Below are positions 1-64,000 of a DNA stretch of 64,000 bases, one piece after another. Source of the stretch: Croceibacterium atlanticum (GTDB lineage Bacteria > Pseudomonadota > Alphaproteobacteria > Sphingomonadales > Sphingomonadaceae); contig NZ_CP011452.2 in NCBI RefSeq assembly GCF_001008165.2, positions 744,001 to 808,000 on the forward strand. The letters run 5' to 3'. A program made the translations under genes and the position numbers. A model generated the notes under the pieces. The model was given only the letters and a program-made list of their open reading frames with translations, made no database searches and was not told the origin of the DNA. How positions within the stretch are numbered: position 1 is the first letter of the stretch; the number at the start of each line of letters is the position of its first letter.

Positions 1-376
1 AACCGACCGGCGTCACGACCATGCGAAAGGGCGAAGCGGTTTTCTGGGTGCGGCGGACGGCATCACCCAGATGAGCCAGATCGTCAGCGTCGAGCCCTGC
101 ATCCTCACCGGCGAGCTCGCTCAGATAATCAGGTAGCGCATCGAAGCCGAGCCATGCGGCGAGCCTGTCCGGCCCTTCGATCCTGCCATCCGGTCGCACC
201 AGCAGCGGGATAGCGGGCGAATCCTCGATCATGTAGGTGAGCCTGCGGGCCATGCCGCGGGCAGTCCGTGCCTGGCGGGCGCGCTTCTGGGCTGCCAGAA
301 CAAGCCATACCGCGCCAAAAGTCCAGCCTGCCAGCAGCAGGCCAAGCAATACCAGTGCGATCGGCGAGAGTTCCAT
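1..376 (-). CDS. Sensor histidine kinase, N-terminal part (cut by window start)
   Basis: An open frame starts at an ATG at 374-376 and runs leftward off the window, giving about 125 residues. It begins MELSPIALVLL, with one hydrophobic segment at about residues 5-30 and then a basic stretch. The following soluble region (LVRPDGRIEGPDRLAAWLGF) looks like the start of a PAS-type sensory domain. No kinase core is visible, so the histidine-kinase call is inferred from the TM-plus-PAS layout and from its place just downstream of ahcY on the same strand. A 12-bp hairpin lies between the two genes. No clear Shine-Dalgarno sequence precedes the start. Confidence 0.5.
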   Translation of the reverse strand, partial: MELSPIALVLLGLLLAGWTFGAVWLVLAAQKRARQARTARGMARRLTYMIEDSPAIPLLVRPDGRIEGPDRLAAWLGFDALPDYLSELAGEDAGLDADDLAHLGDAVRRTQKTASPFRMVVTPVG

Positions 377-418
377 GCGCTGTCAGCTATGCGGCGCGCA
401 CGGCGGATGCAATGGCTG

Positions 419-452
419 CCGCGCGCCTCCACACAGATGCGGAGGCGCGCGG
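419..452 (-). terminator. Strong hairpin downstream of ahcY
   Basis: A perfect 12-bp inverted repeat (ccgcgcgcctcc / ggaggcgcgcgg) with a 10-nt loop lies 15 bp after the ahcY stop. No T-tract follows on the minus strand, so it may be an attenuator or an mRNA-stabilising hairpin rather than a classical intrinsic terminator. Confidence 0.45.
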
Positions 453-466
453 TGCCTGTCTTCAGA

Positions 467-1885
467 TCAGTAGCGGTAGTGATCCGGCTTGAACGGACCA
501 TTCACCGGCACGCCGATATAATCGGCCTGCTTCTGGGTCAGCTTGGTAAGCTGCACGCCCAGCTTTTCGAGGTGGAGCGCGGCCACCTTCTCGTCCAGAT
601 GCTTCGGCAGGACGTAAACGTCGTTCTCATACTCGTCACCCTTGGTGAAAAGTTCGATCTGCGCCAGCGTCTGGTTGGTGAAGGAACAGCTCATCACGAA
701 GCTCGGGTGGCCGGTGGCGCAGCCCAGATTGACCAGGCGCCCCTTGGCCAGAACGATGATCTGCTTGCCGTCCGGGAAGGTTACCAGATCCGTACCCGGC
801 TTGATTTCCTTCCATTCGTAATTGTCCAGCGCCCCGATCTGGATCTCGCTGTCGAAGTGGCCGATATTGCAGACGATGCTCATCGGCTTCATCGCCTTCA
901 TATGTTCGGCGGTGATCACGTCTTCATTGCCGGTTGTGGTCACGAAGATGTCGCAACGCTTCGTCGCCTCTTCCATGGTGACGACTTCATAGCCTTCCAT
1001 CGCCGCCTGCAGGGCGCAGATCGGGTCGATTTCAGTAACCAGCACGCGTGCGCCGCCCTGGCGCAGCGAATCGGCGGAGCCCTTGCCGACATCGCCGAAA
1101 CCGGCAACGCAGGCGACCTTGCCCGAAAGCATCACGTCCGTCGCACGGCGGATCGCATCGACCAGCGATTCGCGGCAGCCATAGAGGTTGTCGAACTTCG
1201 ACTTGGTGACGCTGTCATTCACATTGATCGCCGGGAACGGCAGCTTGCCGGCCTTGGCAAGGTGATACAGGCGATGCACGCCCGTGGTCGTCTCTTCCGA
1301 AACGCCCTGGATGTTCTGCACGCTCTTGGTCAGATAGCCGGGCTTGCGCTTCAGGAATTCCTTCAGCGAACGCTGCATCTCGATTTCTTCGGCATTCTGC
1401 GGGTCCGGCATGGTCTCGCCGGCTTCGATGCGCGCACCCCACAGGGCGAACATGGTGGCATCGCCGCCATCATCCAGGATCATGTTGGCAGTGCAATCGG
1501 GATCTTCGTCGCTCGACCAGTCGAAGATCTTGCCGACATAATCCCAGTATTCGGCCAGGCTTTCGCCCTTCACGGCGAAGACCGGGATGCCCTGTTCGGC
1601 AATGGCGGCTGCGGCGTGATCCTGCGTCGAGAAGATGTTGCAGGTGGCCCAACGCACTTCGGCGCCCAGCGCCACGAGCGTTTCTATCAGGACAGCCGTC
1701 TGGATCGTCATGTGCAGCGAGCCGGTGATGCGCGCGCCCTTCAGCGGCTTGCTGTCACCATATTCCTCGCGCGTTGCCATCAGGCCCGGCATTTCGGTTT
1801 CGGCGATGTTGATTTCATCGCGTCCGTAACCGGCCAGGCTGATGTCTTTAATGATATAGTCGTGCTCTGCAGCTGCAGTCGCCAT
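467..1885 (-). CDS. ahcY: Adenosylhomocysteinase (S-adenosyl-L-homocysteine hydrolase)
   Basis: Cytoplasmic NAD-dependent enzyme that reversibly splits S-adenosylhomocysteine into adenosine and homocysteine, completing the activated methyl cycle. The 472-residue product is of normal bacterial length. Family signatures are visible: the ETGCNIF-like stretch here reads [18 protein letters not shown], the NAD-binding loop is AGFGDVGKG, and the C-terminus is PFKPDHYRY, the usual ending. An in-frame upstream start exists, but the ATG at 1883-1885 ([10 protein letters not shown]) is chosen because AGGAG sits about 6 nt before it. A 183-bp gap separates it from the divergent peroxiredoxin gene, so both promoters should lie there. 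Confidence 0.97.
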
Positions 1886-2068
1886 ACACTTCTCCTGCGA
1901 TTTGGGGTGAAAGCGCTGCCGGGGCTCCACGCGGCGCCAGATTTATGCGCCGTTTATACGTTCCCTACCCTGTTCGTAAACCCCGGCTCCCCTAAACTGT
2001 TAGCCGGTTGCGTCAGGCTGCGATCCGCCTATCTACAGCTCGGACGGAGATAGAAGGATATTCCAAGC

Positions 2069-2548
2069 ATGACGATTTCCAAGGGAGACAAACTGCCCGA
2101 CGTGACGCTGGTGAAAGCCACGAGCGAAGGGCCGGAAAAGGTCCAGTCGAGCGATTATTTCGCCGGCAAGAAAGTGGCGCTTTTCTCTGTTCCCGGTGCC
2201 TTCACGCCGACCTGTTCGGCCAAGCATCTGCCGGGCTTCGTGGAAAAGGCATCGGATCTGAAGGCCAAGGGCGTGGACGAAATCGCCTGCACCGCCGTTA
2301 ACGATGCCTTCGTGATGGGCGCCTGGAACGATAGCAAGGGCAGCAAGGACATCACCATGCTGGCAGACGGCAATGGCGATTTTGCCGAAGCGCTGGGCCT
2401 GACCATGGATGGCAGCGGCTTCGGCATGGGCAAGCGCGGACAGCGTTTCTCCATGATCGTGGACGATGGCACGGTCACGGAAATCAACGTCGAAGCGCCG
2501 GGCGATTTCAAGGTCAGCAGCGCCGATCACATGCTCGGCCAGCTGTAA
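2069..2548 (+). CDS. Peroxiredoxin, Prx5 type (glutathione/glutaredoxin-dependent)
   Basis: A 159-residue thiol peroxidase of the Prx5/AhpC-TSA redoxin family that reduces hydrogen peroxide and alkyl hydroperoxides in the cytoplasm. The peroxidatic cysteine motif PGAFTPTCS is present at about residues 42-50, and the C-terminal half has the typical RFSMIVDDGTV strand. There is no fused glutaredoxin domain, so an external glutaredoxin or glutathione donor is inferred. It is divergent from ahcY and followed by a strong terminator. Confidence 0.93.
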   Translation: MTISKGDKLPDVTLVKATSEGPEKVQSSDYFAGKKVALFSVPGAFTPTCSAKHLPGFVEKASDLKAKGVDEIACTAVNDAFVMGAWNDSKGSKDITMLADGNGDFAEALGLTMDGSGFGMGKRGQRFSMIVDDGTVTEINVEAPGDFKVSSADHMLGQL

Positions 2549-2571
2549 AGAACACCGAATTCAAACGAAAA

Positions 2572-2597
2572 GGGGCGCCCGCAAGGCGCCCCTTTTT
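2572..2597. terminator. Bidirectional intrinsic terminator between peroxiredoxin and murA
   Basis: Stem ggggcgcc / ggcgcccc (8 bp) with loop cgcaa, followed by five Ts on the plus strand and preceded by AAAA. It can therefore serve both the peroxiredoxin gene and the convergent murA gene. Confidence 0.9.
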
Positions 2598-2621
2598 ACA
2601 TGGGAAATCGGCCCGGCAAGC

Positions 2622-3914
2622 CTATTTTTCCCATTTCACATCCGCGCCCAGCGACACGAAATTGTCCACGAAGTTGGGATGGGCCCGGCGGATCGGATCG
2701 GCATCGAGAATGCGCGATTCCCCTTCGATCGAGCTTGCCACCATCAGCAGGGCAATCGCCACACGGATGATATAGGGCGATGTCACGGTCGCCGGCGCCA
2801 GGGGATTGCCGCCGAAAGTGATCAGGCGATGGGGATCGCACAACAATGTGTGCGCACCGAACAGTGACAATTCGGTATGCCAGGTCAGCCCGCCTTCATA
2901 GACCTTGTTCCAGAACATGGTCTGGCCTTCCGCCTTCACGCCAAGCGCGATGAATATCGGCAGCAGATCGGCCGGGATATAGGGCCATGGCGCGGCTTCC
3001 ACCTTGGTGATCAGGTGGGAGGTGAAATTTTCCTCCACCTTCAGTTGCGGCGGCGCTTCCAGCCGGGACCAGCCATCGGCATGGCGCACTTCGGCGCCAA
3101 ACTTTTCGAAAGTGCGGTCGATCAGCGCGAAATGTTCCGGATGGCCATTGCGGACGGCGATATCGCCCCCGGTTACGGCTGCGAGCGCCAGGAAAGTGGC
3201 GATCTCGTGGAAATCCTCGGTGAAGGTGTAATCCGCGCCGCCAAGTTCCACGCCGCCTTCCACCGAAACCATGGACGTGCCCTTACCCAGGATCTTCGCG
3301 CCCATCAGCTCCAGGAAACTGCACATTTCCTGCACATGCGGTTCGCAGGCCGCATTCACGATCTGCGAAGTCCCCTTCACCGTGAAGGCGCTGAGGATGA
3401 AATTCTCCGTCGTGGTGACGGAGGCATATTCCAGCCACATCCGCGCTGCTTCGCCCTTGCCGGTGGACCGGAACACGATTTCGTGGCCGGTCTGGCTGAC
3501 ATCGGCACCGAATGCACGAAACACGGCAACATGCGGGTCAATCTCCCGCGCGCCGAGCGTGCAGCCCTTCACCTCATGTTCCAGCCGCGCTTCGCCAAAA
3601 CGATGAAGCAATCCGGGGATCATCATGATCGAAGCGCGCATCGCCTGCGGCAGCGTGGCCGTCGCGCTTTTGGAGATCGTGGAATGATCGATATCCAGCT
3701 GCTTGGCCTTCTTGTTCCATTTCACCCTGGAACCCAGCTGGCCGAAAAAATCCACGATACGGGTAACATCGGTGATTTCCGGCACATTGCGCAGCACGAT
3801 CGGTGCATCGCTCAACAATGTGGCGCATAGCACCGGCAATACGGCATTCTTGTTGGCAGATGGTTCGATACGGCCAGTCAACTTAGGACCGCCGCGCACG
3901 AGAAGCGCCGTCAT
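2622..3914 (-). CDS. murA: UDP-N-acetylglucosamine 1-carboxyvinyltransferase (MurA family, divergent)
   Basis: EPSP-synthase-fold enzyme of 430 residues that transfers enolpyruvate from PEP to UDP-GlcNAc, the first committed step of peptidoglycan synthesis. The substrate residues K22-N23 (SANKN), the PEP-binding catalytic cysteine C118 (KGCTLGAREID) and a base-like aspartate D316 (IPADL) are all present. The surroundings are unlike textbook MurA: canonical SGAKNAALP reads SANKNAVLP, and PGFPTDMQAQ reads PWPYIPADLLPIF. It may be a diverged orthologue or a second paralogue; whether another murA exists cannot be seen here. It lies downstream of folE on the same strand, 34 bp apart. Confidence 0.85.
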   Translation of the reverse strand: MTALLVRGGPKLTGRIEPSANKNAVLPVLCATLLSDAPIVLRNVPEITDVTRIVDFFGQLGSRVKWNKKAKQLDIDHSTISKSATATLPQAMRASIMMIPGLLHRFGEARLEHEVKGCTLGAREIDPHVAVFRAFGADVSQTGHEIVFRSTGKGEAARMWLEYASVTTTENFILSAFTVKGTSQIVNAACEPHVQEMCSFLELMGAKILGKGTSMVSVEGGVELGGADYTFTEDFHEIATFLALAAVTGGDIAVRNGHPEHFALIDRTFEKFGAEVRHADGWSRLEAPPQLKVEENFTSHLITKVEAAPWPYIPADLLPIFIALGVKAEGQTMFWNKVYEGGLTWHTELSLFGAHTLLCDPHRLITFGGNPLAPATVTSPYIIRVAIALLMVASSIEGESRILDADPIRRAHPNFVDNFVSLGADVKWEK

Positions 3915-3948
3915 TCCTGGATTCTCCGATAAACCGCTTCCGGCACGA

Positions 3949-4557
3949 TCAATAACCCATCAATTGCAGGACTTCCTGCCGGCTTTTGTGATCGCGGCGG
4001 AATGTGCCCATCACCTGGCTGGTTACCATATTCACACCGGGCGTACGCACGCCGCGTGCAGTCATGCAGGCATGGCTGGCTTCGATCACCACGGCCACGC
4101 CCCTGGGTTCCAGATTGTCCCAGATGCACTGGGCGACTTCGGCCGTCAGCCGTTCCTGTATCTGCAGCCGCCGGGCATAGCCGTGCAGGACACGGGCCAG
4201 CTTGGAAATGCCGACCACGCGCCTTGTCGGCAGATAGGCGATGGCCGCCTTGCCGATGATCGGGGCCATGTGATGTTCGCAATGGCTCTGGAAGGGGATA
4301 TCCTTCAGCAGGACGATCTCGTCATATCCGCCGACTTCCTCGAACACCCTTCCCAGATGTTCGGCAGGATCTTCTTCATAGCCGCTGCAATATTCTTTCC
4401 ATGCCCGCGCCACGCGGGCGGGTGTGTCCACCAGCCCTTCCCGAGATGGATCGTCACCCGCCCAGCGGATCAGGGTACGGATCGCATCCTGCACGTCTTC
4501 GGGGACAGGCGGCTTGCCACGGGGTTCATCCTCATCCGGACCGACCAAGCTGCTCAT
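3949..4557 (-). CDS. folE: GTP cyclohydrolase I
   Basis: Homodecameric zinc enzyme converting GTP to 7,8-dihydroneopterin triphosphate for folate (and possibly queuosine) synthesis. The 202-residue product contains the zinc/active-site motif SHCEHHMAP, the YLP strand followed by RVVGISKLARV, and the C-terminal TARGVRTPGVNM and RRDHKSRQEVLQL region. The ATG at 4555-4557 is chosen because AGGAA lies just upstream, although the frame stays open further. The first 26 bp overlap the end of the phospholipase D-like gene, suggesting co-transcription. Confidence 0.96.
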   Translation of the reverse strand: MSSLVGPDEDEPRGKPPVPEDVQDAIRTLIRWAGDDPSREGLVDTPARVARAWKEYCSGYEEDPAEHLGRVFEEVGGYDEIVLLKDIPFQSHCEHHMAPIIGKAAIAYLPTRRVVGISKLARVLHGYARRLQIQERLTAEVAQCIWDNLEPRGVAVVIEASHACMTARGVRTPGVNMVTSQVMGTFRRDHKSRQEVLQLMGY

Positions 4558-6106
4558 TCTTCCTAGTCTTTCTCTTCCGCTCGATACTGTCGAGCTTCGC
4601 CACGGCGCGTCCCAATAGGCTGCCCTGACGAAAAAGGCCACGCCTGCGCGGAATGATCTCGAACAGTTCTGGCGGTTCTTCCGGATCGAATGTTTCGCGA
4701 TCCACGAGTTCGCGTTCCAGTTCGCCAAGCTCTTCGGGCTGATAGGGCACCAGGCGATGATCGCGGGAATCGCCCAGCGCCGCAATCATCGCGGCCATCG
4801 ACCCCGCTTTTTCCAGCAACGGGCCCACTTCCGCCGGCGCCAGTCCGCAATGTTCGGCCAGCAGGGAATAGCGCAGGTTACGGATGACTTCTCCGCAATG
4901 GCCATTGGCGGGCCGCTTCGCATCGATGAACACGTCGCATTCGCTGTCCAGTCCCATGGAGCGATTGTTGAAATTGGCCGATCCGATGCGAACGATCTCG
5001 TCATCGACGATCATCAGCTTGGCATGGACATAGACCGGAACATCCCCGGAATAGGGGCAGTAGATGTGGAAACGGTTCTTGCTGTCCACGTCCTTCATGG
5101 CCTGGACCAGCCGTGTCCGGATCGGATCCATGGTTTGCGATTCGACCCAGCCACTGGCGCTGAGCGGGTGGACCAGCACTATTTCTGGCGGATCGTCTTC
5201 CTGCAGCCTGCGGGAAATCGCTTCGGCTATCTCTCGGGACGCGAAATACTGGTTCTCTATATAGATGAACCGCTTTGCGCGGGCGATCTGCTGAAGGAAA
5301 AGCTGCAGGATCTCGTTGACCTCCGGCCAACCATTATACTGCGCCCGGGTGCGGGCGATGCCGATCTCTACATTCTCGAATTGGGGGACGAGTTCTTCGG
5401 GCCATGCGCTGCCTGGCATTTCAGGCACGGGCTTCAACGGTTTGCCCCCCGCCCTCACCCATCTGGCACGCCCCAGCGCATCGAGCGAGCGGGCAATATC
5501 CCCTTCCATCATCATCGTCATATCGTGCCAGGGGCCGTGTTCATGACCATCCGGGCCGCGGCGCCGCGGGTCCTGCGCGCTATGCTGGCGCGTATCCCAA
5601 CGGGCCCCGGTCATGTCGATGCCGCCGCACACGGCCAGCCTGTCATCCACGATGACGATCTTCTGATGATGGCAACAGGCGAGCGGATGGACCGAATCGA
5701 ACTTGAAATCGATTCGCCCATGCAGCGCCCAGCGGGCGATATCGAGCAGCATGGTTCCGCGAGTAAGAAATTTGAGAAAGCCGAATCCCCATTTGAGGAT
5801 CCGAATCTCCAATTGCCTGTTATGGCGCGTAAGCCAGACAAAGAAGCTGCCCAGGCGCGATGGATACTGATCGCGCCAACCGCGCTGCCACCAGCGGCGC
5901 CCCTTCCTGAGATGGATGCGGGTGTCGAAATCCCATCCGATCAGCAATACCCGGCGCCGCGCCTTCAGCATCGCTTCCTGCATCAGCGCGAAATAATCTT
6001 CCGCATCCACGATAACGGAGGCGCGATCCGCCATGGCATAGCGCCATATGCCCGGCTCGGCCGAAGCATCATCGAATCCTTCGACCGGTTTCTTGTCCTG
6101 ACCCAA
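4532..6106 (-). CDS. Phospholipase D-like protein with two HKD motifs
   Basis: A 524-residue member of the phospholipase D superfamily (phosphatidyltransferase or phosphodiesterase). Both catalytic HxK(x)4D motifs are intact: H147-K149-D154 (HHQKIVIVD) and H361-K363-D368 (HAKLMIVDD), the second followed by GSANFNNRSMG. There is no N-terminal transmembrane pair of the kind found in typical cardiolipin synthases. This resembles the soluble PLD-like proteins of Proteobacteria; the substrate (phosphatidylcholine turnover or another phospholipid) is unknown. It overlaps folE by 26 bp and follows the hemerythrin-like gene by 18 bp, so the three may form one transcript. Confidence 0.9.
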   Translation of the reverse strand: MGQDKKPVEGFDDASAEPGIWRYAMADRASVIVDAEDYFALMQEAMLKARRRVLLIGWDFDTRIHLRKGRRWWQRGWRDQYPSRLGSFFVWLTRHNRQLEIRILKWGFGFLKFLTRGTMLLDIARWALHGRIDFKFDSVHPLACCHHQKIVIVDDRLAVCGGIDMTGARWDTRQHSAQDPRRRGPDGHEHGPWHDMTMMMEGDIARSLDALGRARWVRAGGKPLKPVPEMPGSAWPEELVPQFENVEIGIARTRAQYNGWPEVNEILQLFLQQIARAKRFIYIENQYFASREIAEAISRRLQEDDPPEIVLVHPLSASGWVESQTMDPIRTRLVQAMKDVDSKNRFHIYCPYSGDVPVYVHAKLMIVDDEIVRIGSANFNNRSMGLDSECDVFIDAKRPANGHCGEVIRNLRYSLLAEHCGLAPAEVGPLLEKAGSMAAMIAALGDSRDHRLVPYQPEELGELERELVDRETFDPEEPPELFEIIPRRRGLFRQGSLLGRAVAKLDSIERKRKTRKNEQLGRSG

Positions 6107-6124
6107 TGCCCCCTCCGGACCAGC

Positions 6125-6616
6125 CTATTCCTTGGCCTCTGATTCCGGCTCGGGCGTTACCTGCGCCTCACTGCATTCCTCTTGCTTCCGCCGGTCGAAC
6201 ACCTCGCGCATGTGTTCTTCGTCCTTGCGTGTCAGGTGTTTCTCGAAATCCTTGAAATGCTCGTCCTCCTCCTCGTCGATATGATGGAGGTAATCATGCT
6301 TGAGCTGCCTGAACTTGGTCAGCCATGCGCTGCTGGACATCTCGGTTGCGGCCAGATCGTTCAGCGCGGTCTCGATCTCGTGATGCTCTGCAACGGAATG
6401 ACGCGTCTCGTCCGTGGTTTCGGGCTTGCGCATCATGGTTGAATAGAGCGCCTGCTCCTCCGCCGCGGCATGGCTCTTGGCGTCGAGGGTGAAGCGCTCG
6501 AACAATTCCTTCCGCTCCGCGGTTTCACCATGGGTCTGCTCGATCGAATCAAGCAGGGCCCGCTGCCTGTCGTGGTCTTCCTTCAGACGTGCGAAAATAT
6601 CCTCGGCGGTGGCCAT
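6125..6616 (-). CDS. Hemerythrin HHE domain protein
   Basis: A 163-residue, very acidic helical protein with the HHE cation-binding pattern: H15 in KEDHDRQR, SHAAAEEQALYS, VAEHHEIE and a final HHIDEEEDEHF, spaced as in the four-helix di-iron fold. Members sense or carry oxygen, nitric oxide or iron; which applies here cannot be told. The charged C-terminal tail (residues about 145-163) looks disordered. It lies just upstream of the phospholipase D-like gene on the same strand. Confidence 0.85.
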   Translation of the reverse strand: MATAEDIFARLKEDHDRQRALLDSIEQTHGETAERKELFERFTLDAKSHAAAEEQALYSTMMRKPETTDETRHSVAEHHEIETALNDLAATEMSSSAWLTKFRQLKHDYLHHIDEEEDEHFKDFEKHLTRKDEEHMREVFDRRKQEECSEAQVTPEPESEAKE

Positions 6617-6714
6617 GATCGCTCCTTCTCTCTGCTTGCATCTCTAACCGGCAAACAGAGGCGGAGTTCCGGCACCACGCCCGGGGCTGTGAAGAAAGAA
6701 TGAGGCCCAAAAAC

Positions 6715-6750
6715 ATTCGGGCGCTTCCTCGTGTGAGGAAGCGCCCGAAT
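6715..6750 (-). terminator. Intrinsic terminator of tRNA-Arg
   Basis: A perfect 16-bp inverted repeat (left arm ATTCGGGCGCTTCCTC) with a 4-nt loop begins only 3 nt after the encoded CCA of the tRNA. On the minus strand it is followed by GTTTTTGGG. Confidence 0.88.
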
Positions 6751-6753
6751 AAT

Positions 6754-6830
6754 TGGCGCGCCCGAAAGGATTCGAACCTCTGACCCCCAGATTCGTAGTC
6801 TGGTGCTCTATCCAGCTGAGCTACGGGCGC
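6754..6830 (-). tRNA. tRNA-Arg, anticodon ACG
   Basis: The minus strand reads GCGCCCGTAGCTCAGCTGGA at the 5' end and has an anticodon stem-loop CCAGA-CTACGAA-TCTGG with anticodon ACG. A T-arm AGAGGTTCGAATCCT and the acceptor strand CGGGCGC follow. The discriminator base is G and the CCA is encoded. It is 77 nt long. It serves CGU/CGC/CGA codons after A34 deamination. Confidence 0.97.
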
Positions 6831-6884
6831 GCTGGAGGGCCGCCAATAGGCAGGTGATTCAGACTTGGCAATAGGCTGTGACAA

Positions 6885-7310
6885 CTAAGTTGCGAGATCA
6901 GCAAAAAACTGGCGATCCATCGGTGGCATTCGCAGCGCTGCCGCCTCTTCCATGCTGAACCAGCCCCAGAGCTGACCCTCCCTGCCTTCGGGCACCCCGG
7001 TCCACGCAGCACAATGATAGAGATGGAGTTCAATCTGCCGGGCCTGCGCTTCGGAATGCTCCTGCGCCTGTGCACATGCGCTCATGCAGGCGGGATCAAG
7101 CGACAGGCCGAGCTCTTCCTCAATTTCGCGGGCGAGCGCGAATTCGTGGGTTTCCCCCGGTTCAACCTTGCCGCCCGGAAATTCCCATTGCCCGCCGTGA
7201 TGCTTGTGAGCCGGCCGCTGTTGCAAAAGCAGACGGCCTGCATCGTCACGAATCACTGCGGCCACGACCTGCATGGCAACGGTCATTTCATCCGGGAAAG
7301 TTTGTTCCAT
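6885..7310 (-). CDS. mutT: MutT-type NUDIX hydrolase (8-oxo-dGTP diphosphatase)
   Basis: Hydrolyses oxidised nucleoside triphosphates such as 8-oxo-dGTP to monophosphates and so limits transversion mutations. The NUDIX box is complete: GGKVEPGETHEFALAREIEEELG matches Gx5Ex7REUxEExGU. The start is uncertain: the ATG at 7308-7310 gives 141 residues (MEQTFPDEM), while an ATG at 7284-7286 has a better GGATGA sequence before it. The true N-terminus is probably close to MQVVAAVI, which begins the fold. It is divergent from the first Flp gene. Confidence 0.88.
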   Translation of the reverse strand: MEQTFPDEMTVAMQVVAAVIRDDAGRLLLQQRPAHKHHGGQWEFPGGKVEPGETHEFALAREIEEELGLSLDPACMSACAQAQEHSEAQARQIELHLYHCAAWTGVPEGREGQLWGWFSMEEAAALRMPPMDRQFFADLAT

Positions 7311-7372
7311 CAACGATTCGTTAGCACAGAACTGCAACTGAGGGATCATTCCGGAGGTTTGGAGGTCTGGCA

Positions 7373-7555
7373 GTGCGCAAAACAGGTTTCATTACGCGCC
7401 TCATGCGCGACCAGGCAGGCGCCACCGCCATCGAATATGGCCTGATCGTCGCCCTTATCGTGATCGCGATCATGGGCGCACTCCAAAGCATGGCAACCGG
7501 ATCCACCGACATTTGGGAAACGATCTCCGCGAGATCCACCGATGTGATGAATTAG
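7373..7555 (+). CDS. Flp/Fap-type pilin 1
   Basis: A 60-residue prepilin for the Tad (tight adherence) type IVb pilus. A short basic leader ends before the G|ATAIEYGLI processing site, with the conserved Glu-Tyr pair, followed by one hydrophobic helix (LIVALIVIAIMGAL). Translation starts at GTG with GGAGG about 7 nt upstream. A second pilin gene follows 93 bp later. No tad/cpa assembly genes lie in this window, so these depend on a locus elsewhere. Confidence 0.9.
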   Translation: MRKTGFITRLMRDQAGATAIEYGLIVALIVIAIMGALQSMATGSTDIWETISARSTDVMN

Positions 7556-7648
7556 GCTTTTCTCAACATTTGCCACTTAAAAATCGAGGAGCTTGATCCG
7601 AAACGGGTGGGTCAAGCCGGGTACCGAAGACTGACCAGGAGACACAAG

Positions 7649-7825
7649 ATGAAGTTCTTCAACAAACTGCTCCGTGACGAGCAGGGCGCCACCGCCATCG
7701 AATACGGCCTGATCGCCGCCCTGATCGCCGTTGCTGCGATCACCGCGATGCAGAGCCTCGGCAACGAGCTCAACACGACCTTCACGACCGTCAGCGACAC
7801 GCTGGAAACGTCGAACACCGACTAA
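7649..7825 (+). CDS. Flp/Fap-type pilin 2
   Basis: A 58-residue Flp prepilin starting at the ATG at 7649 (MKFFNKLLRDEQ) with AGGAGA upstream. The processing motif G|ATAIEYGLIAAL is identical at its core to that of the upstream copy, and the tail is longer and Thr/Ser-rich (TTFTTVSDTLETSNTD). It is a tandem paralogue of the gene at 7373. The strong terminator just after it suggests a dedicated, abundant pilin transcript. Confidence 0.92.
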   Translation: MKFFNKLLRDEQGATAIEYGLIAALIAVAAITAMQSLGNELNTTFTTVSDTLETSNTD

Positions 7826-7852
7826 GTCTTTAACGGACTTATCCCAAGCGAA

Positions 7853-7885
7853 GGGCGGCAGGTTTCCCTGCCGCCCTTTTCTTTT
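7853..7885 (+). terminator. Intrinsic terminator of the pilin genes
   Basis: Stem gggcggcagg / cctgccgccc (10 bp) with a 4-nt loop, followed by ttttctttt on the plus strand. Confidence 0.9.
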
Positions 7886-7909
7886 GCCCGGCAAGCAGGC
7901 CCCGCCGCC

Positions 7910-9391
7910 TCACTTACTGCGAATGACGATCTTGTACTGTCGGCCGGGAATGATCTGGTCGCTGGAAGAAAGCCCGTTCAATACACGGAACCGCTGTTCC
8001 TGGGCATTGGGGTAAGCCATGCGCGCAGCCAGCGTCCGAACGGTATCGCCGCGCCCTGCGGTGACCACATCAAGCCTGCGCGGCACAACCTGCGCAGCCT
8101 CCGAAGAAGTGATCTGCCGCATGGAACGGAACATCGGGTTGAACACCCCGATACCGCCTGCCGGTGCCAGCGCGGTGAAATGATAGACCTGATTGCCCGG
8201 GAACTGATAGGCAAACACCACCACATCCACCTGGCTGCCATTGCTTGTCACCCGCGCTTCTCCATAGGCGGCGGGCAGCCCGTTGATGGTGGTACGTTCG
8301 ATATTCTGCGGGGCCAGCGTGCTGCCTTCCCCGCCCAGCGCCTGAAATGCCTGCCTGATATAGGCGTCGAGGCTGCCGCTGAACGATCCGCCCGACATTT
8401 GCGCCTTGCCGGTATCGCCATTGATCGAAACGGCTCTGGTTCCGTTCATCATGTAGAATCCATCTGGCGCGGTGAATGCCAGACGCAGTTCCGGATGAGT
8501 GAAAGTGCTGCCTTCGATGATTCCCTGCGCCGGATCGTCCCCATAAACGAGCCCGTCAATGCGCGAGAGGAACGTGTCGCGATTCGTCACGCCGGTCCCA
8601 TTTCCGGCTAGTTGCAGCGCATTCTGCACCCGGCTCGCCGGGTCCGGGTGGGTCGAAGCCCATTCCGGAACCGTCGCGTTCCGCCCGTCCAGCGAGGCAT
8701 CGAGCGAATTTTGCGCAGCAAGGCTGGCAAGAACACCGGCCATCGCGCGCGGATCGTAACCCGCACTGTTGAGATATTGAACACCGAGCTTGTCCGCCTC
8801 CAGCTCCTGCGAGCGGGAATAGCTCAGTGTTGCCAGTTGCGGTGCGGTGGAAGAAATTTCCTGCCCGAGCCGCCCGAGCGCGGAATCGCCCAGCAAAACT
8901 CCGGACAGGACCTGCCCCAGCACACCGAGAATCTGGTTGCGCTGTGCCGTCTGCTGGCGGCGTGCCGAATGGCGGGCGGCGACATGGCCGACTTCATGGC
9001 CGAGCACGCCGGCAAGCTCCGCCTCATTATTCATCAGCGTAACGAGCTGGCGCGTCACATAGACATAGCCGCCAGGCACCGCGAAGGCATTGTTGACCGA
9101 ACTGTTCAGCAGCGTGACCGTGAATGCATCCGGCGTGGTCGCCAGCCCGGATTGGACGGCGATCCCCTGCCCGACATCGCGGACATAGCTGGCCTGCGGG
9201 CCGGAAACTTCGCCACCGAATTCCGCCACGAATTCATCGTGATATTGCGCGCCCTGCTGGGCTTCCGCCTGCGTGATCGGCGTGCCCGGCGCCACACCGG
9301 CGCCCGCCACGGTGGTGCAGGCCGCAAGCGAACCGGCGGCGACACAGCTCAGAGCGATTGCGCGAATTTTCCTGAAACGGACGGCGGACAT
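7910..9391 (-). CDS. M48 family zinc metalloprotease lipoprotein with LysM-like C-terminus
   Basis: A 493-residue BepA/YggG-like envelope protease. An N-terminal lipoprotein signal ends at SLAAC (Cys25). The zinc motif HEVGH is at residues 132-136 and the third ligand lies in the ELEAD motif near residue 196-200. After the catalytic domain come a region with no recognised fold and, at the C-terminus (about 430-490), a LysM-like sequence (AGRGDTVRTLAARM ... IPGRQYKIV) suggesting peptidoglycan contact. The likely role is quality control of outer-membrane proteins, inferred from BepA. Asp34 follows no clear pattern after Cys25, so outer-membrane sorting is probable. Confidence 0.9.
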   Translation of the reverse strand: MSAVRFRKIRAIALSCVAAGSLAACTTVAGAGVAPGTPITQAEAQQGAQYHDEFVAEFGGEVSGPQASYVRDVGQGIAVQSGLATTPDAFTVTLLNSSVNNAFAVPGGYVYVTRQLVTLMNNEAELAGVLGHEVGHVAARHSARRQQTAQRNQILGVLGQVLSGVLLGDSALGRLGQEISSTAPQLATLSYSRSQELEADKLGVQYLNSAGYDPRAMAGVLASLAAQNSLDASLDGRNATVPEWASTHPDPASRVQNALQLAGNGTGVTNRDTFLSRIDGLVYGDDPAQGIIEGSTFTHPELRLAFTAPDGFYMMNGTRAVSINGDTGKAQMSGGSFSGSLDAYIRQAFQALGGEGSTLAPQNIERTTINGLPAAYGEARVTSNGSQVDVVVFAYQFPGNQVYHFTALAPAGGIGVFNPMFRSMRQITSSEAAQVVPRRLDVVTAGRGDTVRTLAARMAYPNAQEQRFRVLNGLSSSDQIIPGRQYKIVIRSK

Positions 9392-9476
9392 GCAGGGCTC
9401 CTCAATATCAATCGGGCAGCCGTCGGCGCCCTACCTTCAGCCGGTTCAACCGCGATCGTGGCCGCAATGTTCCCGA

Positions 9477-10448
9477 TCAGCGACCGCGTCGGCCCTGTTT
9501 GCGCTGATCGCCAATCGCCAGGAACCGGTCTTCACGCATACGCTGCAACTGCTTGGGCGATTTGCCTGACAGGGAATGCAGTTCCTCGCCAATTGCCGTG
9601 CCCAGGGCGGCAGTGGCCGATGCCGGATCCCGGTGCGCCCCACCGACAGGTTCCGGCACGATGCGGTCGATCACTCCCAGGCCGAGAAGGTCCTGAGCCG
9701 TCAATTTCATCGCTTCGGCCGCCTGCGCCGCTTTTTCGGCCGTCCGCCACAGGATCGAGGCGCAACCTTCAGGCGAAATCACCGAATAGACCGCATGTTC
9801 GAACATCAGCACGCGTTCCGCACTGGCCAGTGCCACGGCGCCGCCGGAACCGCCCTCGCCCACAATGACCGAAACCATCGGAACCGGCAGGGCCAGACAT
9901 GCTTCGGTGGAACGGGCGATCGCTTCGGCCTGACCGCGCTCCTCCGCCTCGATACCGGGAAATGCGCCCGACGTATCCACCAGCGTCACCACCGGCAGAT
10001 TGAAACGCCCGGCAAGCTCCATCAGGCGGATCGCCTTGCGATATCCTTCCGGCTTGCCCATGCCGAAATTGTGGCGCAGCCGGCTTTGCGTATCATTGCC
10101 CTTTTCGTGGCCGATCAGCATGATCTTGCGGCCATTGAAAGTCGCGAAACCGCCCATGATCGCTTCATCCTCGCCATAATGGCGGTCACCGCCCAGCGGG
10201 ATGAATTCTTCGAACAGATATTCCACGTAATCGCGAAAATGCGGGCGTGACGGGTGCCGCGCCACCTGCGTCTTCTGCCACGGAGTCAAAGACGCATAAG
10301 TGCTGGCGAGCATTTCCGCGCTCTTGTTTTCTAGCCGTTGCAGCTCGGAAGAGATGTCGACATCGTCGCCATCGGCGGCAGCACGAAGCTCGGCAATGCG
10401 TTCCTGCAGGGCGGCGACCGGCTTCTCGAATTCAAGGTATGAGATCAT
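9477..10448 (-). CDS. accA: Acetyl-CoA carboxylase carboxyltransferase subunit alpha
   Basis: With AccD it transfers the carboxyl group from biotin-carrier protein to acetyl-CoA, giving malonyl-CoA for fatty acid synthesis. The 323-residue length and sequence are typical: N-terminal YLEFEKPVAALQERI, then RPHFRDYV, a GFATFNGRKIMLIGHEKG strand, and the crotonase-like GEGGSGGAVALA oxyanion region. It starts 9 bp after the xerD stop on the same strand, an arrangement common in sphingomonads. Confidence 0.97.
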   Translation of the reverse strand: MISYLEFEKPVAALQERIAELRAAADGDDVDISSELQRLENKSAEMLASTYASLTPWQKTQVARHPSRPHFRDYVEYLFEEFIPLGGDRHYGEDEAIMGGFATFNGRKIMLIGHEKGNDTQSRLRHNFGMGKPEGYRKAIRLMELAGRFNLPVVTLVDTSGAFPGIEAEERGQAEAIARSTEACLALPVPMVSVIVGEGGSGGAVALASAERVLMFEHAVYSVISPEGCASILWRTAEKAAQAAEAMKLTAQDLLGLGVIDRIVPEPVGGAHRDPASATAALGTAIGEELHSLSGKSPKQLQRMREDRFLAIGDQRKQGRRGR

Positions 10449-10457
10449 GGCTTCGCG

Positions 10458-11336
10458 CTAACCGCACCGCTCGCCGCCTGCAAGAGGATGCCGTTCATTG
10501 ACGAGCGCGACGAGCCGCGCAGCATCGACATGGGTATAGATTTGCGTGGTCGCGATATCGGCGTGGCCGAGCAAGGTCTGGAGCACGCGCAGATCGGCCC
10601 CTCCCTCGAGCAGATGGGTGGCGAAGGCATGGCGCAGGACATGCGGGCTGAGCCGGGCCGGGTCGATCCCCGCCCGCGCCGCCAGATCCTTGAGCATCTG
10701 GAACAGGCGGACGCGGCTTATATGCTTGCCGCGTGACGGGAAGACGAACTGACCATCATCCGGCCGCACGGCCAGCCACCGGGCAAGCGCATCCTTCGCT
10801 CTGCGGGAGACCGGCACCATGCGCTGCTGCGATCCCTTCCCGGTAATGGTGAGAAAGGGCGCATCGCGCGGAACAGCGGATAAAGGCAGTGCCACCACCT
10901 CGCTCGCCCGAAGGCCCGATCCGTAAAGCAGTTCCAGCAAGGCAAGCAGGCGAATCGCCGCAGGCCTGCCGCTTTCCGCTTCGCTTTCCGCCTGCCTGAA
11001 CAGGGTTTCGACCTGATCGTGAGACAGGATTTTCGGCAGGGGCCGACGTGCGGCCGGGCGTGGCAGAGCCGGAGAAGGATCGTCCTTGCGCAGCTTTTCA
11101 TCCACCAGAAAGCCATAGAACTGCCGCAGGGCGGAAGATTTCCTGGCCACAGTCGAAGGTGCCAGTTCCGCCCATTTCTGCCCCAGGCCAGCCAGCGATT
11201 CCCGGTCCGCCACGGCCAGATCGCCGATGGCTTCCTCGGCCCCTTCGAGATCGCGGCGATAGGCTGCCAGCGTATTGGCAGCGGCGCCGCGTTCGGCGGC
11301 CAGCATGGCAAGAAATTCTTCGATATGCGCGGACAT
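10458..11336 (-). CDS. xerD: Site-specific tyrosine recombinase XerD
   Basis: Resolves chromosome dimers at dif together with XerC. The 292-residue protein has an N-terminal SAM-like DNA-binding domain and a C-terminal catalytic domain with the tetrad: Arg in GSGLRASEV, His-Arg in SPHVLRHAFATHLL, His in LLGHADIATTQIY and the nucleophile Tyr in IYTHV. The HAFATHLLEGG and STTQIYTHV-like forms favour XerD over XerC. The ATG at 11334-11336 is used, with GGAAGG upstream; an ATG 21 bp earlier lacks a binding site. Its 5' end sits 32 bp past the end of the preceding gene. Confidence 0.93.
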   Translation of the reverse strand: MSAHIEEFLAMLAAERGAAANTLAAYRRDLEGAEEAIGDLAVADRESLAGLGQKWAELAPSTVARKSSALRQFYGFLVDEKLRKDDPSPALPRPAARRPLPKILSHDQVETLFRQAESEAESGRPAAIRLLALLELLYGSGLRASEVVALPLSAVPRDAPFLTITGKGSQQRMVPVSRRAKDALARWLAVRPDDGQFVFPSRGKHISRVRLFQMLKDLAARAGIDPARLSPHVLRHAFATHLLEGGADLRVLQTLLGHADIATTQIYTHVDAARLVALVNERHPLAGGERCG

Positions 11337-11368
11337 CGGAACTGGTCCTTCCGCCATGCAGGCGCGAA

Positions 11369-13210
11369 TCAGGCGCGCGCCACGGCCTCTGCCGCGATCA
11401 TCCTGGCTTCGGCATTCAGACCGGCCCGATCGAGCGCGCGCACGATGTGATAGAGCTGCCGGGCCGTCATCCTGTTCCAGCCACTGCCCTGCATGCCAAC
11501 CCCGGCGAGAAGCGCGACCAGCGCGCCATTGCGCAATTCCCCGGCCCGGTCGATCTTGCGGCTCCACGGACTGGCGCGTTCCAGATCGACCCCGAACTTG
11601 CTGGAAAAGCTGGCAATGTCACCGCTGTCCAGCCTGCCAAGTCCGGCCAGACCCGCCAGCAGAAAGCGGGACTTGCGGCGGTTGGGGCTTTCGTCCGCTT
11701 CGTGGAAACTGTCCACTGCACTGGCGCGGAACTGCGCCGAACGCGTTGGGGACGCCAGTGCCAGCAGGGCCCATGCCTCGCTGCCTTCATCCACGCTATC
11801 CGCCCAGCGCATGGCATTGCGATCGAGCCCGGCCGTTAGCATGGAGGCAATGATCCGCCCGGCATCTGCCGACAATTCGCCGGTCACCGGCAAGCGGGCA
11901 GCGGCATAGGCTGTCAGCACCTGATTGCCATAGCCCGATCCGTCATCCCACAGCCGCCGCATCGCGGCGAGGCGATCGGCAGGAGCGCTGGCGACATAGG
12001 CTTCCCGCAGGGTTGCCGCGCGGTCCCTTTCCTCCGCATCCGGTGCGCCCGTGCTCCAGAGCTGGGAGTAGAGGTCCACCATGGCGGAGGAAGAGAATAT
12101 GCCGCGTTCCGCCGCGAGCCGCGACGAAGTGGCACGCCGTGAAAGCGGAACAGCGGGAATCAGCGCATCGGAAATGACGAAGCGGGAGGCCGCATCCTCG
12201 GTCAGCTGTTCCGGAACATCGATACCCAGCGCGCGGGCAAGGCCGAAGCGGAATGGCGTCAGCTCCTCCACATCGTCCCACTGGATGTTCACCGCCCGAC
12301 GGCCTTCGGTGGCCGCGCCGGCGAAACGCTGCGCCAGCAGCACGTCGATCCGCGATGCAGTGCCCCGGCCCAATGCGCGGTTCAGTTCCCTTTCCGCACT
12401 GCGCGCTTCACCGGCATAGGCCGCGCAAATCTGGCGCGTGAGTTCCCAATCGGCATCATTGCGCAAGCCTGGCTGCAAGCGCGCGACCGGGCACATGCCA
12501 AGCAGATCGCCCGTCGCGAGATAGGCATCGAGCGCGGCAGTGGACAATTCGGCATCGTAATTATCCGAATCTATGTCCTGCACGATGGAGCGCGCCGCCA
12601 CCGGTTCCCCCATGCGATTGAGCAGCGAAGCCCGCAAAGCGGCGAATTCCACGGGATCCATATCCGCCGGTGCGTTCAGCCGGCTGGCAAGCGCACGACG
12701 CAGCAATATATGGCCCCAGCGCGAAACCAGCGGCCCTTCAGTGCCTTCAATCGCGGCACGGATCAGGGCGGCAGGCTGGCCAGCCAGCGATCCGACAGGG
12801 AAGCCGCCCTCCTCCGGCCCGATCAGGCCGACCCGGCGAACGGCACGTCGGGCAGCGGGGGGAACGTCGAATTTCGGCTTGAGGCCCAGAACATCGTCGA
12901 TCTCGTCCGGATCCATCTGTTCCAGTTCCGCCAGGGAAGGAAAATCCTCCGACAAGGCGACAGGTGCGGACGGGCCAGCCCCGGTATCGATGCCGGGCAG
13001 TGGCTGGATCACGGGGGATTGGGTGGGAGAAGGAACAGGCGCCTGCCCCGGCAAAGGTGATTGCGTGCCGGTGGCGCGGGGCGTGGGCGACGGTGTCGGC
13101 GAAGGTGCCGGATTGCTGAAACTGGGCGGCAGCAACGATTCCGGCGCGGCAAGCACCCAGGAAGAGCTCAGTGCCAGCGCGGCGCCGGCAAGCAGGACGG
13201 ATCGCCTCAT
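11369..13210 (-). CDS. Exported protein with proline-rich region, function unknown
   Basis: A 613-residue protein with a Sec signal peptide (MRRSVLLAGAALALSSSWVLA) followed by a low-complexity Pro/Ser/Thr segment at about residues 30-85 (repeats of PSPTPSPTP). The rest is alanine- and leucine-rich with regularly spaced helices (RRALASRLNAPADM, LGMCPVARLQPGL), suggesting an alpha-solenoid, TPR-like periplasmic scaffold. No catalytic motif is recognised. Its ATG overlaps the stop codon of a 44-residue membrane protein (ATGA), so the two are translationally coupled and may work together at the inner membrane. Confidence 0.75.
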   Translation of the reverse strand: MRRSVLLAGAALALSSSWVLAAPESLLPPSFSNPAPSPTPSPTPRATGTQSPLPGQAPVPSPTQSPVIQPLPGIDTGAGPSAPVALSEDFPSLAELEQMDPDEIDDVLGLKPKFDVPPAARRAVRRVGLIGPEEGGFPVGSLAGQPAALIRAAIEGTEGPLVSRWGHILLRRALASRLNAPADMDPVEFAALRASLLNRMGEPVAARSIVQDIDSDNYDAELSTAALDAYLATGDLLGMCPVARLQPGLRNDADWELTRQICAAYAGEARSAERELNRALGRGTASRIDVLLAQRFAGAATEGRRAVNIQWDDVEELTPFRFGLARALGIDVPEQLTEDAASRFVISDALIPAVPLSRRATSSRLAAERGIFSSSAMVDLYSQLWSTGAPDAEERDRAATLREAYVASAPADRLAAMRRLWDDGSGYGNQVLTAYAAARLPVTGELSADAGRIIASMLTAGLDRNAMRWADSVDEGSEAWALLALASPTRSAQFRASAVDSFHEADESPNRRKSRFLLAGLAGLGRLDSGDIASFSSKFGVDLERASPWSRKIDRAGELRNGALVALLAGVGMQGSGWNRMTARQLYHIVRALDRAGLNAEARMIAAEAVARA

Positions 13211-13341
13211 TGCAGACCTTCCGGCAGTTCCACGGGTTGTTCGATCAGGCGCTGCGGTTCCCGCCCGCCATCATACCAGGCGAGCAGCAGGAAGATCACC
13301 AACACCGTCAGAAAACCCACCAAGATCTTTTCCCGGCGCAT
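13207..13341 (-). CDS. Small single-pass membrane protein (44 aa)
   Basis: ATG at 13339-13341, stop at 13207-13209 overlapping the ATG of the proline-rich exported protein. The product is basic MRREK, one hydrophobic helix (ILVGFLTVLVIFLLLAW) and a soluble tail of about 24 residues ending PVELPEGLQ. The ATGA overlap and the clean membrane-anchor design support a real gene. No strong ribosome-binding site is seen. It is divergent from aroK with a 66-bp gap. Confidence 0.65.
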   Translation of the reverse strand: MRREKILVGFLTVLVIFLLLAWYDGGREPQRLIEQPVELPEGLQ

Positions 13342-13407
13342 CGCCACAGACTGTCATTCCCCAGTAAACTTGCACCGGCGGTTAGCCCATCTATAGGCTC
13401 GGCGGCA

Positions 13408-13977
13408 ATGACCATTGAATCGCCGACCCTGACCGATAGCGAAATCCGCGATCTTTCCGCCCGCATTGATCGGCCAATCGTGCTGGTAGGCATGATGGGC
13501 GTGGGTAAATCCACCATCGGGCGCAAGCTGGCGCAATTGCTGGCCCTTCCCTTTGCCGACGCGGACGAGGAAATAGAACAGGCCGCGCAGATGAGCGTGA
13601 GCGAAATTTTCGAGCAATTCGGCGAGGATTATTTTCGCGACGGTGAACGGCGCGTGATCCAGCGATTGATGGAAGGCGGCCCCAGCGTGATCGCCACAGG
13701 CGGCGGGGCCTTCGTGCAAGACGATACCCGCGAACTGATTCTGGACCAGGGCATCGCCATCTGGCTGGATTGCGATGTGGAAACGCTGGTGGATCGTGTC
13801 AGCCGCAAGGACACGCGCCCCCTGCTCCGCGGCGGCGATCCCGTCGAAATCGTGACCCGCATCAAGGCAGAGCGCGAAAATTCCTATGCCGCCGCGCCGA
13901 TCAAGGTCATTAGCGATTCCGGCCCGCATGGCGAGGCCGTCAACCGTATCCTGCAGGCGTTACAGCAATGGCAATAA
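13408..13977 (+). CDS. aroK: Shikimate kinase
   Basis: Phosphorylates shikimate at the 3-hydroxyl with ATP in the chorismate pathway. The 189-residue protein has the Walker A loop GMMGVGKST, the DADEEIE shikimate-binding aspartates, FRDGERRVI and the GGGAFV motif. The frame is open upstream, but the ATG at 13408 gives the family-typical length. The end overlaps aroB by 10 bp, so the pair is coupled. Confidence 0.95.
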   Translation: MTIESPTLTDSEIRDLSARIDRPIVLVGMMGVGKSTIGRKLAQLLALPFADADEEIEQAAQMSVSEIFEQFGEDYFRDGERRVIQRLMEGGPSVIATGGGAFVQDDTRELILDQGIAIWLDCDVETLVDRVSRKDTRPLLRGGDPVEIVTRIKAERENSYAAAPIKVISDSGPHGEAVNRILQALQQWQ

Positions 13978-15077
13978 TTCCGGTCGAACTGGCGGGCAGA
14001 TCCTATGAAGTGCGGGTGGCCTCCGGCCTGCTGGCGGATATTGCCGGCCAGTGCGCCCTCCTGTTGCGCAAGAAGCGCGTGCCGATCGTTACCGACAGCA
14101 ACGTGGCGGAACATTGGCGCGCCACGGTGGAGAAGTCGCTGATCGCCGCCGGCCACGAACCTCGCGTGCTGGTTCTCGATCCCGGCGAAGGCACCAAGAG
14201 CTGGCATGTGCTGGAACGCGTGATGGACTGGCTGCTGGCCGAAGAGGTTGAACGCGGCGATCACATCCTCGCCCTGGGCGGTGGAGTGATCGGCGACCTC
14301 ACCGGATTTGCCGCCGCGATTCTGAAGCGCGGCTGCGGCTTTATCCAGCTTCCCACATCGCTGCTCGCACAAGTGGATAGCAGCGTCGGCGGCAAGACCG
14401 CGATCAATACCGGCGCGGGGAAGAACCTCGTCGGCGCGTTCCACCAGCCCGCTTTGGTTCTGGCGGATCTGGATACGCTGGACACGCTGCCCGCCCGCGA
14501 AATGCGGGCCGGTTATGCCGAAGTGATAAAATACGGCATTCTGGGCGACCGCGAATTTTTCGACTGGTGCATGCGTGAAGGGCCGGAAGTGGTCACAGGC
14601 GGAATCAGCGCGCAGGAATTCGCAGTCACGCAGAGCGTGAAGGCCAAGGCCCGCATTGTCGCCGAAGACGAACGCGAAACGAGCGGGGCGCGCGCCCTGC
14701 TCAATCTGGGCCACACTTTCGGCCATGCGCTCGAGGCGCAGACCGGCTTTTCGGACCGGCTTCTGCATGGCGAAGGCGTAGCGCTGGGGATGGTGCTGGC
14801 CGCGCGCTATTCGGCGAGGAAAGGCTATATCACGGAAGCCGACGCGGCCCTGGTAACGGCTGCTATCGCATCGGCGGGCCTGCCGACCGAAATCGCCTCT
14901 CTCGGTCTGAATTGCGATGGCCAGACCCTTGCCGGACATATGCTGCACGACAAGAAAATGGATGCGGGCACCCTGCCCTTTGTCCTGCTGCGCGCCATTG
15001 GCGAGGCGTTCCTGGACAAGCAGGTGTCACTGGAAGACGTTGCGGCGTTCCTGGGCGAACAATTGCAGGCGCATTGA
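13968..15077 (+). CDS. aroB: 3-dehydroquinate synthase
   Basis: Converts DAHP to 3-dehydroquinate, the second step of the shikimate pathway, using NAD and a divalent metal. The 369-residue protein shows the NAD-binding stretch ALGGGVIGDLTGFAAA, then PTSLLAQVDSSVGGKTAIN, and the metal-binding NLGHTFGHALE and LLHGEGVALGM histidines. It overlaps aroK by 10 bp and ends flush against the convergent DUF421 gene. Confidence 0.97.
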   Translation: MAIIPVELAGRSYEVRVASGLLADIAGQCALLLRKKRVPIVTDSNVAEHWRATVEKSLIAAGHEPRVLVLDPGEGTKSWHVLERVMDWLLAEEVERGDHILALGGGVIGDLTGFAAAILKRGCGFIQLPTSLLAQVDSSVGGKTAINTGAGKNLVGAFHQPALVLADLDTLDTLPAREMRAGYAEVIKYGILGDREFFDWCMREGPEVVTGGISAQEFAVTQSVKAKARIVAEDERETSGARALLNLGHTFGHALEAQTGFSDRLLHGEGVALGMVLAARYSARKGYITEADAALVTAAIASAGLPTEIASLGLNCDGQTLAGHMLHDKKMDAGTLPFVLLRAIGEAFLDKQVSLEDVAAFLGEQLQAH

Positions 15078-15596
15078 TCAGTAGTTCATGACCGAACGCA
15101 GCGCGCTGCAGCGTTCGGCCGGGGTGCCTGAAATCACGCTGAGATCGCCGTCGGTTTCCAGAACGACCGCGGCAACGTCTTCCACATTGCCATGGCCGGC
15201 CTTGCGAATGGCAGCTTCTATCTCGCCATGCGTGATACGTTCCTTGCGCATCGGGGCTTCGAGGAATTGCCCATCGCGCAGTAACAGGCGCGGGTCGGAA
15301 CGGATCAGCCGCCGGAACCAGCCAAGCCGCAAGGACAGGAAGGCCACGAACCATTGCAGAAACGCCAGCATGGCAAAAGCCAGCGCGCCTTCCGCAAAGG
15401 ACACGTCCTTGCTCAGCAGCACTGTCGCCAATGTGGAGCCGAAAGCCACCGTGACGACGAAATCGAATATGTTGAGCTTGGCCAGCGATCGCTTGCCCGC
15501 GAAACGCAGGATCAGGACCAGCGCGGCATAGGCGCAAGTGGTTACCACCACGACACGGAACAGATCATGCCAGCTATCGAAAAACATGAAGGTCAT
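15078..15596 (-). CDS. DUF421 membrane protein (YcaP/YetF-like)
   Basis: A 172-residue protein with three predicted N-terminal membrane helices (about residues 10-30, 45-65, 70-90) and a C-terminal soluble domain. The family signature GKRSLAKLNIFDFVVTVAFGS is present at about 39-58, as is the cytosolic IRSDPRLLLRDGQFL. The biological role of this family is not established. Its stop codon directly abuts that of aroB with no gap. Confidence 0.88.
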   Translation of the reverse strand: MTFMFFDSWHDLFRVVVVTTCAYAALVLILRFAGKRSLAKLNIFDFVVTVAFGSTLATVLLSKDVSFAEGALAFAMLAFLQWFVAFLSLRLGWFRRLIRSDPRLLLRDGQFLEAPMRKERITHGEIEAAIRKAGHGNVEDVAAVVLETDGDLSVISGTPAERCSALRSVMNY

Positions 15597-15635
15597 ACGC
15601 GCGAAGGCGCGTGATGATCCGGAAGAATAACCGGA

Positions 15636-16079
15636 TCAGCCGGTTACCGGGTGAAGATCCACGATTTCAAAATCAGGCAACAGGGCTTCTATCAGCAAGC
15701 CGCGGTGGCATTCGCTCCGCAGGGCGCAATAACATAGCAGGCAGACAGGCTGCTTTTGCGCCAGTTCCCGCAGTTCGGCCATTTGCGCCAGCGCTTCGGG
15801 CAGTTCGAGCTGGCCGGAATAGATCCGGGCCAGTTCGGCATGGTCCCCCCGCCGCGCCGCCGCCCGCCCTTCGGCTGGCGTGCCCAGATGCCTGAAATGG
15901 CGATAAGCGATGCCGGTTTCCTCAACCGCTGCCTTGAGCGAATTTTTAGAAAAACCGGGCCGCCGCGAATTGGGCAACGCGCGTATATCGGCAAGGAGTT
16001 GCACCCCTGCATCTTCGAGCGCCGCAACCAGCGCTGGCTGAGATGCCTGAGCGTAACCGATGGTGAATACACGGGCCAT
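15636..16079 (-). CDS. DUF488 domain protein
   Basis: A 147-residue protein with the DUF488 pattern: an N-terminal FTIGYA strand, LADIRALPNSRRPGFSK, and a cysteine-containing VCLLCYC...CHR motif near the C-terminus. The fold family has no firmly assigned reaction; the conserved Cys, Arg and His suggest a nucleic-acid or nucleotide-related enzyme. It is followed by an 8-bp hairpin (15615-15638) and preceded closely by the zinc-ribbon gene on the same strand. Confidence 0.85.
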   Translation of the reverse strand: MARVFTIGYAQASQPALVAALEDAGVQLLADIRALPNSRRPGFSKNSLKAAVEETGIAYRHFRHLGTPAEGRAAARRGDHAELARIYSGQLELPEALAQMAELRELAQKQPVCLLCYCALRSECHRGLLIEALLPDFEIVDLHPVTG

Positions 16080-16085
16080 TTCCGC

Positions 16086-16421
16086 TCAGAACTTCTTGCG
16101 GGCAAAGCCAACAGCCGCGCCCAGTGTGGCGCCCAGCCCGGTGCCGACCAGTGGCACGACAGAACCCGCCGCCGCGCCGAGCACGGCACAGGCCGCCACG
16201 CTGCGCCCGGTTTCAGTCTTCAATCCCCTGGCGGCCAGGCGGGCGCCCTGGGCCGCTGCCTTGCCTGCTTCCACCGCCACGGCCCCTGCATGCCTTGCCG
16301 CTTCCTTCCGCTTTTCAGCAGCGGTCGGCGCGATCAGGCGAATGCCGCATTCGTGGCAATATTTGTCAGTACGCCCGACCTCGGCACGGCAATGGGCGCA
16401 AAGGAGGTTGGTTTCATTCAT
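16086..16421 (-). CDS. Zinc-ribbon protein with glycine-rich hydrophobic tail
   Basis: A 111-residue protein. The N-terminal zinc ribbon has two CxxC knuckles (CAHC at 8-11 and CHEC at 22-25). A charged alanine-rich helix follows, then a C-terminal Gly/Ala hydrophobic segment (AGSVVPLVGTGLGATLGAAVGF) like a glycine-zipper membrane insert, ending ARKKF. Function unknown. It starts 6 bp before the DUF488 gene, so the two are likely co-transcribed. Confidence 0.7.
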   Translation of the reverse strand: MNETNLLCAHCRAEVGRTDKYCHECGIRLIAPTAAEKRKEAARHAGAVAVEAGKAAAQGARLAARGLKTETGRSVAACAVLGAAAGSVVPLVGTGLGATLGAAVGFARKKF

Positions 16422-16502
16422 GTCGTTGATGACTGCCCACGAGGCAAATGCCGAATTGGCCGCCCGCCCCGGCTCATCGCCCGAACAGCGAAAGCTGAAT
16501 GC

Positions 16503-18035
16503 TCACAGCGGAAGATTATCATGCTTCTTCCACGGGTTTGCCAACTGCTTGTTGCGTAACTTGCGCAGCCCCAATGCGATGCGACGCCTGGTGGAATGCG
16601 GATAGATCACTTCGTCAATAAAGCCCTTGCTCGCCGCAACGAAGGGATTGGCGAAACGGTCCTCATACTCCCTGGTCTTGCGGGCGATCTTTTCCGGATC
16701 GTCGCGATCCTTGCGGAAGATGATTTCCACCGCGCCTTTTGCCCCCATCACGGCAATTTCCGCCGTCGGCCAGGCATAGTTCAGATCGCCGCGAAGATGC
16801 TTGGAAGCCATCACGTCATACGCCCCGCCATAGGCCTTGCGCGTAATCACCGTGATCTTCGGCACCGTCGCCTCCGCATAGGCGAAGAGCAGCTTGGCGC
16901 CATGCTTGATGATGCCGTTATGTTCCTGATCGGTGCCCGGAAGGAAGCCGGGCACGTCCACGAAGGTCAGGATCGGGATGCCAAACGCATCGCAGAACCG
17001 CACGAAACGCGCGGCCTTGCGGCTGGCATCGATGTCCAGGCAACCGGCCAGTACCATCGGCTGATTGGCGACCACACCCACCGTGCGCCCCTCCACCCTG
17101 CCGAAGCCGCATAATATATTGCCGCCATGGGCTGGCTGAATTTCGAAGAACTCGCCTTCGTCCAGCACCTTGCGGACCAGTTCGTGCATGTCATAGGGCT
17201 GGTTGGCATTGGCCGGCACCAGCGTATCGAGACTATGTTCGATCCTGTCCCACGGATCGCTGGTCGGCAATTCGGGCACGCCGTCGCGATTGTTCGGCGG
17301 CAGGAAGCTGATGAAATCGCGCGCGGCGGACAGCGCCTCGATATCATTTTTCAGCGCCAGATCGGCCACGCCGGTCCTGGTCGTATGCGTGATCGCGCCG
17401 CCCAGATCTTCTTGCGTGACGACTTCATTGGTGACCGTCTTCACCACTTCCGGCCCGGTCACGAACATGTAGGAACTGTCTTTCACCATGAAGATGAAGT
17501 CGGTCATGGCCGGGGAATAGACCGCCCCGCCCGCGCAGGGGCCCATGATCAGGCTCAATTGCGGGATCACGCCGCTGGCCAGAACATTGCGCTGGAACAC
17601 TTCGGCATAGCCGCCCAGGCTGGCCACGCCTTCCTGAATCCGGGCACCGCCTGAATCGTTGATGCCGATCACGGGCGCGCCGACCTTCATCGCCATGTCC
17701 ATGACCTTGCAGATCTTCTGCGCGTGGCGTTCGGACAGGCTGCCGCCAAAAACGGTGAAATCCTGGCTGAATACGAAGACCAGCCTCCCATTCACCGTTC
17801 CGCTGCCAGTGACCACGCCATCTCCGGGCACGGTATGTTCGGGCATCCCGAAATCGGTGCAATTATGCTCGACATACATGTCCAGCTCTTCGAACGAACC
17901 TTCGTCCAGAAGGACTTCGATCCGCTCTCGCGCGGTGAGTTTGCCCTTGGCGTGCTGCGCCTCGATCCGGTCCGCCCCTCCACCCATACGGGCGGCCGCG
18001 CGGCGGCGTTCGAGTTCTTCTATATTGGCGGACAT
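16503..18035 (-). CDS. pccB: Propionyl-CoA carboxylase beta subunit (acyl-CoA carboxyltransferase)
   Basis: The 510-residue carboxyltransferase transfers CO2 from biotin to propionyl-CoA to form methylmalonyl-CoA. The twin crotonase-like halves are visible: the first with [19 protein letters not shown] and [13 protein letters not shown], the second with [32 protein letters not shown] and [12 protein letters not shown]. The biotin-bearing alpha subunit is not in this window. It lies 92 bp after gor on the same strand. Confidence 0.93.
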
Positions 18036-18127
18036 GCGCTCTCCCTGCGGCCCATCACATCTGGGTAGAGCCGTGACGGGATGCGGGCAAGCCCGGGCAA
18101 ACTGAACGAGCCTGCCCGGCGCAGCAG

Positions 18128-19474
18128 CTATTTCAGCAGAACGAGCTCTTCTGCCATGGTGGGATGGATCGCCACGGTGGCGTCGAAATCATCCTTGGTC
18201 AGCCCCGCCTTCACCGCAACCGCCGCAGCCTGCATGATCTCCGGCGAGTCCGGGCCGATCATGTGCACGCCGACCACGCGATTGTTCGATGCATCGACAA
18301 CCATCTTGTAAAGGCCGCGTTCGTTGCGCCCGGCCACCACGTTCTTCATCGGGCGGAAATCGGACTGATAGACCTTGACCGGCCCCAGCTGCTCCCGCGC
18401 TTCCGCCTCGGTCATACCTACGGCAGCGATCGGCGGGTGGCTGAATACGGCGCTGGGAATGCAATCATAATTCACCGTGGTCGGCTTGTCGCCAAACACC
18501 GTATCGGCAAAGGCCTGCCCTTCGCGGATCGCCACCGGGGTCAGCTGCACCCGATCGGTCACATCGCCCACGGCATAGATGCTGTCCACATTGGTGCGAT
18601 TATATTCATCGACCAGGATTTCACCCTTCTTGCCGAGATCGACGCCGGCACTATCGAGGCCCAGCCCTGCCGTCTTCGGCACGCGCCCCGTGGCGAACAT
18701 CACGCAATCCACTTCCAGATCATCATGATTGGTCATGGAAACTTTCAGCGCGCCGCCTTCCGTTTTTTCAATCTTCTCGAATTCAGCGTGGAAACGGAAA
18801 TCGATGCCCTTGGTCAGCGAAATCTGCAGCAAGCGATCGCGCAGGCTCTCGTCATAGGCGCGCAGGATGACATCGGATCGATTGATGATCGTCACCTGGC
18901 TGCCGAATTCATTGAAGATCCCGGCAAATTCATTGGCAATATAGCCGCCGCCCGCGATCAGGACGCGCTTCGGGATCTCGTCGAGATGGAATGCCTCGTT
19001 GGAGGTAATGCCCAGATCGCTGCCCGGACAATCCGGGATCATCGGCCAGGCGCCGACAGCGACCAGAATGTAACGCGCCGTGAAGCGGGTGCCATCGGCC
19101 AGTGTCACCTCGTTCGGGCCAGTTATGGTGGCACGCTGGGGAATGATCTCGACGCCGTGATTTTCCAGCGTCTGGGTGTAGAGGCCGTTCAGCCTGTCCA
19201 CATCCTTAAGCACATTGTCGCGCAGAACTTTCCAGTCGAACCGGCAATTATCCATGGTCCAGCCGAAATTGCGGGCATCCTGCATATCCTCCGCAAAATG
19301 CGCGCCATAGACCAGCATCTTCTTGGGGACGCAGCCGCGGATCACGCAGGTGCCGCCGACCTTGTGCTCTTCCGCCACCGCCACTTTCGCGCCGTGGGCA
19401 GCCGCAACGCGGCTCGCTCTTACGCCGCCGGAGCCGGCGCCGATGGTGAAGAGATCATAGTCGAATTCGGCCAT
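18128..19474 (-). CDS. gor: Glutathione-disulfide reductase
   Basis: NADPH- and FAD-dependent enzyme keeping glutathione reduced. The 448-residue protein has the FAD-binding [11 protein letters not shown] motif, the redox-active pair in [13 protein letters not shown], a second nucleotide-binding [10 protein letters not shown] and the C-terminal FAD site [16 protein letters not shown]. The variant CVIRGC spacing is the form found in alphaproteobacteria and plants. The start at 19472-19474 is chosen because AGGAG precedes it by about 8 nt. It may supply glutathione to the Prx5-type peroxiredoxin at 2069, although the two are not linked. Confidence 0.94.
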
Positions 19475-19558
19475 TGGCGGGCTCCTGCTGCAAGAGAGGG
19501 CCCGCATATGGAGGGCGGCGGCACGATTGCCAACCGCCCCGTGGCCGAAACCGTGGGA

Positions 19559-20986
19559 TCAGCCTTGCGAGCCCTGACCTTGCGCAGCGCCGGAGCGGCG
19601 ACCGCCGCCTCCGCCACGACGGCGCCGATTGCCGCCGCCGGGCTTGCCGCCCTGCTTGCCGGCATTGCCGCCGGAACGGATGGCTGCGGAACTGCCGCGG
19701 GGCTTTGCTTCCGCCGTCGGCTTGGCCCGGCGATTACCTCCGCCGCGGCGGCGTGGCTGACGGCTCTGCCTGTCGCCATCATCTTCGCGCACGATCCTGT
19801 CCTGGCCCTGCTGGGCCCGCGCGTTCACACGTTCCACTTCCGCACGGAAGTTTTCCGGCAATTCGACCTTGTCCAGAGTGACGCGGGTCAGCTTCTGGAT
19901 ATCGCGCAGGTAATCACGCTCATCCGGCGCGCAGAAGCTGATGGCCACGCCATCGCGCCCCGCACGGGCCGTACGGCCGATCCGGTGCACATATTGTTCC
20001 GACACATTGGGCAGTTCGAAATTGATAACATGGCTGACGCCGGAAATATCGATACCGCGCGCCGCGATGTCGGTGGCGATCAGGACGCGCACCTTGCCAT
20101 CGCGGAATTCACCCAGGGCCCGCTCGCGTTGCGGCTGGCTCTTGTTTCCGTGAATTGCATTGGCGCGGATGCCGATCTGGCCAAGCTTGCGCACCACCCG
20201 GTCCGCGCCATGCTTGGTCCGGGTAAAAACGAGAACGCGGTCCATGTCGCCCGCGGCAAAACCATCACGCAGCACCATGCCCAGCAAGGCCTGCTTTTCC
20301 GGCTGGTTGCAGAAGCAGACGAATTGTTCGACCCGTTCCGCCGTGGTCGAAGCCGGTGCCACCGAAACATGCACCGGAACGGTCAGATACTGGCGCGCCA
20401 GATCCTTGATCGCCTTGGGCATGGTGGCCGAAAAGAACAGCGTCTGCCGCTGGGCCGGAAGCAATCGCACGATGCGCCGCAGATCGTGGATAAATCCGAG
20501 GTCGAGCATCTGGTCAGCCTCGTCCAGCACCAGCACCTCGACCGAGCCGAGATCGAGCGCACCCTGATCAGCCAGGTCGACAAGCCGGCCCGGCGTGGCG
20601 ATCAAAATGTCGACGCCGCGAGCCAGGTCCTGCTTGTTGCGGTTGACCGAGGTGCCGCCAAAGACGGTAACGATCCGCATCTTGGCGAATTTTGCATAAT
20701 CGCGGGCACTTTCCGCGATCTGTCCGGCCAGTTCGCGCGTGGGCGCCAGCACCAGCATTCGGCAGGAACGGCGCTGGGCAGACTTGCCCGATGCCGTCAG
20801 CCGGTCAATCGAAGGCAGCATGAATGCCGCCGTCTTGCCCGTACCGGTCTGGGCGATGCCGAGAAGGTCCTTGCCTTCCAGAACATGCGGGATGGCCTGT
20901 TCCTGGATCGGAGACGGCGTTTCGTAACCCTTGAGCGAAAGTGCCTGGAGAACGGGCTGCGAAAGCCCGAGTTGTTCGAATGTCAT
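19559..20986 (-). CDS. DEAD-box RNA helicase, RhlE-like
   Basis: ATP-dependent RNA helicase of 475 residues. Motifs in order: Q motif (PSPIQEQAIP), motif I AQTGTGKT, Ia PTREL, II DEAD at VLDEADQMLD, III SAT, then the second domain with RVLVFTRTKHG, IATDIAARGIDI and HRIGRTAR. The last 80 or so residues are Arg/Gly-rich (RRRGGGNRR, GGGGRR), an RNA-binding tail. The gene has a long 5' region with several stable hairpins, which hints at post-transcriptional or temperature-linked control as in other rhlE/csdA-type genes; this is inference. Confidence 0.92.
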   Translation of the reverse strand: MTFEQLGLSQPVLQALSLKGYETPSPIQEQAIPHVLEGKDLLGIAQTGTGKTAAFMLPSIDRLTASGKSAQRRSCRMLVLAPTRELAGQIAESARDYAKFAKMRIVTVFGGTSVNRNKQDLARGVDILIATPGRLVDLADQGALDLGSVEVLVLDEADQMLDLGFIHDLRRIVRLLPAQRQTLFFSATMPKAIKDLARQYLTVPVHVSVAPASTTAERVEQFVCFCNQPEKQALLGMVLRDGFAAGDMDRVLVFTRTKHGADRVVRKLGQIGIRANAIHGNKSQPQRERALGEFRDGKVRVLIATDIAARGIDISGVSHVINFELPNVSEQYVHRIGRTARAGRDGVAISFCAPDERDYLRDIQKLTRVTLDKVELPENFRAEVERVNARAQQGQDRIVREDDGDRQSRQPRRRGGGNRRAKPTAEAKPRGSSAAIRSGGNAGKQGGKPGGGNRRRRGGGGGRRSGAAQGQGSQG

Positions 20987-21361
20987 ATTGTGAGTTGAAC
21001 TCGCATCAAATGCGTCGGCGCGCGCCGGAAACCGGGCGCGCGTTCGCGGGTTTGAGGTTCGCGGCCGTTGCCGCGAAGCCCGAAAAAACCGCCCGCGTGA
21101 ATAGGGAAGCTTGTGCTTGAAAACCGAAGCGCGGCCGGGGCGGATACCCGCCGCTTCACGCTGCCTGGGCGCTTCGTTGCGGTGCAGATGGGGCCGAGCG
21201 ATGAAAAAGTCAAAGAAATTCGCAGTTGGCGCATGGCCGCTGCGCCATCAGCAAGGAGGTGAGCCGCCGTTGCAATTCCCGCTGGCGAGGCGAATGATGA
21301 ATAGTGACGGGACGGGGACGCCACCCCAAGTCCAACCGTGCGGCGCGGGAAAGAGGATCAT
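20987..21361 (-). promoter_or_regulatory. Structured leader/promoter region between helicase gene and 21362
   Basis: No gene is seen in this 375-bp stretch. Near the helicase start it contains three consecutive inverted repeats: gcat/atgc (21003-21013), an 8-bp GC stem (21019-21026 with 21035-21042) and a perfect 8-bp stem ttcgcggc/gccgcgaa with a 4-nt loop (21058-21077). If the transcript starts upstream of these, the helicase mRNA would have a highly folded leader. The right half is unstructured and should carry the plus-strand promoter. Confidence 0.4.
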
Positions 21362-21649
21362 GTGAGCAAGAACTACATTTATGCCGAAACGCCCGACGAT
21401 CTGCGTATTCTGGTCGGCTGGACTGCCGATGATAAGGGCGCAAAGCTCCTGCTGAACCTGGAAGGCATACAGATCGGCATTGACGACGTATCGACCGGGG
21501 ACGACACCGTCCCGGTCGATACGCGGCGCTTTTTCATGACCAGGCAGCAGGCCGTTCTGCTCGCCAATTTTCTCTACAAGATGAGCGGCGAGACACCCCC
21601 GCCACGCAAGCGCGGCTGGCTGACGCGCATTCTCGGAAGCAGCTCCTGA
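21362..21649 (+). CDS. Hypothetical protein (95 aa)
   Basis: Start taken at GTG 21362 with AGAGGA about 4 nt upstream (product begins SKNYIYAETP); an in-frame GTG at 21338 would add 8 residues but has no binding site. The product looks like a small alpha/beta protein with LRILVGWTADDKGAKLLLNLEG and a C-terminal basic tail (PPPRKRGWLTRILGSS). No signal peptide or known motif is seen. It is convergent with the M20-like lipoprotein gene, 28 bp apart. Function unknown. Confidence 0.6.
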   Translation: MSKNYIYAETPDDLRILVGWTADDKGAKLLLNLEGIQIGIDDVSTGDDTVPVDTRRFFMTRQQAVLLANFLYKMSGETPPPRKRGWLTRILGSSS

Positions 21650-21677
21650 CGACCCGAAGAGCCCCCGCCGCCGATTA

Positions 21678-23360
21678 TCACTGAACCTGGGCAATTTCCT
21701 CCATAGAAGCGATCGGCCCGTTCAGCCCGGCCATGCTGTAAAGCACGGTCACCACGGATTTTTCCGCACCTGCCATGCCGTAAGTTTTGCCTGCGCCTTC
21801 GATCACGTAATACTCGTTGGCCGCGTGGGAATTGCCGCCCAGCCCGGCCATGCCCGCCACGATCGGAATATCGATCGGGCTTTCGCGTCCTGCGAACAGA
21901 TAGGCGGGCCAGTAACCGCCCATGATCGCTTCCACATTGCTTGGCGGCGTGACAGTCAGACCCATCGCCTGAAGCGCGGAATAGGCCGCACGGTGATATT
22001 CGCTGTCCGACTGGGTCTTGGCCCAGGGCACATCGCCGACCACGTTGATTTCGACATCCTGGTAACCGAGATCATCCAGATAGGCGCGCAGTTTCCTGAC
22101 GATGTCCGGCCCGCTCATATTCGGAACGTATCGGAAATTATGCTTGGAAACGATGCGGTTGGGCAGGATCGCGCCCGATCCGCCTTCGAACATGTTACCG
22201 CCCCAGATGCCGTCCATATTCATTGCCGTGCCGGCCCGGGCCATCTTCACGATTTCGTACGGATCATCCGAAATGAAGCGCGCAACGCCCAGATTATCGG
22301 CCGCGATCTTGGCATCGAAATTCTCGGCCATGCCCCGCAGGCGTTCTTCCACTGCCGGGGTGAGTGGCTCTATATCGTCGTAGAAGCCCGGAATCTTGAC
22401 CGTATTGCCATCGGGTGAGGTCAGGTGTGAAAGCATTTGGACATGGCGCCATGCCGGCGCATCGACCGAACGCTTGTTGCCGCCATGAATGTTCGATCGG
22501 ACCGGCCCGCGCCCCCAGTTTTCCCCGCTGGTGATCAGTTCCACGAACAGGCAGCCTTCCGACCCGGCGCGGATCGACGTTCCCCCGCCCGCGCTCTGGC
22601 TGCTGAAGCGGTACATGGCGTCCGCATCCTCGAACAGTTCGGGATGGTCGGTAATGAACTGATTATAGCCGATGGACATGCGCTCTTCATCGCCTTCGGC
22701 AACGAAGATCACATTCACGGGCAATTTGCCGGTAACCGCCTTGATCGACATCAGGGCGTTCCACATGGCCATTTGCGGGCCCTTGGAATTCGTGGCGCCG
22801 CGGCCGATCAGCACCTTCTTGTAGGGCGCCTGTTCGACCAGGCGACCTTCAAAGGGCGGCGCCTTCCACAGATCCGGCTGAGTGATCGGCATCGTGTCAT
22901 ACATCCAGTAGAACACGATGGTTTTTTCAGCACCTTCATCGCAATGGGCATAGACGACCGGATTGCCCTGCTGGCCCCATTTCGTCTCGCCCACATCATA
23001 GACTTCGGATTTCTGGCAGCCGAGCTGGTCAAAGAAGCCCTTCACCATTTCGGCCGATTCCTGGATGCCCTCGCCCGTGTTGGAAATGGAAGGCTGCTGG
23101 ATCCAGCGCTGCAGGTTGACGACGTGTTCGTCGATATGTTCGTCGATATAATCGTAAATCAGGGGAAGATCCTCATTATGGATCTTCGACATGTCTATGG
23201 CGATTTCCTCATCGCCCTGGGGGCGTATGCCCAGCGAACCCGAAGAGCTGCTGCCCTCCGCGACAGTATCATTACTTTCTTCCTGGCCACACGCGGAAAG
23301 CCCCGCCGCGAGTATGGCCATTACGGAAGTAAATCCGGCAAGCTTTGCGCGATATTTCAT
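21678..23360 (-). CDS. M20-family peptidase-like lipoprotein with altered metal site
   Basis: A 560-residue exported protein. The lipoprotein signal ends at LSAC (Cys24), followed by a Ser/Gly linker. The fold is M20/M28-like, closest in layout to carnosinase-type dipeptidases (GRGATxxKGP, EGDEE, a C-terminal SHAANEYY histidine). However, the first metal His is Met153 (YWMYDTMP instead of YGHxDVQP) and the bridging Asp is Asn191 (GRGATNSKG). The catalytic/metal Glu pair E225-E226 is kept. It is either a one-metal enzyme with unusual chemistry or a catalytically dead binding protein. It sits alone between pgi and the hypothetical gene. Confidence 0.82.
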   Translation of the reverse strand: MKYRAKLAGFTSVMAILAAGLSACGQEESNDTVAEGSSSSGSLGIRPQGDEEIAIDMSKIHNEDLPLIYDYIDEHIDEHVVNLQRWIQQPSISNTGEGIQESAEMVKGFFDQLGCQKSEVYDVGETKWGQQGNPVVYAHCDEGAEKTIVFYWMYDTMPITQPDLWKAPPFEGRLVEQAPYKKVLIGRGATNSKGPQMAMWNALMSIKAVTGKLPVNVIFVAEGDEERMSIGYNQFITDHPELFEDADAMYRFSSQSAGGGTSIRAGSEGCLFVELITSGENWGRGPVRSNIHGGNKRSVDAPAWRHVQMLSHLTSPDGNTVKIPGFYDDIEPLTPAVEERLRGMAENFDAKIAADNLGVARFISDDPYEIVKMARAGTAMNMDGIWGGNMFEGGSGAILPNRIVSKHNFRYVPNMSGPDIVRKLRAYLDDLGYQDVEINVVGDVPWAKTQSDSEYHRAAYSALQAMGLTVTPPSNVEAIMGGYWPAYLFAGRESPIDIPIVAGMAGLGGNSHAANEYYVIEGAGKTYGMAGAEKSVVTVLYSMAGLNGPIASMEEIAQVQ

Positions 23361-23549
23361 ACGACCCCCCGATCTTCTTCGATTGTGCGTACCCGAACGT
23401 CATTTTCGAAATTTTTATATTGTTACCATGAAGGCCGCGGGGATTTCCGGCGAAGATTGATGGCGCAAACGGCATTTCGTTGGAAAATCGAAGCGCTCGG
23501 CAAATTATGCGACGGGATCGTTCATCAGGCAAGAATGCGCAAAGACGCG

Positions 23550-23573
23550 TCCGCCGCCCATGGGGGCGGCGGA
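23550..23573 (-). terminator. Candidate hairpin terminator of pgi
   Basis: A 10-bp stem (tccgccgccc / gggcggcgga) with a 4-nt loop lies about 55 bp past the pgi stop. Only CGCGTCTTTG follows on the minus strand, so it is a weak intrinsic terminator at best. Confidence 0.35.
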
Positions 23574-23626
23574 TTCAGCCTCCTGGAATTTTGCAGATCG
23601 CCGGGCGCGAATTGCCGACGGGCGGC

Positions 23627-25147
23627 CTATTCAGCCAGGCCGGCCAGCGACAGCAGGGCTTCGGTGCTGGGATCGAAGCGTTCGCCGCCCTTCTCGATCT
23701 TTCTGGCAATTTCCTTGCCAAGTTCGACGCCGAACTGGTCGAACGGATTGATCCCCATCAGCACGGCATTGGCGAATGTCCGGTGTTCGTGAAACGCGAT
23801 CAGCGCCCCCAGCGTCGCCGGATCGAGATCGTCGCACAGAATGGTCGCGCTCGGGCGGTTCCCGGCATAGGATCGCGCCGGATCGTCGCTCTGTTTGCCG
23901 GCCATCAGCGCGGCACCCTGCGCAAAGCAGTTCATCAGAAGGATACGATGATGGGCCGGATCCAGAGCATCGCCCGGCTCGACACTGGCAATAAAATCGA
24001 TCGGCACCAGATGCGTCCCCTGATGCAGCAACTGGAAAACGGCGTGCTGGGCATCCGTCCCCACCCCGCCCCATGTGATCGGCGCGGTCGGCCCGTCCAC
24101 CGGCTCGCCATCCGCAGTCACGCTCTTGCCATTGCTTTCCATCTCCAGCTGCTGGAGATAATCGGGCAACAGGCCGAGCCGCTCGTCATAAGCAAAGACG
24201 GCGCGCGTTTCCGCCCCCTTGATCCTTGCATAATACAGATCGGCAAAGGCAGCGCGCAAAGGCAGGTTCGCCGCACCATCCGTATCGCGGAAATGCCGGT
24301 CCACAGCCGCCGCACCATCTAGGAATTGCTGAAACTCCTCCCACCCGATGGCGATGGCGACCGGAAAACCGATCGAAGACCACACTGAATAGCGGCCGCC
24401 GACACTTTCAGCGAAAGGCAGGATCCGGGTTTCGTCCACACCCCATTCCACGGCCTTTTCCGGTGCGGCGGTCAGCGCGATCACCTTGCCGGTTGGATCG
24501 GCGACATCGTTATTTTCCAGCCATTTCAGCGCACTTTGCGCATTGGTCATGGTCTCGATCGTGGTGAAGGTCTTGCTCGCCACGGCGATAAGAGTCGTGT
24601 GCGGATCGCAGGCGGCAAAGGCTTCTTCCAATGCCACGCCATCGATATTCGAGACGACATGGACATCCACCTTGGGAAAATCCCGCGCCAGAGCGTCCAC
24701 CGCCAGGGCGGGCCCGAGCGCCGAACCGCCGATGCCCACATGGATCAGATGATTGACCTCTCCCAGAGCGCCATCGTGTATCGCCTCGACCAGCATTTGC
24801 ATGCGCGCGCGAAGGGCCTCCGCCTCTTCCACACTGGATTCCTTGCCGACACTGCGCAGCGCGGTATGTTCCGCGGCGCGGTTCTCTGTCGGGTTAACCA
24901 CTTCGCCGGCAAAGAGGCGGCGGCGCATTTCGTCAAAATTGGCGGCCTTCGCCAATTCTTCGAAATCAGCGATCAGATCGTCCGTCAGATGTGTCTTGGA
25001 CCAGTCGAACAAGATGCCGTTTGCGCCCAGTTCGATCCGTCCGCCCAACTTGTCCACCCGGCCGGGATCCCCGGCAAACAGTTCCGTCAGCGTCGGATCG
25101 GGGTGGAGCGCCAGCTTGTCCCAGGCGGATTTGCGCGCATCGTTCAA
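23627..25147 (-). CDS. pgi: Glucose-6-phosphate isomerase
   Basis: Interconverts glucose 6-phosphate and fructose 6-phosphate. The 506-residue protein has the sugar-phosphate-binding GIGGSALGPALA region (about 147-158), the SKTFTTIETMTN motif, GGRYSVWSSIG and the C-terminal NPFDQFGVELGK signature. In sphingomonads, which usually rely on the Entner-Doudoroff route, it mainly serves gluconeogenesis and polysaccharide precursors; that is inference. It is divergent from lepB across a 204-bp gap in which nothing else is recognised. Confidence 0.96.
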   Translation of the reverse strand: MNDARKSAWDKLALHPDPTLTELFAGDPGRVDKLGGRIELGANGILFDWSKTHLTDDLIADFEELAKAANFDEMRRRLFAGEVVNPTENRAAEHTALRSVGKESSVEEAEALRARMQMLVEAIHDGALGEVNHLIHVGIGGSALGPALAVDALARDFPKVDVHVVSNIDGVALEEAFAACDPHTTLIAVASKTFTTIETMTNAQSALKWLENNDVADPTGKVIALTAAPEKAVEWGVDETRILPFAESVGGRYSVWSSIGFPVAIAIGWEEFQQFLDGAAAVDRHFRDTDGAANLPLRAAFADLYYARIKGAETRAVFAYDERLGLLPDYLQQLEMESNGKSVTADGEPVDGPTAPITWGGVGTDAQHAVFQLLHQGTHLVPIDFIASVEPGDALDPAHHRILLMNCFAQGAALMAGKQSDDPARSYAGNRPSATILCDDLDPATLGALIAFHEHRTFANAVLMGINPFDQFGVELGKEIARKIEKGGERFDPSTEALLSLAGLAE

Positions 25148-25351
25148 CAGACATTCTCCTTGTTCCTTACGGTCAGATGGCTAGGCAGTACGGCGGTGAT
25201 TGCAACCAGAAATGAGCCGCAAATCCAGCAATCGGCGGGTGTTGCCGTGCGGCGCCCCTGGCAATGGCAGATCCGTCCCGCCTTGCTACGGCATCAAGTA
25301 ACCCGGCTGCAGGCTTGACGTTCCAGCCATCCCCCAACATGACCTCCAGCG

Positions 25352-26215
25352 ATGAGCGAAACACCCACCGCCGAAAAGCCGCAAGCGGCGCCGAACGCCA
25401 AAACCGGCAAGCCCGACAACCAGCCCGCAAGGCCGGAAAAGAAGGAAGAAGGCAGCTTTCTTGTCTTCCTGCTCAAGCTCGTCATCGTGGTGACGATCTT
25501 CCGCACCTTCGTGTTTTCCAGCCATTCGATACCCAGCGAATCGATGATGCCGGACCTGCTGGAGGGCGATTTCCTGTTCGCTGCGAAATGGCCTTATGGC
25601 TATTCACAGGCATCCATGCCCTTCGACATCCAGCTCTGGAGCGGTCGAATCCCTGACGGCATTCCCGATCGCGGCGATGTGGTAATCTTCAAACACCCGG
25701 TTGACCGCGCGGACTACGTGAAACGCGTGATCGGGCTGCCCGGCGACCAGATCCAGATGATCGCCGGTGTCGTGCATATCAACGGCCAGGCGGTGAAGAA
25801 GGAACGGATCGAAGATCTGGTGATCCATACCAGCACCAGCGAGGGGTGCCGGGTAAATGAATTCACCGAGCGGCAGGCAGATGGCGGTTTCATCTGCAGC
25901 TACCCCCAGTTCCGGGAAACGCTGCCCGGCGGCGAAACCTATAACGTGCTGGATTTCGGCATCACGCCCAAGGACACGACCGATCCGGTAATCGTGCCGG
26001 ACGACATGCTGTTCATGATGGGCGACAATCGCGACAATTCGATGGACAGCCGATATCCCGCCGTGCCTGGCGGCGGCGTAGGCCTTGTGCCGGTTGAAAA
26101 CGTCGTCGGCCGCGCCGGCTTCATCTTCTTTTCGACAGACGGGACCGCATCCTGGTTCAAGCCCTGGACCTGGTTCACCGCCGCCCGCTGGTCGCGGATC
26201 GGCAACGGTATCTGA
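25352..26215 (+). CDS. lepB: Signal peptidase I
   Basis: Inner-membrane serine protease that removes Sec and Tat signal peptides in the periplasm. The 287-residue protein has a cytoplasmic Lys/Pro-rich tail, one membrane helix (about 35-55), the catalytic serine S64 in SESMMP and the general base K124 in DYVKRVIGLPGD, then the GDNRDNSMDSR box. The usual PSGSM reads PSESM here, a mild variation. Its stop codon overlaps the rnc start by one base. Confidence 0.95.
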   Translation: MSETPTAEKPQAAPNAKTGKPDNQPARPEKKEEGSFLVFLLKLVIVVTIFRTFVFSSHSIPSESMMPDLLEGDFLFAAKWPYGYSQASMPFDIQLWSGRIPDGIPDRGDVVIFKHPVDRADYVKRVIGLPGDQIQMIAGVVHINGQAVKKERIEDLVIHTSTSEGCRVNEFTERQADGGFICSYPQFRETLPGGETYNVLDFGITPKDTTDPVIVPDDMLFMMGDNRDNSMDSRYPAVPGGGVGLVPVENVVGRAGFIFFSTDGTASWFKPWTWFTAARWSRIGNGI

Positions 26216-26895
26216 TGATGGCCGATATCGCTCCCCTTGGTGAGACAAAGGACTGGCTCGAAGCAATCGGTTTTACGGTGAATGACGGTGATCTGTGGCT
26301 GGAAGCCCTGACCCACGGCAGCACCGGAGCCGAACGGAATTACGAACGGCTCGAATTCCTGGGCGATCGTGTGCTGGGCCTGGCCATGGCCGAATGGCTC
26401 TACAACCATAATAATGGCGCGGAAGGGCAACTGGCCCAGCGGCTGAATGCCCTGGTCAGCCGGCAGGCATGTGCCGCCATCGCGCGGGAAATCGGCGTGT
26501 CCGATCATATGCGGCTGGGCAAGCAGGCGCGCGACGATGGCGCGGCCGAAAGCGACAATGTGCTGTGCGACACGATGGAAGCCCTGCTCGGCGCGAGCTT
26601 GCTGGAAAGCGGGTTCGACGCTACGCGCGAAATCATTCATCGCATCTGGCGCAGTGCGTTTGAAGGCCATGCCGGCCGTTCCAAACATCCCAAGAGCGCG
26701 TTGCAGGAATGGGCGGCAGGCAATCGCCGCAGACCGCCGCACTACGAAGTCGTGGAAAGGTCAGGCCCCGATCATGCGGCGCGTTTCACCATCCGCGTGA
26801 CAGTCAACAATGTCGGAGAGGTGGAAGCCACCGCCGGCAGCAAACAGGAAGCGGAAACCGCGGCAGCGCGCCTCTTCATGGAGAAATACGGATGA
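26215..26895 (+). CDS. rnc: Ribonuclease III
   Basis: Double-strand-specific endoribonuclease for rRNA and mRNA processing. The 226-residue protein has the signature ERLEFLGDRVLGL with the catalytic acidic residues, the second acidic site SDNVLCDTMEALLGA, and a C-terminal double-stranded-RNA-binding domain (KSALQEWA ... EATAGSKQEAETAAA). The start is an ATGATG overlapping the lepB stop; either ATG may be used. It shares ATGA with era. Confidence 0.96.
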   Translation: MMADIAPLGETKDWLEAIGFTVNDGDLWLEALTHGSTGAERNYERLEFLGDRVLGLAMAEWLYNHNNGAEGQLAQRLNALVSRQACAAIAREIGVSDHMRLGKQARDDGAAESDNVLCDTMEALLGASLLESGFDATREIIHRIWRSAFEGHAGRSKHPKSALQEWAAGNRRRPPHYEVVERSGPDHAARFTIRVTVNNVGEVEATAGSKQEAETAAARLFMEKYG

Positions 26896-27797
26896 AAGAC
26901 GGCGAAAGCACGAGTTGCGGCCTGGTTGCCGTGATCGGCGCGCCCAATGCGGGCAAATCGACGCTGGTGAACCAGCTCGTCGGCCAGAAAGTTGCCATCA
27001 CCAGCCCCAAGGCGCAGACCACGCGCGCCCGGCTGCTTGGCATCGCCCTGGAAGGGCCGGCGCAGATCATACTGGTGGATACGCCCGGCATTTTCGAGCC
27101 CAAGCGCCGGCTGGACCGGGCCATGGTCAATGCCGCATGGGAAGGTTCTGTCGCCGCCGATGCCGTGGTGCTGCTGGTCGATCCGGTGAAGCAACGCCGG
27201 CACGAACTCGTCCCCCTGCTGGAGGCGCTTAAAGACCGGCCGGAACGCAAGATACTCGTCCTCAACAAGGTCGATATCAGCAAGAAGGAACCTCTGCTGG
27301 AACTGGCGCAGGAACTGTCCGGCAAGGTCGATTTCTCGGAAGTATTCTTCGTATCGGCCCTGACTGGCGACGGTGTGCCCGAACTGAAAACCCGCCTGGC
27401 ACAGCTGATGCCGGAAGGGCCGTGGCATTATCCTGAAGATCAGGTTTCGGACGCCAGCGAACGGCTGCTGGCGGCGGAAGTGACGCGTGAACAGCTCTAT
27501 CGCCAGCTGCATGACGAACTGCCTTATGACAGCGCAGTGCGGCCTGAAAGCTATCAGCACCGCAAGGATGGCAGCGTGGAAATCCACCAGCAAATCGTGA
27601 TTGGCCGAGACAGCCAGAAACCCATCGTGCTGGGAAAACGTGGCGCCCGCATCAAGGCGATCGGCGAAGCGGCCCGTGCGGAATTGAGCGAGATGCTGGG
27701 CGTGCCGGTCCACCTCTTCCTGCATGTGAAAGTGGATGAACGCTGGGCCGAAAGCCGCGAGATCTACGAAGAAATGGGGCTCGACTGGGTGAAGTGA
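26892..27797 (+). CDS. era: GTPase Era
   Basis: Ras-like GTPase that binds the 3' end of 16S rRNA during 30S assembly. The 301-residue protein has G1 GAPNAGKST, the switch region TTRAR, G3 DTPG, G4 NKVD and a C-terminal KH domain (REQLYRQLHDELPY ... VLGKRGARIKAIGEAAR). The ATG overlaps the rnc stop (ATGA). lepB-rnc-era is a common alphaproteobacterial operon. It ends 3 bp from the convergent MFS gene. Confidence 0.97.
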   Translation: MKDGESTSCGLVAVIGAPNAGKSTLVNQLVGQKVAITSPKAQTTRARLLGIALEGPAQIILVDTPGIFEPKRRLDRAMVNAAWEGSVAADAVVLLVDPVKQRRHELVPLLEALKDRPERKILVLNKVDISKKEPLLELAQELSGKVDFSEVFFVSALTGDGVPELKTRLAQLMPEGPWHYPEDQVSDASERLLAAEVTREQLYRQLHDELPYDSAVRPESYQHRKDGSVEIHQQIVIGRDSQKPIVLGKRGARIKAIGEAARAELSEMLGVPVHLFLHVKVDERWAESREIYEEMGLDWVK

Positions 27798-27800
27798 TGG

Positions 27801-29252
27801 CTAGCGGGTCGCCCCGGCGGCCTGCCCTGCCTTCATCGTCCTGAAACGCGCCAGGCTGCACAGGGCCGACACCACGGCCAGGGCACAGGCTACGAAAAGC
27901 GGCGTAGCCCCCGTGCCCATGCTGCCGGCAAGCAGGATACCCACGACCACTGCGGCAAGAGTCTGGCCCAGCAGGCGCGAGGTCGAAACGAGGCCGCCTG
28001 CGGCGGCGGCCCGGTCCCTTGGCGCGCGGCTGATGATGAGCCGAGTGTTGGGCGCGAAGAACAGGCCAAAACCGAGTGCGGTAAGGCTCAGCCGCCATGC
28101 AAATCCGACCGGGTCGCGTGTTTCCGGCATGAATGCCAGCAGCAACAGGCCGATAATGGCGATCACCATGCCGGTAACGCCAAGCTTGGTCGGGGCAATC
28201 CGGTCCGACATCCAGCCGGCAACAGGTGCCACCACCAGCATGGTCAGCGGAAAGGGCAGTAGCAGCAGGCCCACTTCCTGCGGTGGATAACCCAATACAC
28301 CCTCAAGCCGGAAGGGTAGCGAAATCATCAGCGATCCGGCCGATATGAAACACGTCATCGCAGCAAGGGCGGAAAGACCCAGCACCGGCCGCGCCAGCAG
28401 GTCAACGGGGACTACGGGTGCCTTGCGCCCCCATTCCCGCCGAACCAGCATGAACGCGGAAATCATGCCCAGCGCGGCGATCGTCGCGCCCAGCAAGGCA
28501 TCATCATGCGTGGCGAGCTGCAATCCGCCGATCACCAGCAACATGGTCAGCGCGCTCCACAGGCTGCTGATCCATTGGGTGGGCTGCGCGCGCGGTTCCG
28601 GCTCCGGCAGGGCACGGCCCAGAAGAAGCGACACGATCGCAAACGGCACGGCCGCCACGAACACCCACTCCCACGGGGCATGGCCCACGATATAACCGCC
28701 CAGGGTGGGAGCGACAGCGCTGGAAGAAGCGACGATCACGCTGTTTACGCCCATCCCCGTCCCCAGCTTTCGGGACGGGTAGATCTGCCGCAGCATGGCC
28801 GCAGAGACACTGAGGGCCATCCCCGCACCTATCGCCTGCAAGGCCCGCAACACCAGCAATATCAGGAAATTGCTGGCAAACAGGCACAGCGCGCTGGCAA
28901 CCATGAACAGCAATTGCCCATATTGGTAGAGACGGCGATGGCCGATCTTGTCGCCCACGCTGGAAAAAGGCAGCAGGACCATTACCAGCACGAGCTGATA
29001 GACCGTCACCACATTGGTGACGGCACCTTCGGTAACGCCAAGTTCGCGGGCGATGGTGGGCAGTGCCACATTGGCGATGGCCCCATCCAGTACCAGCAGA
29101 GCCGTGCCGAAACTGATCGCCACGATTGCCCACCAGCGCCGTGGAGCGGGAAGACCGTCCTCCACCTGCGCGCGGGCTGGCGGCGCAGCCTTCGCTGCGG
29201 CGGAATCCTGCCCCGCCCCATACTGATCTAGCGTTTGCGGCATGGGCGCCAT
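27801..29252 (-). CDS. MFS transporter, DHA2 (14-helix) family
   Basis: A 483-residue proton-driven exporter with about 14 hydrophobic segments. Motif C-like and DHA2 signatures are visible: LDGAIANVALPTIARELG in helix 1, VGDKIGHRRLYQYG (motif A) after helix 2, and the LGGYIVGHAPWEWVF region of helix 5. Relatives export drugs, dyes or toxic compounds; the substrate here is unknown. There is no adjacent membrane-fusion protein or TetR regulator. It is convergent with era. Confidence 0.87.
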   Translation of the reverse strand: MAPMPQTLDQYGAGQDSAAAKAAPPARAQVEDGLPAPRRWWAIVAISFGTALLVLDGAIANVALPTIARELGVTEGAVTNVVTVYQLVLVMVLLPFSSVGDKIGHRRLYQYGQLLFMVASALCLFASNFLILLVLRALQAIGAGMALSVSAAMLRQIYPSRKLGTGMGVNSVIVASSSAVAPTLGGYIVGHAPWEWVFVAAVPFAIVSLLLGRALPEPEPRAQPTQWISSLWSALTMLLVIGGLQLATHDDALLGATIAALGMISAFMLVRREWGRKAPVVPVDLLARPVLGLSALAAMTCFISAGSLMISLPFRLEGVLGYPPQEVGLLLLPFPLTMLVVAPVAGWMSDRIAPTKLGVTGMVIAIIGLLLLAFMPETRDPVGFAWRLSLTALGFGLFFAPNTRLIISRAPRDRAAAAGGLVSTSRLLGQTLAAVVVGILLAGSMGTGATPLFVACALAVVSALCSLARFRTMKAGQAAGATR

Positions 29253-29300
29253 TTGGCCTCAGCCGCTTCCGGCTTCAAGTACCATCAACCCGATCGTCGC

Positions 29301-29882
29301 CTATCCTGCAGAGCCGGAGACGACAAAGTCGACCATCAGGCTGGTCAGATAGGGAACGGCCCTCCCGTCCCTGTCTTTGCGAGGCCGAAACGCAATTGCT
29401 TTCGCTTCGCCGCAGGCAGCACTGGCAAAGGCCTCCTCGTCCGCATGGGCCGCCTCGCAAGCGGACATGCGGCCAGTGTCGTCGATCATCACGTTCAGAG
29501 CCACCGACCTGCGATTCGCGGCGCTGCCGGGAACGGCAGCGACTTCGAGCACGAGATCGGCAGGCAGATCAGTCTCCGCCGCTTCCCCGCGATTCCTGGT
29601 GACCTTCACGGCTGCATGGACCGGCTTGCCATTTGCCCCACGCGCCGGTTCCCGCGCCTTTTCCCGCATCAATTGCACGCAGACACGGTCATCCTGCAGC
29701 GCGCCATAATCCGACCGGACCACGGTGCAATCATCCACCCAGCCATCAGGCGCAATCAGGAGTTCATAAGTCGCACTGCCATCGCCCGTGGGCACGGACA
29801 CATCGGCATTGGCCAGCCGGTCACGCAATTGCGGCGCCGCCATAATTGCGGCCGCAAGCACTGGTGCAAGAATTGCTGTCAT
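29301..29882 (-). CDS. Exported protein with two TonB-C-like repeats
   Basis: A 193-residue protein with a short signal-like N-terminus. Two tandem modules (about residues 28-100 and 125-190) each follow the TonB C-terminal pattern: a strand, a DG or DDTG turn, a Cys, a second Cys and the x(F)RPxKDxxGxxV strand. There is no N-terminal transmembrane anchor with a long Pro linker, so it is not a full TonB. The likely role is periplasmic peptidoglycan or protein binding (inference). It lies 56 bp after topA and 48 bp before the MFS gene, all on the minus strand. Confidence 0.6.
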   Translation of the reverse strand: MTAILAPVLAAAIMAAPQLRDRLANADVSVPTGDGSATYELLIAPDGWVDDCTVVRSDYGALQDDRVCVQLMREKAREPARGANGKPVHAAVKVTRNRGEAAETDLPADLVLEVAAVPGSAANRRSVALNVMIDDTGRMSACEAAHADEEAFASAACGEAKAIAFRPRKDRDGRAVPYLTSLMVDFVVSGSAG

Positions 29883-29938
29883 GTTCTTCCCTCTCCGGGA
29901 GAGAAGATAGCATAATCAGCACCGGAGACGAGCCCGTA

Positions 29939-32518
29939 TCAGGACTCGCTGTCGGCTTTCTTCTTCGCGGGCGCCTTCTTCTTGGCGGTGGCCTTCTTTG
30001 CCGGTGCTTTCTTGGCTGGTGCTTTCTTGCGTGTCGCCTTCTTCTTTGTCGTGCCTTTGGCGGCGCGTGCATTGATCAATTCCACGGCCTGCTCCACCGT
30101 CACGTCTTCAGGCTTCACGTCCTTGGGGATCGTCGCATTGGTCGTGCCATCGGTGACATAGGGGCCATAGCGGCCCGGCATGACCTTCATCTCGCCGCCG
30201 CTGGTCGGGTGTTCGCCCAAGGTCTTGATCGGCTCAGCCTTGGTGCGCCCGCCGCCGCCCTTGCGGTTGGCGGCCTCCGCCAGCAGGGAAACCGCCGCAT
30301 TCATGCCGGTTTCGAACACGTCCTGCGTGGAGGACAGTTTCGCATATTTGCCGTCATGCCGCAGATAGGGGCCATAACGGCCGATGCTGGCTTCGATCAC
30401 CTTGCCCGTTTCCGGATGTTCGCCCACGATGCGCGGCAGGCTCAGCAGCTTAAGCGCCCAGTCCAGATCGAAATCCGGCAAATCCTTGGGGATGGAGGCG
30501 CGCTTGGCATCCTTGCCCTCGCCCACTTGCACATAGGGGCCGAACCGCCCCGTCTTGCGTTCCACGTCCAGCCCGGTTTCGGGATCCTTGCCCATTACGG
30601 CATCATCCGAACCGTCTTCTTCCCCCGGCTGGCCGAACTTGCGGCGGAAATTGCATTCCGGGTAATTGTCGCAGGCGATGAAGGCGCCGTAACGGCCGCC
30701 GCGCAGCGCCAGCCGCCCGCCTTCGCGCCCTTCCGCCAGGCATTTGGGGCACTGCCGGGGATTGGACCCGTCGGCATTTGGCGGGAACAGATAATCGGAC
30801 AGGAATTCGTCCAGCACTTCGGTCACTTCCGAAGGCTTGTGTTCCATTACCTCGTCGCTCTTCGGCTTGAAGTCGCGCCAGAAGGCTTCGAGCAGCGCCT
30901 TCCATTCGGCACGACCGCCGGAAACCTCGTCCAGCTCGTCTTCCATGCCGGCCGTGAAGTCATAGGCGACATATGTGGGGAAGAAGCGTTCGAGAAATGC
31001 CGTCAGCAAACGGCCGGAATCTTCCGCGAAAAAGCGGTTCTTTTCCATCCGGACATAGTCCCGGTCACGCAGGGTCTGGATGGTGGAGGCATAGGTGGAA
31101 GGCCGGCCAATACCGAGCTCCTCCAGCCGTTTGACCAGGCTCGCTTCGGAAAAGCGCGGCGGCGGCTGGGTGAAATGCTGCGTCGCATCCACGCCTTTCT
31201 TGGCCGGCGCGTCCCCCTTCCGGATCAGCGGCAGCAGGCCGGATTCCTCGTCATCATCCTTCTGGTCGCGGCCTTCTTCATATACCGCCAGGAAGCCGGG
31301 GAATTTCACCACCTGTCCGGTGGCGCGCAATTCGTGCCGGCCGGTCGGATCGCGCATCGTCACCGTGGTGCGTTCCAGACTGGCGGCCGCCATCTGGCTC
31401 GCCATGGCGCGCTTGAAGATCAGATCGTAAAGCTTCGCCTCGTCACCCGATGCGGCGCGATCCTTGGTGAAGTCTGTCGGGCGGATTGCCTCATGCGCTT
31501 CCTGCGCATTCTTCGCCTTGGTCTGATAGATGCGCGGCTTTTCGGGCAGATAATGCCCGTCATACCGATCAGCGATGGCCTTGCGGGCGGCGCTGATCGC
31601 GCTGCCATCCATCTGCACACCGTCAGTACGCATGTAGGTAATCGCGCCCGCTTCATACAGCGATTGGGCGCAGCGCATCGTGTGGCTGGCAGAGAAGCCA
31701 AGCTTGCGCGCCGCCTCCTGCTGCAGCGTGGAGGTGGTGAATGGTGGGGCCGGATTGCGCTTGAGCGGCTTGGTTTCGACATCCTCGACCGTGAAGCGCC
31801 CGGCCTCGACCGCGGCCTTGGCCTTTTCCGCCATGCCCTTGTCGCCGAGGGAGAGCTTGTCGAGTTTCTCGCCGTCGAACTTCACCAGCCGGGCTTCGAA
31901 ACCGGTGCCGTCCTGCTCCATCCGGGCGACGACGGACCAATATTCCTGCGCCACGAAGGCTTCGATCTCACGCTCCCGATCGACGATCAGGCGCAGGGCC
32001 ACCGATTGCACGCGGCCCGCGCTCTTGGCGCCGGGCAGTTTGCGCCAAAGGACGGGCGAAAGCGTAAAGCCGAACAGATAATCCAGTGCGCGGCGCGCCA
32101 GATAGGCATGGATCAGATCGTCATCCAGCCCGCGCGGATGCGCCATCGCATCGGTAACGGCCTGTTTGGTGATTGCGTTGAAGGTGACCCGCTCCACATC
32201 CTTGGGCAGCGCCTTGCGCTTCTTCAGCAATTCCAGCACGTGCCAGCTGATCGCTTCCCCTTCGCGATCGGGGTCAGTGGCCAGTATCAGGCGGTCGGAC
32301 TTCTTCGCGGCGTCGGCAATGGCCTTCACCTGATCGCGGTTGCGCTTGTCGGCATAGACCTCCCAATCCATGGCGAAGCCTTCATCCGGGCGGACACTGC
32401 CATCCTTGGGCGGCAGATCGCGGACATGGCCATAGGAGGCGAGGACCTTGTAGTCCTTGCCGAGATATTTCTCGATGGTCTTCGCCTTGGCGGGCGATTC
32501 AACGATGACAAGCTGCAT
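29939..32518 (-). CDS. topA: DNA topoisomerase I
   Basis: Type IA topoisomerase (859 residues) that relaxes negatively supercoiled DNA. The TOPRIM domain has VESPAKAKT and the acidic DPDREGEA (about 82-89), and the nucleophile is Y295 in GAITYMRTDG. After the core there is a zinc-ribbon pair (CPKC ... CDNYPEC) and several toprim-C repeats with GRFGPYVQ, GRYGPYLRH and GRYGPYVTD. The tail from about 815 is Lys/Ala-rich (repeats of KKAPAKKA), histone-H1-like, as in other alphaproteobacteria. The ATG at 32516-32518 (MQLVIVESP) fits the family start. Confidence 0.96.
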   Translation of the reverse strand: MQLVIVESPAKAKTIEKYLGKDYKVLASYGHVRDLPPKDGSVRPDEGFAMDWEVYADKRNRDQVKAIADAAKKSDRLILATDPDREGEAISWHVLELLKKRKALPKDVERVTFNAITKQAVTDAMAHPRGLDDDLIHAYLARRALDYLFGFTLSPVLWRKLPGAKSAGRVQSVALRLIVDREREIEAFVAQEYWSVVARMEQDGTGFEARLVKFDGEKLDKLSLGDKGMAEKAKAAVEAGRFTVEDVETKPLKRNPAPPFTTSTLQQEAARKLGFSASHTMRCAQSLYEAGAITYMRTDGVQMDGSAISAARKAIADRYDGHYLPEKPRIYQTKAKNAQEAHEAIRPTDFTKDRAASGDEAKLYDLIFKRAMASQMAAASLERTTVTMRDPTGRHELRATGQVVKFPGFLAVYEEGRDQKDDDEESGLLPLIRKGDAPAKKGVDATQHFTQPPPRFSEASLVKRLEELGIGRPSTYASTIQTLRDRDYVRMEKNRFFAEDSGRLLTAFLERFFPTYVAYDFTAGMEDELDEVSGGRAEWKALLEAFWRDFKPKSDEVMEHKPSEVTEVLDEFLSDYLFPPNADGSNPRQCPKCLAEGREGGRLALRGGRYGAFIACDNYPECNFRRKFGQPGEEDGSDDAVMGKDPETGLDVERKTGRFGPYVQVGEGKDAKRASIPKDLPDFDLDWALKLLSLPRIVGEHPETGKVIEASIGRYGPYLRHDGKYAKLSSTQDVFETGMNAAVSLLAEAANRKGGGGRTKAEPIKTLGEHPTSGGEMKVMPGRYGPYVTDGTTNATIPKDVKPEDVTVEQAVELINARAAKGTTKKKATRKKAPAKKAPAKKATAKKKAPAKKKADSES

Positions 32519-32649
32519 GATCTGGCGGTGCAATCCTTACGTGTACGTACGCGCGAGGGTGGTGACGCTTGGCGAGATTCGTCAAGCCGCTTTGCCGCAT
32601 AACCTTTGCGAATTTGCCAATATGATCCCCATCTGCCGGAAGGTAGATT

Positions 32650-33762
32650 TCAGTTTCCGTGATAATCGCAGGATACCCGCCCCCCTGCATGGCGAACAAG
32701 GCGCCCGGCAATTTCCAGTTCCAGCAATGCCATCTGCACTTCCCCGGCACTGGCGCCGCTCTGGCGGACGAGTTCATCCACCCCCACCGGCGCAGTGGTG
32801 AGCAGGCCGGCAATATCGGCAGGTTCGGCCTCCACCAGTTCTTCCGGCGCATGATTGAATGTTTCGGCCGCCTCGCGGAAGGTGGAGCGCGGATTGCCGT
32901 CGAAGCCGGACAGCAGCTCCATCACGTCATCAGGGCTCTGCACCAGCACGGCGCCTTCGCGGATCAGCTGGTTGCAGCCATGGCTGCGTGCATCCAGCGG
33001 GGATCCGGGGATTGCCATGACTTCCCTGCCCGCCTCCCCGGCGAGCCTCGCAGTAATCAGCGAGCCCGATTTCGGCGCTGCTTCCACCACCAGCGTTCCC
33101 GCAGCCAGCCCGGCGATGATCCGGTTGCGGCTGGGGAAATGGCTGCCGCGCGGCTCCGTGCCCGGCGGCTGTTCGGCGATCAGCAGGCCTTCCTGTGCGA
33201 TGCGTGCCTGCAGCTCCGCATGTTGCGGCGGATAGGTAATGTCTATCCCGCTGGCGATGACCCCGATTGTCGATGGCAGGGCGCCCTGATGCGCCGCGCC
33301 ATCTATCCCCCGCGCCAGGCCCGAAACCACGGTAAAGCCTTCATCCGCCAGCGCTTTCGCGAAATCTCTCGCCAGCTTGATCGCCGCGGCGGAGGCGTTG
33401 CGGGCACCGACCATGGCGACACAGGGCCGCAAGGCCAGCGCAGCATTTCCGCGCAGCATCAGGATTGGCGGCGCGCCTTCGATCTCCCGCAAAAGGGCAG
33501 GATATTCGGGCGAATCGTGGAACAGATATCGCGCGCCCGCCTTGCGCACACCCGCCACTTCCCGTTCCACCACCTCCACAGGTGCCGCGCGATAGGCGCG
33601 CTTTCCACGCGCTGCGAGATCGGGGAGCGCCTCAAGCGCGGAACGGGCATCGCCGAACCGGCGCAGCAATTGGGCATAGGATACCGGCCCGATATTGGGG
33701 GATCGGAGCAGACGGATGCGGGAAAATGCCTCGTCCTGCGACAAGGCTGCCGCTCCGCTCAT
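32650..33762 (-). CDS. dprA: DNA-processing protein DprA
   Basis: Loads RecA on incoming single-stranded DNA during transformation. The 370-residue protein has an N-terminal helical domain (LLRSPNIGPVSYAQLLRRFG), a Rossmann-like core with VAMVGARNAS, SGLARGIDGAAH and the GSHFPSRNRIIAGL signature, and a C-terminal winged helix. The start overlaps the plsY stop by 4 bp, so the two are coupled. Gap to topA: 131 bp. Confidence 0.95.
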   Translation of the reverse strand: MSGAAALSQDEAFSRIRLLRSPNIGPVSYAQLLRRFGDARSALEALPDLAARGKRAYRAAPVEVVEREVAGVRKAGARYLFHDSPEYPALLREIEGAPPILMLRGNAALALRPCVAMVGARNASAAAIKLARDFAKALADEGFTVVSGLARGIDGAAHQGALPSTIGVIASGIDITYPPQHAELQARIAQEGLLIAEQPPGTEPRGSHFPSRNRIIAGLAAGTLVVEAAPKSGSLITARLAGEAGREVMAIPGSPLDARSHGCNQLIREGAVLVQSPDDVMELLSGFDGNPRSTFREAAETFNHAPEELVEAEPADIAGLLTTAPVGVDELVRQSGASAGEVQMALLELEIAGRLVRHAGGRVSCDYHGN

Positions 33763-34340
33763 TTCTTGCCGCCCACTCTTGGTTCCGTGCCCTGCGTCAG
33801 CCGTTTCAGATTGGCCCGGTGGAGCCAGATCACCAGCACGGCGATACCGCCCAGCACGGGGATGAACTGGTCATACCCCAGCACTGCCGCCGCAACCGCC
33901 GCCGCCACGACCGAACTCATGCCCGCGAGCGAACTGATCCGCGTCAGCGCCAGAACGCCCAGCCAGACCACCGCGTAGGTCAGGCCAATCGGCCAGGCGA
34001 GGCCAAAGCTCACGCCCGCATTGGTCGCCACGCCCTTGCCGCCCTTGAAGCGCAGCCAGACGGGGAAGCAATGACCCACCACCGCGCCAAATGCCGCCAC
34101 CGGCACAGCCAGGGGGAAGAACTGCCAGACCAGCCAGACGGCGAAATAACCCTTGCCCAGATCGAGCAGCAGCGTGACCGCCGCCAGCCATTTGCTGCCG
34201 GTTCGCAGCACATTGGTGGCCCCGATATTGCCGGAGCCGATCTGGCGGATATCCCCCTTGCCCGCGGCCATGGCCAGCACCAGGCCGAAAGGGATCGATC
34301 CGAGGAAATATCCGAGGGCCAGAGCCCAAAGCCAGTCCAT
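33759..34340 (-). CDS. plsY: Glycerol-3-phosphate acyltransferase (acyl-phosphate dependent)
   Basis: Inner-membrane enzyme using acyl-phosphate to acylate glycerol 3-phosphate, the first phospholipid step. The 193-residue protein has about five to six membrane helices and the conserved motifs GSIPFG (about 13), GSGNIGATNVLRTGSK (about 37-52), and GHCFPVWLRFKGGKGVAT. Its stop overlaps dprA by 4 bp. It is divergent from murI with a 101-bp gap. Confidence 0.96.
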   Translation of the reverse strand: MDWLWALALGYFLGSIPFGLVLAMAAGKGDIRQIGSGNIGATNVLRTGSKWLAAVTLLLDLGKGYFAVWLVWQFFPLAVPVAAFGAVVGHCFPVWLRFKGGKGVATNAGVSFGLAWPIGLTYAVVWLGVLALTRISSLAGMSSVVAAAVAAAVLGYDQFIPVLGGIAVLVIWLHRANLKRLTQGTEPRVGGKK

Positions 34341-34441
34341 AACTTCCCTGCTTTCTCAGCGAATGCCTTGTCCGAAGGCAGCCTTGCCCTTACGCGGCAT
34401 GAAAGAAAAGCGGGCCTTCGACAAGTTCGAGCCCATCGGGA

Positions 34442-35251
34442 ATGGATTTGTCAGCGATGGACCCCTCCGCACCGATACTCCTGTTCGATTCCGGGATCGG
34501 TGGCCTCACCGTACTCGCAGAATTGCGCAAAATTTTGCCCCAGGCGCCGGTGATCTATGCGGCCGATACGGCCGGCCTCCCCTATGGCGCAAAGACCGAG
34601 GCGGAGATTGCAGCGCGCGTTTCCGGCCTGCTGGGGCGGCTGGCGGAACGATATCGCCCCCGGCTGATCTGCATTGCCTGCAACACCGCATCCACCATCG
34701 CATTGGGCATGGTGCGCGAAGTGCTGCATGTGCCGATCGTCGGGACGGTGCCCGCAATCAAACCCGCCGCGGAGATGACACGGACAGGAACGATCGGCCT
34801 GCTCGGCACGGCGGCAACGATCCGGCAGGCCTATGTCGATAATTTGCAGGCCGAATTCGCGGCGGACAAGCGGCTGCTGCGCTTTGCCGCGCCCGATCTC
34901 GTATCCGCGGCGGAAGCGAAATTGCGCGGTGAAGCTGTCGATCCGGATATCTACAGGCAGGCGGCGGAGGGGCTCCGCAGCCAACCCGGTGGGGCAGATA
35001 TCGACACGGTCGTGCTGGCCTGCACCCATTTCCCGCTGGTGGAAGACGGGTTGGCCGCAGCATTCGGCCCCGGCGTGCGCTTCGTCCATGGCGCGCAGGG
35101 GATTGCCCGCCGCATCGCTTTTTTGACCGGTGACAATGAAATGCGGCGCGAAAGGCCCGATTTCGCCCTCTTCACCGGGGGTGCTTCGCAGTTCGAGGCA
35201 TTGCTGCCTGCGCTGGTAAAATACGGACTAGATCATGCTGATCGCTTTTAA
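34442..35251 (+). CDS. murI: Glutamate racemase
   Basis: Supplies D-glutamate for peptidoglycan by cofactor-independent racemisation. Both catalytic cysteines are present: CNTAS (about residue 80) and CTHFPL (about 192), along with the N-terminal [10 protein letters not shown] and ADTAGLPYG. Two starts are possible, ATG 34442 (269 aa) and ATG 34457 (264 aa); neither has a strong binding site. The 3' end overlaps an ATG-started extension of hemA by 17 bp. Confidence 0.95.
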
Positions 35252-36578
35252 TGCGAATCCATCGCAAACTCCGTGCTTTAAAGACCGGACTTCATCCACT
35301 AAATCGCCGGGGACTCATGGCCGCGGCTCTGGATGCGGTGCAAGACGGATAAGTCCGCTGAATTACGATCAGATCTTCGACCAGGCGATCGACCGGCTTC
35401 ATTCCGAAGGTCGCTACCGTGTCTTTATCGACATCCTGCGCAACAAGGGTGCATTCCCCAATGCGCGCTGTTTCCATGGCCATAACGGGCCCAAGCCGAT
35501 CACGGTCTGGTGCTCCAACGATTATCTGGCGATGGGCCAGCACCCCAAGGTAATCACCGCCATGGAAGAGGCGCTGCACGATGTCGGCGCCGGATCGGGC
35601 GGCACGCGCAATATCGGCGGCAACACCCATTTCCACATCCAGCTGGAAAGCGAACTGGCCGATCTGCATGGCAAGGAAGGAGCATTGCTGTTCACCAGCG
35701 GCTATGTCTCCAACGATGCCACGCTGTCCACGCTGGCCAAATTGCTGCCGGGCTGCGTCATTTTCTCTGACGAATTGAACCATGCCAGCATGATCGCCGG
35801 CATCCGCAATTCCGGCGCGGAGAAGCGGATTTTCCGCCACAACGATGTGGAACATCTGGAAGAACTGCTGGCGGCAGAAGATCCGGCAGTGCCGAAGCTG
35901 ATCGCGTTCGAAAGCGTCTATTCCATGGATGCGGACATCGCGCCGATCCATGCGATTTGCGACCTGGCAGAAAAATACAATGCGCTGACCTATATCGACG
36001 AAGTCCACGCCGTCGGCATGTATGGCGCACGCGGCGGCGGCATTTCCGAACGTGACGAAGCGGCCCATCGCATCGACATCATCGAAGGCACGCTGGGCAA
36101 GGCATTCGGCGTCATGGGTGGCTATATCGCCGCCGACAAGAAGGTCATCGACTGCATCCGGTCCTATGCGCCGGGCTTCATCTTCACCACCTCGCTCAGC
36201 CCAGTGCTGACCGCCGGTGTTCTGGCCGCGGTGCGCCATCTGAAGAGTTCAAGCGTTGAACGCGAAGCGCAGCAGGCGGCCGCCGCCATGCTGAAGCAGA
36301 AGTTCCGCGAAGCCGGCCTGCCGGTCATGGATTCCACGACCCATATCGTGCCCCTGATGGTTGGCGATCCGGTCCGCGCGAAAAAGATCAGCGACATATT
36401 GCTGGCCGAATATGGCGTATATGTGCAGCCGATCAATTTCCCGACTGTGCCCCGCGGCACGGAACGGTTGCGCTTCACCCCCGGCCCCGCCCACACGGAA
36501 GCCATGATGGATGATTTGACCAGTGCCCTGGTCGAAATCTGGGATCGGCTCGAACTGCAACTGCGCGAAGCGGCCTGA
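35235..36578 (+). CDS. hemA: 5-aminolevulinate synthase
   Basis: PLP enzyme that condenses glycine and succinyl-CoA to 5-aminolevulinate (C4 haem pathway, typical of alphaproteobacteria). Motifs: [22 protein letters not shown], the NEFA-like [11 protein letters not shown], the [10 protein letters not shown] aspartate and the PLP lysine in GTLGKAFG. Family members begin [17 protein letters not shown]. The residue before that Asn is encoded by CTG at 35358-35360. The only standard start in frame lies 123 bp upstream, inside murI, and would add 41 odd residues. The true start may be CTG 35358 (406 residues). A 15-bp hairpin terminator follows. Confidence 0.93.
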
Positions 36579-36602
36579 ACTCAATCGACATTCCGGTAAT
36601 GC

Positions 36603-36635
36603 AAATGCCGGCCGTCAGTATGACGGCCGGCATTT
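36603..36635. terminator. Bidirectional terminator between hemA and the 36645 gene
   Basis: A perfect 15-bp inverted repeat (aaatgccggccgtca / tgacggccggcattt) with a 3-nt loop lies between convergent genes, 24 bp after the hemA stop and 9 bp from the other stop. AAA/TTT ends supply a short U-tract in both directions. Confidence 0.85.
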
Positions 36636-36644
36636 CTACATGAA

Positions 36645-37691
36645 CTAGTCGGAACTTCCGGTATTTCCGGCCGCTTCCTGCGCGCGTTCGGCGCGGGAGG
36701 CGGTGATATAATTGCGCGGCTGCACATTACCTTCGTGGCAGGCATATTCGTAGAATTCGTAAGTGCTGTCCCGCTTCCAATCCAGCCGCGTGCCCCAGGG
36801 GGCGGTGAAGATCACCGGATCTTCCCAATGCGATTCATAGATGATGCTGTCCGGCCCGGTCATGGTGAAGCGTTCGGTCAGTTTCGCTTCCGTGCTGATC
36901 GGTGAATCATTTTCGGGTGGGGAGCCGGAGGTCACGATATTGGTCGCGGATGGTCCGGGGCGGAAATGATCCGTTTCCACGACCAGCGTGTTCTTGTCCT
37001 CCCAATATCCGCGGCTTTCGCCAATCCAGTTCCGGATTTGCGAAGGGACGGTTGCACGCCCATCAGTGGGAATGATCCGCACTTCATGGATCATCTCCAT
37101 CTGGATCGCGACAAGACCGGGCGCCTGAAAAATGCGCAGGCCGTTATTATACATCATCGGCATCATCGAAGCCGGAAGACCGCGCGTGATGCAGCGGTCC
37201 CAGCTGTCGAAATCCGTCAACCAGTCGAAATCCTGCTCTCGCCGCCAACTTGAACGCATTTCGGCCGAGCGGCGCTTCCCCTCTTCGGTCATTTCCGGGA
37301 GCCGCCCATTGGCAGGTTCGACCAGCAGCGAAGTCCGCCGGTTGACCACGCCCATTTCCACCCAATGCCCCTGGCCGATCTTGTCTTCGGAATCTTCCGC
37401 CTCATACCGGCCCGCCAGCCGGTCGATCCGAGCCTGCCGCTCTGCCAGCTCCTCTTCATTCAGGAACACGCGGTTGCCCTGTTCTTCGGTGCGCTGGAAC
37501 GGCAATCCGTTCAGATGGTCGATTGGCCAGCGCCCGCGAAGATCGGGTTCGCCCCATTCGGTCAGTTCCGGCGTATAATCATCCGGTATCGGCGGCAGCT
37601 TCGTCAGATCTTCCTGCGCCGACAAGGACACCGCCCCGGCAGTCAGCGCAAACGCCATAGCAGCACCGGCGATACGGAATTTAGCTTGCAT
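36645..37691 (-). CDS. Secreted protein of unknown function
   Basis: A 348-residue exported protein with a signal peptide (FRIAGAAMAFALTAGAVSLSA, cleaved before QED). The mature part is rich in Trp, Glu and Arg, with PDLRGRWPIDHLNGLPFQR, DSWDRCITRGLP and WGTRLDWKRDSTYEFYEYACHEGN. This pattern is typical of a protein family abundant in sphingomonads and acidobacteria with no assigned function. The ATG at 37689-37691 is used; it is preceded by GGGAAGGGG, and the open frame upstream begins only with TTG. It lies 118 bp after the nucleotidyltransferase gene on the same strand. Confidence 0.7.
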   Translation of the reverse strand: MQAKFRIAGAAMAFALTAGAVSLSAQEDLTKLPPIPDDYTPELTEWGEPDLRGRWPIDHLNGLPFQRTEEQGNRVFLNEEELAERQARIDRLAGRYEAEDSEDKIGQGHWVEMGVVNRRTSLLVEPANGRLPEMTEEGKRRSAEMRSSWRREQDFDWLTDFDSWDRCITRGLPASMMPMMYNNGLRIFQAPGLVAIQMEMIHEVRIIPTDGRATVPSQIRNWIGESRGYWEDKNTLVVETDHFRPGPSATNIVTSGSPPENDSPISTEAKLTERFTMTGPDSIIYESHWEDPVIFTAPWGTRLDWKRDSTYEFYEYACHEGNVQPRNYITASRAERAQEAAGNTGSSD

Positions 37692-37808
37692 CTTGCCCCT
37701 TCCCAATTGCCTCTCCAGCGCAAACCCGCCGGAGAGAATATCGTTTCTTGAGCGTATTATTTGAAATGCAATTAAATTGCCAGCCCATCCGGATCGGATG
37801 ATGCAATG

Positions 37809-38858
37809 CTATGCTTTTGTCGGCAGGGGCCTGCTCCGCGAAAGCTCCAGCAGCCGAGAAAGTCGCCATAAACCGCGCCTTTCCGGGTGCTCCACCCCTT
37901 CTCGCCCCCCTTCAAGCGGGGGGTTGATCGGCGGATCGACCAGCAGCGTCAACATTGTGAAAAGCGATGCCAGGGGCGGATACCGCAATTGCAAAAGCCG
38001 CCGTTTATGTTGCAGGCGCGGCCAGATTCCGCGCACCATGCGATCCGGCACCTCCCCACCGAGCAGGGAATGCAGGCTGCGCATCTGCACGCGCATCGCA
38101 TTGCGGCCATGCCGCGTCGGCATCAGGCGGATCAGGCGTGACCAGTCTATCTGCGCCCGCCGTGCCAGAATGGCGAGATCGACCAGATGGCGCAGGTCAA
38201 TCTGCCCGCGCGCATAATCATATTCCTGCAACTGGTCGTGCACGATAAAGATCAGCGCCTGATGATCCGGAGATGGGACCAGCACTCGCGCAGTATCCAG
38301 CGCCACCGCCTTCGCTTCATCCGCCAGCGCGGCATGGTCCAGCAGCGGCGCGGCGATCTTGATCCGGCTGTGCAGGTCGATCATGCCCGCATCCTTTTCC
38401 CTGCCGAGGGCGTGAACATCCCACCCATTGGGCGCTTCGCTGACATAGGAATATCCCAGTTCCCTCAGCGCGGAGATCGCATCCTCCAGCCGGTCCTGCG
38501 GCAGCATGATATCGAGGTCGGAGAGAATGCGATTGCACTCCCCGTCCCCATGATCCGCCAGCATGGCCGTGCCCTTCAGCATTACGGGGACGAGTCCGAT
38601 TGAATTCAACTTTGCGGCTGCTTCCGCCAGTTGCGCCCGCAACATCGCATTGCGCTGCCGCGCCCTGCTGTCGATCTCCCGCAGGAAGGCCTGCACTTCT
38701 TCGGGGACATCATCGGCATTCTGCAATGCATCTGCCAGGGCGGGCGTCACCAGGCTGCGATTGGCCAGCGCCAGCAAGGTTTCCCACTCCACATCAGCCG
38801 GAACCGACCCGCGCAGGCATTGGGCTAAATCTGCGAGATCATCAAAACGCGAGGGCAT
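37809..38858 (-). CDS. Uncharacterised nucleotidyltransferase-fold protein
   Basis: A 349-residue member of the nucleotidyltransferase family often found beside PqqD and HprK-like genes. The catalytic-type pattern GTAMLADHGDGECNRILSDLDIML gives the two acidic residues of a minimal NTase (SDLDIML). The C-terminal third is helical and Arg-rich. The C-terminus includes PPLEGGREG, encoded by a small C6/G6 inverted repeat that may be an inserted repeat. The ATG at 38856-38858 is 17 bp inside the end of the PqqD-HprK gene, with GGAAG upstream; the overlap argues for co-translation. Substrate unknown. Confidence 0.7.
   Translation of the reverse strand: MPSRFDDLADLAQCLRGSVPADVEWETLLALANRSLVTPALADALQNADDVPEEVQAFLREIDSRARQRNAMLRAQLAEAAAKLNSIGLVPVMLKGTAMLADHGDGECNRILSDLDIMLPQDRLEDAISALRELGYSYVSEAPNGWDVHALGREKDAGMIDLHSRIKIAAPLLDHAALADEAKAVALDTARVLVPSPDHQALIFIVHDQLQEYDYARGQIDLRHLVDLAILARRAQIDWSRLIRLMPTRHGRNAMRVQMRSLHSLLGGEVPDRMVRGIWPRLQHKRRLLQLRYPPLASLFTMLTLLVDPPINPPLEGGREGVEHPERRGLWRLSRLLELSRSRPLPTKA
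37905..37923. repeat. Short C6/G6 inverted repeat inside the nucleotidyltransferase gene
   Basis: cccccc-ttcaagc-gggggg, encoding PPLEGG in the minus-strand gene. The same translated peptide turns up in unrelated proteins of many genomes, so a small mobile or REP-like repeat is possible (recalled, not checked). Confidence 0.35.
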
Positions 38859-39951
38859 GATCTTCCGCCAGCAAATGCGCAGCATCCGCCGCTTCCCCAT
38901 AAGACAGCGTCAGGCATTGCGCCCCGGCAACCAGATCGCACATGCCGCGCACCATGCCCGCACTGGATTGCCCACTTTCCGAATAAGCTTCTCCAAACAG
39001 GGTTTGCAGCGCCGCCACCCGGTCCCAGCCATCAACGGCTGCCTGCGCACCATCCTGACGCTGCAGGCGGATGACCGCGCCGACACGCCTTGGCCTTGCG
39101 TCAACAGGGCGAACTGGCAGATATTTCAGCACTGCCCCATCCTCCCGCTCGTGCACGGGCAATTGTTCTACATCGGCCCAGGCGGCAGCATGTGGCCAGG
39201 ATCCGCGTTTCAGAGTTAGCGGCAAGGGCAGCCCCTGCACCATGCCGGACGGATCGGCAAAAGCGATGTCATCCCCGGCAAAGCCCCACCCCTGGGCGAT
39301 CAGCGCCAGGGTGAGCGTGCTCTTTCCGGTGCCCGGACTGCCGCAAAGCAGCACTGCCCTGTCGCCCCGGACAAGGCAGGCCGTATGCAGCGCGATGCGG
39401 CTTTCCCGGCTCAGTATGTTGGTCAGCATGGTATGGCGCAGCCGCGTCGCCAACCTGCCGGGTGCCACGAATTGCGCTTCGCCGCCTTCGGCAAGCAGGG
39501 CGATCCGATCGCCGAAGGGGATCACGTGAATGCGCTGTCCGGACCCGCGCGGCGCAATCAATTCGCCATAAGGGGGGCGCAGTTCATCAATCAGCGCCGC
39601 ATCATCGGCCACCACTTCAAAATCGTGGCCACCCAGATCGACTGAAAAGCCTGCGCAATGGGCTGGCGCTGGCGCGATGGCAGCGTTAAACAATCCGCTT
39701 TCGCAAGCATCGGCCAGCCAGCTGGCAGCCATATGCTGCGCATCGTGGCGGGTTTGCGCATGCGGCACGAAAGCCATGGCCATATCGTGAAGGGTGATAC
39801 CGGACTGTGCCTGTTCGACCAGCGCGGCGGCGCTTTCATTCAGTTCGACAAGCTGCTGCTGCCGAGGTGTGAAAAACATCACCCGGCCATCCAGATGCAG
39901 CAATTCACCGCCTGGCGCCCAACGAAATTCAAGACGTGATTGATCCGACAC
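38842..39951 (-). CDS. PqqD-like domain fused to HPr kinase-like P-loop protein
   Basis: A 369-residue protein with two parts. Residues about 1-95 follow the PqqD pattern (GRVMFFTPRQQQLVELNESAAALVEQ ... ASWLADACESGLF), a RiPP-recognition fold that binds leader peptides. Residues about 170-360 contain an HprK-like ATPase core: HTACL, a Walker A GSPGTGKST at 204-212, and FAGDDIAF with the acidic pair. Similar HprK-related kinases near PqqD homologues and nucleotidyltransferases have been proposed as peptide-modification systems. It follows the small Tat-type peptide gene by 117 bp and overlaps the nucleotidyltransferase gene by 17 bp. The modification made is unknown. Confidence 0.7.
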   Translation of the reverse strand: MSDQSRLEFRWAPGGELLHLDGRVMFFTPRQQQLVELNESAAALVEQAQSGITLHDMAMAFVPHAQTRHDAQHMAASWLADACESGLFNAAIAPAPAHCAGFSVDLGGHDFEVVADDAALIDELRPPYGELIAPRGSGQRIHVIPFGDRIALLAEGGEAQFVAPGRLATRLRHTMLTNILSRESRIALHTACLVRGDRAVLLCGSPGTGKSTLTLALIAQGWGFAGDDIAFADPSGMVQGLPLPLTLKRGSWPHAAAWADVEQLPVHEREDGAVLKYLPVRPVDARPRRVGAVIRLQRQDGAQAAVDGWDRVAALQTLFGEAYSESGQSSAGMVRGMCDLVAGAQCLTLSYGEAADAAHLLAEDHALAF

Positions 39952-40017
39952 GTCGATCCCTGCCTGCTACCGACAACCCAAACAGGCAATGCCTAGCAGG
40001 AAAGGATGAATCAAATA

Positions 40018-40044
40018 GCGGCCGCCGGCATTACCGGCAGCCGC
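40018..40044 (-). promoter_or_regulatory. Intercistronic hairpin after the small-peptide gene
   Basis: An 11-pair imperfect stem (gcggccgccgg / ccggcagccgc, one mismatch, 5-nt loop) lies 25 bp after the stop of the small peptide gene and before the PqqD-HprK gene. It may cause partial termination, so that the peptide is made in excess of the enzymes, as in many RiPP operons (inference). Only TATTTG follows. Confidence 0.45.
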
Positions 40045-40068
40045 GTGAAATGCAGGTTCAGGAAAAAC

Positions 40069-40377
40069 TCAGCGCCGGCCTCGACCGCCGCCCTGATTGC
40101 CGGGGTCCCCAGGACCCCTGCCCGGACCGTCATTGACCGGCGGATTACCCGGAGGCGCACAATCCGAACCGTTGCCAACGCCGTTATTGCAACCTGGACC
40201 GCCGTTACCGTCCGGAATGCCCGCGGATTGGGCAATCGCTGGAGATACGAGCGAGGTCGACATGAGCATGGTCATTGCCGGCGGCACGGTCGCGGCGAAC
40301 TTGCCGCAATTGCCGAGAAATGCACGACGATCACTCGCCATGCGCTGCATCTGGTTATCTTCCATGTGGTCAGACAT
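40069..40377 (-). CDS. Small Tat-type exported Gly/Asn/Pro-rich peptide; candidate precursor
   Basis: A 102-residue product starting at the ATG at 40375-40377 with GAGGGGAG about 8 nt upstream. Residues 17-49 form a twin-arginine-like signal (DRRAFLGNCGKF, a hydrophobic stretch, then SPAIA|Q). The mature part of about 53 residues is low complexity: GPGCNNGVGNGSDCAPPGNP, then Gly/Pro/Asn/Asp repeats ending GRGRR, with only two cysteines (63, 73). The two-Cys region could form a disulfide. It is the first gene of the set with PqqD-HprK and the nucleotidyltransferase, so it is the best candidate for their substrate, which remains to be shown. Confidence 0.6.
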   Translation of the reverse strand: MSDHMEDNQMQRMASDRRAFLGNCGKFAATVPPAMTMLMSTSLVSPAIAQSAGIPDGNGGPGCNNGVGNGSDCAPPGNPPVNDGPGRGPGDPGNQGGGRGRR

Positions 40378-40671
40378 GCGTACACTCCCCTCGGGACACG
40401 CTTCCTTATCCATCAAAGTATATTTGCGGGCAACCACATCTGATGATGCGTCCCAAACTGGGACCAATATCTGCTGTTGGCGCCACTTTTCCGGTCAGCC
40501 ATTCAAACAGGAAGGGGCCACCGGCATAATTGCCAAATACTTCTGGCTTCCGGCGTGAAGGGAAATCACTCCAGGCGTTATGAATAACGCTGCTGCCCTG
40601 CCTGAGGCCAAATCATTCGAATGATGGAGCGCGGAAGCAATGGCTACCCATAAGGGGTGGACGAAAAGGCA
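40378..40671. promoter_or_regulatory. Intergenic region with two perfect palindromes
   Basis: No gene is seen between the small-peptide start and the ornithine decarboxylase terminator. The region holds a 7-bp-arm inverted repeat gcgttat-ga-ataacgc (40575-40590) and a 14-bp perfect palindrome atcattcgaatgat (40612-40625). They lie 200-250 bp upstream of the peptide gene and could be operators; no regulator is adjacent. Confidence 0.35.
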
Positions 40672-40702
40672 ACGCCCGCATCTTCCCAGAAGACGCGGGC
40701 GT
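40672..40702 (-). terminator. Intrinsic terminator of the ornithine decarboxylase gene
   Basis: Stem acgcccgc / gcgggcgt with an inner tctt/aaga extension lies 26 bp past the stop; TGCCTTTTCG follows on the minus strand. Confidence 0.55.
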
Positions 40703-40727
40703 GCAAAGCAACCGAACGGATGGCGAT

Positions 40728-42011
40728 TTAGCGCAGGCTCACCACATTGTCCGTGACCGGCAGGGCCCGCTCGCCCGTATAAAGGCTGGCCATTGGCTCA
40801 TCCTCCACGATCACAGCTTGCGCAGCACCAAAGCCGTTGAACGCCGTCTTCATCGCTGCGCCGTAAGCGCCCAGCATACCGATTTCGAAAAAGTCGCCGG
40901 CCTGAATATCGCCCGGCAGCATGAAGGGGCCCTTCATGAAATCGGCATCGTCGCAAGTCGGGCCGTAGAAGGAGAATTCCTCGAACGGCTGGACCAGATC
41001 ATCTTCCAGTGCGCGCACCGGAAAACGCCAAGCGACATGGGCGGCATCGAACAAGGCACCATAAGCCCCGTCGTTGATGTAAAGTTCCTCGCCGCGGCGC
41101 TTTTCGATCTTCACGATGAGGCTCGAATATTCCGCGCATAGTGCGCGGCCGGGTTCGCACCACAGTTCCGCATTATAGGCGATCGGCAGTGCTTCGAAAT
41201 GGCGGTGGATGATCGCGAAATAATCTTCCAGCGGCGGCGGTTCCATGCCCGGATAGACCGAAGGGAAACCACCCCCCACATCGACCATGTCGATCACCAC
41301 GCCGGAATCGGCGATGGCTGCACGCACGCGTTCCAATGCCTGAACATAGGCAAAGGGTGTCATCGCCTGGCTGCCGACATGGAAACACAGGCCAAGCCAG
41401 TCGGACGCCTGGCGCGTCGCCTGCAGCAGCGCGGCGGCATCGGCCAGATCCACGCCGAATTTCGACGCAAGGCTCAGCTCGGAATATTCGGACGAAACGC
41501 GCAGCCGCACGCACAACCGCAGATCGGTGGCGGCATTGCCTTCATCGTCGCGCGTTGCGTCGACGATCTTGCGCAATTCCTCTTCCGTATCGAGGCTGAA
41601 AGTACGCACGCCATGTTCGCGATAAGCTTCGCGGATGGCGCTGGCAGTCTTCACCGGATGCATGAAGCACAGACGCGCATCAGGCAGGGTGGCATGCACC
41701 AGCCGCACTTCCGCGATGGAAGCCACGTCGTAATGGGTAATACCGTTCGCCCACAGGATCTGGAGCAGATCCGGCGAAGGATTCGCCTTCACTGCATACA
41801 TCGCCTTGCCCGGAAACTTCTCAGCGAAGAATCGGGCCGCGCGCGCAGCAGCGTGCGGACGGTTGAGGATAACCGGTTCGTCCGGCGCGATATCGCGGAC
41901 TACAGACCGGGCGTCAGGATAAGTGTGCAATTCAAGGGACCCCCAAACGGTTAGTTTGAACAAGGCTGCCTTGCGGTTAGGAAGTCCCCTTGGGGCAGCG
42001 GAGCGGCGCAT
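40728..42011 (-). CDS. speC: Ornithine (lysine/ornithine) decarboxylase, fold type III
   Basis: PLP enzyme producing putrescine from ornithine (possibly cadaverine from lysine). The 427-residue protein has the PLP lysine in YAVKANP (K75), HVGSQ, the GGGFPSVYPG glycine loop, EPGRALCAE, and the C-terminal catalytic cysteine in GPTCDDADF. The start is uncertain: homologues begin near the HTYPDARSVVRDI region, so the first 25 or so residues may be untranslated. It supplies putrescine to the carboxynorspermidine genes at 44.8 and 47.6 kb. Confidence 0.9.
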   Translation of the reverse strand: MRRSAAPRGLPNRKAALFKLTVWGSLELHTYPDARSVVRDIAPDEPVILNRPHAAARAARFFAEKFPGKAMYAVKANPSPDLLQILWANGITHYDVASIAEVRLVHATLPDARLCFMHPVKTASAIREAYREHGVRTFSLDTEEELRKIVDATRDDEGNAATDLRLCVRLRVSSEYSELSLASKFGVDLADAAALLQATRQASDWLGLCFHVGSQAMTPFAYVQALERVRAAIADSGVVIDMVDVGGGFPSVYPGMEPPPLEDYFAIIHRHFEALPIAYNAELWCEPGRALCAEYSSLIVKIEKRRGEELYINDGAYGALFDAAHVAWRFPVRALEDDLVQPFEEFSFYGPTCDDADFMKGPFMLPGDIQAGDFFEIGMLGAYGAAMKTAFNGFGAAQAVIVEDEPMASLYTGERALPVTDNVVSLR

Positions 42012-42242
42012 ATAGGGCCTCGAATTCTAATCGCAAATCAAAAATTCAACGCCTCGTTTTTAGCTCGTGAATCAATGGGCTGGCGGCGGGCTGCGTTCCC
42101 ATGCTGCGCGGAACGGGGGCTGCATTGCGATGAGTTGAAGCCCATGCACCCAAGCGGACATTCAAATCCCGCCAGCAGCCGGTTTTTATAATTTATTGCC
42201 TGATAATGCCGTGGCATAGCTGCACACCCGCAGGTGGCAGCG

Positions 42243-43019
42243 ATGGATAGTGCGAATCAGGTGATGAACCAGCATTTCGAATCTTCTGCCGCCGCTTTCA
42301 ACCCCGTGCGGCTTTCTCAATTGCCGCAAACCCGCCGGGCCGAACTTCTGCGCCGCTACGAACGGGACGTATATGGCCCCGCATTTCCGGATGCCTCGAT
42401 CCGGGAAGATCCTCAATATTGGGCGCGATTGCTGGATGCCGATCCCTATCCTGCCCCGCCCCAGCCGCTGATCGATGTTGCGATGCTGGTGGACGGGCAT
42501 GACTGTCCTATCGGCGGCGCGACGATCGAATATTATCGCGGCGCCAAATGCGGATTGCTGACCTATCTTTCCGTGGCGGAGCGGGAACGTGGCCAGGGAC
42601 ATGGCCGGGAACTGGCGATGCTGGCCCGCCGCATCCTGGATGAAATGGCGGAAGCTGACACCCCCATGCTCGCCGAAACCGAACGGCTGGAAGATGCCGC
42701 AAATCCGCAGGAGGCGGCCGAAACGGAGAAACGCCAGCGCCGCCTTTCCGCCCTAGGCGCGAGGTGGATCGATTTCGATTATGTCATGCCCCCCTTGCGG
42801 GCAGACAGCCAGCCGCACCGCCTGCATCTGCTGGTCTTCGATCCGGATCGCAAACTGACATCCATCGAAGCGGGACGGGTCGCGGTGCTGATCCGGGAAC
42901 TCGCCGCCGCTCTCGGCGCCGATCTTGATGCGCATGAGGAAACCCGGGCAATGATGGATCATCTTGCGTCGATGCGGCTGTTGCCGATCACGTCCCTGCC
43001 CGCGATTGCCTCCGCATGA
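42243..43019 (+). CDS. GNAT-family N-acetyltransferase
   Basis: A 258-residue protein with a GNAT fold: a YERDVYGPAF stretch at about residue 40 and the acetyl-CoA pyrophosphate-binding motif LTYLSVAERERGQGHGRELAM (RGQGHG). The C-terminal 90 residues are an extra domain. The ATG at 42243 is used with AGGTGG upstream; a GTG at 42234 is possible. The last 4 bp overlap the start of the CorA-like gene (ATGA), so they are coupled. The neighbouring polyamine enzymes make a polyamine substrate conceivable, but nothing in the sequence proves this. Confidence 0.72.
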   Translation: MDSANQVMNQHFESSAAAFNPVRLSQLPQTRRAELLRRYERDVYGPAFPDASIREDPQYWARLLDADPYPAPPQPLIDVAMLVDGHDCPIGGATIEYYRGAKCGLLTYLSVAERERGQGHGRELAMLARRILDEMAEADTPMLAETERLEDAANPQEAAETEKRQRRLSALGARWIDFDYVMPPLRADSQPHRLHLLVFDPDRKLTSIEAGRVAVLIRELAAALGADLDAHEETRAMMDHLASMRLLPITSLPAIASA

Positions 43020-44836
43020 GCGAGTTCGGCATGCTGACGCTGCGGGAATGCCCGGTGTTTCAGCCTTTCGAACGCGCATCGCTGGCTTTTGCCTTCCAGC
43101 TCAGGGTCCTTCGGCCCGATGGATCGGAGCCCCGCTCCGCCTATCGTATTTCCAATATCTACAACGCCGTGCTCGGCCGCAGTCCGGGACTGGAGGCTGA
43201 CCGCCGCGATCGGGCGAAATGGCTGTTCGGCGCTTCGCAGTCCTTTCTTAACGATATCACCACCGGCGTTCCCGGCACCAATGGCCGCCCGCTTCTTCTG
43301 GCGGCCGAGGCGCTAGAAACGGGCGCGCCCCCGGCAATGGTCACGCTGCAAAGGCCGGAAAGCTGGGACTATGAATATGAAGGCACGGCGGTTTCCCTGC
43401 AGGTCCCGCCCGAACGGCGCGAATTGCGCATGGCAATGCAGGATCATTTCTGCGTCTTCGAAAGCGGCCGGATTTTCTATCTACTCGTTCTCAGCAATCT
43501 GCCGGGAGAGCGCAGCCCGCTTGACGAATACAGCACCATTCAGGCGGAACAGCTCGCCATTGAGCCCGACTATGCGGCGGATAGCGATTTTCTGAGCATC
43601 GGCCGTTCCGGCCCGCAATTCTCGGTCCTGGAATTCGTCCGCAATCGTCTGGCCGAACTGGACTCCGGCAAGGAAGAACCAGTGTCGGAATGCGCCAATG
43701 CAATCGCCGATGTGCTGCGTCCATTCGGTGTGCTGCCGCCGGGCCGGAATTTCGCGACGCCCCGGTCGGAGGATCTGTGCAATGCAATGGTGCAGATAGA
43801 AGACGAAGCGCTGTTCGACACGGCCCGGCACGCCTTTTTCCATTATCGAATGCCTGCGCCGGAAGACGTGCAGGGTCCGGAAGACGAAGTGCAAAAGCCG
43901 CATCCGCAATGGGTGATCGATGCTGATCGCGCATGGGCGGAAGCGAATGTGCCGGGCGCGGATTGCCATTGCGATGCGCATCATACGCTGGGCTTCGGCC
44001 CGGATGAGGAAGAAAGCGCGATCCCGCGGCAATTGCTGGCCTTCGCCGGACTTGCCCAGGGCGTGCCCGATTTCCCACGGCAGGACGATTCCGAAATCCA
44101 CGATTCGACGCGTCCAGTATCGGTCGCGCCGGAAAACCTGTTCTTCGTCCACCCTTCATTCGAACTGGATGTGGGGAAGAACTGGCGCACCTTGCGGGAA
44201 GCGCAGGCCAGCGTCGGAGGCTGCCCTTATGCGCTGCTGACCTGGATGATCGCCGTGCATGACGAACTGATCGTGTCCGACATGGAACGGATGATCGAAA
44301 GGATGATTTTCGGCCCGGTGGATCAGGATGCGCAGCTGGCGGAAATCGGCCGAGCGACACCGCTGAAAAACCTCGCCCATGTGCTGGACAAAGTATCCAC
44401 CCTGATCCCTTCCTATACGAAGATCATTGACGATAATCTCGCCCAGCGTGTCGATATATTTCGTTGGTGCTCGATCCACCAGTCGGGGAACGTGTTCCGC
44501 TATCCCACGGAGCGTGAATTGCTGGGCAGCATCCGCGAAGCGCGCGGCACCCGGCAGCGTTTTGAAGATGCGCATGCGCTGCTGGACCGATATGAGAATC
44601 TGGTGGAGGACGTTTCCACCTTGCAGGCATCATACACGTCGGCGCGCACCAATTGGCTTCTGGCTGCGATCACCTTCTTCGGGGTTCTGGGCCTGCCCGG
44701 CACACTGTCCGGTACGTTTGGCCTGACAAATGCCGATGCGCTGCTGGCAACGGTGGGCATTCTTGCATTCACTGCCGCCCTGTTCACCTTCTGGCTGAAC
44801 GCCACTCAGCTGAGGCGGTCGCGAAAATCCTCGTAA
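43016..44836 (+). CDS. Large protein with CorA-like C-terminal membrane domain
   Basis: A 606-residue protein. The N-terminal 450 residues are a soluble alpha/beta region without a recognised motif. It ends in a long charged helix (about 490-540) and two hydrophobic helices (about 550-595) joined by a short loop, the layout of CorA-type channels. The CorA selectivity motif GMN is absent; the loop reads GTFGL. It is translationally coupled to the GNAT gene and overlaps the convergent carboxynorspermidine decarboxylase by 31 bp. An ion or polyamine channel/sensor is conceivable; function unknown. Confidence 0.65.
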   Translation: MSEFGMLTLRECPVFQPFERASLAFAFQLRVLRPDGSEPRSAYRISNIYNAVLGRSPGLEADRRDRAKWLFGASQSFLNDITTGVPGTNGRPLLLAAEALETGAPPAMVTLQRPESWDYEYEGTAVSLQVPPERRELRMAMQDHFCVFESGRIFYLLVLSNLPGERSPLDEYSTIQAEQLAIEPDYAADSDFLSIGRSGPQFSVLEFVRNRLAELDSGKEEPVSECANAIADVLRPFGVLPPGRNFATPRSEDLCNAMVQIEDEALFDTARHAFFHYRMPAPEDVQGPEDEVQKPHPQWVIDADRAWAEANVPGADCHCDAHHTLGFGPDEEESAIPRQLLAFAGLAQGVPDFPRQDDSEIHDSTRPVSVAPENLFFVHPSFELDVGKNWRTLREAQASVGGCPYALLTWMIAVHDELIVSDMERMIERMIFGPVDQDAQLAEIGRATPLKNLAHVLDKVSTLIPSYTKIIDDNLAQRVDIFRWCSIHQSGNVFRYPTERELLGSIREARGTRQRFEDAHALLDRYENLVEDVSTLQASYTSARTNWLLAAITFFGVLGLPGTLSGTFGLTNADALLATVGILAFTAALFTFWLNATQLRRSRKSS

Positions 44837-45987
44837 GAGAAGCGCCGGATCAGATCGAGCTGGTCGGTTTCTGAATCCCATAGCCAGATCGAAGGCAGCG
44901 GCACGCCGTTGAAGGTCGTCGTCTTCACCATCGAATAATGCGCCTGATCGAGGAAGGCGAAGCGTTCCCCCGGCCGGCACGGCACGGGCAGGCGATAATC
45001 GCCGATCACATCGCCCGCGAGGCAGGACGGGCCGCCCAGCCGCACTGGTTCGCCCTCGCCCTGATCCTCATGCAGCATGGCCGGGCGATAAGGCGCTTCG
45101 ATCACGTCGGGCATGTGGCAAGTGGCCGAAACATCGGTGATGGCGAGCGGCATTCCGTTCCAGTGGGAATCGAGGATCGTGCCGACCAATATGCCCGCAT
45201 CCAGCGCCACGGCCTCCCCCGGCTCCAGATATATTTCCGCGCCGGTATCGTCCTTCACGTCCTGCAGGAACTCGATCAGCTCCTCCCGCTGGTAATCGGC
45301 GCGCGTAATGTGATGGCCGCCGCCAAAGTTCAGCCATTTGATATGGCCGAAATAAGGTTCGAGATAATCGAAAACCTTGTCCCAGGTGCGCTTCAGCGGT
45401 TCCAGATCCTGTTCGCAAAGGGTGTGGAAATGGATGCCATCGACCATGGCGAGATGCTCGTCCTCAAGCTGGTCGATCGGGAAGCCCAACCGGGAATGCG
45501 GCGCGCAGGGATCATAGCGCGGCACTTCGCCTTCGGCGTGCAGCGGATTGATCCGCAGCCCCACGTCGAAGCCCCCGCCCTGCGCGCGCATATTTTCTAG
45601 GATCAGGCTCGCCCGTTCGATCTGCGCGGGCGAGTTGAAGATCACATGGTCCGACATCCGGCAGATTTCTTCCAGATCCTCCGGCTTGTAGGCCGCGCAA
45701 TAGGTCGCGATCTCGCCATCGTAGAATTCACTGGCGAGCTGCGCCTCCCACAGGCCGGACGTGCATACGCCGTCCAGATATTCCCCGATCAGCGGCGCAA
45801 CCGACCACATGGAAAACGCCTTCAGCGCCGACAGCACCTTGATATCCGCTGCGTCCCGTATCTCCGCCAGCACTTGCAGATTGGCGCGAAGCTTCGCCGC
45901 ATCGACGACGAAGGCAGGCGAATCCACGCGGCTGAGATCGAATTGGGCAAAGGCGCCCGGGTCACCGGCTCTCGTTTCCATGGTCAT
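44806..45987 (-). CDS. nspC: Carboxynorspermidine/carboxyspermidine decarboxylase
   Basis: PLP enzyme that decarboxylates carboxyspermidine or carboxynorspermidine to spermidine or norspermidine. The 393-residue protein is a fold-type III decarboxylase with PLP lysine K56 in LSALKAFS, the HFHTLCEQ stretch, the GGGHHITRADY loop, EPGEAVALDAG and a C-terminal active-site cysteine region (GGPSCLAGDVIGDY). Together with the carboxynorspermidine synthase at 47581 and the ornithine decarboxylase it completes the aspartate-semialdehyde route to spermidine. Confidence 0.93.
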   Translation of the reverse strand: MTMETRAGDPGAFAQFDLSRVDSPAFVVDAAKLRANLQVLAEIRDAADIKVLSALKAFSMWSVAPLIGEYLDGVCTSGLWEAQLASEFYDGEIATYCAAYKPEDLEEICRMSDHVIFNSPAQIERASLILENMRAQGGGFDVGLRINPLHAEGEVPRYDPCAPHSRLGFPIDQLEDEHLAMVDGIHFHTLCEQDLEPLKRTWDKVFDYLEPYFGHIKWLNFGGGHHITRADYQREELIEFLQDVKDDTGAEIYLEPGEAVALDAGILVGTILDSHWNGMPLAITDVSATCHMPDVIEAPYRPAMLHEDQGEGEPVRLGGPSCLAGDVIGDYRLPVPCRPGERFAFLDQAHYSMVKTTTFNGVPLPSIWLWDSETDQLDLIRRFSYEDFRDRLS

Positions 45988-46093
45988 GCGGCCTCTTAGG
46001 AATATTCCGCCGCCAAGTCATCGGGGCAGTGGCGCCGGTTGGAACCTTTCTTCCCTGTGCTACCCTGCGCGGATCCTTGAGGGGGGAGAGATC

Positions 46094-47515
46094 ATGCACC
46101 GGCTTCTGGCTATTTTCGCACTGGCGCTATGTTCCATTGGCCAGGCCGCTGGCGCGACCGGCTCCATCGACAGCTTCATCGCACGCGAAATGGCGCAATC
46201 CGGCGCGCCCGGCATCGCCTATGCCGTGGTTGAGAATGGCGAAATCGCCAAAATCGGGACGCGCGGAGTGGAAGACCGCGATACAGGAAAGAAGGTGACC
46301 GGGGACACGCAATTCCTGATCGGCTCCCTGTCCAAGAGCTTCACCGCATTGGCCATCATGCAATTGGTGGAGGCCGGGAAGGTCGAACTGGACGCGCCGA
46401 TCTCCCGCTATCTCGGCAGTTTTGCCGATGGCCCGGCCCAATCCATCACCATCCGCCAATTGCTGAGCCATACGAGCGGATATTCCACCCTGCAGGGCAA
46501 TTACTCGCACCAGGACCGCAGCAATGCGCCTGATGAACTGGCCCGGCAGGTTGAACGTGATGCCGCTGAAGCACCCGCATATCCGGCTGAAAGCCGCTAT
46601 GAATATTCCAATCGCAATTACCAGATCCTCGGCCGGTTGGTGGAAGTCGCCAGCGGGCAGGATTTCGCCTCATATGTAAGCGCCAATATATTGCGTCCGA
46701 TCGGCATGGATCACAGCTTCGTGTCCGATGGTGCCGTGCATCCGGAAATGGCCACCGGCTATGCCCCGTGGTTCACCGGCAAGCGCGCCATTTCTCCAAA
46801 CCAGACCCATCGCAGCGTGGCGCCGCAAGGCGGAATAGTGTCCACCGCCCGCGATATTGCCCGCTACATGCAAGTGATGATGAATGGGGAGGACGATGTG
46901 CTGAGCGCCGCGGGCAAGGCGCAGATGATGCAGCCCGCCAATGCAGCGGCGCCCAATTACGGTTTCGGCTGGGTCGTGGACCCCGGCGATGGCAGCGTCG
47001 GCCACAGCGGGACCAGCCCGGGATATGAAACGCTGGCCAACATGATCCCGGCCGAGCAGAAGGCAGTGGTGGTGCTGCTCAATTCCGGAAGCGGGACGGG
47101 ATTTGGCGAGAATGCCGCGCTGCAAAACGGCATCACCGCACTCGCCCTCGGGCTCGACCAGAATGGGGAACCGAGCCGCTGGCAGCAAAAGGCGCTGTTC
47201 GTCTCGCTGGTGCTGATCCCCCTCCTGTTCCTCGCCAGCATGGCCTGGGCATGGCGCAAACGCGCGGAGCTGCGCGCGAAAGCGAAATCAGGTCCATTCG
47301 GCCTGTTCAGCCTGTGGTTCCCGCTGGTCCCCACGCTGGCCATGGTGTGGATCGTCTTTGGCCTCGTGCCGGGCCTGTTCGGCGTGAGCATGAACACGCT
47401 CCGCCAGTTCCAGCCTGACCTTGTGCTTGCCCTCGTCGCCTGCGCGGCGACGGGGCTGCTATGGGCCGTATTCCGGCTGGCGCTGGCCTATATCGGCAAA
47501 CGCCGTTCCGCCTGA
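46094..47515 (+). CDS. Membrane-anchored serine hydrolase, class C beta-lactamase family
   Basis: A 473-residue exported protein with a signal peptide (MHRLLAIFALALCSIGQAAGA). The hydrolase motif SxxK is in GSLSKSFT, the second YxN motif in YEYSNRNY, and the third HxG-like motif in GHSGTSPGY. After about residue 370 there are three membrane helices (LVLIPLLFLASMAW; LVPTLAMVWIVFGLVPG; a last one), an unusual anchor. Relatives are D-aminopeptidases, esterases or penicillin-recognising enzymes; the substrate is unknown. GGGGGGAG precedes the ATG. Confidence 0.87.
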   Translation: MHRLLAIFALALCSIGQAAGATGSIDSFIAREMAQSGAPGIAYAVVENGEIAKIGTRGVEDRDTGKKVTGDTQFLIGSLSKSFTALAIMQLVEAGKVELDAPISRYLGSFADGPAQSITIRQLLSHTSGYSTLQGNYSHQDRSNAPDELARQVERDAAEAPAYPAESRYEYSNRNYQILGRLVEVASGQDFASYVSANILRPIGMDHSFVSDGAVHPEMATGYAPWFTGKRAISPNQTHRSVAPQGGIVSTARDIARYMQVMMNGEDDVLSAAGKAQMMQPANAAAPNYGFGWVVDPGDGSVGHSGTSPGYETLANMIPAEQKAVVVLLNSGSGTGFGENAALQNGITALALGLDQNGEPSRWQQKALFVSLVLIPLLFLASMAWAWRKRAELRAKAKSGPFGLFSLWFPLVPTLAMVWIVFGLVPGLFGVSMNTLRQFQPDLVLALVACAATGLLWAVFRLALAYIGKRRSA

Positions 47516-47580
47516 GCGGCAATGGTTCGCCAATGCCGCCACCCCGAAAAGGAGCTGGCAGCATTGGCGATAAGCAAGGA

Positions 47581-48792
47581 TCAGAACTCTACCGGACCGG
47601 CCAGTTCTTCCACCTTCCACGGCAGGCCGTTTTCGTTCAGCATTTCAAGGAAGAGATCGGGGTCGAATTCTTCCATGTTGAACACGCCGTCGCCCTTCCA
47701 TTTTCCGGTCAGCATCATCGCACTGCCGATCATGGCGGGAACGCCGGTGGTGTAGCTGACAGCCTGATTGCCGGTTTCGGCATAGGCATCTTCGTGGTTG
47801 CAGATATTCTTGATGTAGAACGTCTTTTCACCGCTGCCGTCCAGCGCCTCGCCCGTGGCGATCACGCCGATATTGGTCTTGCCCTTGGTGGTTTCACCCA
47901 GGGTTTCCGGCTTGGGCAGAACAGCCGCCAGGAATTGCAGCGGGATGATGTCCTTGCCCTGGAACTGGATCGGCTCGATCCCCGTCATGCCGACATTCTG
48001 CAGCACGGTCAGATGTTTGATATATTCATCGCCAAAGGTCATCCAGAAGCGGCCGCGTTCCAGTTCGGGCAGGAATTTGGCGAGGCTTTCCAGTTCCTCG
48101 TGATACATCATGTACATGTTCTTCTGGCCGACTTCCTCGAAGTCGAAGGCGACCTTTTTCGACATGGCCGGCGTTTCCACGAACTCGCCATTTTCCCAAT
48201 GGCGGGCAGGCGCGGTCACTTCCCGGATATTGATTTCCGGATTGAAATTGGTGGCGAAGGCCTGGCCGTGATCGCCGCCATTGCAATCGAGAATGTCCAG
48301 CGTGCGGATCGTCTTCAGCTTGTGCTTCTTGAGCCACATGGAGAAGACGCTGGTCACGCCCGGATCGAAGCCACTGCCCAGCAATGCCATCAGCCCCGCT
48401 TCCTTGAAACGGTCGTGATAGGCCCACTGCCACTTATATTCGAACTTCGCCTCGTCCTTCGGTTCGTAATTGGCCGTGTCGAGGTAATCCACGCCCGCTT
48501 CAAGGCAGGCGTCCATGATCGGCAGATCCTGATATGGCAGTGCCAGATTGACCACCAGCGAAGGGTTCAGACTGCGAATCAGATTAATCATCGCCGGCAC
48601 TTCCTCGGCGTCGATCTCGTAAGTCTTCACCTGCTGGCCGGTGCGGTCCTTCACGCTGGCCGCAATGGCATCGCATTTGCTTTTCGTACGGCTGGCGAGG
48701 TGGATATCGCTGAAAATATCGGCGTTCATCGCCATCTTGTGGACTGCGACCGAACTGACGCCGCCAGCGCCGATTACCAGTACTGTGGACAT
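47581..48792 (-). CDS. Carboxynorspermidine synthase (saccharopine dehydrogenase family)
   Basis: NADPH-dependent condensation of putrescine (or diaminopropane) with aspartate semialdehyde, giving carboxyspermidine for NspC. The 403-residue protein has a Rossmann start VLVIGAGGVSSVAVHKMAM, then HLASRTKSKCD, and the family regions GVDYLDTANYEP and GFDPGVTSVFSMW. GGGAGCA precedes the ATG at 48790-48792, so the long open frame upstream is not used. It is separated from nspC by the serine hydrolase gene, so the pair is in one locus but not one transcript. Confidence 0.85.
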   Translation of the reverse strand: MSTVLVIGAGGVSSVAVHKMAMNADIFSDIHLASRTKSKCDAIAASVKDRTGQQVKTYEIDAEEVPAMINLIRSLNPSLVVNLALPYQDLPIMDACLEAGVDYLDTANYEPKDEAKFEYKWQWAYHDRFKEAGLMALLGSGFDPGVTSVFSMWLKKHKLKTIRTLDILDCNGGDHGQAFATNFNPEINIREVTAPARHWENGEFVETPAMSKKVAFDFEEVGQKNMYMMYHEELESLAKFLPELERGRFWMTFGDEYIKHLTVLQNVGMTGIEPIQFQGKDIIPLQFLAAVLPKPETLGETTKGKTNIGVIATGEALDGSGEKTFYIKNICNHEDAYAETGNQAVSYTTGVPAMIGSAMMLTGKWKGDGVFNMEEFDPDLFLEMLNENGLPWKVEELAGPVEF

Positions 48793-48975
48793 GATTGCTC
48801 CCACGAAAAAGAATATGTGCCCATGAGCGAACGCATCGCCCCGGCCTGATGATCCCCGCCATAGCGATTTCCTACACCAGTGAAACAGGGCAAGTGCGGC
48901 AAGTGCGCAAGACATTTGCATGCAGCGGAAATCCGGCTGAAAGGTCCGTGATGCAGTCTGGAATTTTTCTGCTGC

Positions 48976-48997
48976 GGAACAGTGTTCCAGGTGTTCC
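48976..48997. promoter_or_regulatory. Operator-like inverted repeat upstream of threonine dehydratase
   Basis: GGAACA-G-TGTTCC is a perfect 6-bp inverted repeat at 48976-48988, followed by a further tgttcc half-site at 48992-48997. It lies about 40 bp upstream of the 49028 start. It could be bound by a transcription factor; no regulator is named. Confidence 0.3.
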
Positions 48998-49027
48998 AGC
49001 GGAGGCCGGAAAACGGAAAGGATAACG

Positions 49028-49993
49028 ATGACCGGGAAGAGGCAACCGACACGCGACGGCGTATTGCGTGCGGCGCACAAGATCGCGCAAATTCTGCCGC
49101 CAACGCCGCTTCTGCCCGTCGAAATCCGCGGAGTGAAGCTCCGGGCCAAGGCCGAATGCCTGCAACCGATCGGCGTGTTCAAGATTCGCGGCGCATGGCA
49201 CCGGCTGAGCGATTTATCGGCGGAAGAGTGGCGGCGCGGCGTGGTGGGCGTCTCCAGCGGCAATCATGCGCAGGGCGTGGCCTGGGCCGCTCGGAAGCTG
49301 GGCATGGATGCGACCATCGTGATGCCCAATGATGCGCCGCGCGTGAAGGTCGAACGCGTGCGGGAACTGGGCGCGCAGATCGTGACTTATGACCGACCGG
49401 GCGGAGAAGACCGGGACGCCATCGCGCGCGAACTGGCCGATAGGCAGGGCAGCGTTTTCGTGCATGCCTATGGCGATCCTTGGGTGATAGAAGGGCAAGG
49501 CAGCACCGGCGTGGAAATATCCGCACAGATGGGGGAGTTCTCAGGGTCCGGCCCGTCGCGCATCGTGGCGCCATGTGGCGGCGGTGGGCTGACGGCAGGG
49601 ATCGCCCTCGCCTGTCCCGATGCGGAAATCGTCGCGGTTGAACCGGAAGGTTGGGACGATGTGACGCGCAGCCTCGCCTCCGGCCGGATCGAGGCAGTGC
49701 AATCCGATCCCCCGCCCACGGCCTGCGACGCACTGCAAACGCCGCGCACATGGCCGATCAATTTCGCTGTGATGAAAGGCAGGGTGGCGGGCGTGACCGT
49801 CAGCGAGGAAGAAATCCGCGCGGCTCAGCGCTTCGCCTTTGCGCAGCTCCGCCTGGTTCTGGAACCGGGCGGAGCGGCCGCACTTGCCGCTGCGCTGGCC
49901 GGAAAGGTGGAACTGGATCCGGAAAGCGTGCTCGTGCTCAGCGGCGGCAATGTCGACCAGGCTAGCTTTCGCGCTGTGCTGGACGAGGATTGA
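49028..49993 (+). CDS. Threonine/serine dehydratase (PLP fold type II)
   Basis: A 321-residue catabolic-type dehydratase that deaminates threonine or serine. The PLP lysine is in the FKIRGAW motif, the SSGNHAQGVA loop binds the cofactor phosphate region, and GGGGLTAG is the glycine loop. There is no C-terminal ACT regulatory domain, so it is the short (serine racemase/TdcB-like) form; a racemase activity is also possible. An open frame on the divergent strand is carboxynorspermidine synthase, 235 bp away. Confidence 0.88.
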   Translation: MTGKRQPTRDGVLRAAHKIAQILPPTPLLPVEIRGVKLRAKAECLQPIGVFKIRGAWHRLSDLSAEEWRRGVVGVSSGNHAQGVAWAARKLGMDATIVMPNDAPRVKVERVRELGAQIVTYDRPGGEDRDAIARELADRQGSVFVHAYGDPWVIEGQGSTGVEISAQMGEFSGSGPSRIVAPCGGGGLTAGIALACPDAEIVAVEPEGWDDVTRSLASGRIEAVQSDPPPTACDALQTPRTWPINFAVMKGRVAGVTVSEEEIRAAQRFAFAQLRLVLEPGGAAALAAALAGKVELDPESVLVLSGGNVDQASFRAVLDED

Positions 49994-50000
49994 TCCGCCC

Positions 50001-51401
50001 TCAGGCCTGCTGTGTCATTTCCGCGGATTGCAGATCGGAAATGAAATTGTCGGTCCAGCGCAGCACATTATCCTCGCGCACGGTGACGATCAGCTTCTCC
50101 CACCGTTCCTTCCGCTCGGCCAGCGGCATGTGCAGGGCGCGATTGATGTTATGCGATACATCGTCCGGACTGTGCGGATTGACCAGCAAGGCATCCTGCA
50201 ATTGCTGTGCCGCACCGGCAAAGCGCGAAAGGACAAGCACGCCCGGATCTTCGGGATCCTGCGCCGCGACATATTCCTTCGCCACCAGATTCATCCCGTC
50301 ACGCAGGGGGGTCACCAGACCGATCTTCGCCGCGCGGTAGAAGCCGAACAGTTCCTCCTGCGAATAGCCCTTGTTGACATAGCGGATCGGCACAACATCG
50401 ACTTCCGAACGCGCGCCATTGATCTGGCCGGTCTTCTGTTCCAGCGTGGCGCGAATATCCTGATAGCTGCCGATATCCTCCCGGCTGGGCGGCGCGATCT
50501 GGATATAGACCAGGTCACGCACCTGATCCGGATAGGTATCGAAGAACCGGCCAATCCCGTCGATCCGTTCTGGCAGGCCCTTGGAATAATCCAGCCGGTC
50601 CACGCCGATCATGGCAACACGGTGCCTCGTGCTGGACATCAGGCGCTGCTGCGCCTGCCGCGCCTTTCCTGTATCGCCCTTGGCCATGAAGTGATCGTAA
50701 TCGATGCCAATCGGATAGGACTTGGCCCGTGACGTGCGCCCGTCGAGCCGGATCTCACCCGTCTTGTCATTCACTTCGGCGCCCAGTTCCTTCCGGCAAT
50801 AATGCAGGAAGCTTTCCAGCCACTCGTCATTCTGGAACCCGATCAGGTCATAATGCAGCATCGAGCGGACAAGCCGCTCATGATAGGGCAAGGATACGAA
50901 CAGGCGCGTTGGCGGCCATGGGATATGCAGGAAGAAGCCGATCTGGTTGTTCACCCCCCGCGCCCGCAATCGTTCGCCCAGCGGCATCAGATGGTAATCG
51001 TGGACCCAGACAGTGTCATTCTTCTCGATCAGCGGCAGAACACTATCGGCAAAGCGTTCATTCACGCGTTCGTAACCGCGGCCGAATTCCCGCTCATACT
51101 CGGTCAGGTCGATCCGGTAATGGAACAGCGGCCACAAGGTGGAATTGGCGTAGCCGTTATAATATTCCTCGATATCCTGCGGTTCGAGATCGATGGTCGC
51201 GGTCGTCACGCCGTCAGCTGATCGCTGGACATGGATATCGCCGGAATATTCGTCCACTTCCTGGCCGGACCAGCCAAACCAGATCCCGCCATGTTTGCGA
51301 AGCGCCGAATTCAGCGCCCCGGCCAAGCCGCCCTGCGCCCCGGCGGCGCCCCTGGCCTTGGGAACGGCGACGCGATTCGAAATAACGACAAGGCGTGTCA
51401 T
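50001..51401 (-). CDS. otsA: Trehalose-6-phosphate synthase
   Basis: GT20 enzyme joining UDP-glucose and glucose 6-phosphate to trehalose 6-phosphate. The 466-residue protein starts VVISNRVAVP and shows GLAGALNSAL, WVHDYHLMPL, FLHIPWPP, the RLDYSKGLPERI loop and DGMNLVAKEYVAA. The ATG at 51399-51401 overlaps the GH15 stop (ATGA). It is the last gene of otsB-GH15-otsA; trehalose is a common osmo- and desiccation protectant. Confidence 0.95.
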   Translation of the reverse strand: MTRLVVISNRVAVPKARGAAGAQGGLAGALNSALRKHGGIWFGWSGQEVDEYSGDIHVQRSADGVTTATIDLEPQDIEEYYNGYANSTLWPLFHYRIDLTEYEREFGRGYERVNERFADSVLPLIEKNDTVWVHDYHLMPLGERLRARGVNNQIGFFLHIPWPPTRLFVSLPYHERLVRSMLHYDLIGFQNDEWLESFLHYCRKELGAEVNDKTGEIRLDGRTSRAKSYPIGIDYDHFMAKGDTGKARQAQQRLMSSTRHRVAMIGVDRLDYSKGLPERIDGIGRFFDTYPDQVRDLVYIQIAPPSREDIGSYQDIRATLEQKTGQINGARSEVDVVPIRYVNKGYSQEELFGFYRAAKIGLVTPLRDGMNLVAKEYVAAQDPEDPGVLVLSRFAGAAQQLQDALLVNPHSPDDVSHNINRALHMPLAERKERWEKLIVTVREDNVLRWTDNFISDLQSAEMTQQA

Positions 51402-53209
51402 CGTACCGTGTTCCAACTCTTGGATATCAAACCCGCACAGTTAATCACTCCTACCAGCGAGTAGGTCTGCGGGAAGTTCCCCCAGAGTTCGCCCGTTTCG
51501 AAGTCCATGTCTTCGGACAGCAGACCCGACTTGGTGCGATGGCCCAGCATGATGCAGAAAAGCTCGCGCGCTTCTTCCTTGCGGCCTGAACGGACCAGCG
51601 CATCGATGAGCCAGAAGGTACAGATATTGAATGCCGTTTCGGGCAAGCCGAAATCATCCTCTGCCGCATAGCGAAGCATATGTTCGCCCCGCCGCAGATC
51701 GCGTTCAACCATTTCGAAGGTCGAAAGGAAGCGCGGATCGTCCGGTTCCAGAAAACGCAATTCGACCATCTGCAACAGGCTGGCATCGAGATAATCGCTT
51801 TCAAACGACGCACCGAAATGGCCGCCATCGCCATTTTCGACCCAGGCTTCCGTCTCGATCTTTTCCCGGATCGTATCGGCCCGTTCGCGCCAATGAGCTG
51901 CGCGATCTTCCTTGCCCAGATAATCGGCAACATTGGCCAGCCGATCACAGGCCGCCCAGCTCATGACCGAAGAATAGGTGTGGACTTCCTGCCTCGTGCG
52001 GAACTCCCACAGGCCCGCATCAGGCTGGTCATACATTTTCCACGCCATTTCGCCGACCTGCTCAAGGCTTTCAAAATCGCGATCCGTCGCCATGCGCAGC
52101 AGCCGCTTGTCAAAGAAAGCCTGGGTCGTGGGCAGCACGATCTGCCCGTAACAGTCATGCTGGACCTGCATATATGCGGCATTGCCCCGCCTCACCGGCC
52201 CCATCCCCCGATATCCTGCGAGGAATGGCGCAGTGGTTTCGTCCAGTTCCGCAACGCCCATGACGGAATAGAGCGGCTGGATCTGCCCGCCTTTCGCGTC
52301 GTCCACGATGTTGCGGAGATAGGCCAGATATTTCTCCAGCACGTCCAGCGCGCCAAGCCGGTTGAGCGCCTGCACCGTGTAATAGGAATCACGAATCCAG
52401 CAGTACCGATAATCCCAGTTGCGCCCCGTATTCGGTGCTTCGGGAATGGAGGTGGTCAGGGCGGCAACAATCGCGCCGGTTTCCTCGTGCTGGCACAGCT
52501 TCAGCGTGATGGCACAGCGAATGACCTCGTCCTGCCATTCAAACGGCGTTGCAAGCCCGCGCGCCCAGAGCTGCCAGTATTTGCGCGTCTGCGCTTCCAT
52601 CCGGCGCACTTCGGACCGGATATTTCCGCCAAAGGGTTCATCCGGGCCGAGGAAGAAATGCTGGTCGCTCTCTACCCGGTAAACCCGCTGATCCAGCACA
52701 TAGCCCACCGGCGCATCGGTGGAGAGGCGCAATGCCTGCGGGCCGACAAGATAGCGGATATGGTTGGTGCCATTGGTGGTTTCAGCCACCTGTGCGCCAT
52801 AATCGCGCATCGGCTTGAGCGTGACCTTCAGCCGCGGCGCACCGGCGATAGGCCGGACGATGCGGGCATAGGCAACGGGGCGATACATGCGGCCGGACCG
52901 TTCAAACCGGGGCGAGAAATCGGAGATTTCCACCACGCTGCCATCTTCCGCCTCCAGCCGGGTGATCAGGATCGGCGTGTTCCGGTCATAGCACTGGGTC
53001 GCAGAAACCTGTCCTTCCAGCTCGAACCGCCAGACGCCGACATTGCCGCTGTCGCCATTGAGCAGGGAACAGAAGACAGGATCGCCATCGACACGGGGCA
53101 CGCAGCCCCAGACCAGGCCAGCGCGGCTGTCGATCAGGCCCGACACCTGGCAATTGCCGATCGGCCAGAGCTCCAGATTGGTTTCGCCGTTACTCACAGG
53201 CCGAGCCAA
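51398..53209 (-). CDS. GH15 family glycoside hydrolase (trehalase/glucoamylase-like)
   Basis: A 603-residue cytoplasmic protein with an N-terminal beta-sandwich and an (alpha/alpha)6 catalytic barrel. The general acid is E402 in DAGLWEFR and the general base region is E566 in SGLLSEDMD, with TGELWGNFPQTYS after it; NWDYRYCWIRDS lines the active site. No signal peptide is present. Sitting between otsB and otsA, the enzyme is likely an intracellular trehalase that sets trehalose levels, which is inference from family and context. It overlaps otsB by 16 bp. Confidence 0.9.
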   Translation of the reverse strand: MARPVSNGETNLELWPIGNCQVSGLIDSRAGLVWGCVPRVDGDPVFCSLLNGDSGNVGVWRFELEGQVSATQCYDRNTPILITRLEAEDGSVVEISDFSPRFERSGRMYRPVAYARIVRPIAGAPRLKVTLKPMRDYGAQVAETTNGTNHIRYLVGPQALRLSTDAPVGYVLDQRVYRVESDQHFFLGPDEPFGGNIRSEVRRMEAQTRKYWQLWARGLATPFEWQDEVIRCAITLKLCQHEETGAIVAALTTSIPEAPNTGRNWDYRYCWIRDSYYTVQALNRLGALDVLEKYLAYLRNIVDDAKGGQIQPLYSVMGVAELDETTAPFLAGYRGMGPVRRGNAAYMQVQHDCYGQIVLPTTQAFFDKRLLRMATDRDFESLEQVGEMAWKMYDQPDAGLWEFRTRQEVHTYSSVMSWAACDRLANVADYLGKEDRAAHWRERADTIREKIETEAWVENGDGGHFGASFESDYLDASLLQMVELRFLEPDDPRFLSTFEMVERDLRRGEHMLRYAAEDDFGLPETAFNICTFWLIDALVRSGRKEEARELFCIMLGHRTKSGLLSEDMDFETGELWGNFPQTYSLVGVINCAGLISKSWNTVR

Positions 53210-53937
53210 TCATAAACATCGGCAATCTCCGGAAGGCGGTATTTCGCCGATGTGGGGGAGCGATCGCCCACCAATATGCCGAATCCTCCAAGCTCTTCGG
53301 CAGCCTTGAAGCCATCTTCATCGGTAATGTCATCACCGACAAAGACCGGGCGAGCGCCCGCAAAGGGGGGGACTTCCATGAAGGCCCTTACCGCCCCGCC
53401 CTTGTCCGCGCCGGGGCGGACAAGTTCGATCACCGATTTGCCCCGTTTGACGTGGAGATCATGCTCTGCCGCAAGCTTTTCAGCGAATTCCAATCCGGTT
53501 TCCTCCAGTTCCGGCGCAGCGCGATAATGCAGCGCCGCCCCATGGGGCTTGGTTTCCAGCATAAATCCGCTGTCGCGGATGAAATCGTCGAGCAAGGCAA
53601 TTGCCGCGGCGGGCAAGGCTTCCGGTTCGGTGCCGAGCGTTGACCCGTCAGGCAACAGGCGGGCAATACCGTGCGATCCGGCCCGCGCCATCGGCAATTG
53701 GCCCAGATGATTTTCCAGATTGGGAATGGCGCGGCCGCTGACCAGCGCAACGCGCCCGTCCATCCGATCGCCCAGATCAACGAGACGTTTTCCCAGATCG
53801 GCCGGAACGGAGATTTTTTCCGGCCCCTCGGCGATTTCCACCAATGTGCCATCAAAATCGAGAAAGAGCGCGACATCGCTCTCGCCGCGCAATGCCTCCA
53901 GCGCTGGCGGAGCCTCAAGTGAGATTTGCCCGTGCAT
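53194..53937 (-). CDS. otsB: Trehalose-6-phosphate phosphatase
   Basis: HAD-superfamily phosphatase completing trehalose synthesis. The 247-residue protein has the catalytic motif LFLDFDGTLVE, motif II SGR, the K-containing GKSVIELVRPGADKG and the acidic motif FVGDDITDEDGF. The ATG at 53935-53937 is preferred; a GTG two codons upstream is also possible. It leads the coupled otsB-GH15-otsA operon. Confidence 0.93.
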   Translation of the reverse strand: MHGQISLEAPPALEALRGESDVALFLDFDGTLVEIAEGPEKISVPADLGKRLVDLGDRMDGRVALVSGRAIPNLENHLGQLPMARAGSHGIARLLPDGSTLGTEPEALPAAAIALLDDFIRDSGFMLETKPHGAALHYRAAPELEETGLEFAEKLAAEHDLHVKRGKSVIELVRPGADKGGAVRAFMEVPPFAGARPVFVGDDITDEDGFKAAEELGGFGILVGDRSPTSAKYRLPEIADVYDWLGL

Positions 53938-54040
53938 CGCCACAGGCCTTACCTATCAGCGTCCAAGCGTCAATTGGCGATCCGGGTTTGGCACCGCCTA
54001 ATCGCCAAGATCACGGGATTCCGGTCCATCGGGCAAAGAA

Positions 54041-54068
54041 AAAGCCGCCGGATCTCTCCAGCGGCTTT
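54041..54068 (-). terminator. Intrinsic terminator of the small membrane protein gene
   Basis: Stem aaagccgc / gcggcttt with a short inner extension, then TTTTTCTTT on the minus strand, about 30 bp after the stop at 54100. Confidence 0.75.
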
Positions 54069-54099
54069 CCGTTTTGAAATCCCGTATGGGAACCAGGCC

Positions 54100-54324
54100 T
54101 TACGGGCTGGTCGGCAGATCGTCGTTGTCATTGTCGTTGATGCCGACGAGCACAACCGTCAGGGCGGCAGCGGCCAGGACACCAACGAGAATGGCCGGGC
54201 TAGCCTTTTCAGATTCGGAAACCGGCGAAGAGCTGCGGCTGTTTGCAACCGGAGCCGCTTGGGCTGCGCTGGTGCCAGCGACCAGAGCGGCAATTGCCGT
54301 CCCGAGGATATACTTACGCATCAT
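54100..54324 (-). CDS. Small exported membrane protein (74 aa)
   Basis: ATGATG at 54319-54324 with GGTGGAG upstream. A signal peptide (MMRKYILGTAIAALVAGTSAAQA) is followed by a Ser-rich linker, one hydrophobic helix (ILVGVLAAAALTVVLVGI) and an acidic end (NDNDNDDLPTSP). It resembles the small exported proteins common in sphingomonads. Function unknown; it has its own terminator. Confidence 0.6.
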   Translation of the reverse strand: MMRKYILGTAIAALVAGTSAAQAAPVANSRSSSPVSESEKASPAILVGVLAAAALTVVLVGINDNDNDDLPTSP

Positions 54325-54470
54325 CTTCTCCACCTCTTTATTTCGACTACGCAACTACACGTATAAGATTGTGTGCGGCAAGGGTTTTTTGCGCCGCATC
54401 GCCTGTATTCCGGGATGAAACGATCCAAATGGGTGATCCCTCCCCCCATGAACGCCAGCAAACAAAAAGA

Positions 54471-54498
54471 AACGGCGGCACCGTTAGGCGCCGCCGTT
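54471..54498 (-). terminator. Intrinsic terminator of the TonB receptor gene
   Basis: Perfect 9-bp stem aacggcggc / gccgccgtt with a 10-nt loop and TCTTTTTGTTTG on the minus strand, about 50 bp past the stop. Confidence 0.8.
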
Positions 54499-54546
54499 CC
54501 CTTTCTTTTCAGCAGCCGGAATTAAAATCCCCGGCTATTTGCCGGA

Positions 54547-57048
54547 TCAGAAGCCGAACAGGATCGAACCGCTGATGGCACGCGGAGCGCCAATCTGGAC
54601 ATTCGGGCCCGAATTATCGAGCGAACCGTCATATCCGCCGACATAGAACTCATCGAACAGGTTCGAGACGTTCAGCTGCAGCGCGATATCGCCGCCCAGC
54701 GGGCTCTGGCCCACGGTGTAGCGAAGATCGAGATCGACCACGGTGTAGCTGCCGGTCTTTGCACTGTGAATGTCGTTCACCCAGCGCGAGCCGGTGTGCT
54801 TCACCTGCGCGCCCAGATCGAATTCACCAAAGCTGACCTGCCCGCGGGCACCGAAGGAATAGGCTGGCGCACCACTCTCGCGATTACCGGCCGTGGGAAG
54901 GAACACGGGGAGTCCGTCGCCATCGACACCTTCCTGAATGTCGTCCTTGATTTCGGATTCGTTCAACGAACCGAAAACATAGAGCAACGTATTCGTGGTC
55001 GGGCGAATGGCAACCGATGCATCGATGCCGTATTTGTCGACCCGTCCAAGGTTCCGGTAAAGATATTCATCCAGAACCGGATCATAGGAAGTCGCAAGAC
55101 GATTGTTGTAGCGGGTGAACCAGCCTGCAATCTGCGCTTCCACGATGCCGGACTGATAACGGAAACCGAGGTCGAAACTGTCGGTGGTTTCCGGAACCGG
55201 CCGTGCTTCCGGCGTATAGTCCAGATAGAACGAATCATAGAGCGGATCCGTGCCGGGGACCGAAATGCCCTTGGCGTAGTTCGCGAACACTGATGCATCG
55301 GGGACAAAGAAGTAGGTGAAGCCTGCGCTCGGCAGCAGCTTGTCATACTTGTAGGTCCGCTTCTGCGGCGGTGCCGCGTTCGGATTCGCAGCTTCGTAAG
55401 CCGTCGTATCCTGGTTGCCCAGGCAATCGATATAACCCGACGCCGAAGTCGTATAGCAACGCTGGTCCAGCTTGCGCGTGAAGAACGGTGCGGCAAGCCC
55501 CAGAACGACCGTCAGATCATCTTCCAGGAAACGGCCACGATATTCACCCGCCACCTTGTTCAGGATGGCGAAGGACTTGCGATCACGCTTGTTGAGCGCA
55601 AACCCGTCCACCGTGAACAGCGGATCGTTGATCGGGAACACGTCCTGAATATCGCCATTGATGTCCGCCATGGAAGTCATGCCGGTCTGGCGATGGTTTG
55701 CGTGGTCCCAGGTATAGGCCAGGCGCACGCGATGCTGGTCGGAAATCTCGTAAGCCAACGAACCGATCACACCGAAACGATGCGTACGGGTCTGGCTGGG
55801 ATCGAAGCCGCTGACTTCGTCCAGCATGTCTCCGTCGCCGTTCAGATCGCGGCCGAAATAATAGCCACCCCGGATGAAGCCGGTATATTCGACACCATTG
55901 ATGGTGCGGGTACCTTCGAGGAGTTCCTCGTTACCGCCGCCATTCGCCTTCACATACTGGTAGCTCGGGTCCAGCGTGAGGATCAGGTTGTCAGCAAGCG
56001 TCAGGCGTGCCGAACCGCGGATATTGCCGGTGTTGGAAGGATTCCAGCGACGATCGAAATCGGCACCGCAACCATTCACGCCATCCGGATCGACATAGCC
56101 CGGAGCAGCAACTTCTGCCGGCGTTTCGAAAACCCCCGGCGAGCTTGTGATCGTGCAGGGATAGTTGATGTCGTAGAAGCGCGCTCTCTTCTCGCCGGCA
56201 TCAACCAGGTCCTGCAATTCGGTTGCGCGGTACTTCGATCCTGCGAAATTGTTGCGGTTTTCGTTGTAATGGCCGGAAATCGACAGGAAGTCGCCATTCG
56301 AGCCGAGATCCTGGAAAATGCGGCCGTTGAACTGCGTCTTCTGGATCTGGCCGTAATTGTTGAAGGCGTTGTCATACTTCGTATAGCTGCCCGACACGAA
56401 GGCGTAGGTGCCGAAGCCGGACAGATCGCCGGTGTCGATCATGCCGAAAGCGCGCTTGTAAGGGCGGCTGCCGGCGCCATCGGCAACCACGTCGCCATAG
56501 GAAAATGTCGCGGTGATGCCGAATTCGTCAGCCGGGCGGCGGGTACGGATGTTGATCGTACCACCCGCGGCGGAAGCAGTCGGGCTGTCGATATCGGTAA
56601 CGCCGAGATTCACGTTCACCGATTCCAGCACTTCGGAATCGACCTGCTGGTTGGTGTACATGGCGTAGTTGCCGGAATCGTTTAGCGGGATGCCGTCCAC
56701 GGTCTGCGAAACGCGGTCAGCGCCGAAACCACGAATGGTGAAGGAACCGCCGGACGAGCCCCAGGGATCGTTGTTCTGGAAGCTGACGCCCGGAACAAGA
56801 TTGACGATGTCGTTTACGGTCTGACCGGGACGCTGTTCGCGAATGACTTCCTGGTTGAGAACCTGCTTCGCCTTGGGCGTATCGGGGATTTCCACCCCGC
56901 CGACACCCAGCTGGAGAGCGCCGGTGACGATGATCGTATCTTCTTCGAAATCGAGCGCGCCGGTAGATTGAGCTGCGGCGGGCGATGCAAGCAGCGCAGC
57001 GGCCGCCATCGATGCCGAGCTGGCGGCCACTAGAAACCTGGTCTTCAT
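54547..57048 (-). CDS. TonB-dependent outer-membrane receptor
   Basis: An 833-residue protein with a signal peptide ending SPAAAQ. The TonB box is likely EDTIIVTG, and the plug domain carries VNDIVNLVPGVSFQN, GSFTIRGFGADRVSQTVDG and GGTINIRTRRP. The C-terminus ends in a beta-barrel strand with Phe (SGSILFGF). The ligand cannot be read from the sequence; vitamin, siderophore or nucleobase uptake are all possible. The ATG at 57046-57048 is used. It lies 244 bp downstream of the 2OG-oxygenase gene on the same strand. Confidence 0.92.
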   Translation of the reverse strand: MKTRFLVAASSASMAAAALLASPAAAQSTGALDFEEDTIIVTGALQLGVGGVEIPDTPKAKQVLNQEVIREQRPGQTVNDIVNLVPGVSFQNNDPWGSSGGSFTIRGFGADRVSQTVDGIPLNDSGNYAMYTNQQVDSEVLESVNVNLGVTDIDSPTASAAGGTINIRTRRPADEFGITATFSYGDVVADGAGSRPYKRAFGMIDTGDLSGFGTYAFVSGSYTKYDNAFNNYGQIQKTQFNGRIFQDLGSNGDFLSISGHYNENRNNFAGSKYRATELQDLVDAGEKRARFYDINYPCTITSSPGVFETPAEVAAPGYVDPDGVNGCGADFDRRWNPSNTGNIRGSARLTLADNLILTLDPSYQYVKANGGGNEELLEGTRTINGVEYTGFIRGGYYFGRDLNGDGDMLDEVSGFDPSQTRTHRFGVIGSLAYEISDQHRVRLAYTWDHANHRQTGMTSMADINGDIQDVFPINDPLFTVDGFALNKRDRKSFAILNKVAGEYRGRFLEDDLTVVLGLAAPFFTRKLDQRCYTTSASGYIDCLGNQDTTAYEAANPNAAPPQKRTYKYDKLLPSAGFTYFFVPDASVFANYAKGISVPGTDPLYDSFYLDYTPEARPVPETTDSFDLGFRYQSGIVEAQIAGWFTRYNNRLATSYDPVLDEYLYRNLGRVDKYGIDASVAIRPTTNTLLYVFGSLNESEIKDDIQEGVDGDGLPVFLPTAGNRESGAPAYSFGARGQVSFGEFDLGAQVKHTGSRWVNDIHSAKTGSYTVVDLDLRYTVGQSPLGGDIALQLNVSNLFDEFYVGGYDGSLDNSGPNVQIGAPRAISGSILFGF

Positions 57049-57292
57049 TTCGGAATGTTCCCTTGTTGATTCCCTGACGTGGCGCTTGCGTATGGACCGC
57101 CGGAGACTCAACAGTGTCAGGCCGATGACAATATGGTTACAGCCGCGACCAAGCCTCCAAGAGGGCCAGTGAGACGACCTTTAACCCTTGAATTCACGCG
57201 CCTTTTTACCCGCTGTTGCCGCATCGCAACATAGCGGGAGAAGTTTATTGCGGTGCAAAACTCACGAAGGTGCGAGCGGTTCCCGCAGGGGT

Positions 57293-58219
57293 TCAGACCA
57301 GATTGATCTCGCGCAGGCGCTGCATCAGGTAATCATGCGCCGTTATTGGCGCCTCCACCTCGTGCTCCCGCCCTTCTTCGACGCATTGGCTCAGTGCGCG
57401 GATTTCAAAGTCGGGCCGGAAGTGGAGGAAGAAGGGCATGGAATAGCGTGATCGACGCGCAGCCTCGCCGACAGGGTTGACCACGCGATGGGTCGTGGAC
57501 CGCATCACGCCATTGGTCAGGCGCTGCAACATGTCGCCAATATTCACTGCCAGCGCACCTTCGGGCGGCGCGACCGAAAGCCATTTTCCTTCCCGCGAAA
57601 GCAATTGAAGCCCGGATTCCTCGGCACCCAACAACAGGGTGATCGTGTTGATATCTTCATGCGCGGCGGCCCGGATCGCGCCATCGGCGGATTCCGGCAC
57701 GGGCGGGTAATGCAGCAGCCGCATTACCGAATTGCCATTCTCCACCGTCGGATCGAAAAAGTCCTCCTCCAGCCCGAGATGCAGCGCAATTGCCGACAAT
57801 ATGCGGCGGCCGGTGGTTTCAAAGGCCAGGAACAGTTCCTCGAACGTTTGCTGGAAACCTTCGATCTCCTGCGGCCAGACATTGGGCGGCATGAATTCTT
57901 CCAGCGGATCGCCTGGCGGCAGGCTGCGGCCGACATGCCAGAATTCCTTCAGATCGTTGATCTGGGCATCCTTCGCCCGTTCCGTACCGAAGGGAGTATA
58001 GCCGCGCGCACCGCCCATCCCGGCCAGGTGATATTGCCGCTTCACATCTTCCGGCAACGCGAAGAACTGCCTGGACAGATCCCATGCACGGGCAATCAGA
58101 TCAGGCGCAATGGGATGGTCGCGCACGATCGCGAAACCATATTCGGTGAAGGAACGGCCCAGCTCATCCGAAAAATCGGCGAGCGGACGGGTGAGGGATA
58201 CGGATGCGACTTCGGTCAT
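57293..58219 (-). CDS. 2-oxoglutarate/Fe(II) oxygenase, isopenicillin N synthase family
   Basis: A 308-residue non-haem iron oxygenase. The iron ligands H187-D189-H244 (AAHEDINTIT ... STTHRVVNP) and the RxS motif (R258-S260) for 2-oxoglutarate are present, with the N-terminal DIOX region (REHPIAPDLIARAW-like) before them. The reaction is unknown; relatives include thymine 7-hydroxylase. The gene follows the nucleoside transporter by 9 bp, suggesting they act on the same compound (inference). Confidence 0.88.
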   Translation of the reverse strand: MTEVASVSLTRPLADFSDELGRSFTEYGFAIVRDHPIAPDLIARAWDLSRQFFALPEDVKRQYHLAGMGGARGYTPFGTERAKDAQINDLKEFWHVGRSLPPGDPLEEFMPPNVWPQEIEGFQQTFEELFLAFETTGRRILSAIALHLGLEEDFFDPTVENGNSVMRLLHYPPVPESADGAIRAAAHEDINTITLLLGAEESGLQLLSREGKWLSVAPPEGALAVNIGDMLQRLTNGVMRSTTHRVVNPVGEAARRSRYSMPFFLHFRPDFEIRALSQCVEEGREHEVEAPITAHDYLMQRLREINLV

Positions 58220-58228
58220 GGCCGCCGC

Positions 58229-59548
58229 TTACACCTGCAGGAAGAGTCCCGCCAGAGCCGCGCTCATCAGATTGGCCAGCGAACCGGCAGCCAGGGCACG
58301 AAGGCCCAATTTGGCGATAACGGGCCGCTGGTTGGGGGCCAGCCCACCCGTGACCGCCATCTGAATCGCGATCGAGCTGAAATTGGCAAAACCGCACAAT
58401 GCGAAAGTGACAATGGCCCGCGAACGATCGCCCAGAGCCGACGCGTTCACCATGTCCAGTTCGATGAAGGCGACGAATTCGTTCAACACCACCTTGGTGC
58501 CGAACAATCCGCCAGCATAACCTGCTTCGCCCCACGGCACGCCGATCAGGAACATGATCGGGGCAAAAATCCAGCCAAGGATCTGCTGGAAGGACAGGGC
58601 CGGATAACCGAACCATCCCCCCACAGCGCCCAGCAACCCGTTGGCCAGCGCCACCAGTGCAACGAATGCCAGCAACATGGCGCCAACCGCCACGGCCAGC
58701 TTCACGCCGGTCTGCGCGCCCTGCGCCGCCGCTTCGATGATATTGGCCGGAACTTTGCCATCCTCGAACGTCTCGGCGACTTCGACTTCATGCGGTTTTT
58801 CGCCTTCGGTCAGCGCCGCGGGGCCTTCCGCGCTGATGCGCGACCGCGGCAGCACGATCTCGCCGTTCTCGTCCACATATTGGCCCGGCGTATCGGGCAT
58901 GATCAGCTTGGCCATCAGGATGCCGCCCGGCGCGGACATGAAGGTCGCCGCCAGTAGAAAGGGCAGATATTCACGCCCCAGCACCCCGGCATAGGCGGCC
59001 AGGATCGTGCCCGCGACACCAGCCATCCCCACTGTCATCAATGTGAAGAGTTGCGACGGTTTGAGCGCCGCCAGATATGGCCGCACCACAAGCGGGCTTT
59101 CCGACTGGCCGACAAAGATATTCGCCGCCGCCCCGAGCGATTCGACCCGCGTGATGCCGGTGATCCAGGCTATCGCCCCGCCCAGCCAGCGCACCACGCG
59201 CTGCATCACACCCAGATAATAGAAGATCGACACCAGCGAAGCGAAGAAGATGATGACCGGCAGGGCGGAGATCACGAAAGTGCCGGACAGCGGGTTGCTT
59301 TCCGCCGAACCGAACAGGAATTCCGTCCCCGCATTGGCATAGGACAGCAGCGCCGAAACACCATCAGAAAGCCCACGAATTGCCGCCCTGCCCCACGGCA
59401 CGCGGAGCACGAACAGCGCCATGCCGGCCTGCAGGCCGAATGCCGCCAGCACCACCCGGAGGCGGATATTGCGGCGATCGGTGGAAATGAGGACGGCGAT
59501 CGCGATGATCGCAGCAATGCCTAACAGGCTGGTCAGTGCTTCGGGCAT
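58229..59548 (-). CDS. Concentrative nucleoside transporter (NupC/CNT family)
   Basis: A 439-residue inner-membrane cation/nucleoside symporter with about 9-10 hydrophobic helices. The CNT hallmark GQSESPLVVRPY (residues about 145-157) and the conserved PWGEAGYAGGLFGTKVVLNEFVAF are visible, with FALCGFANFSSIAIQM near the end. A cytoplasmic insert of about 40 residues lies before the second half. It is the first gene of a probable two-gene operon with the oxygenase. Confidence 0.92.
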   Translation of the reverse strand: MPEALTSLLGIAAIIAIAVLISTDRRNIRLRVVLAAFGLQAGMALFVLRVPWGRAAIRGLSDGVSALLSYANAGTEFLFGSAESNPLSGTFVISALPVIIFFASLVSIFYYLGVMQRVVRWLGGAIAWITGITRVESLGAAANIFVGQSESPLVVRPYLAALKPSQLFTLMTVGMAGVAGTILAAYAGVLGREYLPFLLAATFMSAPGGILMAKLIMPDTPGQYVDENGEIVLPRSRISAEGPAALTEGEKPHEVEVAETFEDGKVPANIIEAAAQGAQTGVKLAVAVGAMLLAFVALVALANGLLGAVGGWFGYPALSFQQILGWIFAPIMFLIGVPWGEAGYAGGLFGTKVVLNEFVAFIELDMVNASALGDRSRAIVTFALCGFANFSSIAIQMAVTGGLAPNQRPVIAKLGLRALAAGSLANLMSAALAGLFLQV

Positions 59549-59679
59549 AGAGGCAGGAATGTGGGGAAAGTCCGGTGCTGGAAAGGAATTAGGTTATTGA
59601 AGCAAAAGCCGACTGCGCTCAAGCAGGCTTCTCCGATTTGTCACACACTCCCCTCCCCGCAGCGAAAGTTCCCTATCCA

Positions 59680-60351
59680 ATGTCCGGCCAGCACCCGACA
59701 CATATGATGACCGCCAGCCTGCCCAAGGCCCTGTATGTATTCACGGCTTTCTACGGGGGCATGGTCTGCATCGCCGGTGTCCTGGGCGCGAAGCAGGTGG
59801 CGCTCGGCCCGCTGGCGGTGGAAGCAGGCATTTTCCCCTTCCTGCTATTGGTGGCGATTTCCAGCACCGTTTCAGCGCATTATGGCAAGGCGGTGGCCGA
59901 TCTTCTGGTTCGGTTCGGCTTTGTGCCGCTGATAATCGCGATCCTGCTCACTTTCCTCGTGATCCAGTTGCCCACGGATCCCGGCATGTACGAACCGGCC
60001 AAGGAAGCCTTCCCCATCATCCTGGGGCAGAGCTGGCGCCTGATGGCCGCGGGCATCCTCGCCTATGGCGTATCGATGACTCTTAACGTCTATCTGTTCG
60101 ACAGGCTGGGAAAGATCGGCTCACGCTTTGTAGCCGTGCGCGGCGCGGTGGCCTCGCTGATCAGCCAGGTGGTCGACACGCTCGTCTTCATCACCGTGTC
60201 ATTCTACGGCGTCCGTCCGATATCGCAGCTGATCGCGGGACAGGCGCTGGCGAAGGTGGTTCTTTCGATCGTGCTCGTGCCGCTGCTGATCCGCGCCTTT
60301 CTGGCGATCGCGCGCAAGATCGATGGCAGCGGTGAGGCCGCTGCCGCCTGA
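59680..60351 (+). CDS. Queuosine precursor transporter (YhhQ/VUT family)
   Basis: A 223-residue membrane protein with about six helices and the family look of the queuosine-precursor transporters: IAGVLGAKQVALG near the first helix, YLFDRLGKIG and RGAVASLISQVVDTLVFI in the middle. It imports queuine or preQ0/preQ1. The start is uncertain: ATG 59680 is preferred, with another ATG at 59704. It is divergent from the nucleoside transporter. Confidence 0.8.
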   Translation: MSGQHPTHMMTASLPKALYVFTAFYGGMVCIAGVLGAKQVALGPLAVEAGIFPFLLLVAISSTVSAHYGKAVADLLVRFGFVPLIIAILLTFLVIQLPTDPGMYEPAKEAFPIILGQSWRLMAAGILAYGVSMTLNVYLFDRLGKIGSRFVAVRGAVASLISQVVDTLVFITVSFYGVRPISQLIAGQALAKVVLSIVLVPLLIRAFLAIARKIDGSGEAAAA

Positions 60352-60376
60352 ACGGCCATTATCGATTTGTCGGTAA

Positions 60377-60393
60377 TGGTAGCGGAGGAGGGA
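60377..60393. other. tRNA-3'-end-like sequence; possible attachment-site core
   Basis: The plus strand reads TGGTAGCGGAGGAGGGA, i.e. on the minus strand ...TCCCTCCTCCGCTACCA, the form of a T-stem/acceptor end plus CCA of a tRNA. No tRNA body is attached. It lies just where conserved chromosomal genes stop and accessory DNA begins, so it may be an integration-site remnant. Confidence 0.35.
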
Positions 60394-60606
60394 TCCATGG
60401 ATGCCAGTTATCCAATTGATAATTTAGGATACATTTAGAGGAGACCCCAGAAATACCCCCTTCACTACCCCCAATATGGGGTTTTACGATAAGACAATTC
60501 AGGGATCGGACGAGCTGAGTTCAGACACCATTTGACCAAGTGATTTTTGTCTCTTCAAAGGTCAGAAACGAGTCAGAGTCGCTGCTCTTCGCACAGCGTC
60601 GGATCA

Positions 60607-61379
60607 TTAGGCCGTAGACTCATTAGTTGCGATCCATAACCGTGCTGAGAAGAGCTTAATGGCAGCGAGGAAGTTATCGGCGCGTTTGTCGTAGCGTGTC
60701 GCCAAGCCTCTGGCGTGTTTGAGTTTTCCGAAGAAGCGCTCGATCAGGTTGCGATAGCGGTAGAGGAAGGCGCTGAAGGCGAAGCCCTTTCGTCGATTAC
60801 GCTTTGCCGGGATGTTGGCGAAGCCGCCGTTGCTTTCGATCCGTGCGCGGATAGCATCGCTGTCATAGGCCTTGTCAGCCAGGAAAGTGCTGCCGGGTGG
60901 TACGACATCAAGCAGCGCTACAGCCTCGCGGCAATCGCTGGCTTGTCCTTCCGACAGATGCAGGCCGACCGGTAAACCCCGGCCATCAACCAGCGCATGG
61001 ATCTTGGTAGTCAGGCCGCCCCGGGAACGTCCCATGCAGCGATTGGGGGCCCCCTTTTTAGGGTCGCACCATGCTGGTGGACCCGGATCGAGGAACTGTC
61101 GATCATGACCAGTTCGCCATCGAAAGCGGCGCTGACGGAGGACAGAAGCCGGTCCCATACGCCAGCTTTGCGCCAACGCACGAAACGGTTGTAGCACGTC
61201 GTGTATGGCCCATAGCGCTCCGGGATATCCGCCCAGGGGCTGCCTGTGCGAAACCGCCACAATATCCCATTGATCACCCGACGATCATCAACACGCGGAA
61301 CACCGCGCACCTTGTTCGGCAACAACGGCTCGATCACCGACCACTCGAAATCCGTAAGCTCAAATCTGCGACGGCTCAT
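60607..61379 (-). CDS. IS5-family transposase (two frames, probable programmed -1 frameshift)
   Basis: A DDE transposase read in two frames. The first frame starts at the ATG 61377-61379 (AAGGAG upstream) and reads SRRRFELTDFEWSVIEPLLP, ending at about 61011. The second frame supplies GGLTTKIHALVDGRGLP, DKAYDSDA and ERFFGKLKHARGLATRYDKRA. The frames meet at an A-run (minus-strand AAAAAGGGGG, 61050-61059), where a -1 slip joins them into a 257-residue protein. The D-D-E pattern (MIDSS, DKAYDS, ERFFGKLK) appears complete. Confidence 0.88.
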
Positions 61380-61449
61380 CCAAGGCTCCTTCAAATGCCT
61401 TGAATCAATCCAATCTACATCTCGCAAGCCAGTTTATGAGTTTACCACC
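60610..61449 (-). mobile_element. IS5-family insertion sequence, complete
   Basis: 840 bp bounded by imperfect terminal inverted repeats: GGCCGTAGACTCATTAGTTG at the left and, inverted, GGTGGTAAACTCATAAACTG at the right (about 14 of 20 positions match). A TA dinucleotide lies on both sides (60608-60609 and 61450-61451), consistent with a 2-bp target duplication. The transposase stop codon is completed by the left TA. Confidence 0.75.
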
Positions 61450-62289
61450 TAGGAGACCTGTGCGCGGGTGGACGTAGACCATTGGAGTAGAGCGTTTTTT
61501 GATCCTACGGCGGTGGAATAGAGGAACCACGCCCCGCGTTCCTTGAGGATCGCGTTGGCCTTCTCGCTCTTGTGGCTGGAGAGGTTGTCGAGGATCACCA
61601 TGTCGCCCGGCTTGAGCGTGGGAGCGAGTTGGGTCTCGACCCAGGCCTCGAAGATTTGACGGTTCATCGGACGGTCGATCACCCAGGGCGCGGTCAGGCC
61701 ATCGTGGCGCAGCGCGGCGATGAAGGTCTGGGTGCCCCAGTGACCGAACGGAGCCTTCATCCTCAGCCGCTGGCCTCGGCGCGCGCGACCCCGCAGGCGG
61801 GTCATCTTGGTGGTGGTGCCGGTCTCGTCGACGAACACCAGCCGTTCCGGGCGGCGGCGCATCCACGGCTGGCGATGGTCACGCCAGACCCGCCGCGCAC
61901 GCACGATGTCAGCGCGATCGGTCTCGCTGGCCAGCAGAGTTTTTTTTGACAGTAAAACCTGCCGCCTTGAGCAGGCGCAGCACCGAGGTGTGATGCACGC
62001 TCACCCCATGTTCGCTCGCCAGCCGCTCGGTCAGTTCGCACAGGGTCAGCTCACCATCCGCCTCGACCCAGCCGATCACCATCTCGCGGTAGGCGCCCAG
62101 CTTGCCGCTGCCCGCAGGTCGACCCTGTTTGGCAGGCGCCACCGACCCGGTCTGCGCCTGGCGCTGCGCCAGCCTGACCGCCGTCGCCGCGCTCGCCCCA
62201 AAACGCCGCGCCGCTGCCCGTCGCGAACCACCCTCAGCAATCGCCGCATAAATACGGACACGAAGATCAGAAGAATGCGCTCTGCCCAT
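61449..62289 (-). pseudogene. IS630-family transposase, truncated C-terminus
   Basis: Starts at the ATG at 62289 with GGAGGTGG upstream and has an HTH N-terminal half (GRAHSSDLRVRIYAAIAEGG, ending at a stop in the first frame). At an A8 run (61940-61947) the frame shifts by -1 into the DDE half (VFVDETGTTTKMTRLRG, GDMVILDNLSSHKS). The usual third acidic block (SPDLNPIE-like) is missing: after ERGAWFLY the sequence turns to VGSKNALLQWS, so about 80-90 residues appear deleted. It should not be able to transpose by itself. Confidence 0.85.
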
Positions 62290-62366
62290 GATCCACCTCC
62301 AAGGAGGAGGAATCACAAATCGACCCGCCAAGGAAACCTTCGATTCAGGTTATCCGCAGAACGCTC
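61490..62366 (-). mobile_element. IS630-family element with internal deletion
   Basis: Both ends carry a matching terminal repeat (TAGAGCGTT... at 61488 and, inverted, at 62368) and a flanking TA, the mariner/IS630 target. The element is about 877 bp, shorter than a full copy, and lacks the 3' end of the transposase gene. It is 40 bp from the IS5-family element. Confidence 0.7.
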
Positions 62367-62412
62367 TAGACATGGACTGCGACAGGGTCACGAGATCGCT
62401 TCTTGCCTCCCT

Positions 62413-63351
62413 TCAAAGTCGATGAAGGTGTGCAGCAAGACGCTCCAGCAGCACTGCCATAGAAGGTTGATCATCATAATAGAGAGCACTTGTACTCCGG
62501 TATGCAGCTTCGAACCGTGATCGCGTCTCCGGATCGGAAAGCAGGAACGCTTCATTCCGTATAAGTTGCTTTTCGTCGGCCGCCGGGAAGCGAGCTTCCT
62601 TGTGTGCAAGGTAAGCTCTGCTGCCTATGAATGCTTGGACATCGGGATCCTCAAGAAGGCAATAGACATCATAATAATGCCGCAGAAAGTTTTGCGGCAT
62701 CTCGCCGGTTTCCCCTTGCCGGCGAAACTTGGTTGAGATTGTCTGGAGCTTCTCGACGAGAGTGTACCCTGGCTCATAGCACGGCACGTCGACTGCCCGG
62801 TTGTCAGTAATATCCGGAACGCCGCTGGCGGCAGCCATATCATAGGCTCAAGATGAAATCAGACACGGTCGATTTGGAGAGACCTGATCGAAGCCTGCCT
62901 CAAGCAGAATACCCGACTTTATGCCTGCGGGAAGATGGTTGAGTTCGGGATAGAGCAAGCGAATGCCAGCACTCCGCAGTCGCTCGTCGTCGAAATTGTG
63001 ATCGCGCTCCGCTGTGAGGAAGCCCGGAATGCTCAACCGAGGCGGCAGGCTATCATAGAACTGCCGCCGCTCATCGACATGGATCCGCTTGTTCTGGTTC
63101 CTTCCTGTCGGGAGTTCACTATCGGGATGGATAAGAATGTCGATGTCTTCGGAAAAGCGGTGGATCAGGCGGAAGCCCTTTGACAGCGAGGTGCCGCCCT
63201 TGAGCTCGAAGCCAAAACCCAACTGCTGCAAACCCCAGATACCATGCATGATCCAATAGTCTTTTTCGACTAGGCTTGGGTCGATTGCGTGGTTTCGGGC
63301 AGTCACGGCAATCAGATCGCCGAAATCAGGCAAGTTGTGCAGCAGCGTCAT
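62413..63351 (-). pseudogene. abiEii: AbiEii-family nucleotidyltransferase toxin with in-frame stop
   Basis: A 312-codon frame interrupted only by TGA at 62848-62850 (codon 168). The upstream part has the NTase motifs KGGTSLSKGF and FSEDIDILI (residues 51-74). The downstream part, in the same frame, has AYDMAAASGVP, the conserved Lys of VEKLQTIS and FLRHYYDVYCLL. The stop replaces what is normally a Trp codon (TGG to TGA), in ISS-stop-AYDM. The start overlaps AbiEi by ATGA. It is either dead by nonsense mutation or, less likely, read through. A truncated N-terminal product could still be made. Confidence 0.85.
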
Positions 63352-63926
63352 GTGCTGTGCAGCACAGGCGACAATAACCGCTCCGCTCGAGCCGAGCCAA
63401 AGTCGCGGACGGCCCGTGCCAGGCGTTTGCGATCCATTCCTCGCGCGCGCGCTAAGGCTTTAGGCAAGATGCTGGATGCATCTTCAGGCAGCCGCTCGAG
63501 GTTATGAAGCAGGTCTACGAGCAAGACCTCCTCGGTCAGATGAGCCGGTAAGGTGGCGCGCATACGAAAATCATACTCGCGACCATCGAGCTTGAAGCGC
63601 CCATGCCGCTTGTGGTTGTAGACGACCGGCACGTTGTGAAGCTGCGTGGTGCCCACACCTAGGCCATTGTAGGCATTGGGCGACACCATGAGAAAACGTT
63701 CATCCCCAAGGAACCTCCCCACCAGTTTCTCCGGCTTTGCCGGAGCATTACCAAAGCGGGTCCGGCGCGGCGCCATGTACAGACCGTTCGCCACCTTCTC
63801 AAGGCGTCCTTTCGCGACAAGCTGACGCAGATGCCGGTCAACGGCAGTTGACCAGCGTGCAAGATCTTTACGCCGGTAAACTTGCCCTGGTCGCAATTTT
63901 CGCGCGAGTTCCGTCACTGCCGACAC
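63348..63926 (-). CDS. abiEi: AbiEi-like antitoxin/repressor of a type IV toxin-antitoxin system
   Basis: A 192-residue protein with an N-terminal winged helix (YRRKDLARWSTAVDRHLRQL, GRLEKVANGLYMAP) and an antitoxin C-terminal domain. The GTG at 63924-63926 is preferred because AAAGGAG stands 7 nt before it; the frame is open to the window edge (63998), so a longer form cannot be excluded. It overlaps the toxin gene by 4 bp. In AbiE systems this protein represses its own promoter and counteracts the toxin. Confidence 0.8.
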   Translation of the reverse strand: MSAVTELARKLRPGQVYRRKDLARWSTAVDRHLRQLVAKGRLEKVANGLYMAPRRTRFGNAPAKPEKLVGRFLGDERFLMVSPNAYNGLGVGTTQLHNVPVVYNHKRHGRFKLDGREYDFRMRATLPAHLTEEVLLVDLLHNLERLPEDASSILPKALARARGMDRKRLARAVRDFGSARAERLLSPVLHST

Positions 63927-64000
63927 TGAATGCTCCTTTGGTTTCCAGATAGGATCATTCAGACAAAAATGCAATTTTCTCATTAAAAATTCATGCACAC

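Follow-up and report, generated by a model that had tools for sequence, protein, structure and literature searches.

What links a small peptide with an export-type signal to the kinase-like and nucleotidyltransferase-like proteins encoded beside it in Croceibacterium atlanticum? The preliminary description of the window, by which we mean the whole 64,000-nucleotide stretch of DNA that was analysed, had read three minus-strand genes as a candidate peptide-modification cassette, and reading of the open reading frames places all three where they had been described. Our results make it probable that they constitute a RiPP-type peptide-modification system, in which a fusion of an RRE with a kinase acts together with a transferase on the presumably exported peptide, and the cassette appears to represent an undescribed system related to the phosphorylated peptides (LPP) of Bacillota. 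All features discussed below lie on the minus strand.

The three genes and the leader peptide family

The precursor peptide gene (40069-40377) starts with ATG, is preceded by a Shine-Dalgarno-like GAGGGGAG read in the sequence (40385-40392) and encodes 102 amino acids. In addition to the open reading frame and its homologues, the gene is supported by purifying selection between the window's peptide and that of its nearest relative, L073 (pS 0.69, pN 0.23, dN/dS about 0.14, with dS near saturation). The fusion gene (38842-39951; 369 amino acids, GTG start) and the nucleotidyltransferase gene (37809-38858; 349 amino acids, ATG at 38858) overlap by 17 bp; a further in-frame ATG lies upstream of the transferase start, at 38900. 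A palindrome within the transferase gene was considered as a genome repeat and rejected, with one exact copy and one copy carrying a single mismatch.

Between the peptide gene and the enzymes, where one hairpin had been noted, folding of the 117-nucleotide spacer (39952-40068) gives two (40018-40044 and about 39953-40009), with a minimum free energy of -51.9 kcal/mol and a z of -4.24, equalled by 0 of 200 shuffles. Since no T-run follows the hairpins, they are not taken as a terminator, and the link to an excess of peptide drawn in the preliminary description stays a supposition.

The leader (amino acids 1-49; 40231-40377), near-invariant in 60 distinct relatives, contains the twin-arginine-like signal expected from the preliminary description (DRRAFL), followed by CGKF, PPAMT and STSL, and ends in AIA, the first part of an AIA-Q-S stretch. 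The mature region (amino acids 50-102 and stop; 40069-40230) is rich in Gly, Asn and Pro, as had also been described, and carries Cys63, Cys73 and an NNGVGNG motif common to part of the relatives. The importance given to the two-Cys region did not hold: among the 60 relatives, cysteines occur at this place only in the peptides of the window and L073, and they were rejected as a defining feature of the core.

The relatives derive from 61 of 73 rows scoring at least 75, less one spurious second match in L103, and 27/60 belong to Bradyrhizobium or to G878, which is similar to it. They define an alphaproteobacterial family with variable cores, the region past AxA ranging from 8 to 129 residues, and with a near-invariant leader of some 40 amino acids (RRxFLxxCGxF...PPxxT...AxAxS), an invariance that is partly ascertained because the family was found through its leader. 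RRxFL is present in 59 of the 60 relatives and an AxAxS-like motif in all of them, and several genomes carry more than one leader peptide. Pfam gave no match on the peptides, and TAT_signal matched 0/16. Three weak peptide matches (G114, G181, G182) were dropped, the leader being absent on three-frame reading. It should be noted that leader conservation could stem from export or membrane function rather than from RRE binding.

The invariant Ser two residues past AIA (Ser51; codon 40225-40227) is the candidate phosphorylation site. In an alignment of 18 leaders, invariance extends to the PPxxT Thr and to the leading Ser of STSL, and 56/60 mature regions hold other Ser, Thr or Tyr residues; these findings favour a reading in which the fusion modifies another residue, in the leader (Thr36, Ser40, Thr41, Ser42) or in the core, with Ser51 serving as signal-peptidase context only. 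We regard this reading as somewhat unlikely, as the Ser of AxAxS is the sole Ser, Thr or Tyr downstream of AxA in four relatives, L073 among them, and as the target of LppK in the LPP system is core Ser3, a residue near the site of leader cleavage, according to Popov et al., 2026 (PMC13381572). Ser51 is accordingly kept below as the favoured candidate.

Domains of the fused protein and the transferase

The joining of a PqqD domain to an HprK-like kinase in one protein, previously only a supposition, is borne out by profile and fold evidence, although the two halves of the window's own protein fared differently in the profile search proposed for 38842-39951: the kinase half was matched by HprK_rel_A (69 bits, cut-off 200), whereas the N-terminus had no Pfam PqqD match up to E 1. 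Among eight further homologues scanned, the N-terminus passes the Pfam PqqD cut-off in four. An AlphaFold2 model of the N-terminal domain (amino acids 1-92; 39676-39951; pLDDT 89.5, pTM 0.72) found known RRE structures, among them leader-bound ones, in the PDB at rank 1 (6jx3), rank 2 (5v1v) and rank 7 (5sxy), the fourth-ranked 3dee being no known RRE. The best match, 6jx3_B, is a lasso B1-leader complex and the sole one at E <= 0.001 (E 7.5e-4, TMt 0.74). In the model, the domain thus has the fold of an RRE, a PqqD-like winged helix with strands followed by three helices, a statement that concerns the fold only. When the fused N-terminus was aligned directly to discrete PqqD proteins with hhalign, the similarity came out weak (in full-length register, probability 5-6%, P 0.006-0.008), so that the RRE assignment draws on the PqqD matches of the homologues and on the PDB fold match.

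The C-terminal half (amino acids about 160-363; 38863-39474) folds like PEPCK/HprK, with PEPCK entries ranking first and HprK appearing from rank 33 (E 2.1e-4). All 11 aligned fusion members match HprK_rel_A, and in all 11 His189, the glycines and lysine of Walker A (204-211) and Asp227-Asp228 are invariant. By its fold and these motifs, the domain belongs to the HprK superfamily, and we take the His, Walker A and Asp-Asp residues to be those with catalytic roles in HprK. A sequence search of the PDB with the kinase profile returned mostly P-loop matches, with HprK entries at E about 0.01-0.02, and was not used.

The third gene encodes a PF14907 (NTP_transf_5) protein, matched with 114 bits against a gathering threshold of 31.2 and bearing a DLD motif (38511-38519). 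Its gene directly follows the fusion in 22/22 kinase loci; L122 holds it in fragments, and in L120 it is truncated at the end of the contig. One of the 11 rows of the transferase profile (L065) was out of frame; correction left the locus counts unchanged, and the search of class genomes used the uncorrected profile.

A similar set is annotated as HPr-rel-A (NCBIfam TIGR04352/TIGR04353, with PF14907), which comprises a PqqD-type peptide chaperone, an HprK-related kinase A and a PF14907-type transferase. The present analysis adds a small Tat-type companion upstream, found in 23/26 canonical loci. Together with the matches of HprK_rel_A throughout the fusion members, this agreement in three enzymatic parts and companion speaks for the cassette being the annotated system with a fused gene and nothing more. 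We nevertheless consider that unlikely. The window's kinase stays far below the TIGR04352 cut-off of 200, in contrast to the 229 and 377 bits of two canonical kinases; TIGR04353 (PqqD_rel_X) has no match in the window set up to E 10, whereas two canonical controls match; PqqD is a separate gene in HPr-rel-A; and the companion proteins differ in sequence. In a tree where the 'canonical' label was assigned by locus list and from which L002, L028 and L069, the last being one of the 11 fused kinases, were left out as too short, a single branch moreover separates the fused from the discrete kinases (90/47; a single branch in 94% of bootstrap trees).

Linkage and co-occurrence in Alphaproteobacteria

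Peptide, fusion and transferase adjoin in the same order in all 11 genomes of the window organism's family with strong peptide matches, and the gene set is conserved in many alphaproteobacteria. The preliminary description had also held that a peptide gene regularly found without the enzymes would speak against a joint system. Such loci are indeed common, 24/40 leader loci having no fused kinase in the stretch examined, as in Bradyrhizobium and Microvirga, where the peptides are unlinked to the enzymes; yet the fusion is encoded elsewhere in 18 of the 20 searched genomes whose leader locus has none, and in 22/24 of all searched genomes behind leader loci. Across 385 genomes of the host class, leader and kinase co-occur (7/9 vs 4/376, Fisher p 5e-11), two of the 11 class kinase matches (G091, G528) being canonical discrete kinases. 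Leader loci without a kinase match occur in G502 and G513, and the fusion without a leader match in G831. In G634 (100% complete) and G642, which have a divergent leader, no fusion was found, and the P-loop matches there were no better than weak (E 2.9e-6 and 8.6e-11). The fusion is encoded in G900, a genome from the genus of G634.

Many leader peptides thus stand alone in their loci, and HprK-like folds and nucleotidyltransferases act on other substrates too, both of which count in favour of the peptide being an exported structural or metal-binding protein that shares an operon with enzymes acting on a small molecule, a lipid or a polysaccharide. The RRE domain on the fusion and the co-occurrence even where the genes are unlinked make this quite improbable, as does a Microvirga locus (L080) where another PF14907 protein directly follows a leader peptide. 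For the peptide-modification system, we propose as a tentative extension, to which we give slightly less than even credence, that a single RRE-kinase fusion, together with its transferase, serves several unlinked precursors in trans; their common Tat signal would double as recognition leader in Alphaproteobacteria, so that modification would be complete before the peptide is exported.

Proposed pathway and comparison with known systems

In the pathway that we infer, from leader binding and catalysis to the phosphorylated residue, the transferase donor, Tat export and biological role, the PqqD domain would act as a leader-binding RRE and dock the conserved twin-arginine leader of the precursor. 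The fused HprK-like domain would then use ATP to attach at least one phosphate to a hydroxyl directly past the leader, most likely that of Ser51 in AIA-Q-S, and the PF14907 transferase would add a sugar or nucleotide to the phosphate. The modified peptide may leave the cytoplasm by the Tat route and lose its leader to the general signal peptidase at the AxA site, in which case no dedicated peptidase or transporter would be needed.

In the limited set of papers searched, we found no RiPP family described with a Tat signal as leader, nothing treating HprK, PqqD and nucleotidyltransferase together, nothing on HPr-rel-A, HprK-related kinase, PF14907, TIGR04352 or TIGR04353, and nothing joining RRE-Finder, kinase and nucleotidyltransferase. 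Phosphorylated RiPPs have so far been known among lasso peptides of the paeninodin type and, since 2026, among linear peptides reported to be restricted to Bacillota. If our reading is true, linear phosphorylated RiPPs extend to Alphaproteobacteria with simpler machinery, an RRE-kinase fusion and an export signal serving as leader; their precursors, dispersed across the genome, would be missed by gene-cluster mining. An annotated but unexplained set of HprK, PqqD and nucleotidyltransferase would thereby gain a substrate and, in Ser51, a candidate target residue. The tentative extension to action in trans would, in addition, give a lead to the substrates that the annotated HPr-rel-A system still lacks.

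This kind of pathway has precedents, by annotation in HPr-rel-A and by experiment in LPP and paeninodin-type RiPPs. The SynChlorMet cassette (ScmC/ScmD, NCBIfam) also pairs an HprK-related with a PqqD-related protein, but the ScmC match is weak here (15 bits vs a cut-off of 125). According to the review PMC8498205, an HprK-like kinase phosphorylates Ser in paeninodin-type lasso peptides, the phosphate of pseudomycoidin is extended with hexose by a nucleotidyltransferase, and a putative phosphorylated lasso peptide is named for the sphingomonad S. yanoikuyae. The window's cassette shares the kinase with these peptides and, with pseudomycoidin, the nucleotidyltransferase as well; in contrast, their target Ser is C-terminal, and Pfam finds no asparagine-synthetase-like cyclase of the lasso type and no B2 protease among the 11 flanking window proteins (32650-48849).

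The closer comparison is with the linear polyphosphorylated peptides (LPP), RiPPs of Bacillota, as presented in PMC13381572. Both systems combine an RRE, an HprK-like kinase and an NTP transferase with precursors whose N-terminus is conserved and whose C-terminus varies, an LPP cluster holding one to three of them, and the polyphosphorylated LPP site, core Ser3, may have its counterpart in the invariant Ser two residues past AxA. On the other hand, the RRE is discrete in LPP and fused to the kinase in the window; LPP clusters include an SpI-like leader peptidase and an MsbA-like transporter, neither of which Pfam detects among the same 11 flanking proteins; the LPP leader motif YxxPxVLxHQxIxFETxxS is absent from the leader alignments of the window family, which has a twin-arginine-type signal instead; and LPP is restricted to Bacillota according to that source, whereas the hosts here are Alphaproteobacteria.

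Gene set and predicted enzyme folds

Reading of the open frames confirmed three minus-strand genes where the preliminary description had placed them: a precursor peptide gene (40069-40377), a PqqD-HprK fusion gene (38842-39951; 369 aa, GTG start) and a nucleotidyltransferase (transferase) gene (37809-38858), which, with ATG 38858 as its best start, overlaps the fusion by the 17 bp previously claimed. The 102-aa peptide indeed carries a twin-arginine-like motif (DRRAFL). A hydrophobic segment and AIA-Q-S come next, and the tail is rich in Gly, Asn and Pro and contains two cysteines (Cys63 and Cys73). Where one hairpin had been noted between peptide gene and enzymes, folding of the 117-nt spacer that follows the peptide gene predicts two (z -4.24), with no T-run after them. 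A palindrome (core CCCCGCTTGAAGGGG, window 37907-37925) lies within the transferase gene, in its 3' part, and the core occurs in the genome as one exact copy and one with a single mismatch.

Profile search of the fusion supported its proposed HprK part, below the model cut-off, and gave no Pfam PqqD match up to E 1. HprK_rel_A is its top NCBIfam match (69 bits, below the cut-off of 200) and is matched by 11/11 aligned fusion homologues, none of which varies at His189, the Walker A residues or Asp227-Asp228. Pfam PqqD reaches E <= 1 in two of these 11 members (best 0.0012), the window's fusion not being one of them; among eight further homologues scanned, four exceed the Pfam cut-off (loci L112, L119, L164 and L182), three fall below it (L095, L121 and L188) and L096 is unlisted. 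Predicted folds support the fusion as first described. The N-terminal 102 residues, modelled separately (pLDDT 89.5, pTM 0.72), best match a lasso B1 protein complexed with leader (6jx3, E 7.5e-4), followed by TbiB1 with leader (5v1v, 5v1u), with a putative regulator (3dee) at rank 4 and PqqD (5sxy) at rank 7. For the full-length model (pLDDT 91, pTM 0.87), the top structural matches are PEPCK entries, and HprK entries begin at rank 33 (E 2.1e-4). The third protein is a nucleotidyltransferase, as proposed, matching PF14907 at 114 bits with a conserved DxD.

Association and conservation of peptide and fused kinase

The peptide and the fused kinase are associated and conserved. Querying the window's family (199 genomes) with the fusion kinase gave matches in 170 at E <= 0.001, with E < 1e-40 in only four (G000, G107, G073 and G143), the next best being 2.6e-13; strong peptide matches fall in the same four genomes. 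Three weak peptide matches in this sample were dropped after reading the frames, which lacked the leader. A profile from five peptides matched 9 of 396 order genomes, two already in the family set, and in each of the 11 genomes thus combined a peptide directly precedes fusion and transferase. The leader is near-invariant and the tail variable. Genome G324 has two tandem peptides, and G107, G363, G394 and G447 each encode, at another site, an additional peptide with the leader. In G107, G394 and G447 the stretch fetched around it holds no such enzymes; that of G363 (L068:6457-6735) adjoins a canonical HPr-rel-A cassette and is convergent with the transferase gene there.

Near the window cassette lie a LysA-like decarboxylase (40728-42011) and a second decarboxylase (44806-45987), presumably of the carboxynorspermidine type, both with 70%-identical counterparts near the G363 cassette (L064:1905-4415). 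Window ORFs 36645-37706, 43016-44836 and 47461-48849 (353, 606 and 462 aa) match no Pfam family at E <= 0.001, the first being secreted by appearance.

Of 385 class genomes, the leader profile matched 12 at E <= 1e-3 and nine at E <= 1e-5, and the fusion profile, with five candidates per genome scored, matched 11 at E <= 1e-20. The kinase occurs in 7 of the 9 strict leader genomes versus 4/376 others (Fisher p 5e-11), or in 8/12 versus 3/373 when all leader genomes are taken (p 7e-12), these p-values overstating independence because the genomes are related. Of the 11 kinase matches, two (G091, G528) are canonical and accompanied by a discrete PqqD, and the one in G887 is truncated where its contig begins. 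Peptide and kinase are adjacent in six of the seven co-occurrence genomes and about 50 kb apart in G878. Counting against the association, G634 (100% complete) and G642, both with a divergent leader, lack the fusion and have weak kinase matches only (E 2.9e-6 and 8.6e-11; 64/64 and 150/207 candidates scored, respectively); it is also absent from G812 and G846, which have weak leader matches, and the leader profile has no match in G831, although a fusion is encoded there close to the end of a contig.

Scanning contigs with the leader yielded 40 loci, ten from genomes already in the earlier set, in Sphingobium, Novosphingobium, Qipengyuania, Microvirga, Bradyrhizobium, Inquilinus, Ensifer and others. 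The expectation that the peptide would not occur without these enzymes fails at the level of loci, lone peptides being common: a fused kinase lies inside 16/40 fetched loci. It stands for most genomes, since 22 of the 24 searched, behind 24 of the loci, encode the fusion (E <= 1.2e-72), including elsewhere in 18 of the 20 whose peptide locus has none in the fetched stretch, some of these stretches stopping early. It was not found in G502 (Ensifer ST2, whose peptide ORF begins within the leader) and G513 (a 2.4-Mb MAG). The transferase is present in 15 of the 16 fused-kinase loci, the stretch of L093 ending within the kinase, and directly follows the fusion in 22/22 kinase loci of the searched genomes, some repeating earlier ones, with its frame broken in L122 and cut by the contig end in L120. 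In Microvirga locus L080, a PF14907 protein directly follows the leader peptide, and the fusion is found at another site, together with a transferase of its own.

Bradyrhizobium loci L083, L097-L099, L101-L105, L107 and L109 carry two leader peptides with starts ~2.4-3.0 kb apart, one short with an NNGxGN-type core and one longer and Gly/Ser-rich, with no fused kinase in the fetched stretch. Genome G599 encodes three small proteins in tandem, each with a divergent leader and a tail rich in Cys (L185:5427-6338), and, on another contig (L184), a fused-type kinase and transferase flanking an oxidoreductase-like gene, as assigned by our own profiles.

In an unrooted tree of 40 fused and 28 discrete kinases, labelled by locus list and with three short rows left out, one branch divides the two types (support 90/47; 94% of bootstrap trees), its long branches being unsure. 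The window and L073 kinases are sisters (99/85), and the L073 peptide is the only other one with a CNNGxGNGxDC core among the 60 distinct peptides with a score of at least 75; precursor and kinase therefore go together. G607, G705 and G900 have kinases that group in a separate clade (97/95) and leaders of a variant type that lacks STSL. The kinase of a genome titled Mycobacterium sp. KBS0706 (L085, L112) groups with Inquilinus (100/100), and the record name may therefore be wrong.

Peptide motifs and a proposed modification route

Among the same 60 peptides, the leader motifs RRxF[LM], CG[KR] and PPx[MVI]T occur in 59, 60 and 60, a conservation that is partly ascertainment, since the search profile was built on the leader and 27/60 come from Bradyrhizobium or G878. 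A Ser stands two residues after the AxA-like site in 60/60, and in four, L073 included, it is the sole S/T/Y of the mature region. PMC13381572 describes linear polyphosphorylated peptides (LPP) of Bacillota, in which LppK adds several phosphates to core Ser3 and transferase deletion brought no change in their host, and a review (PMC8498205) describes pseudomycoidin, in which a nucleotidyltransferase attaches a hexose to the phosphate group. From these precedents and the Ser pattern we propose Ser51 as the phosphorylated residue. The kinase would be tethered via its RiPP recognition element and phosphorylate Ser51, the transferase would then decorate the phosphorylated peptide from a presumptive donor, and Tat export with cleavage after AIA49 would follow. 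The analysis demonstrates the predicted folds, the association and the conservation, and it infers the binding, the phosphorylated site, the donor, the export and the role of the system. Pfam TAT_signal matched 0/16 peptides, and Pfam scanning of 11 flanking proteins found no dedicated peptidase or transporter.

Comparison with the HPr-rel-A system

The window enzymes correspond part by part to the HPr-rel-A system, but the window kinase scores below the model cut-off and its PqqD is not a separate protein. Among canonical-type loci of the window's family, drawn from the next-best kinase matches of the 199-genome search (L006-L031), 23/26 have a discrete PqqD and another Tat-type companion, as counted with a profile built from four of those companions. 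These are conserved, about 130-145 aa long (e.g., L018:605-1000, L006:565-954 and L025:513-950), with C..IPVP ... GFTCYASLQMPR; one scanned matched no NCBIfam family and three had no Pfam match above cut-off. We regard this companion as a candidate HPr-rel-A substrate. Our literature searches found no description of the window's peptide/fusion family.
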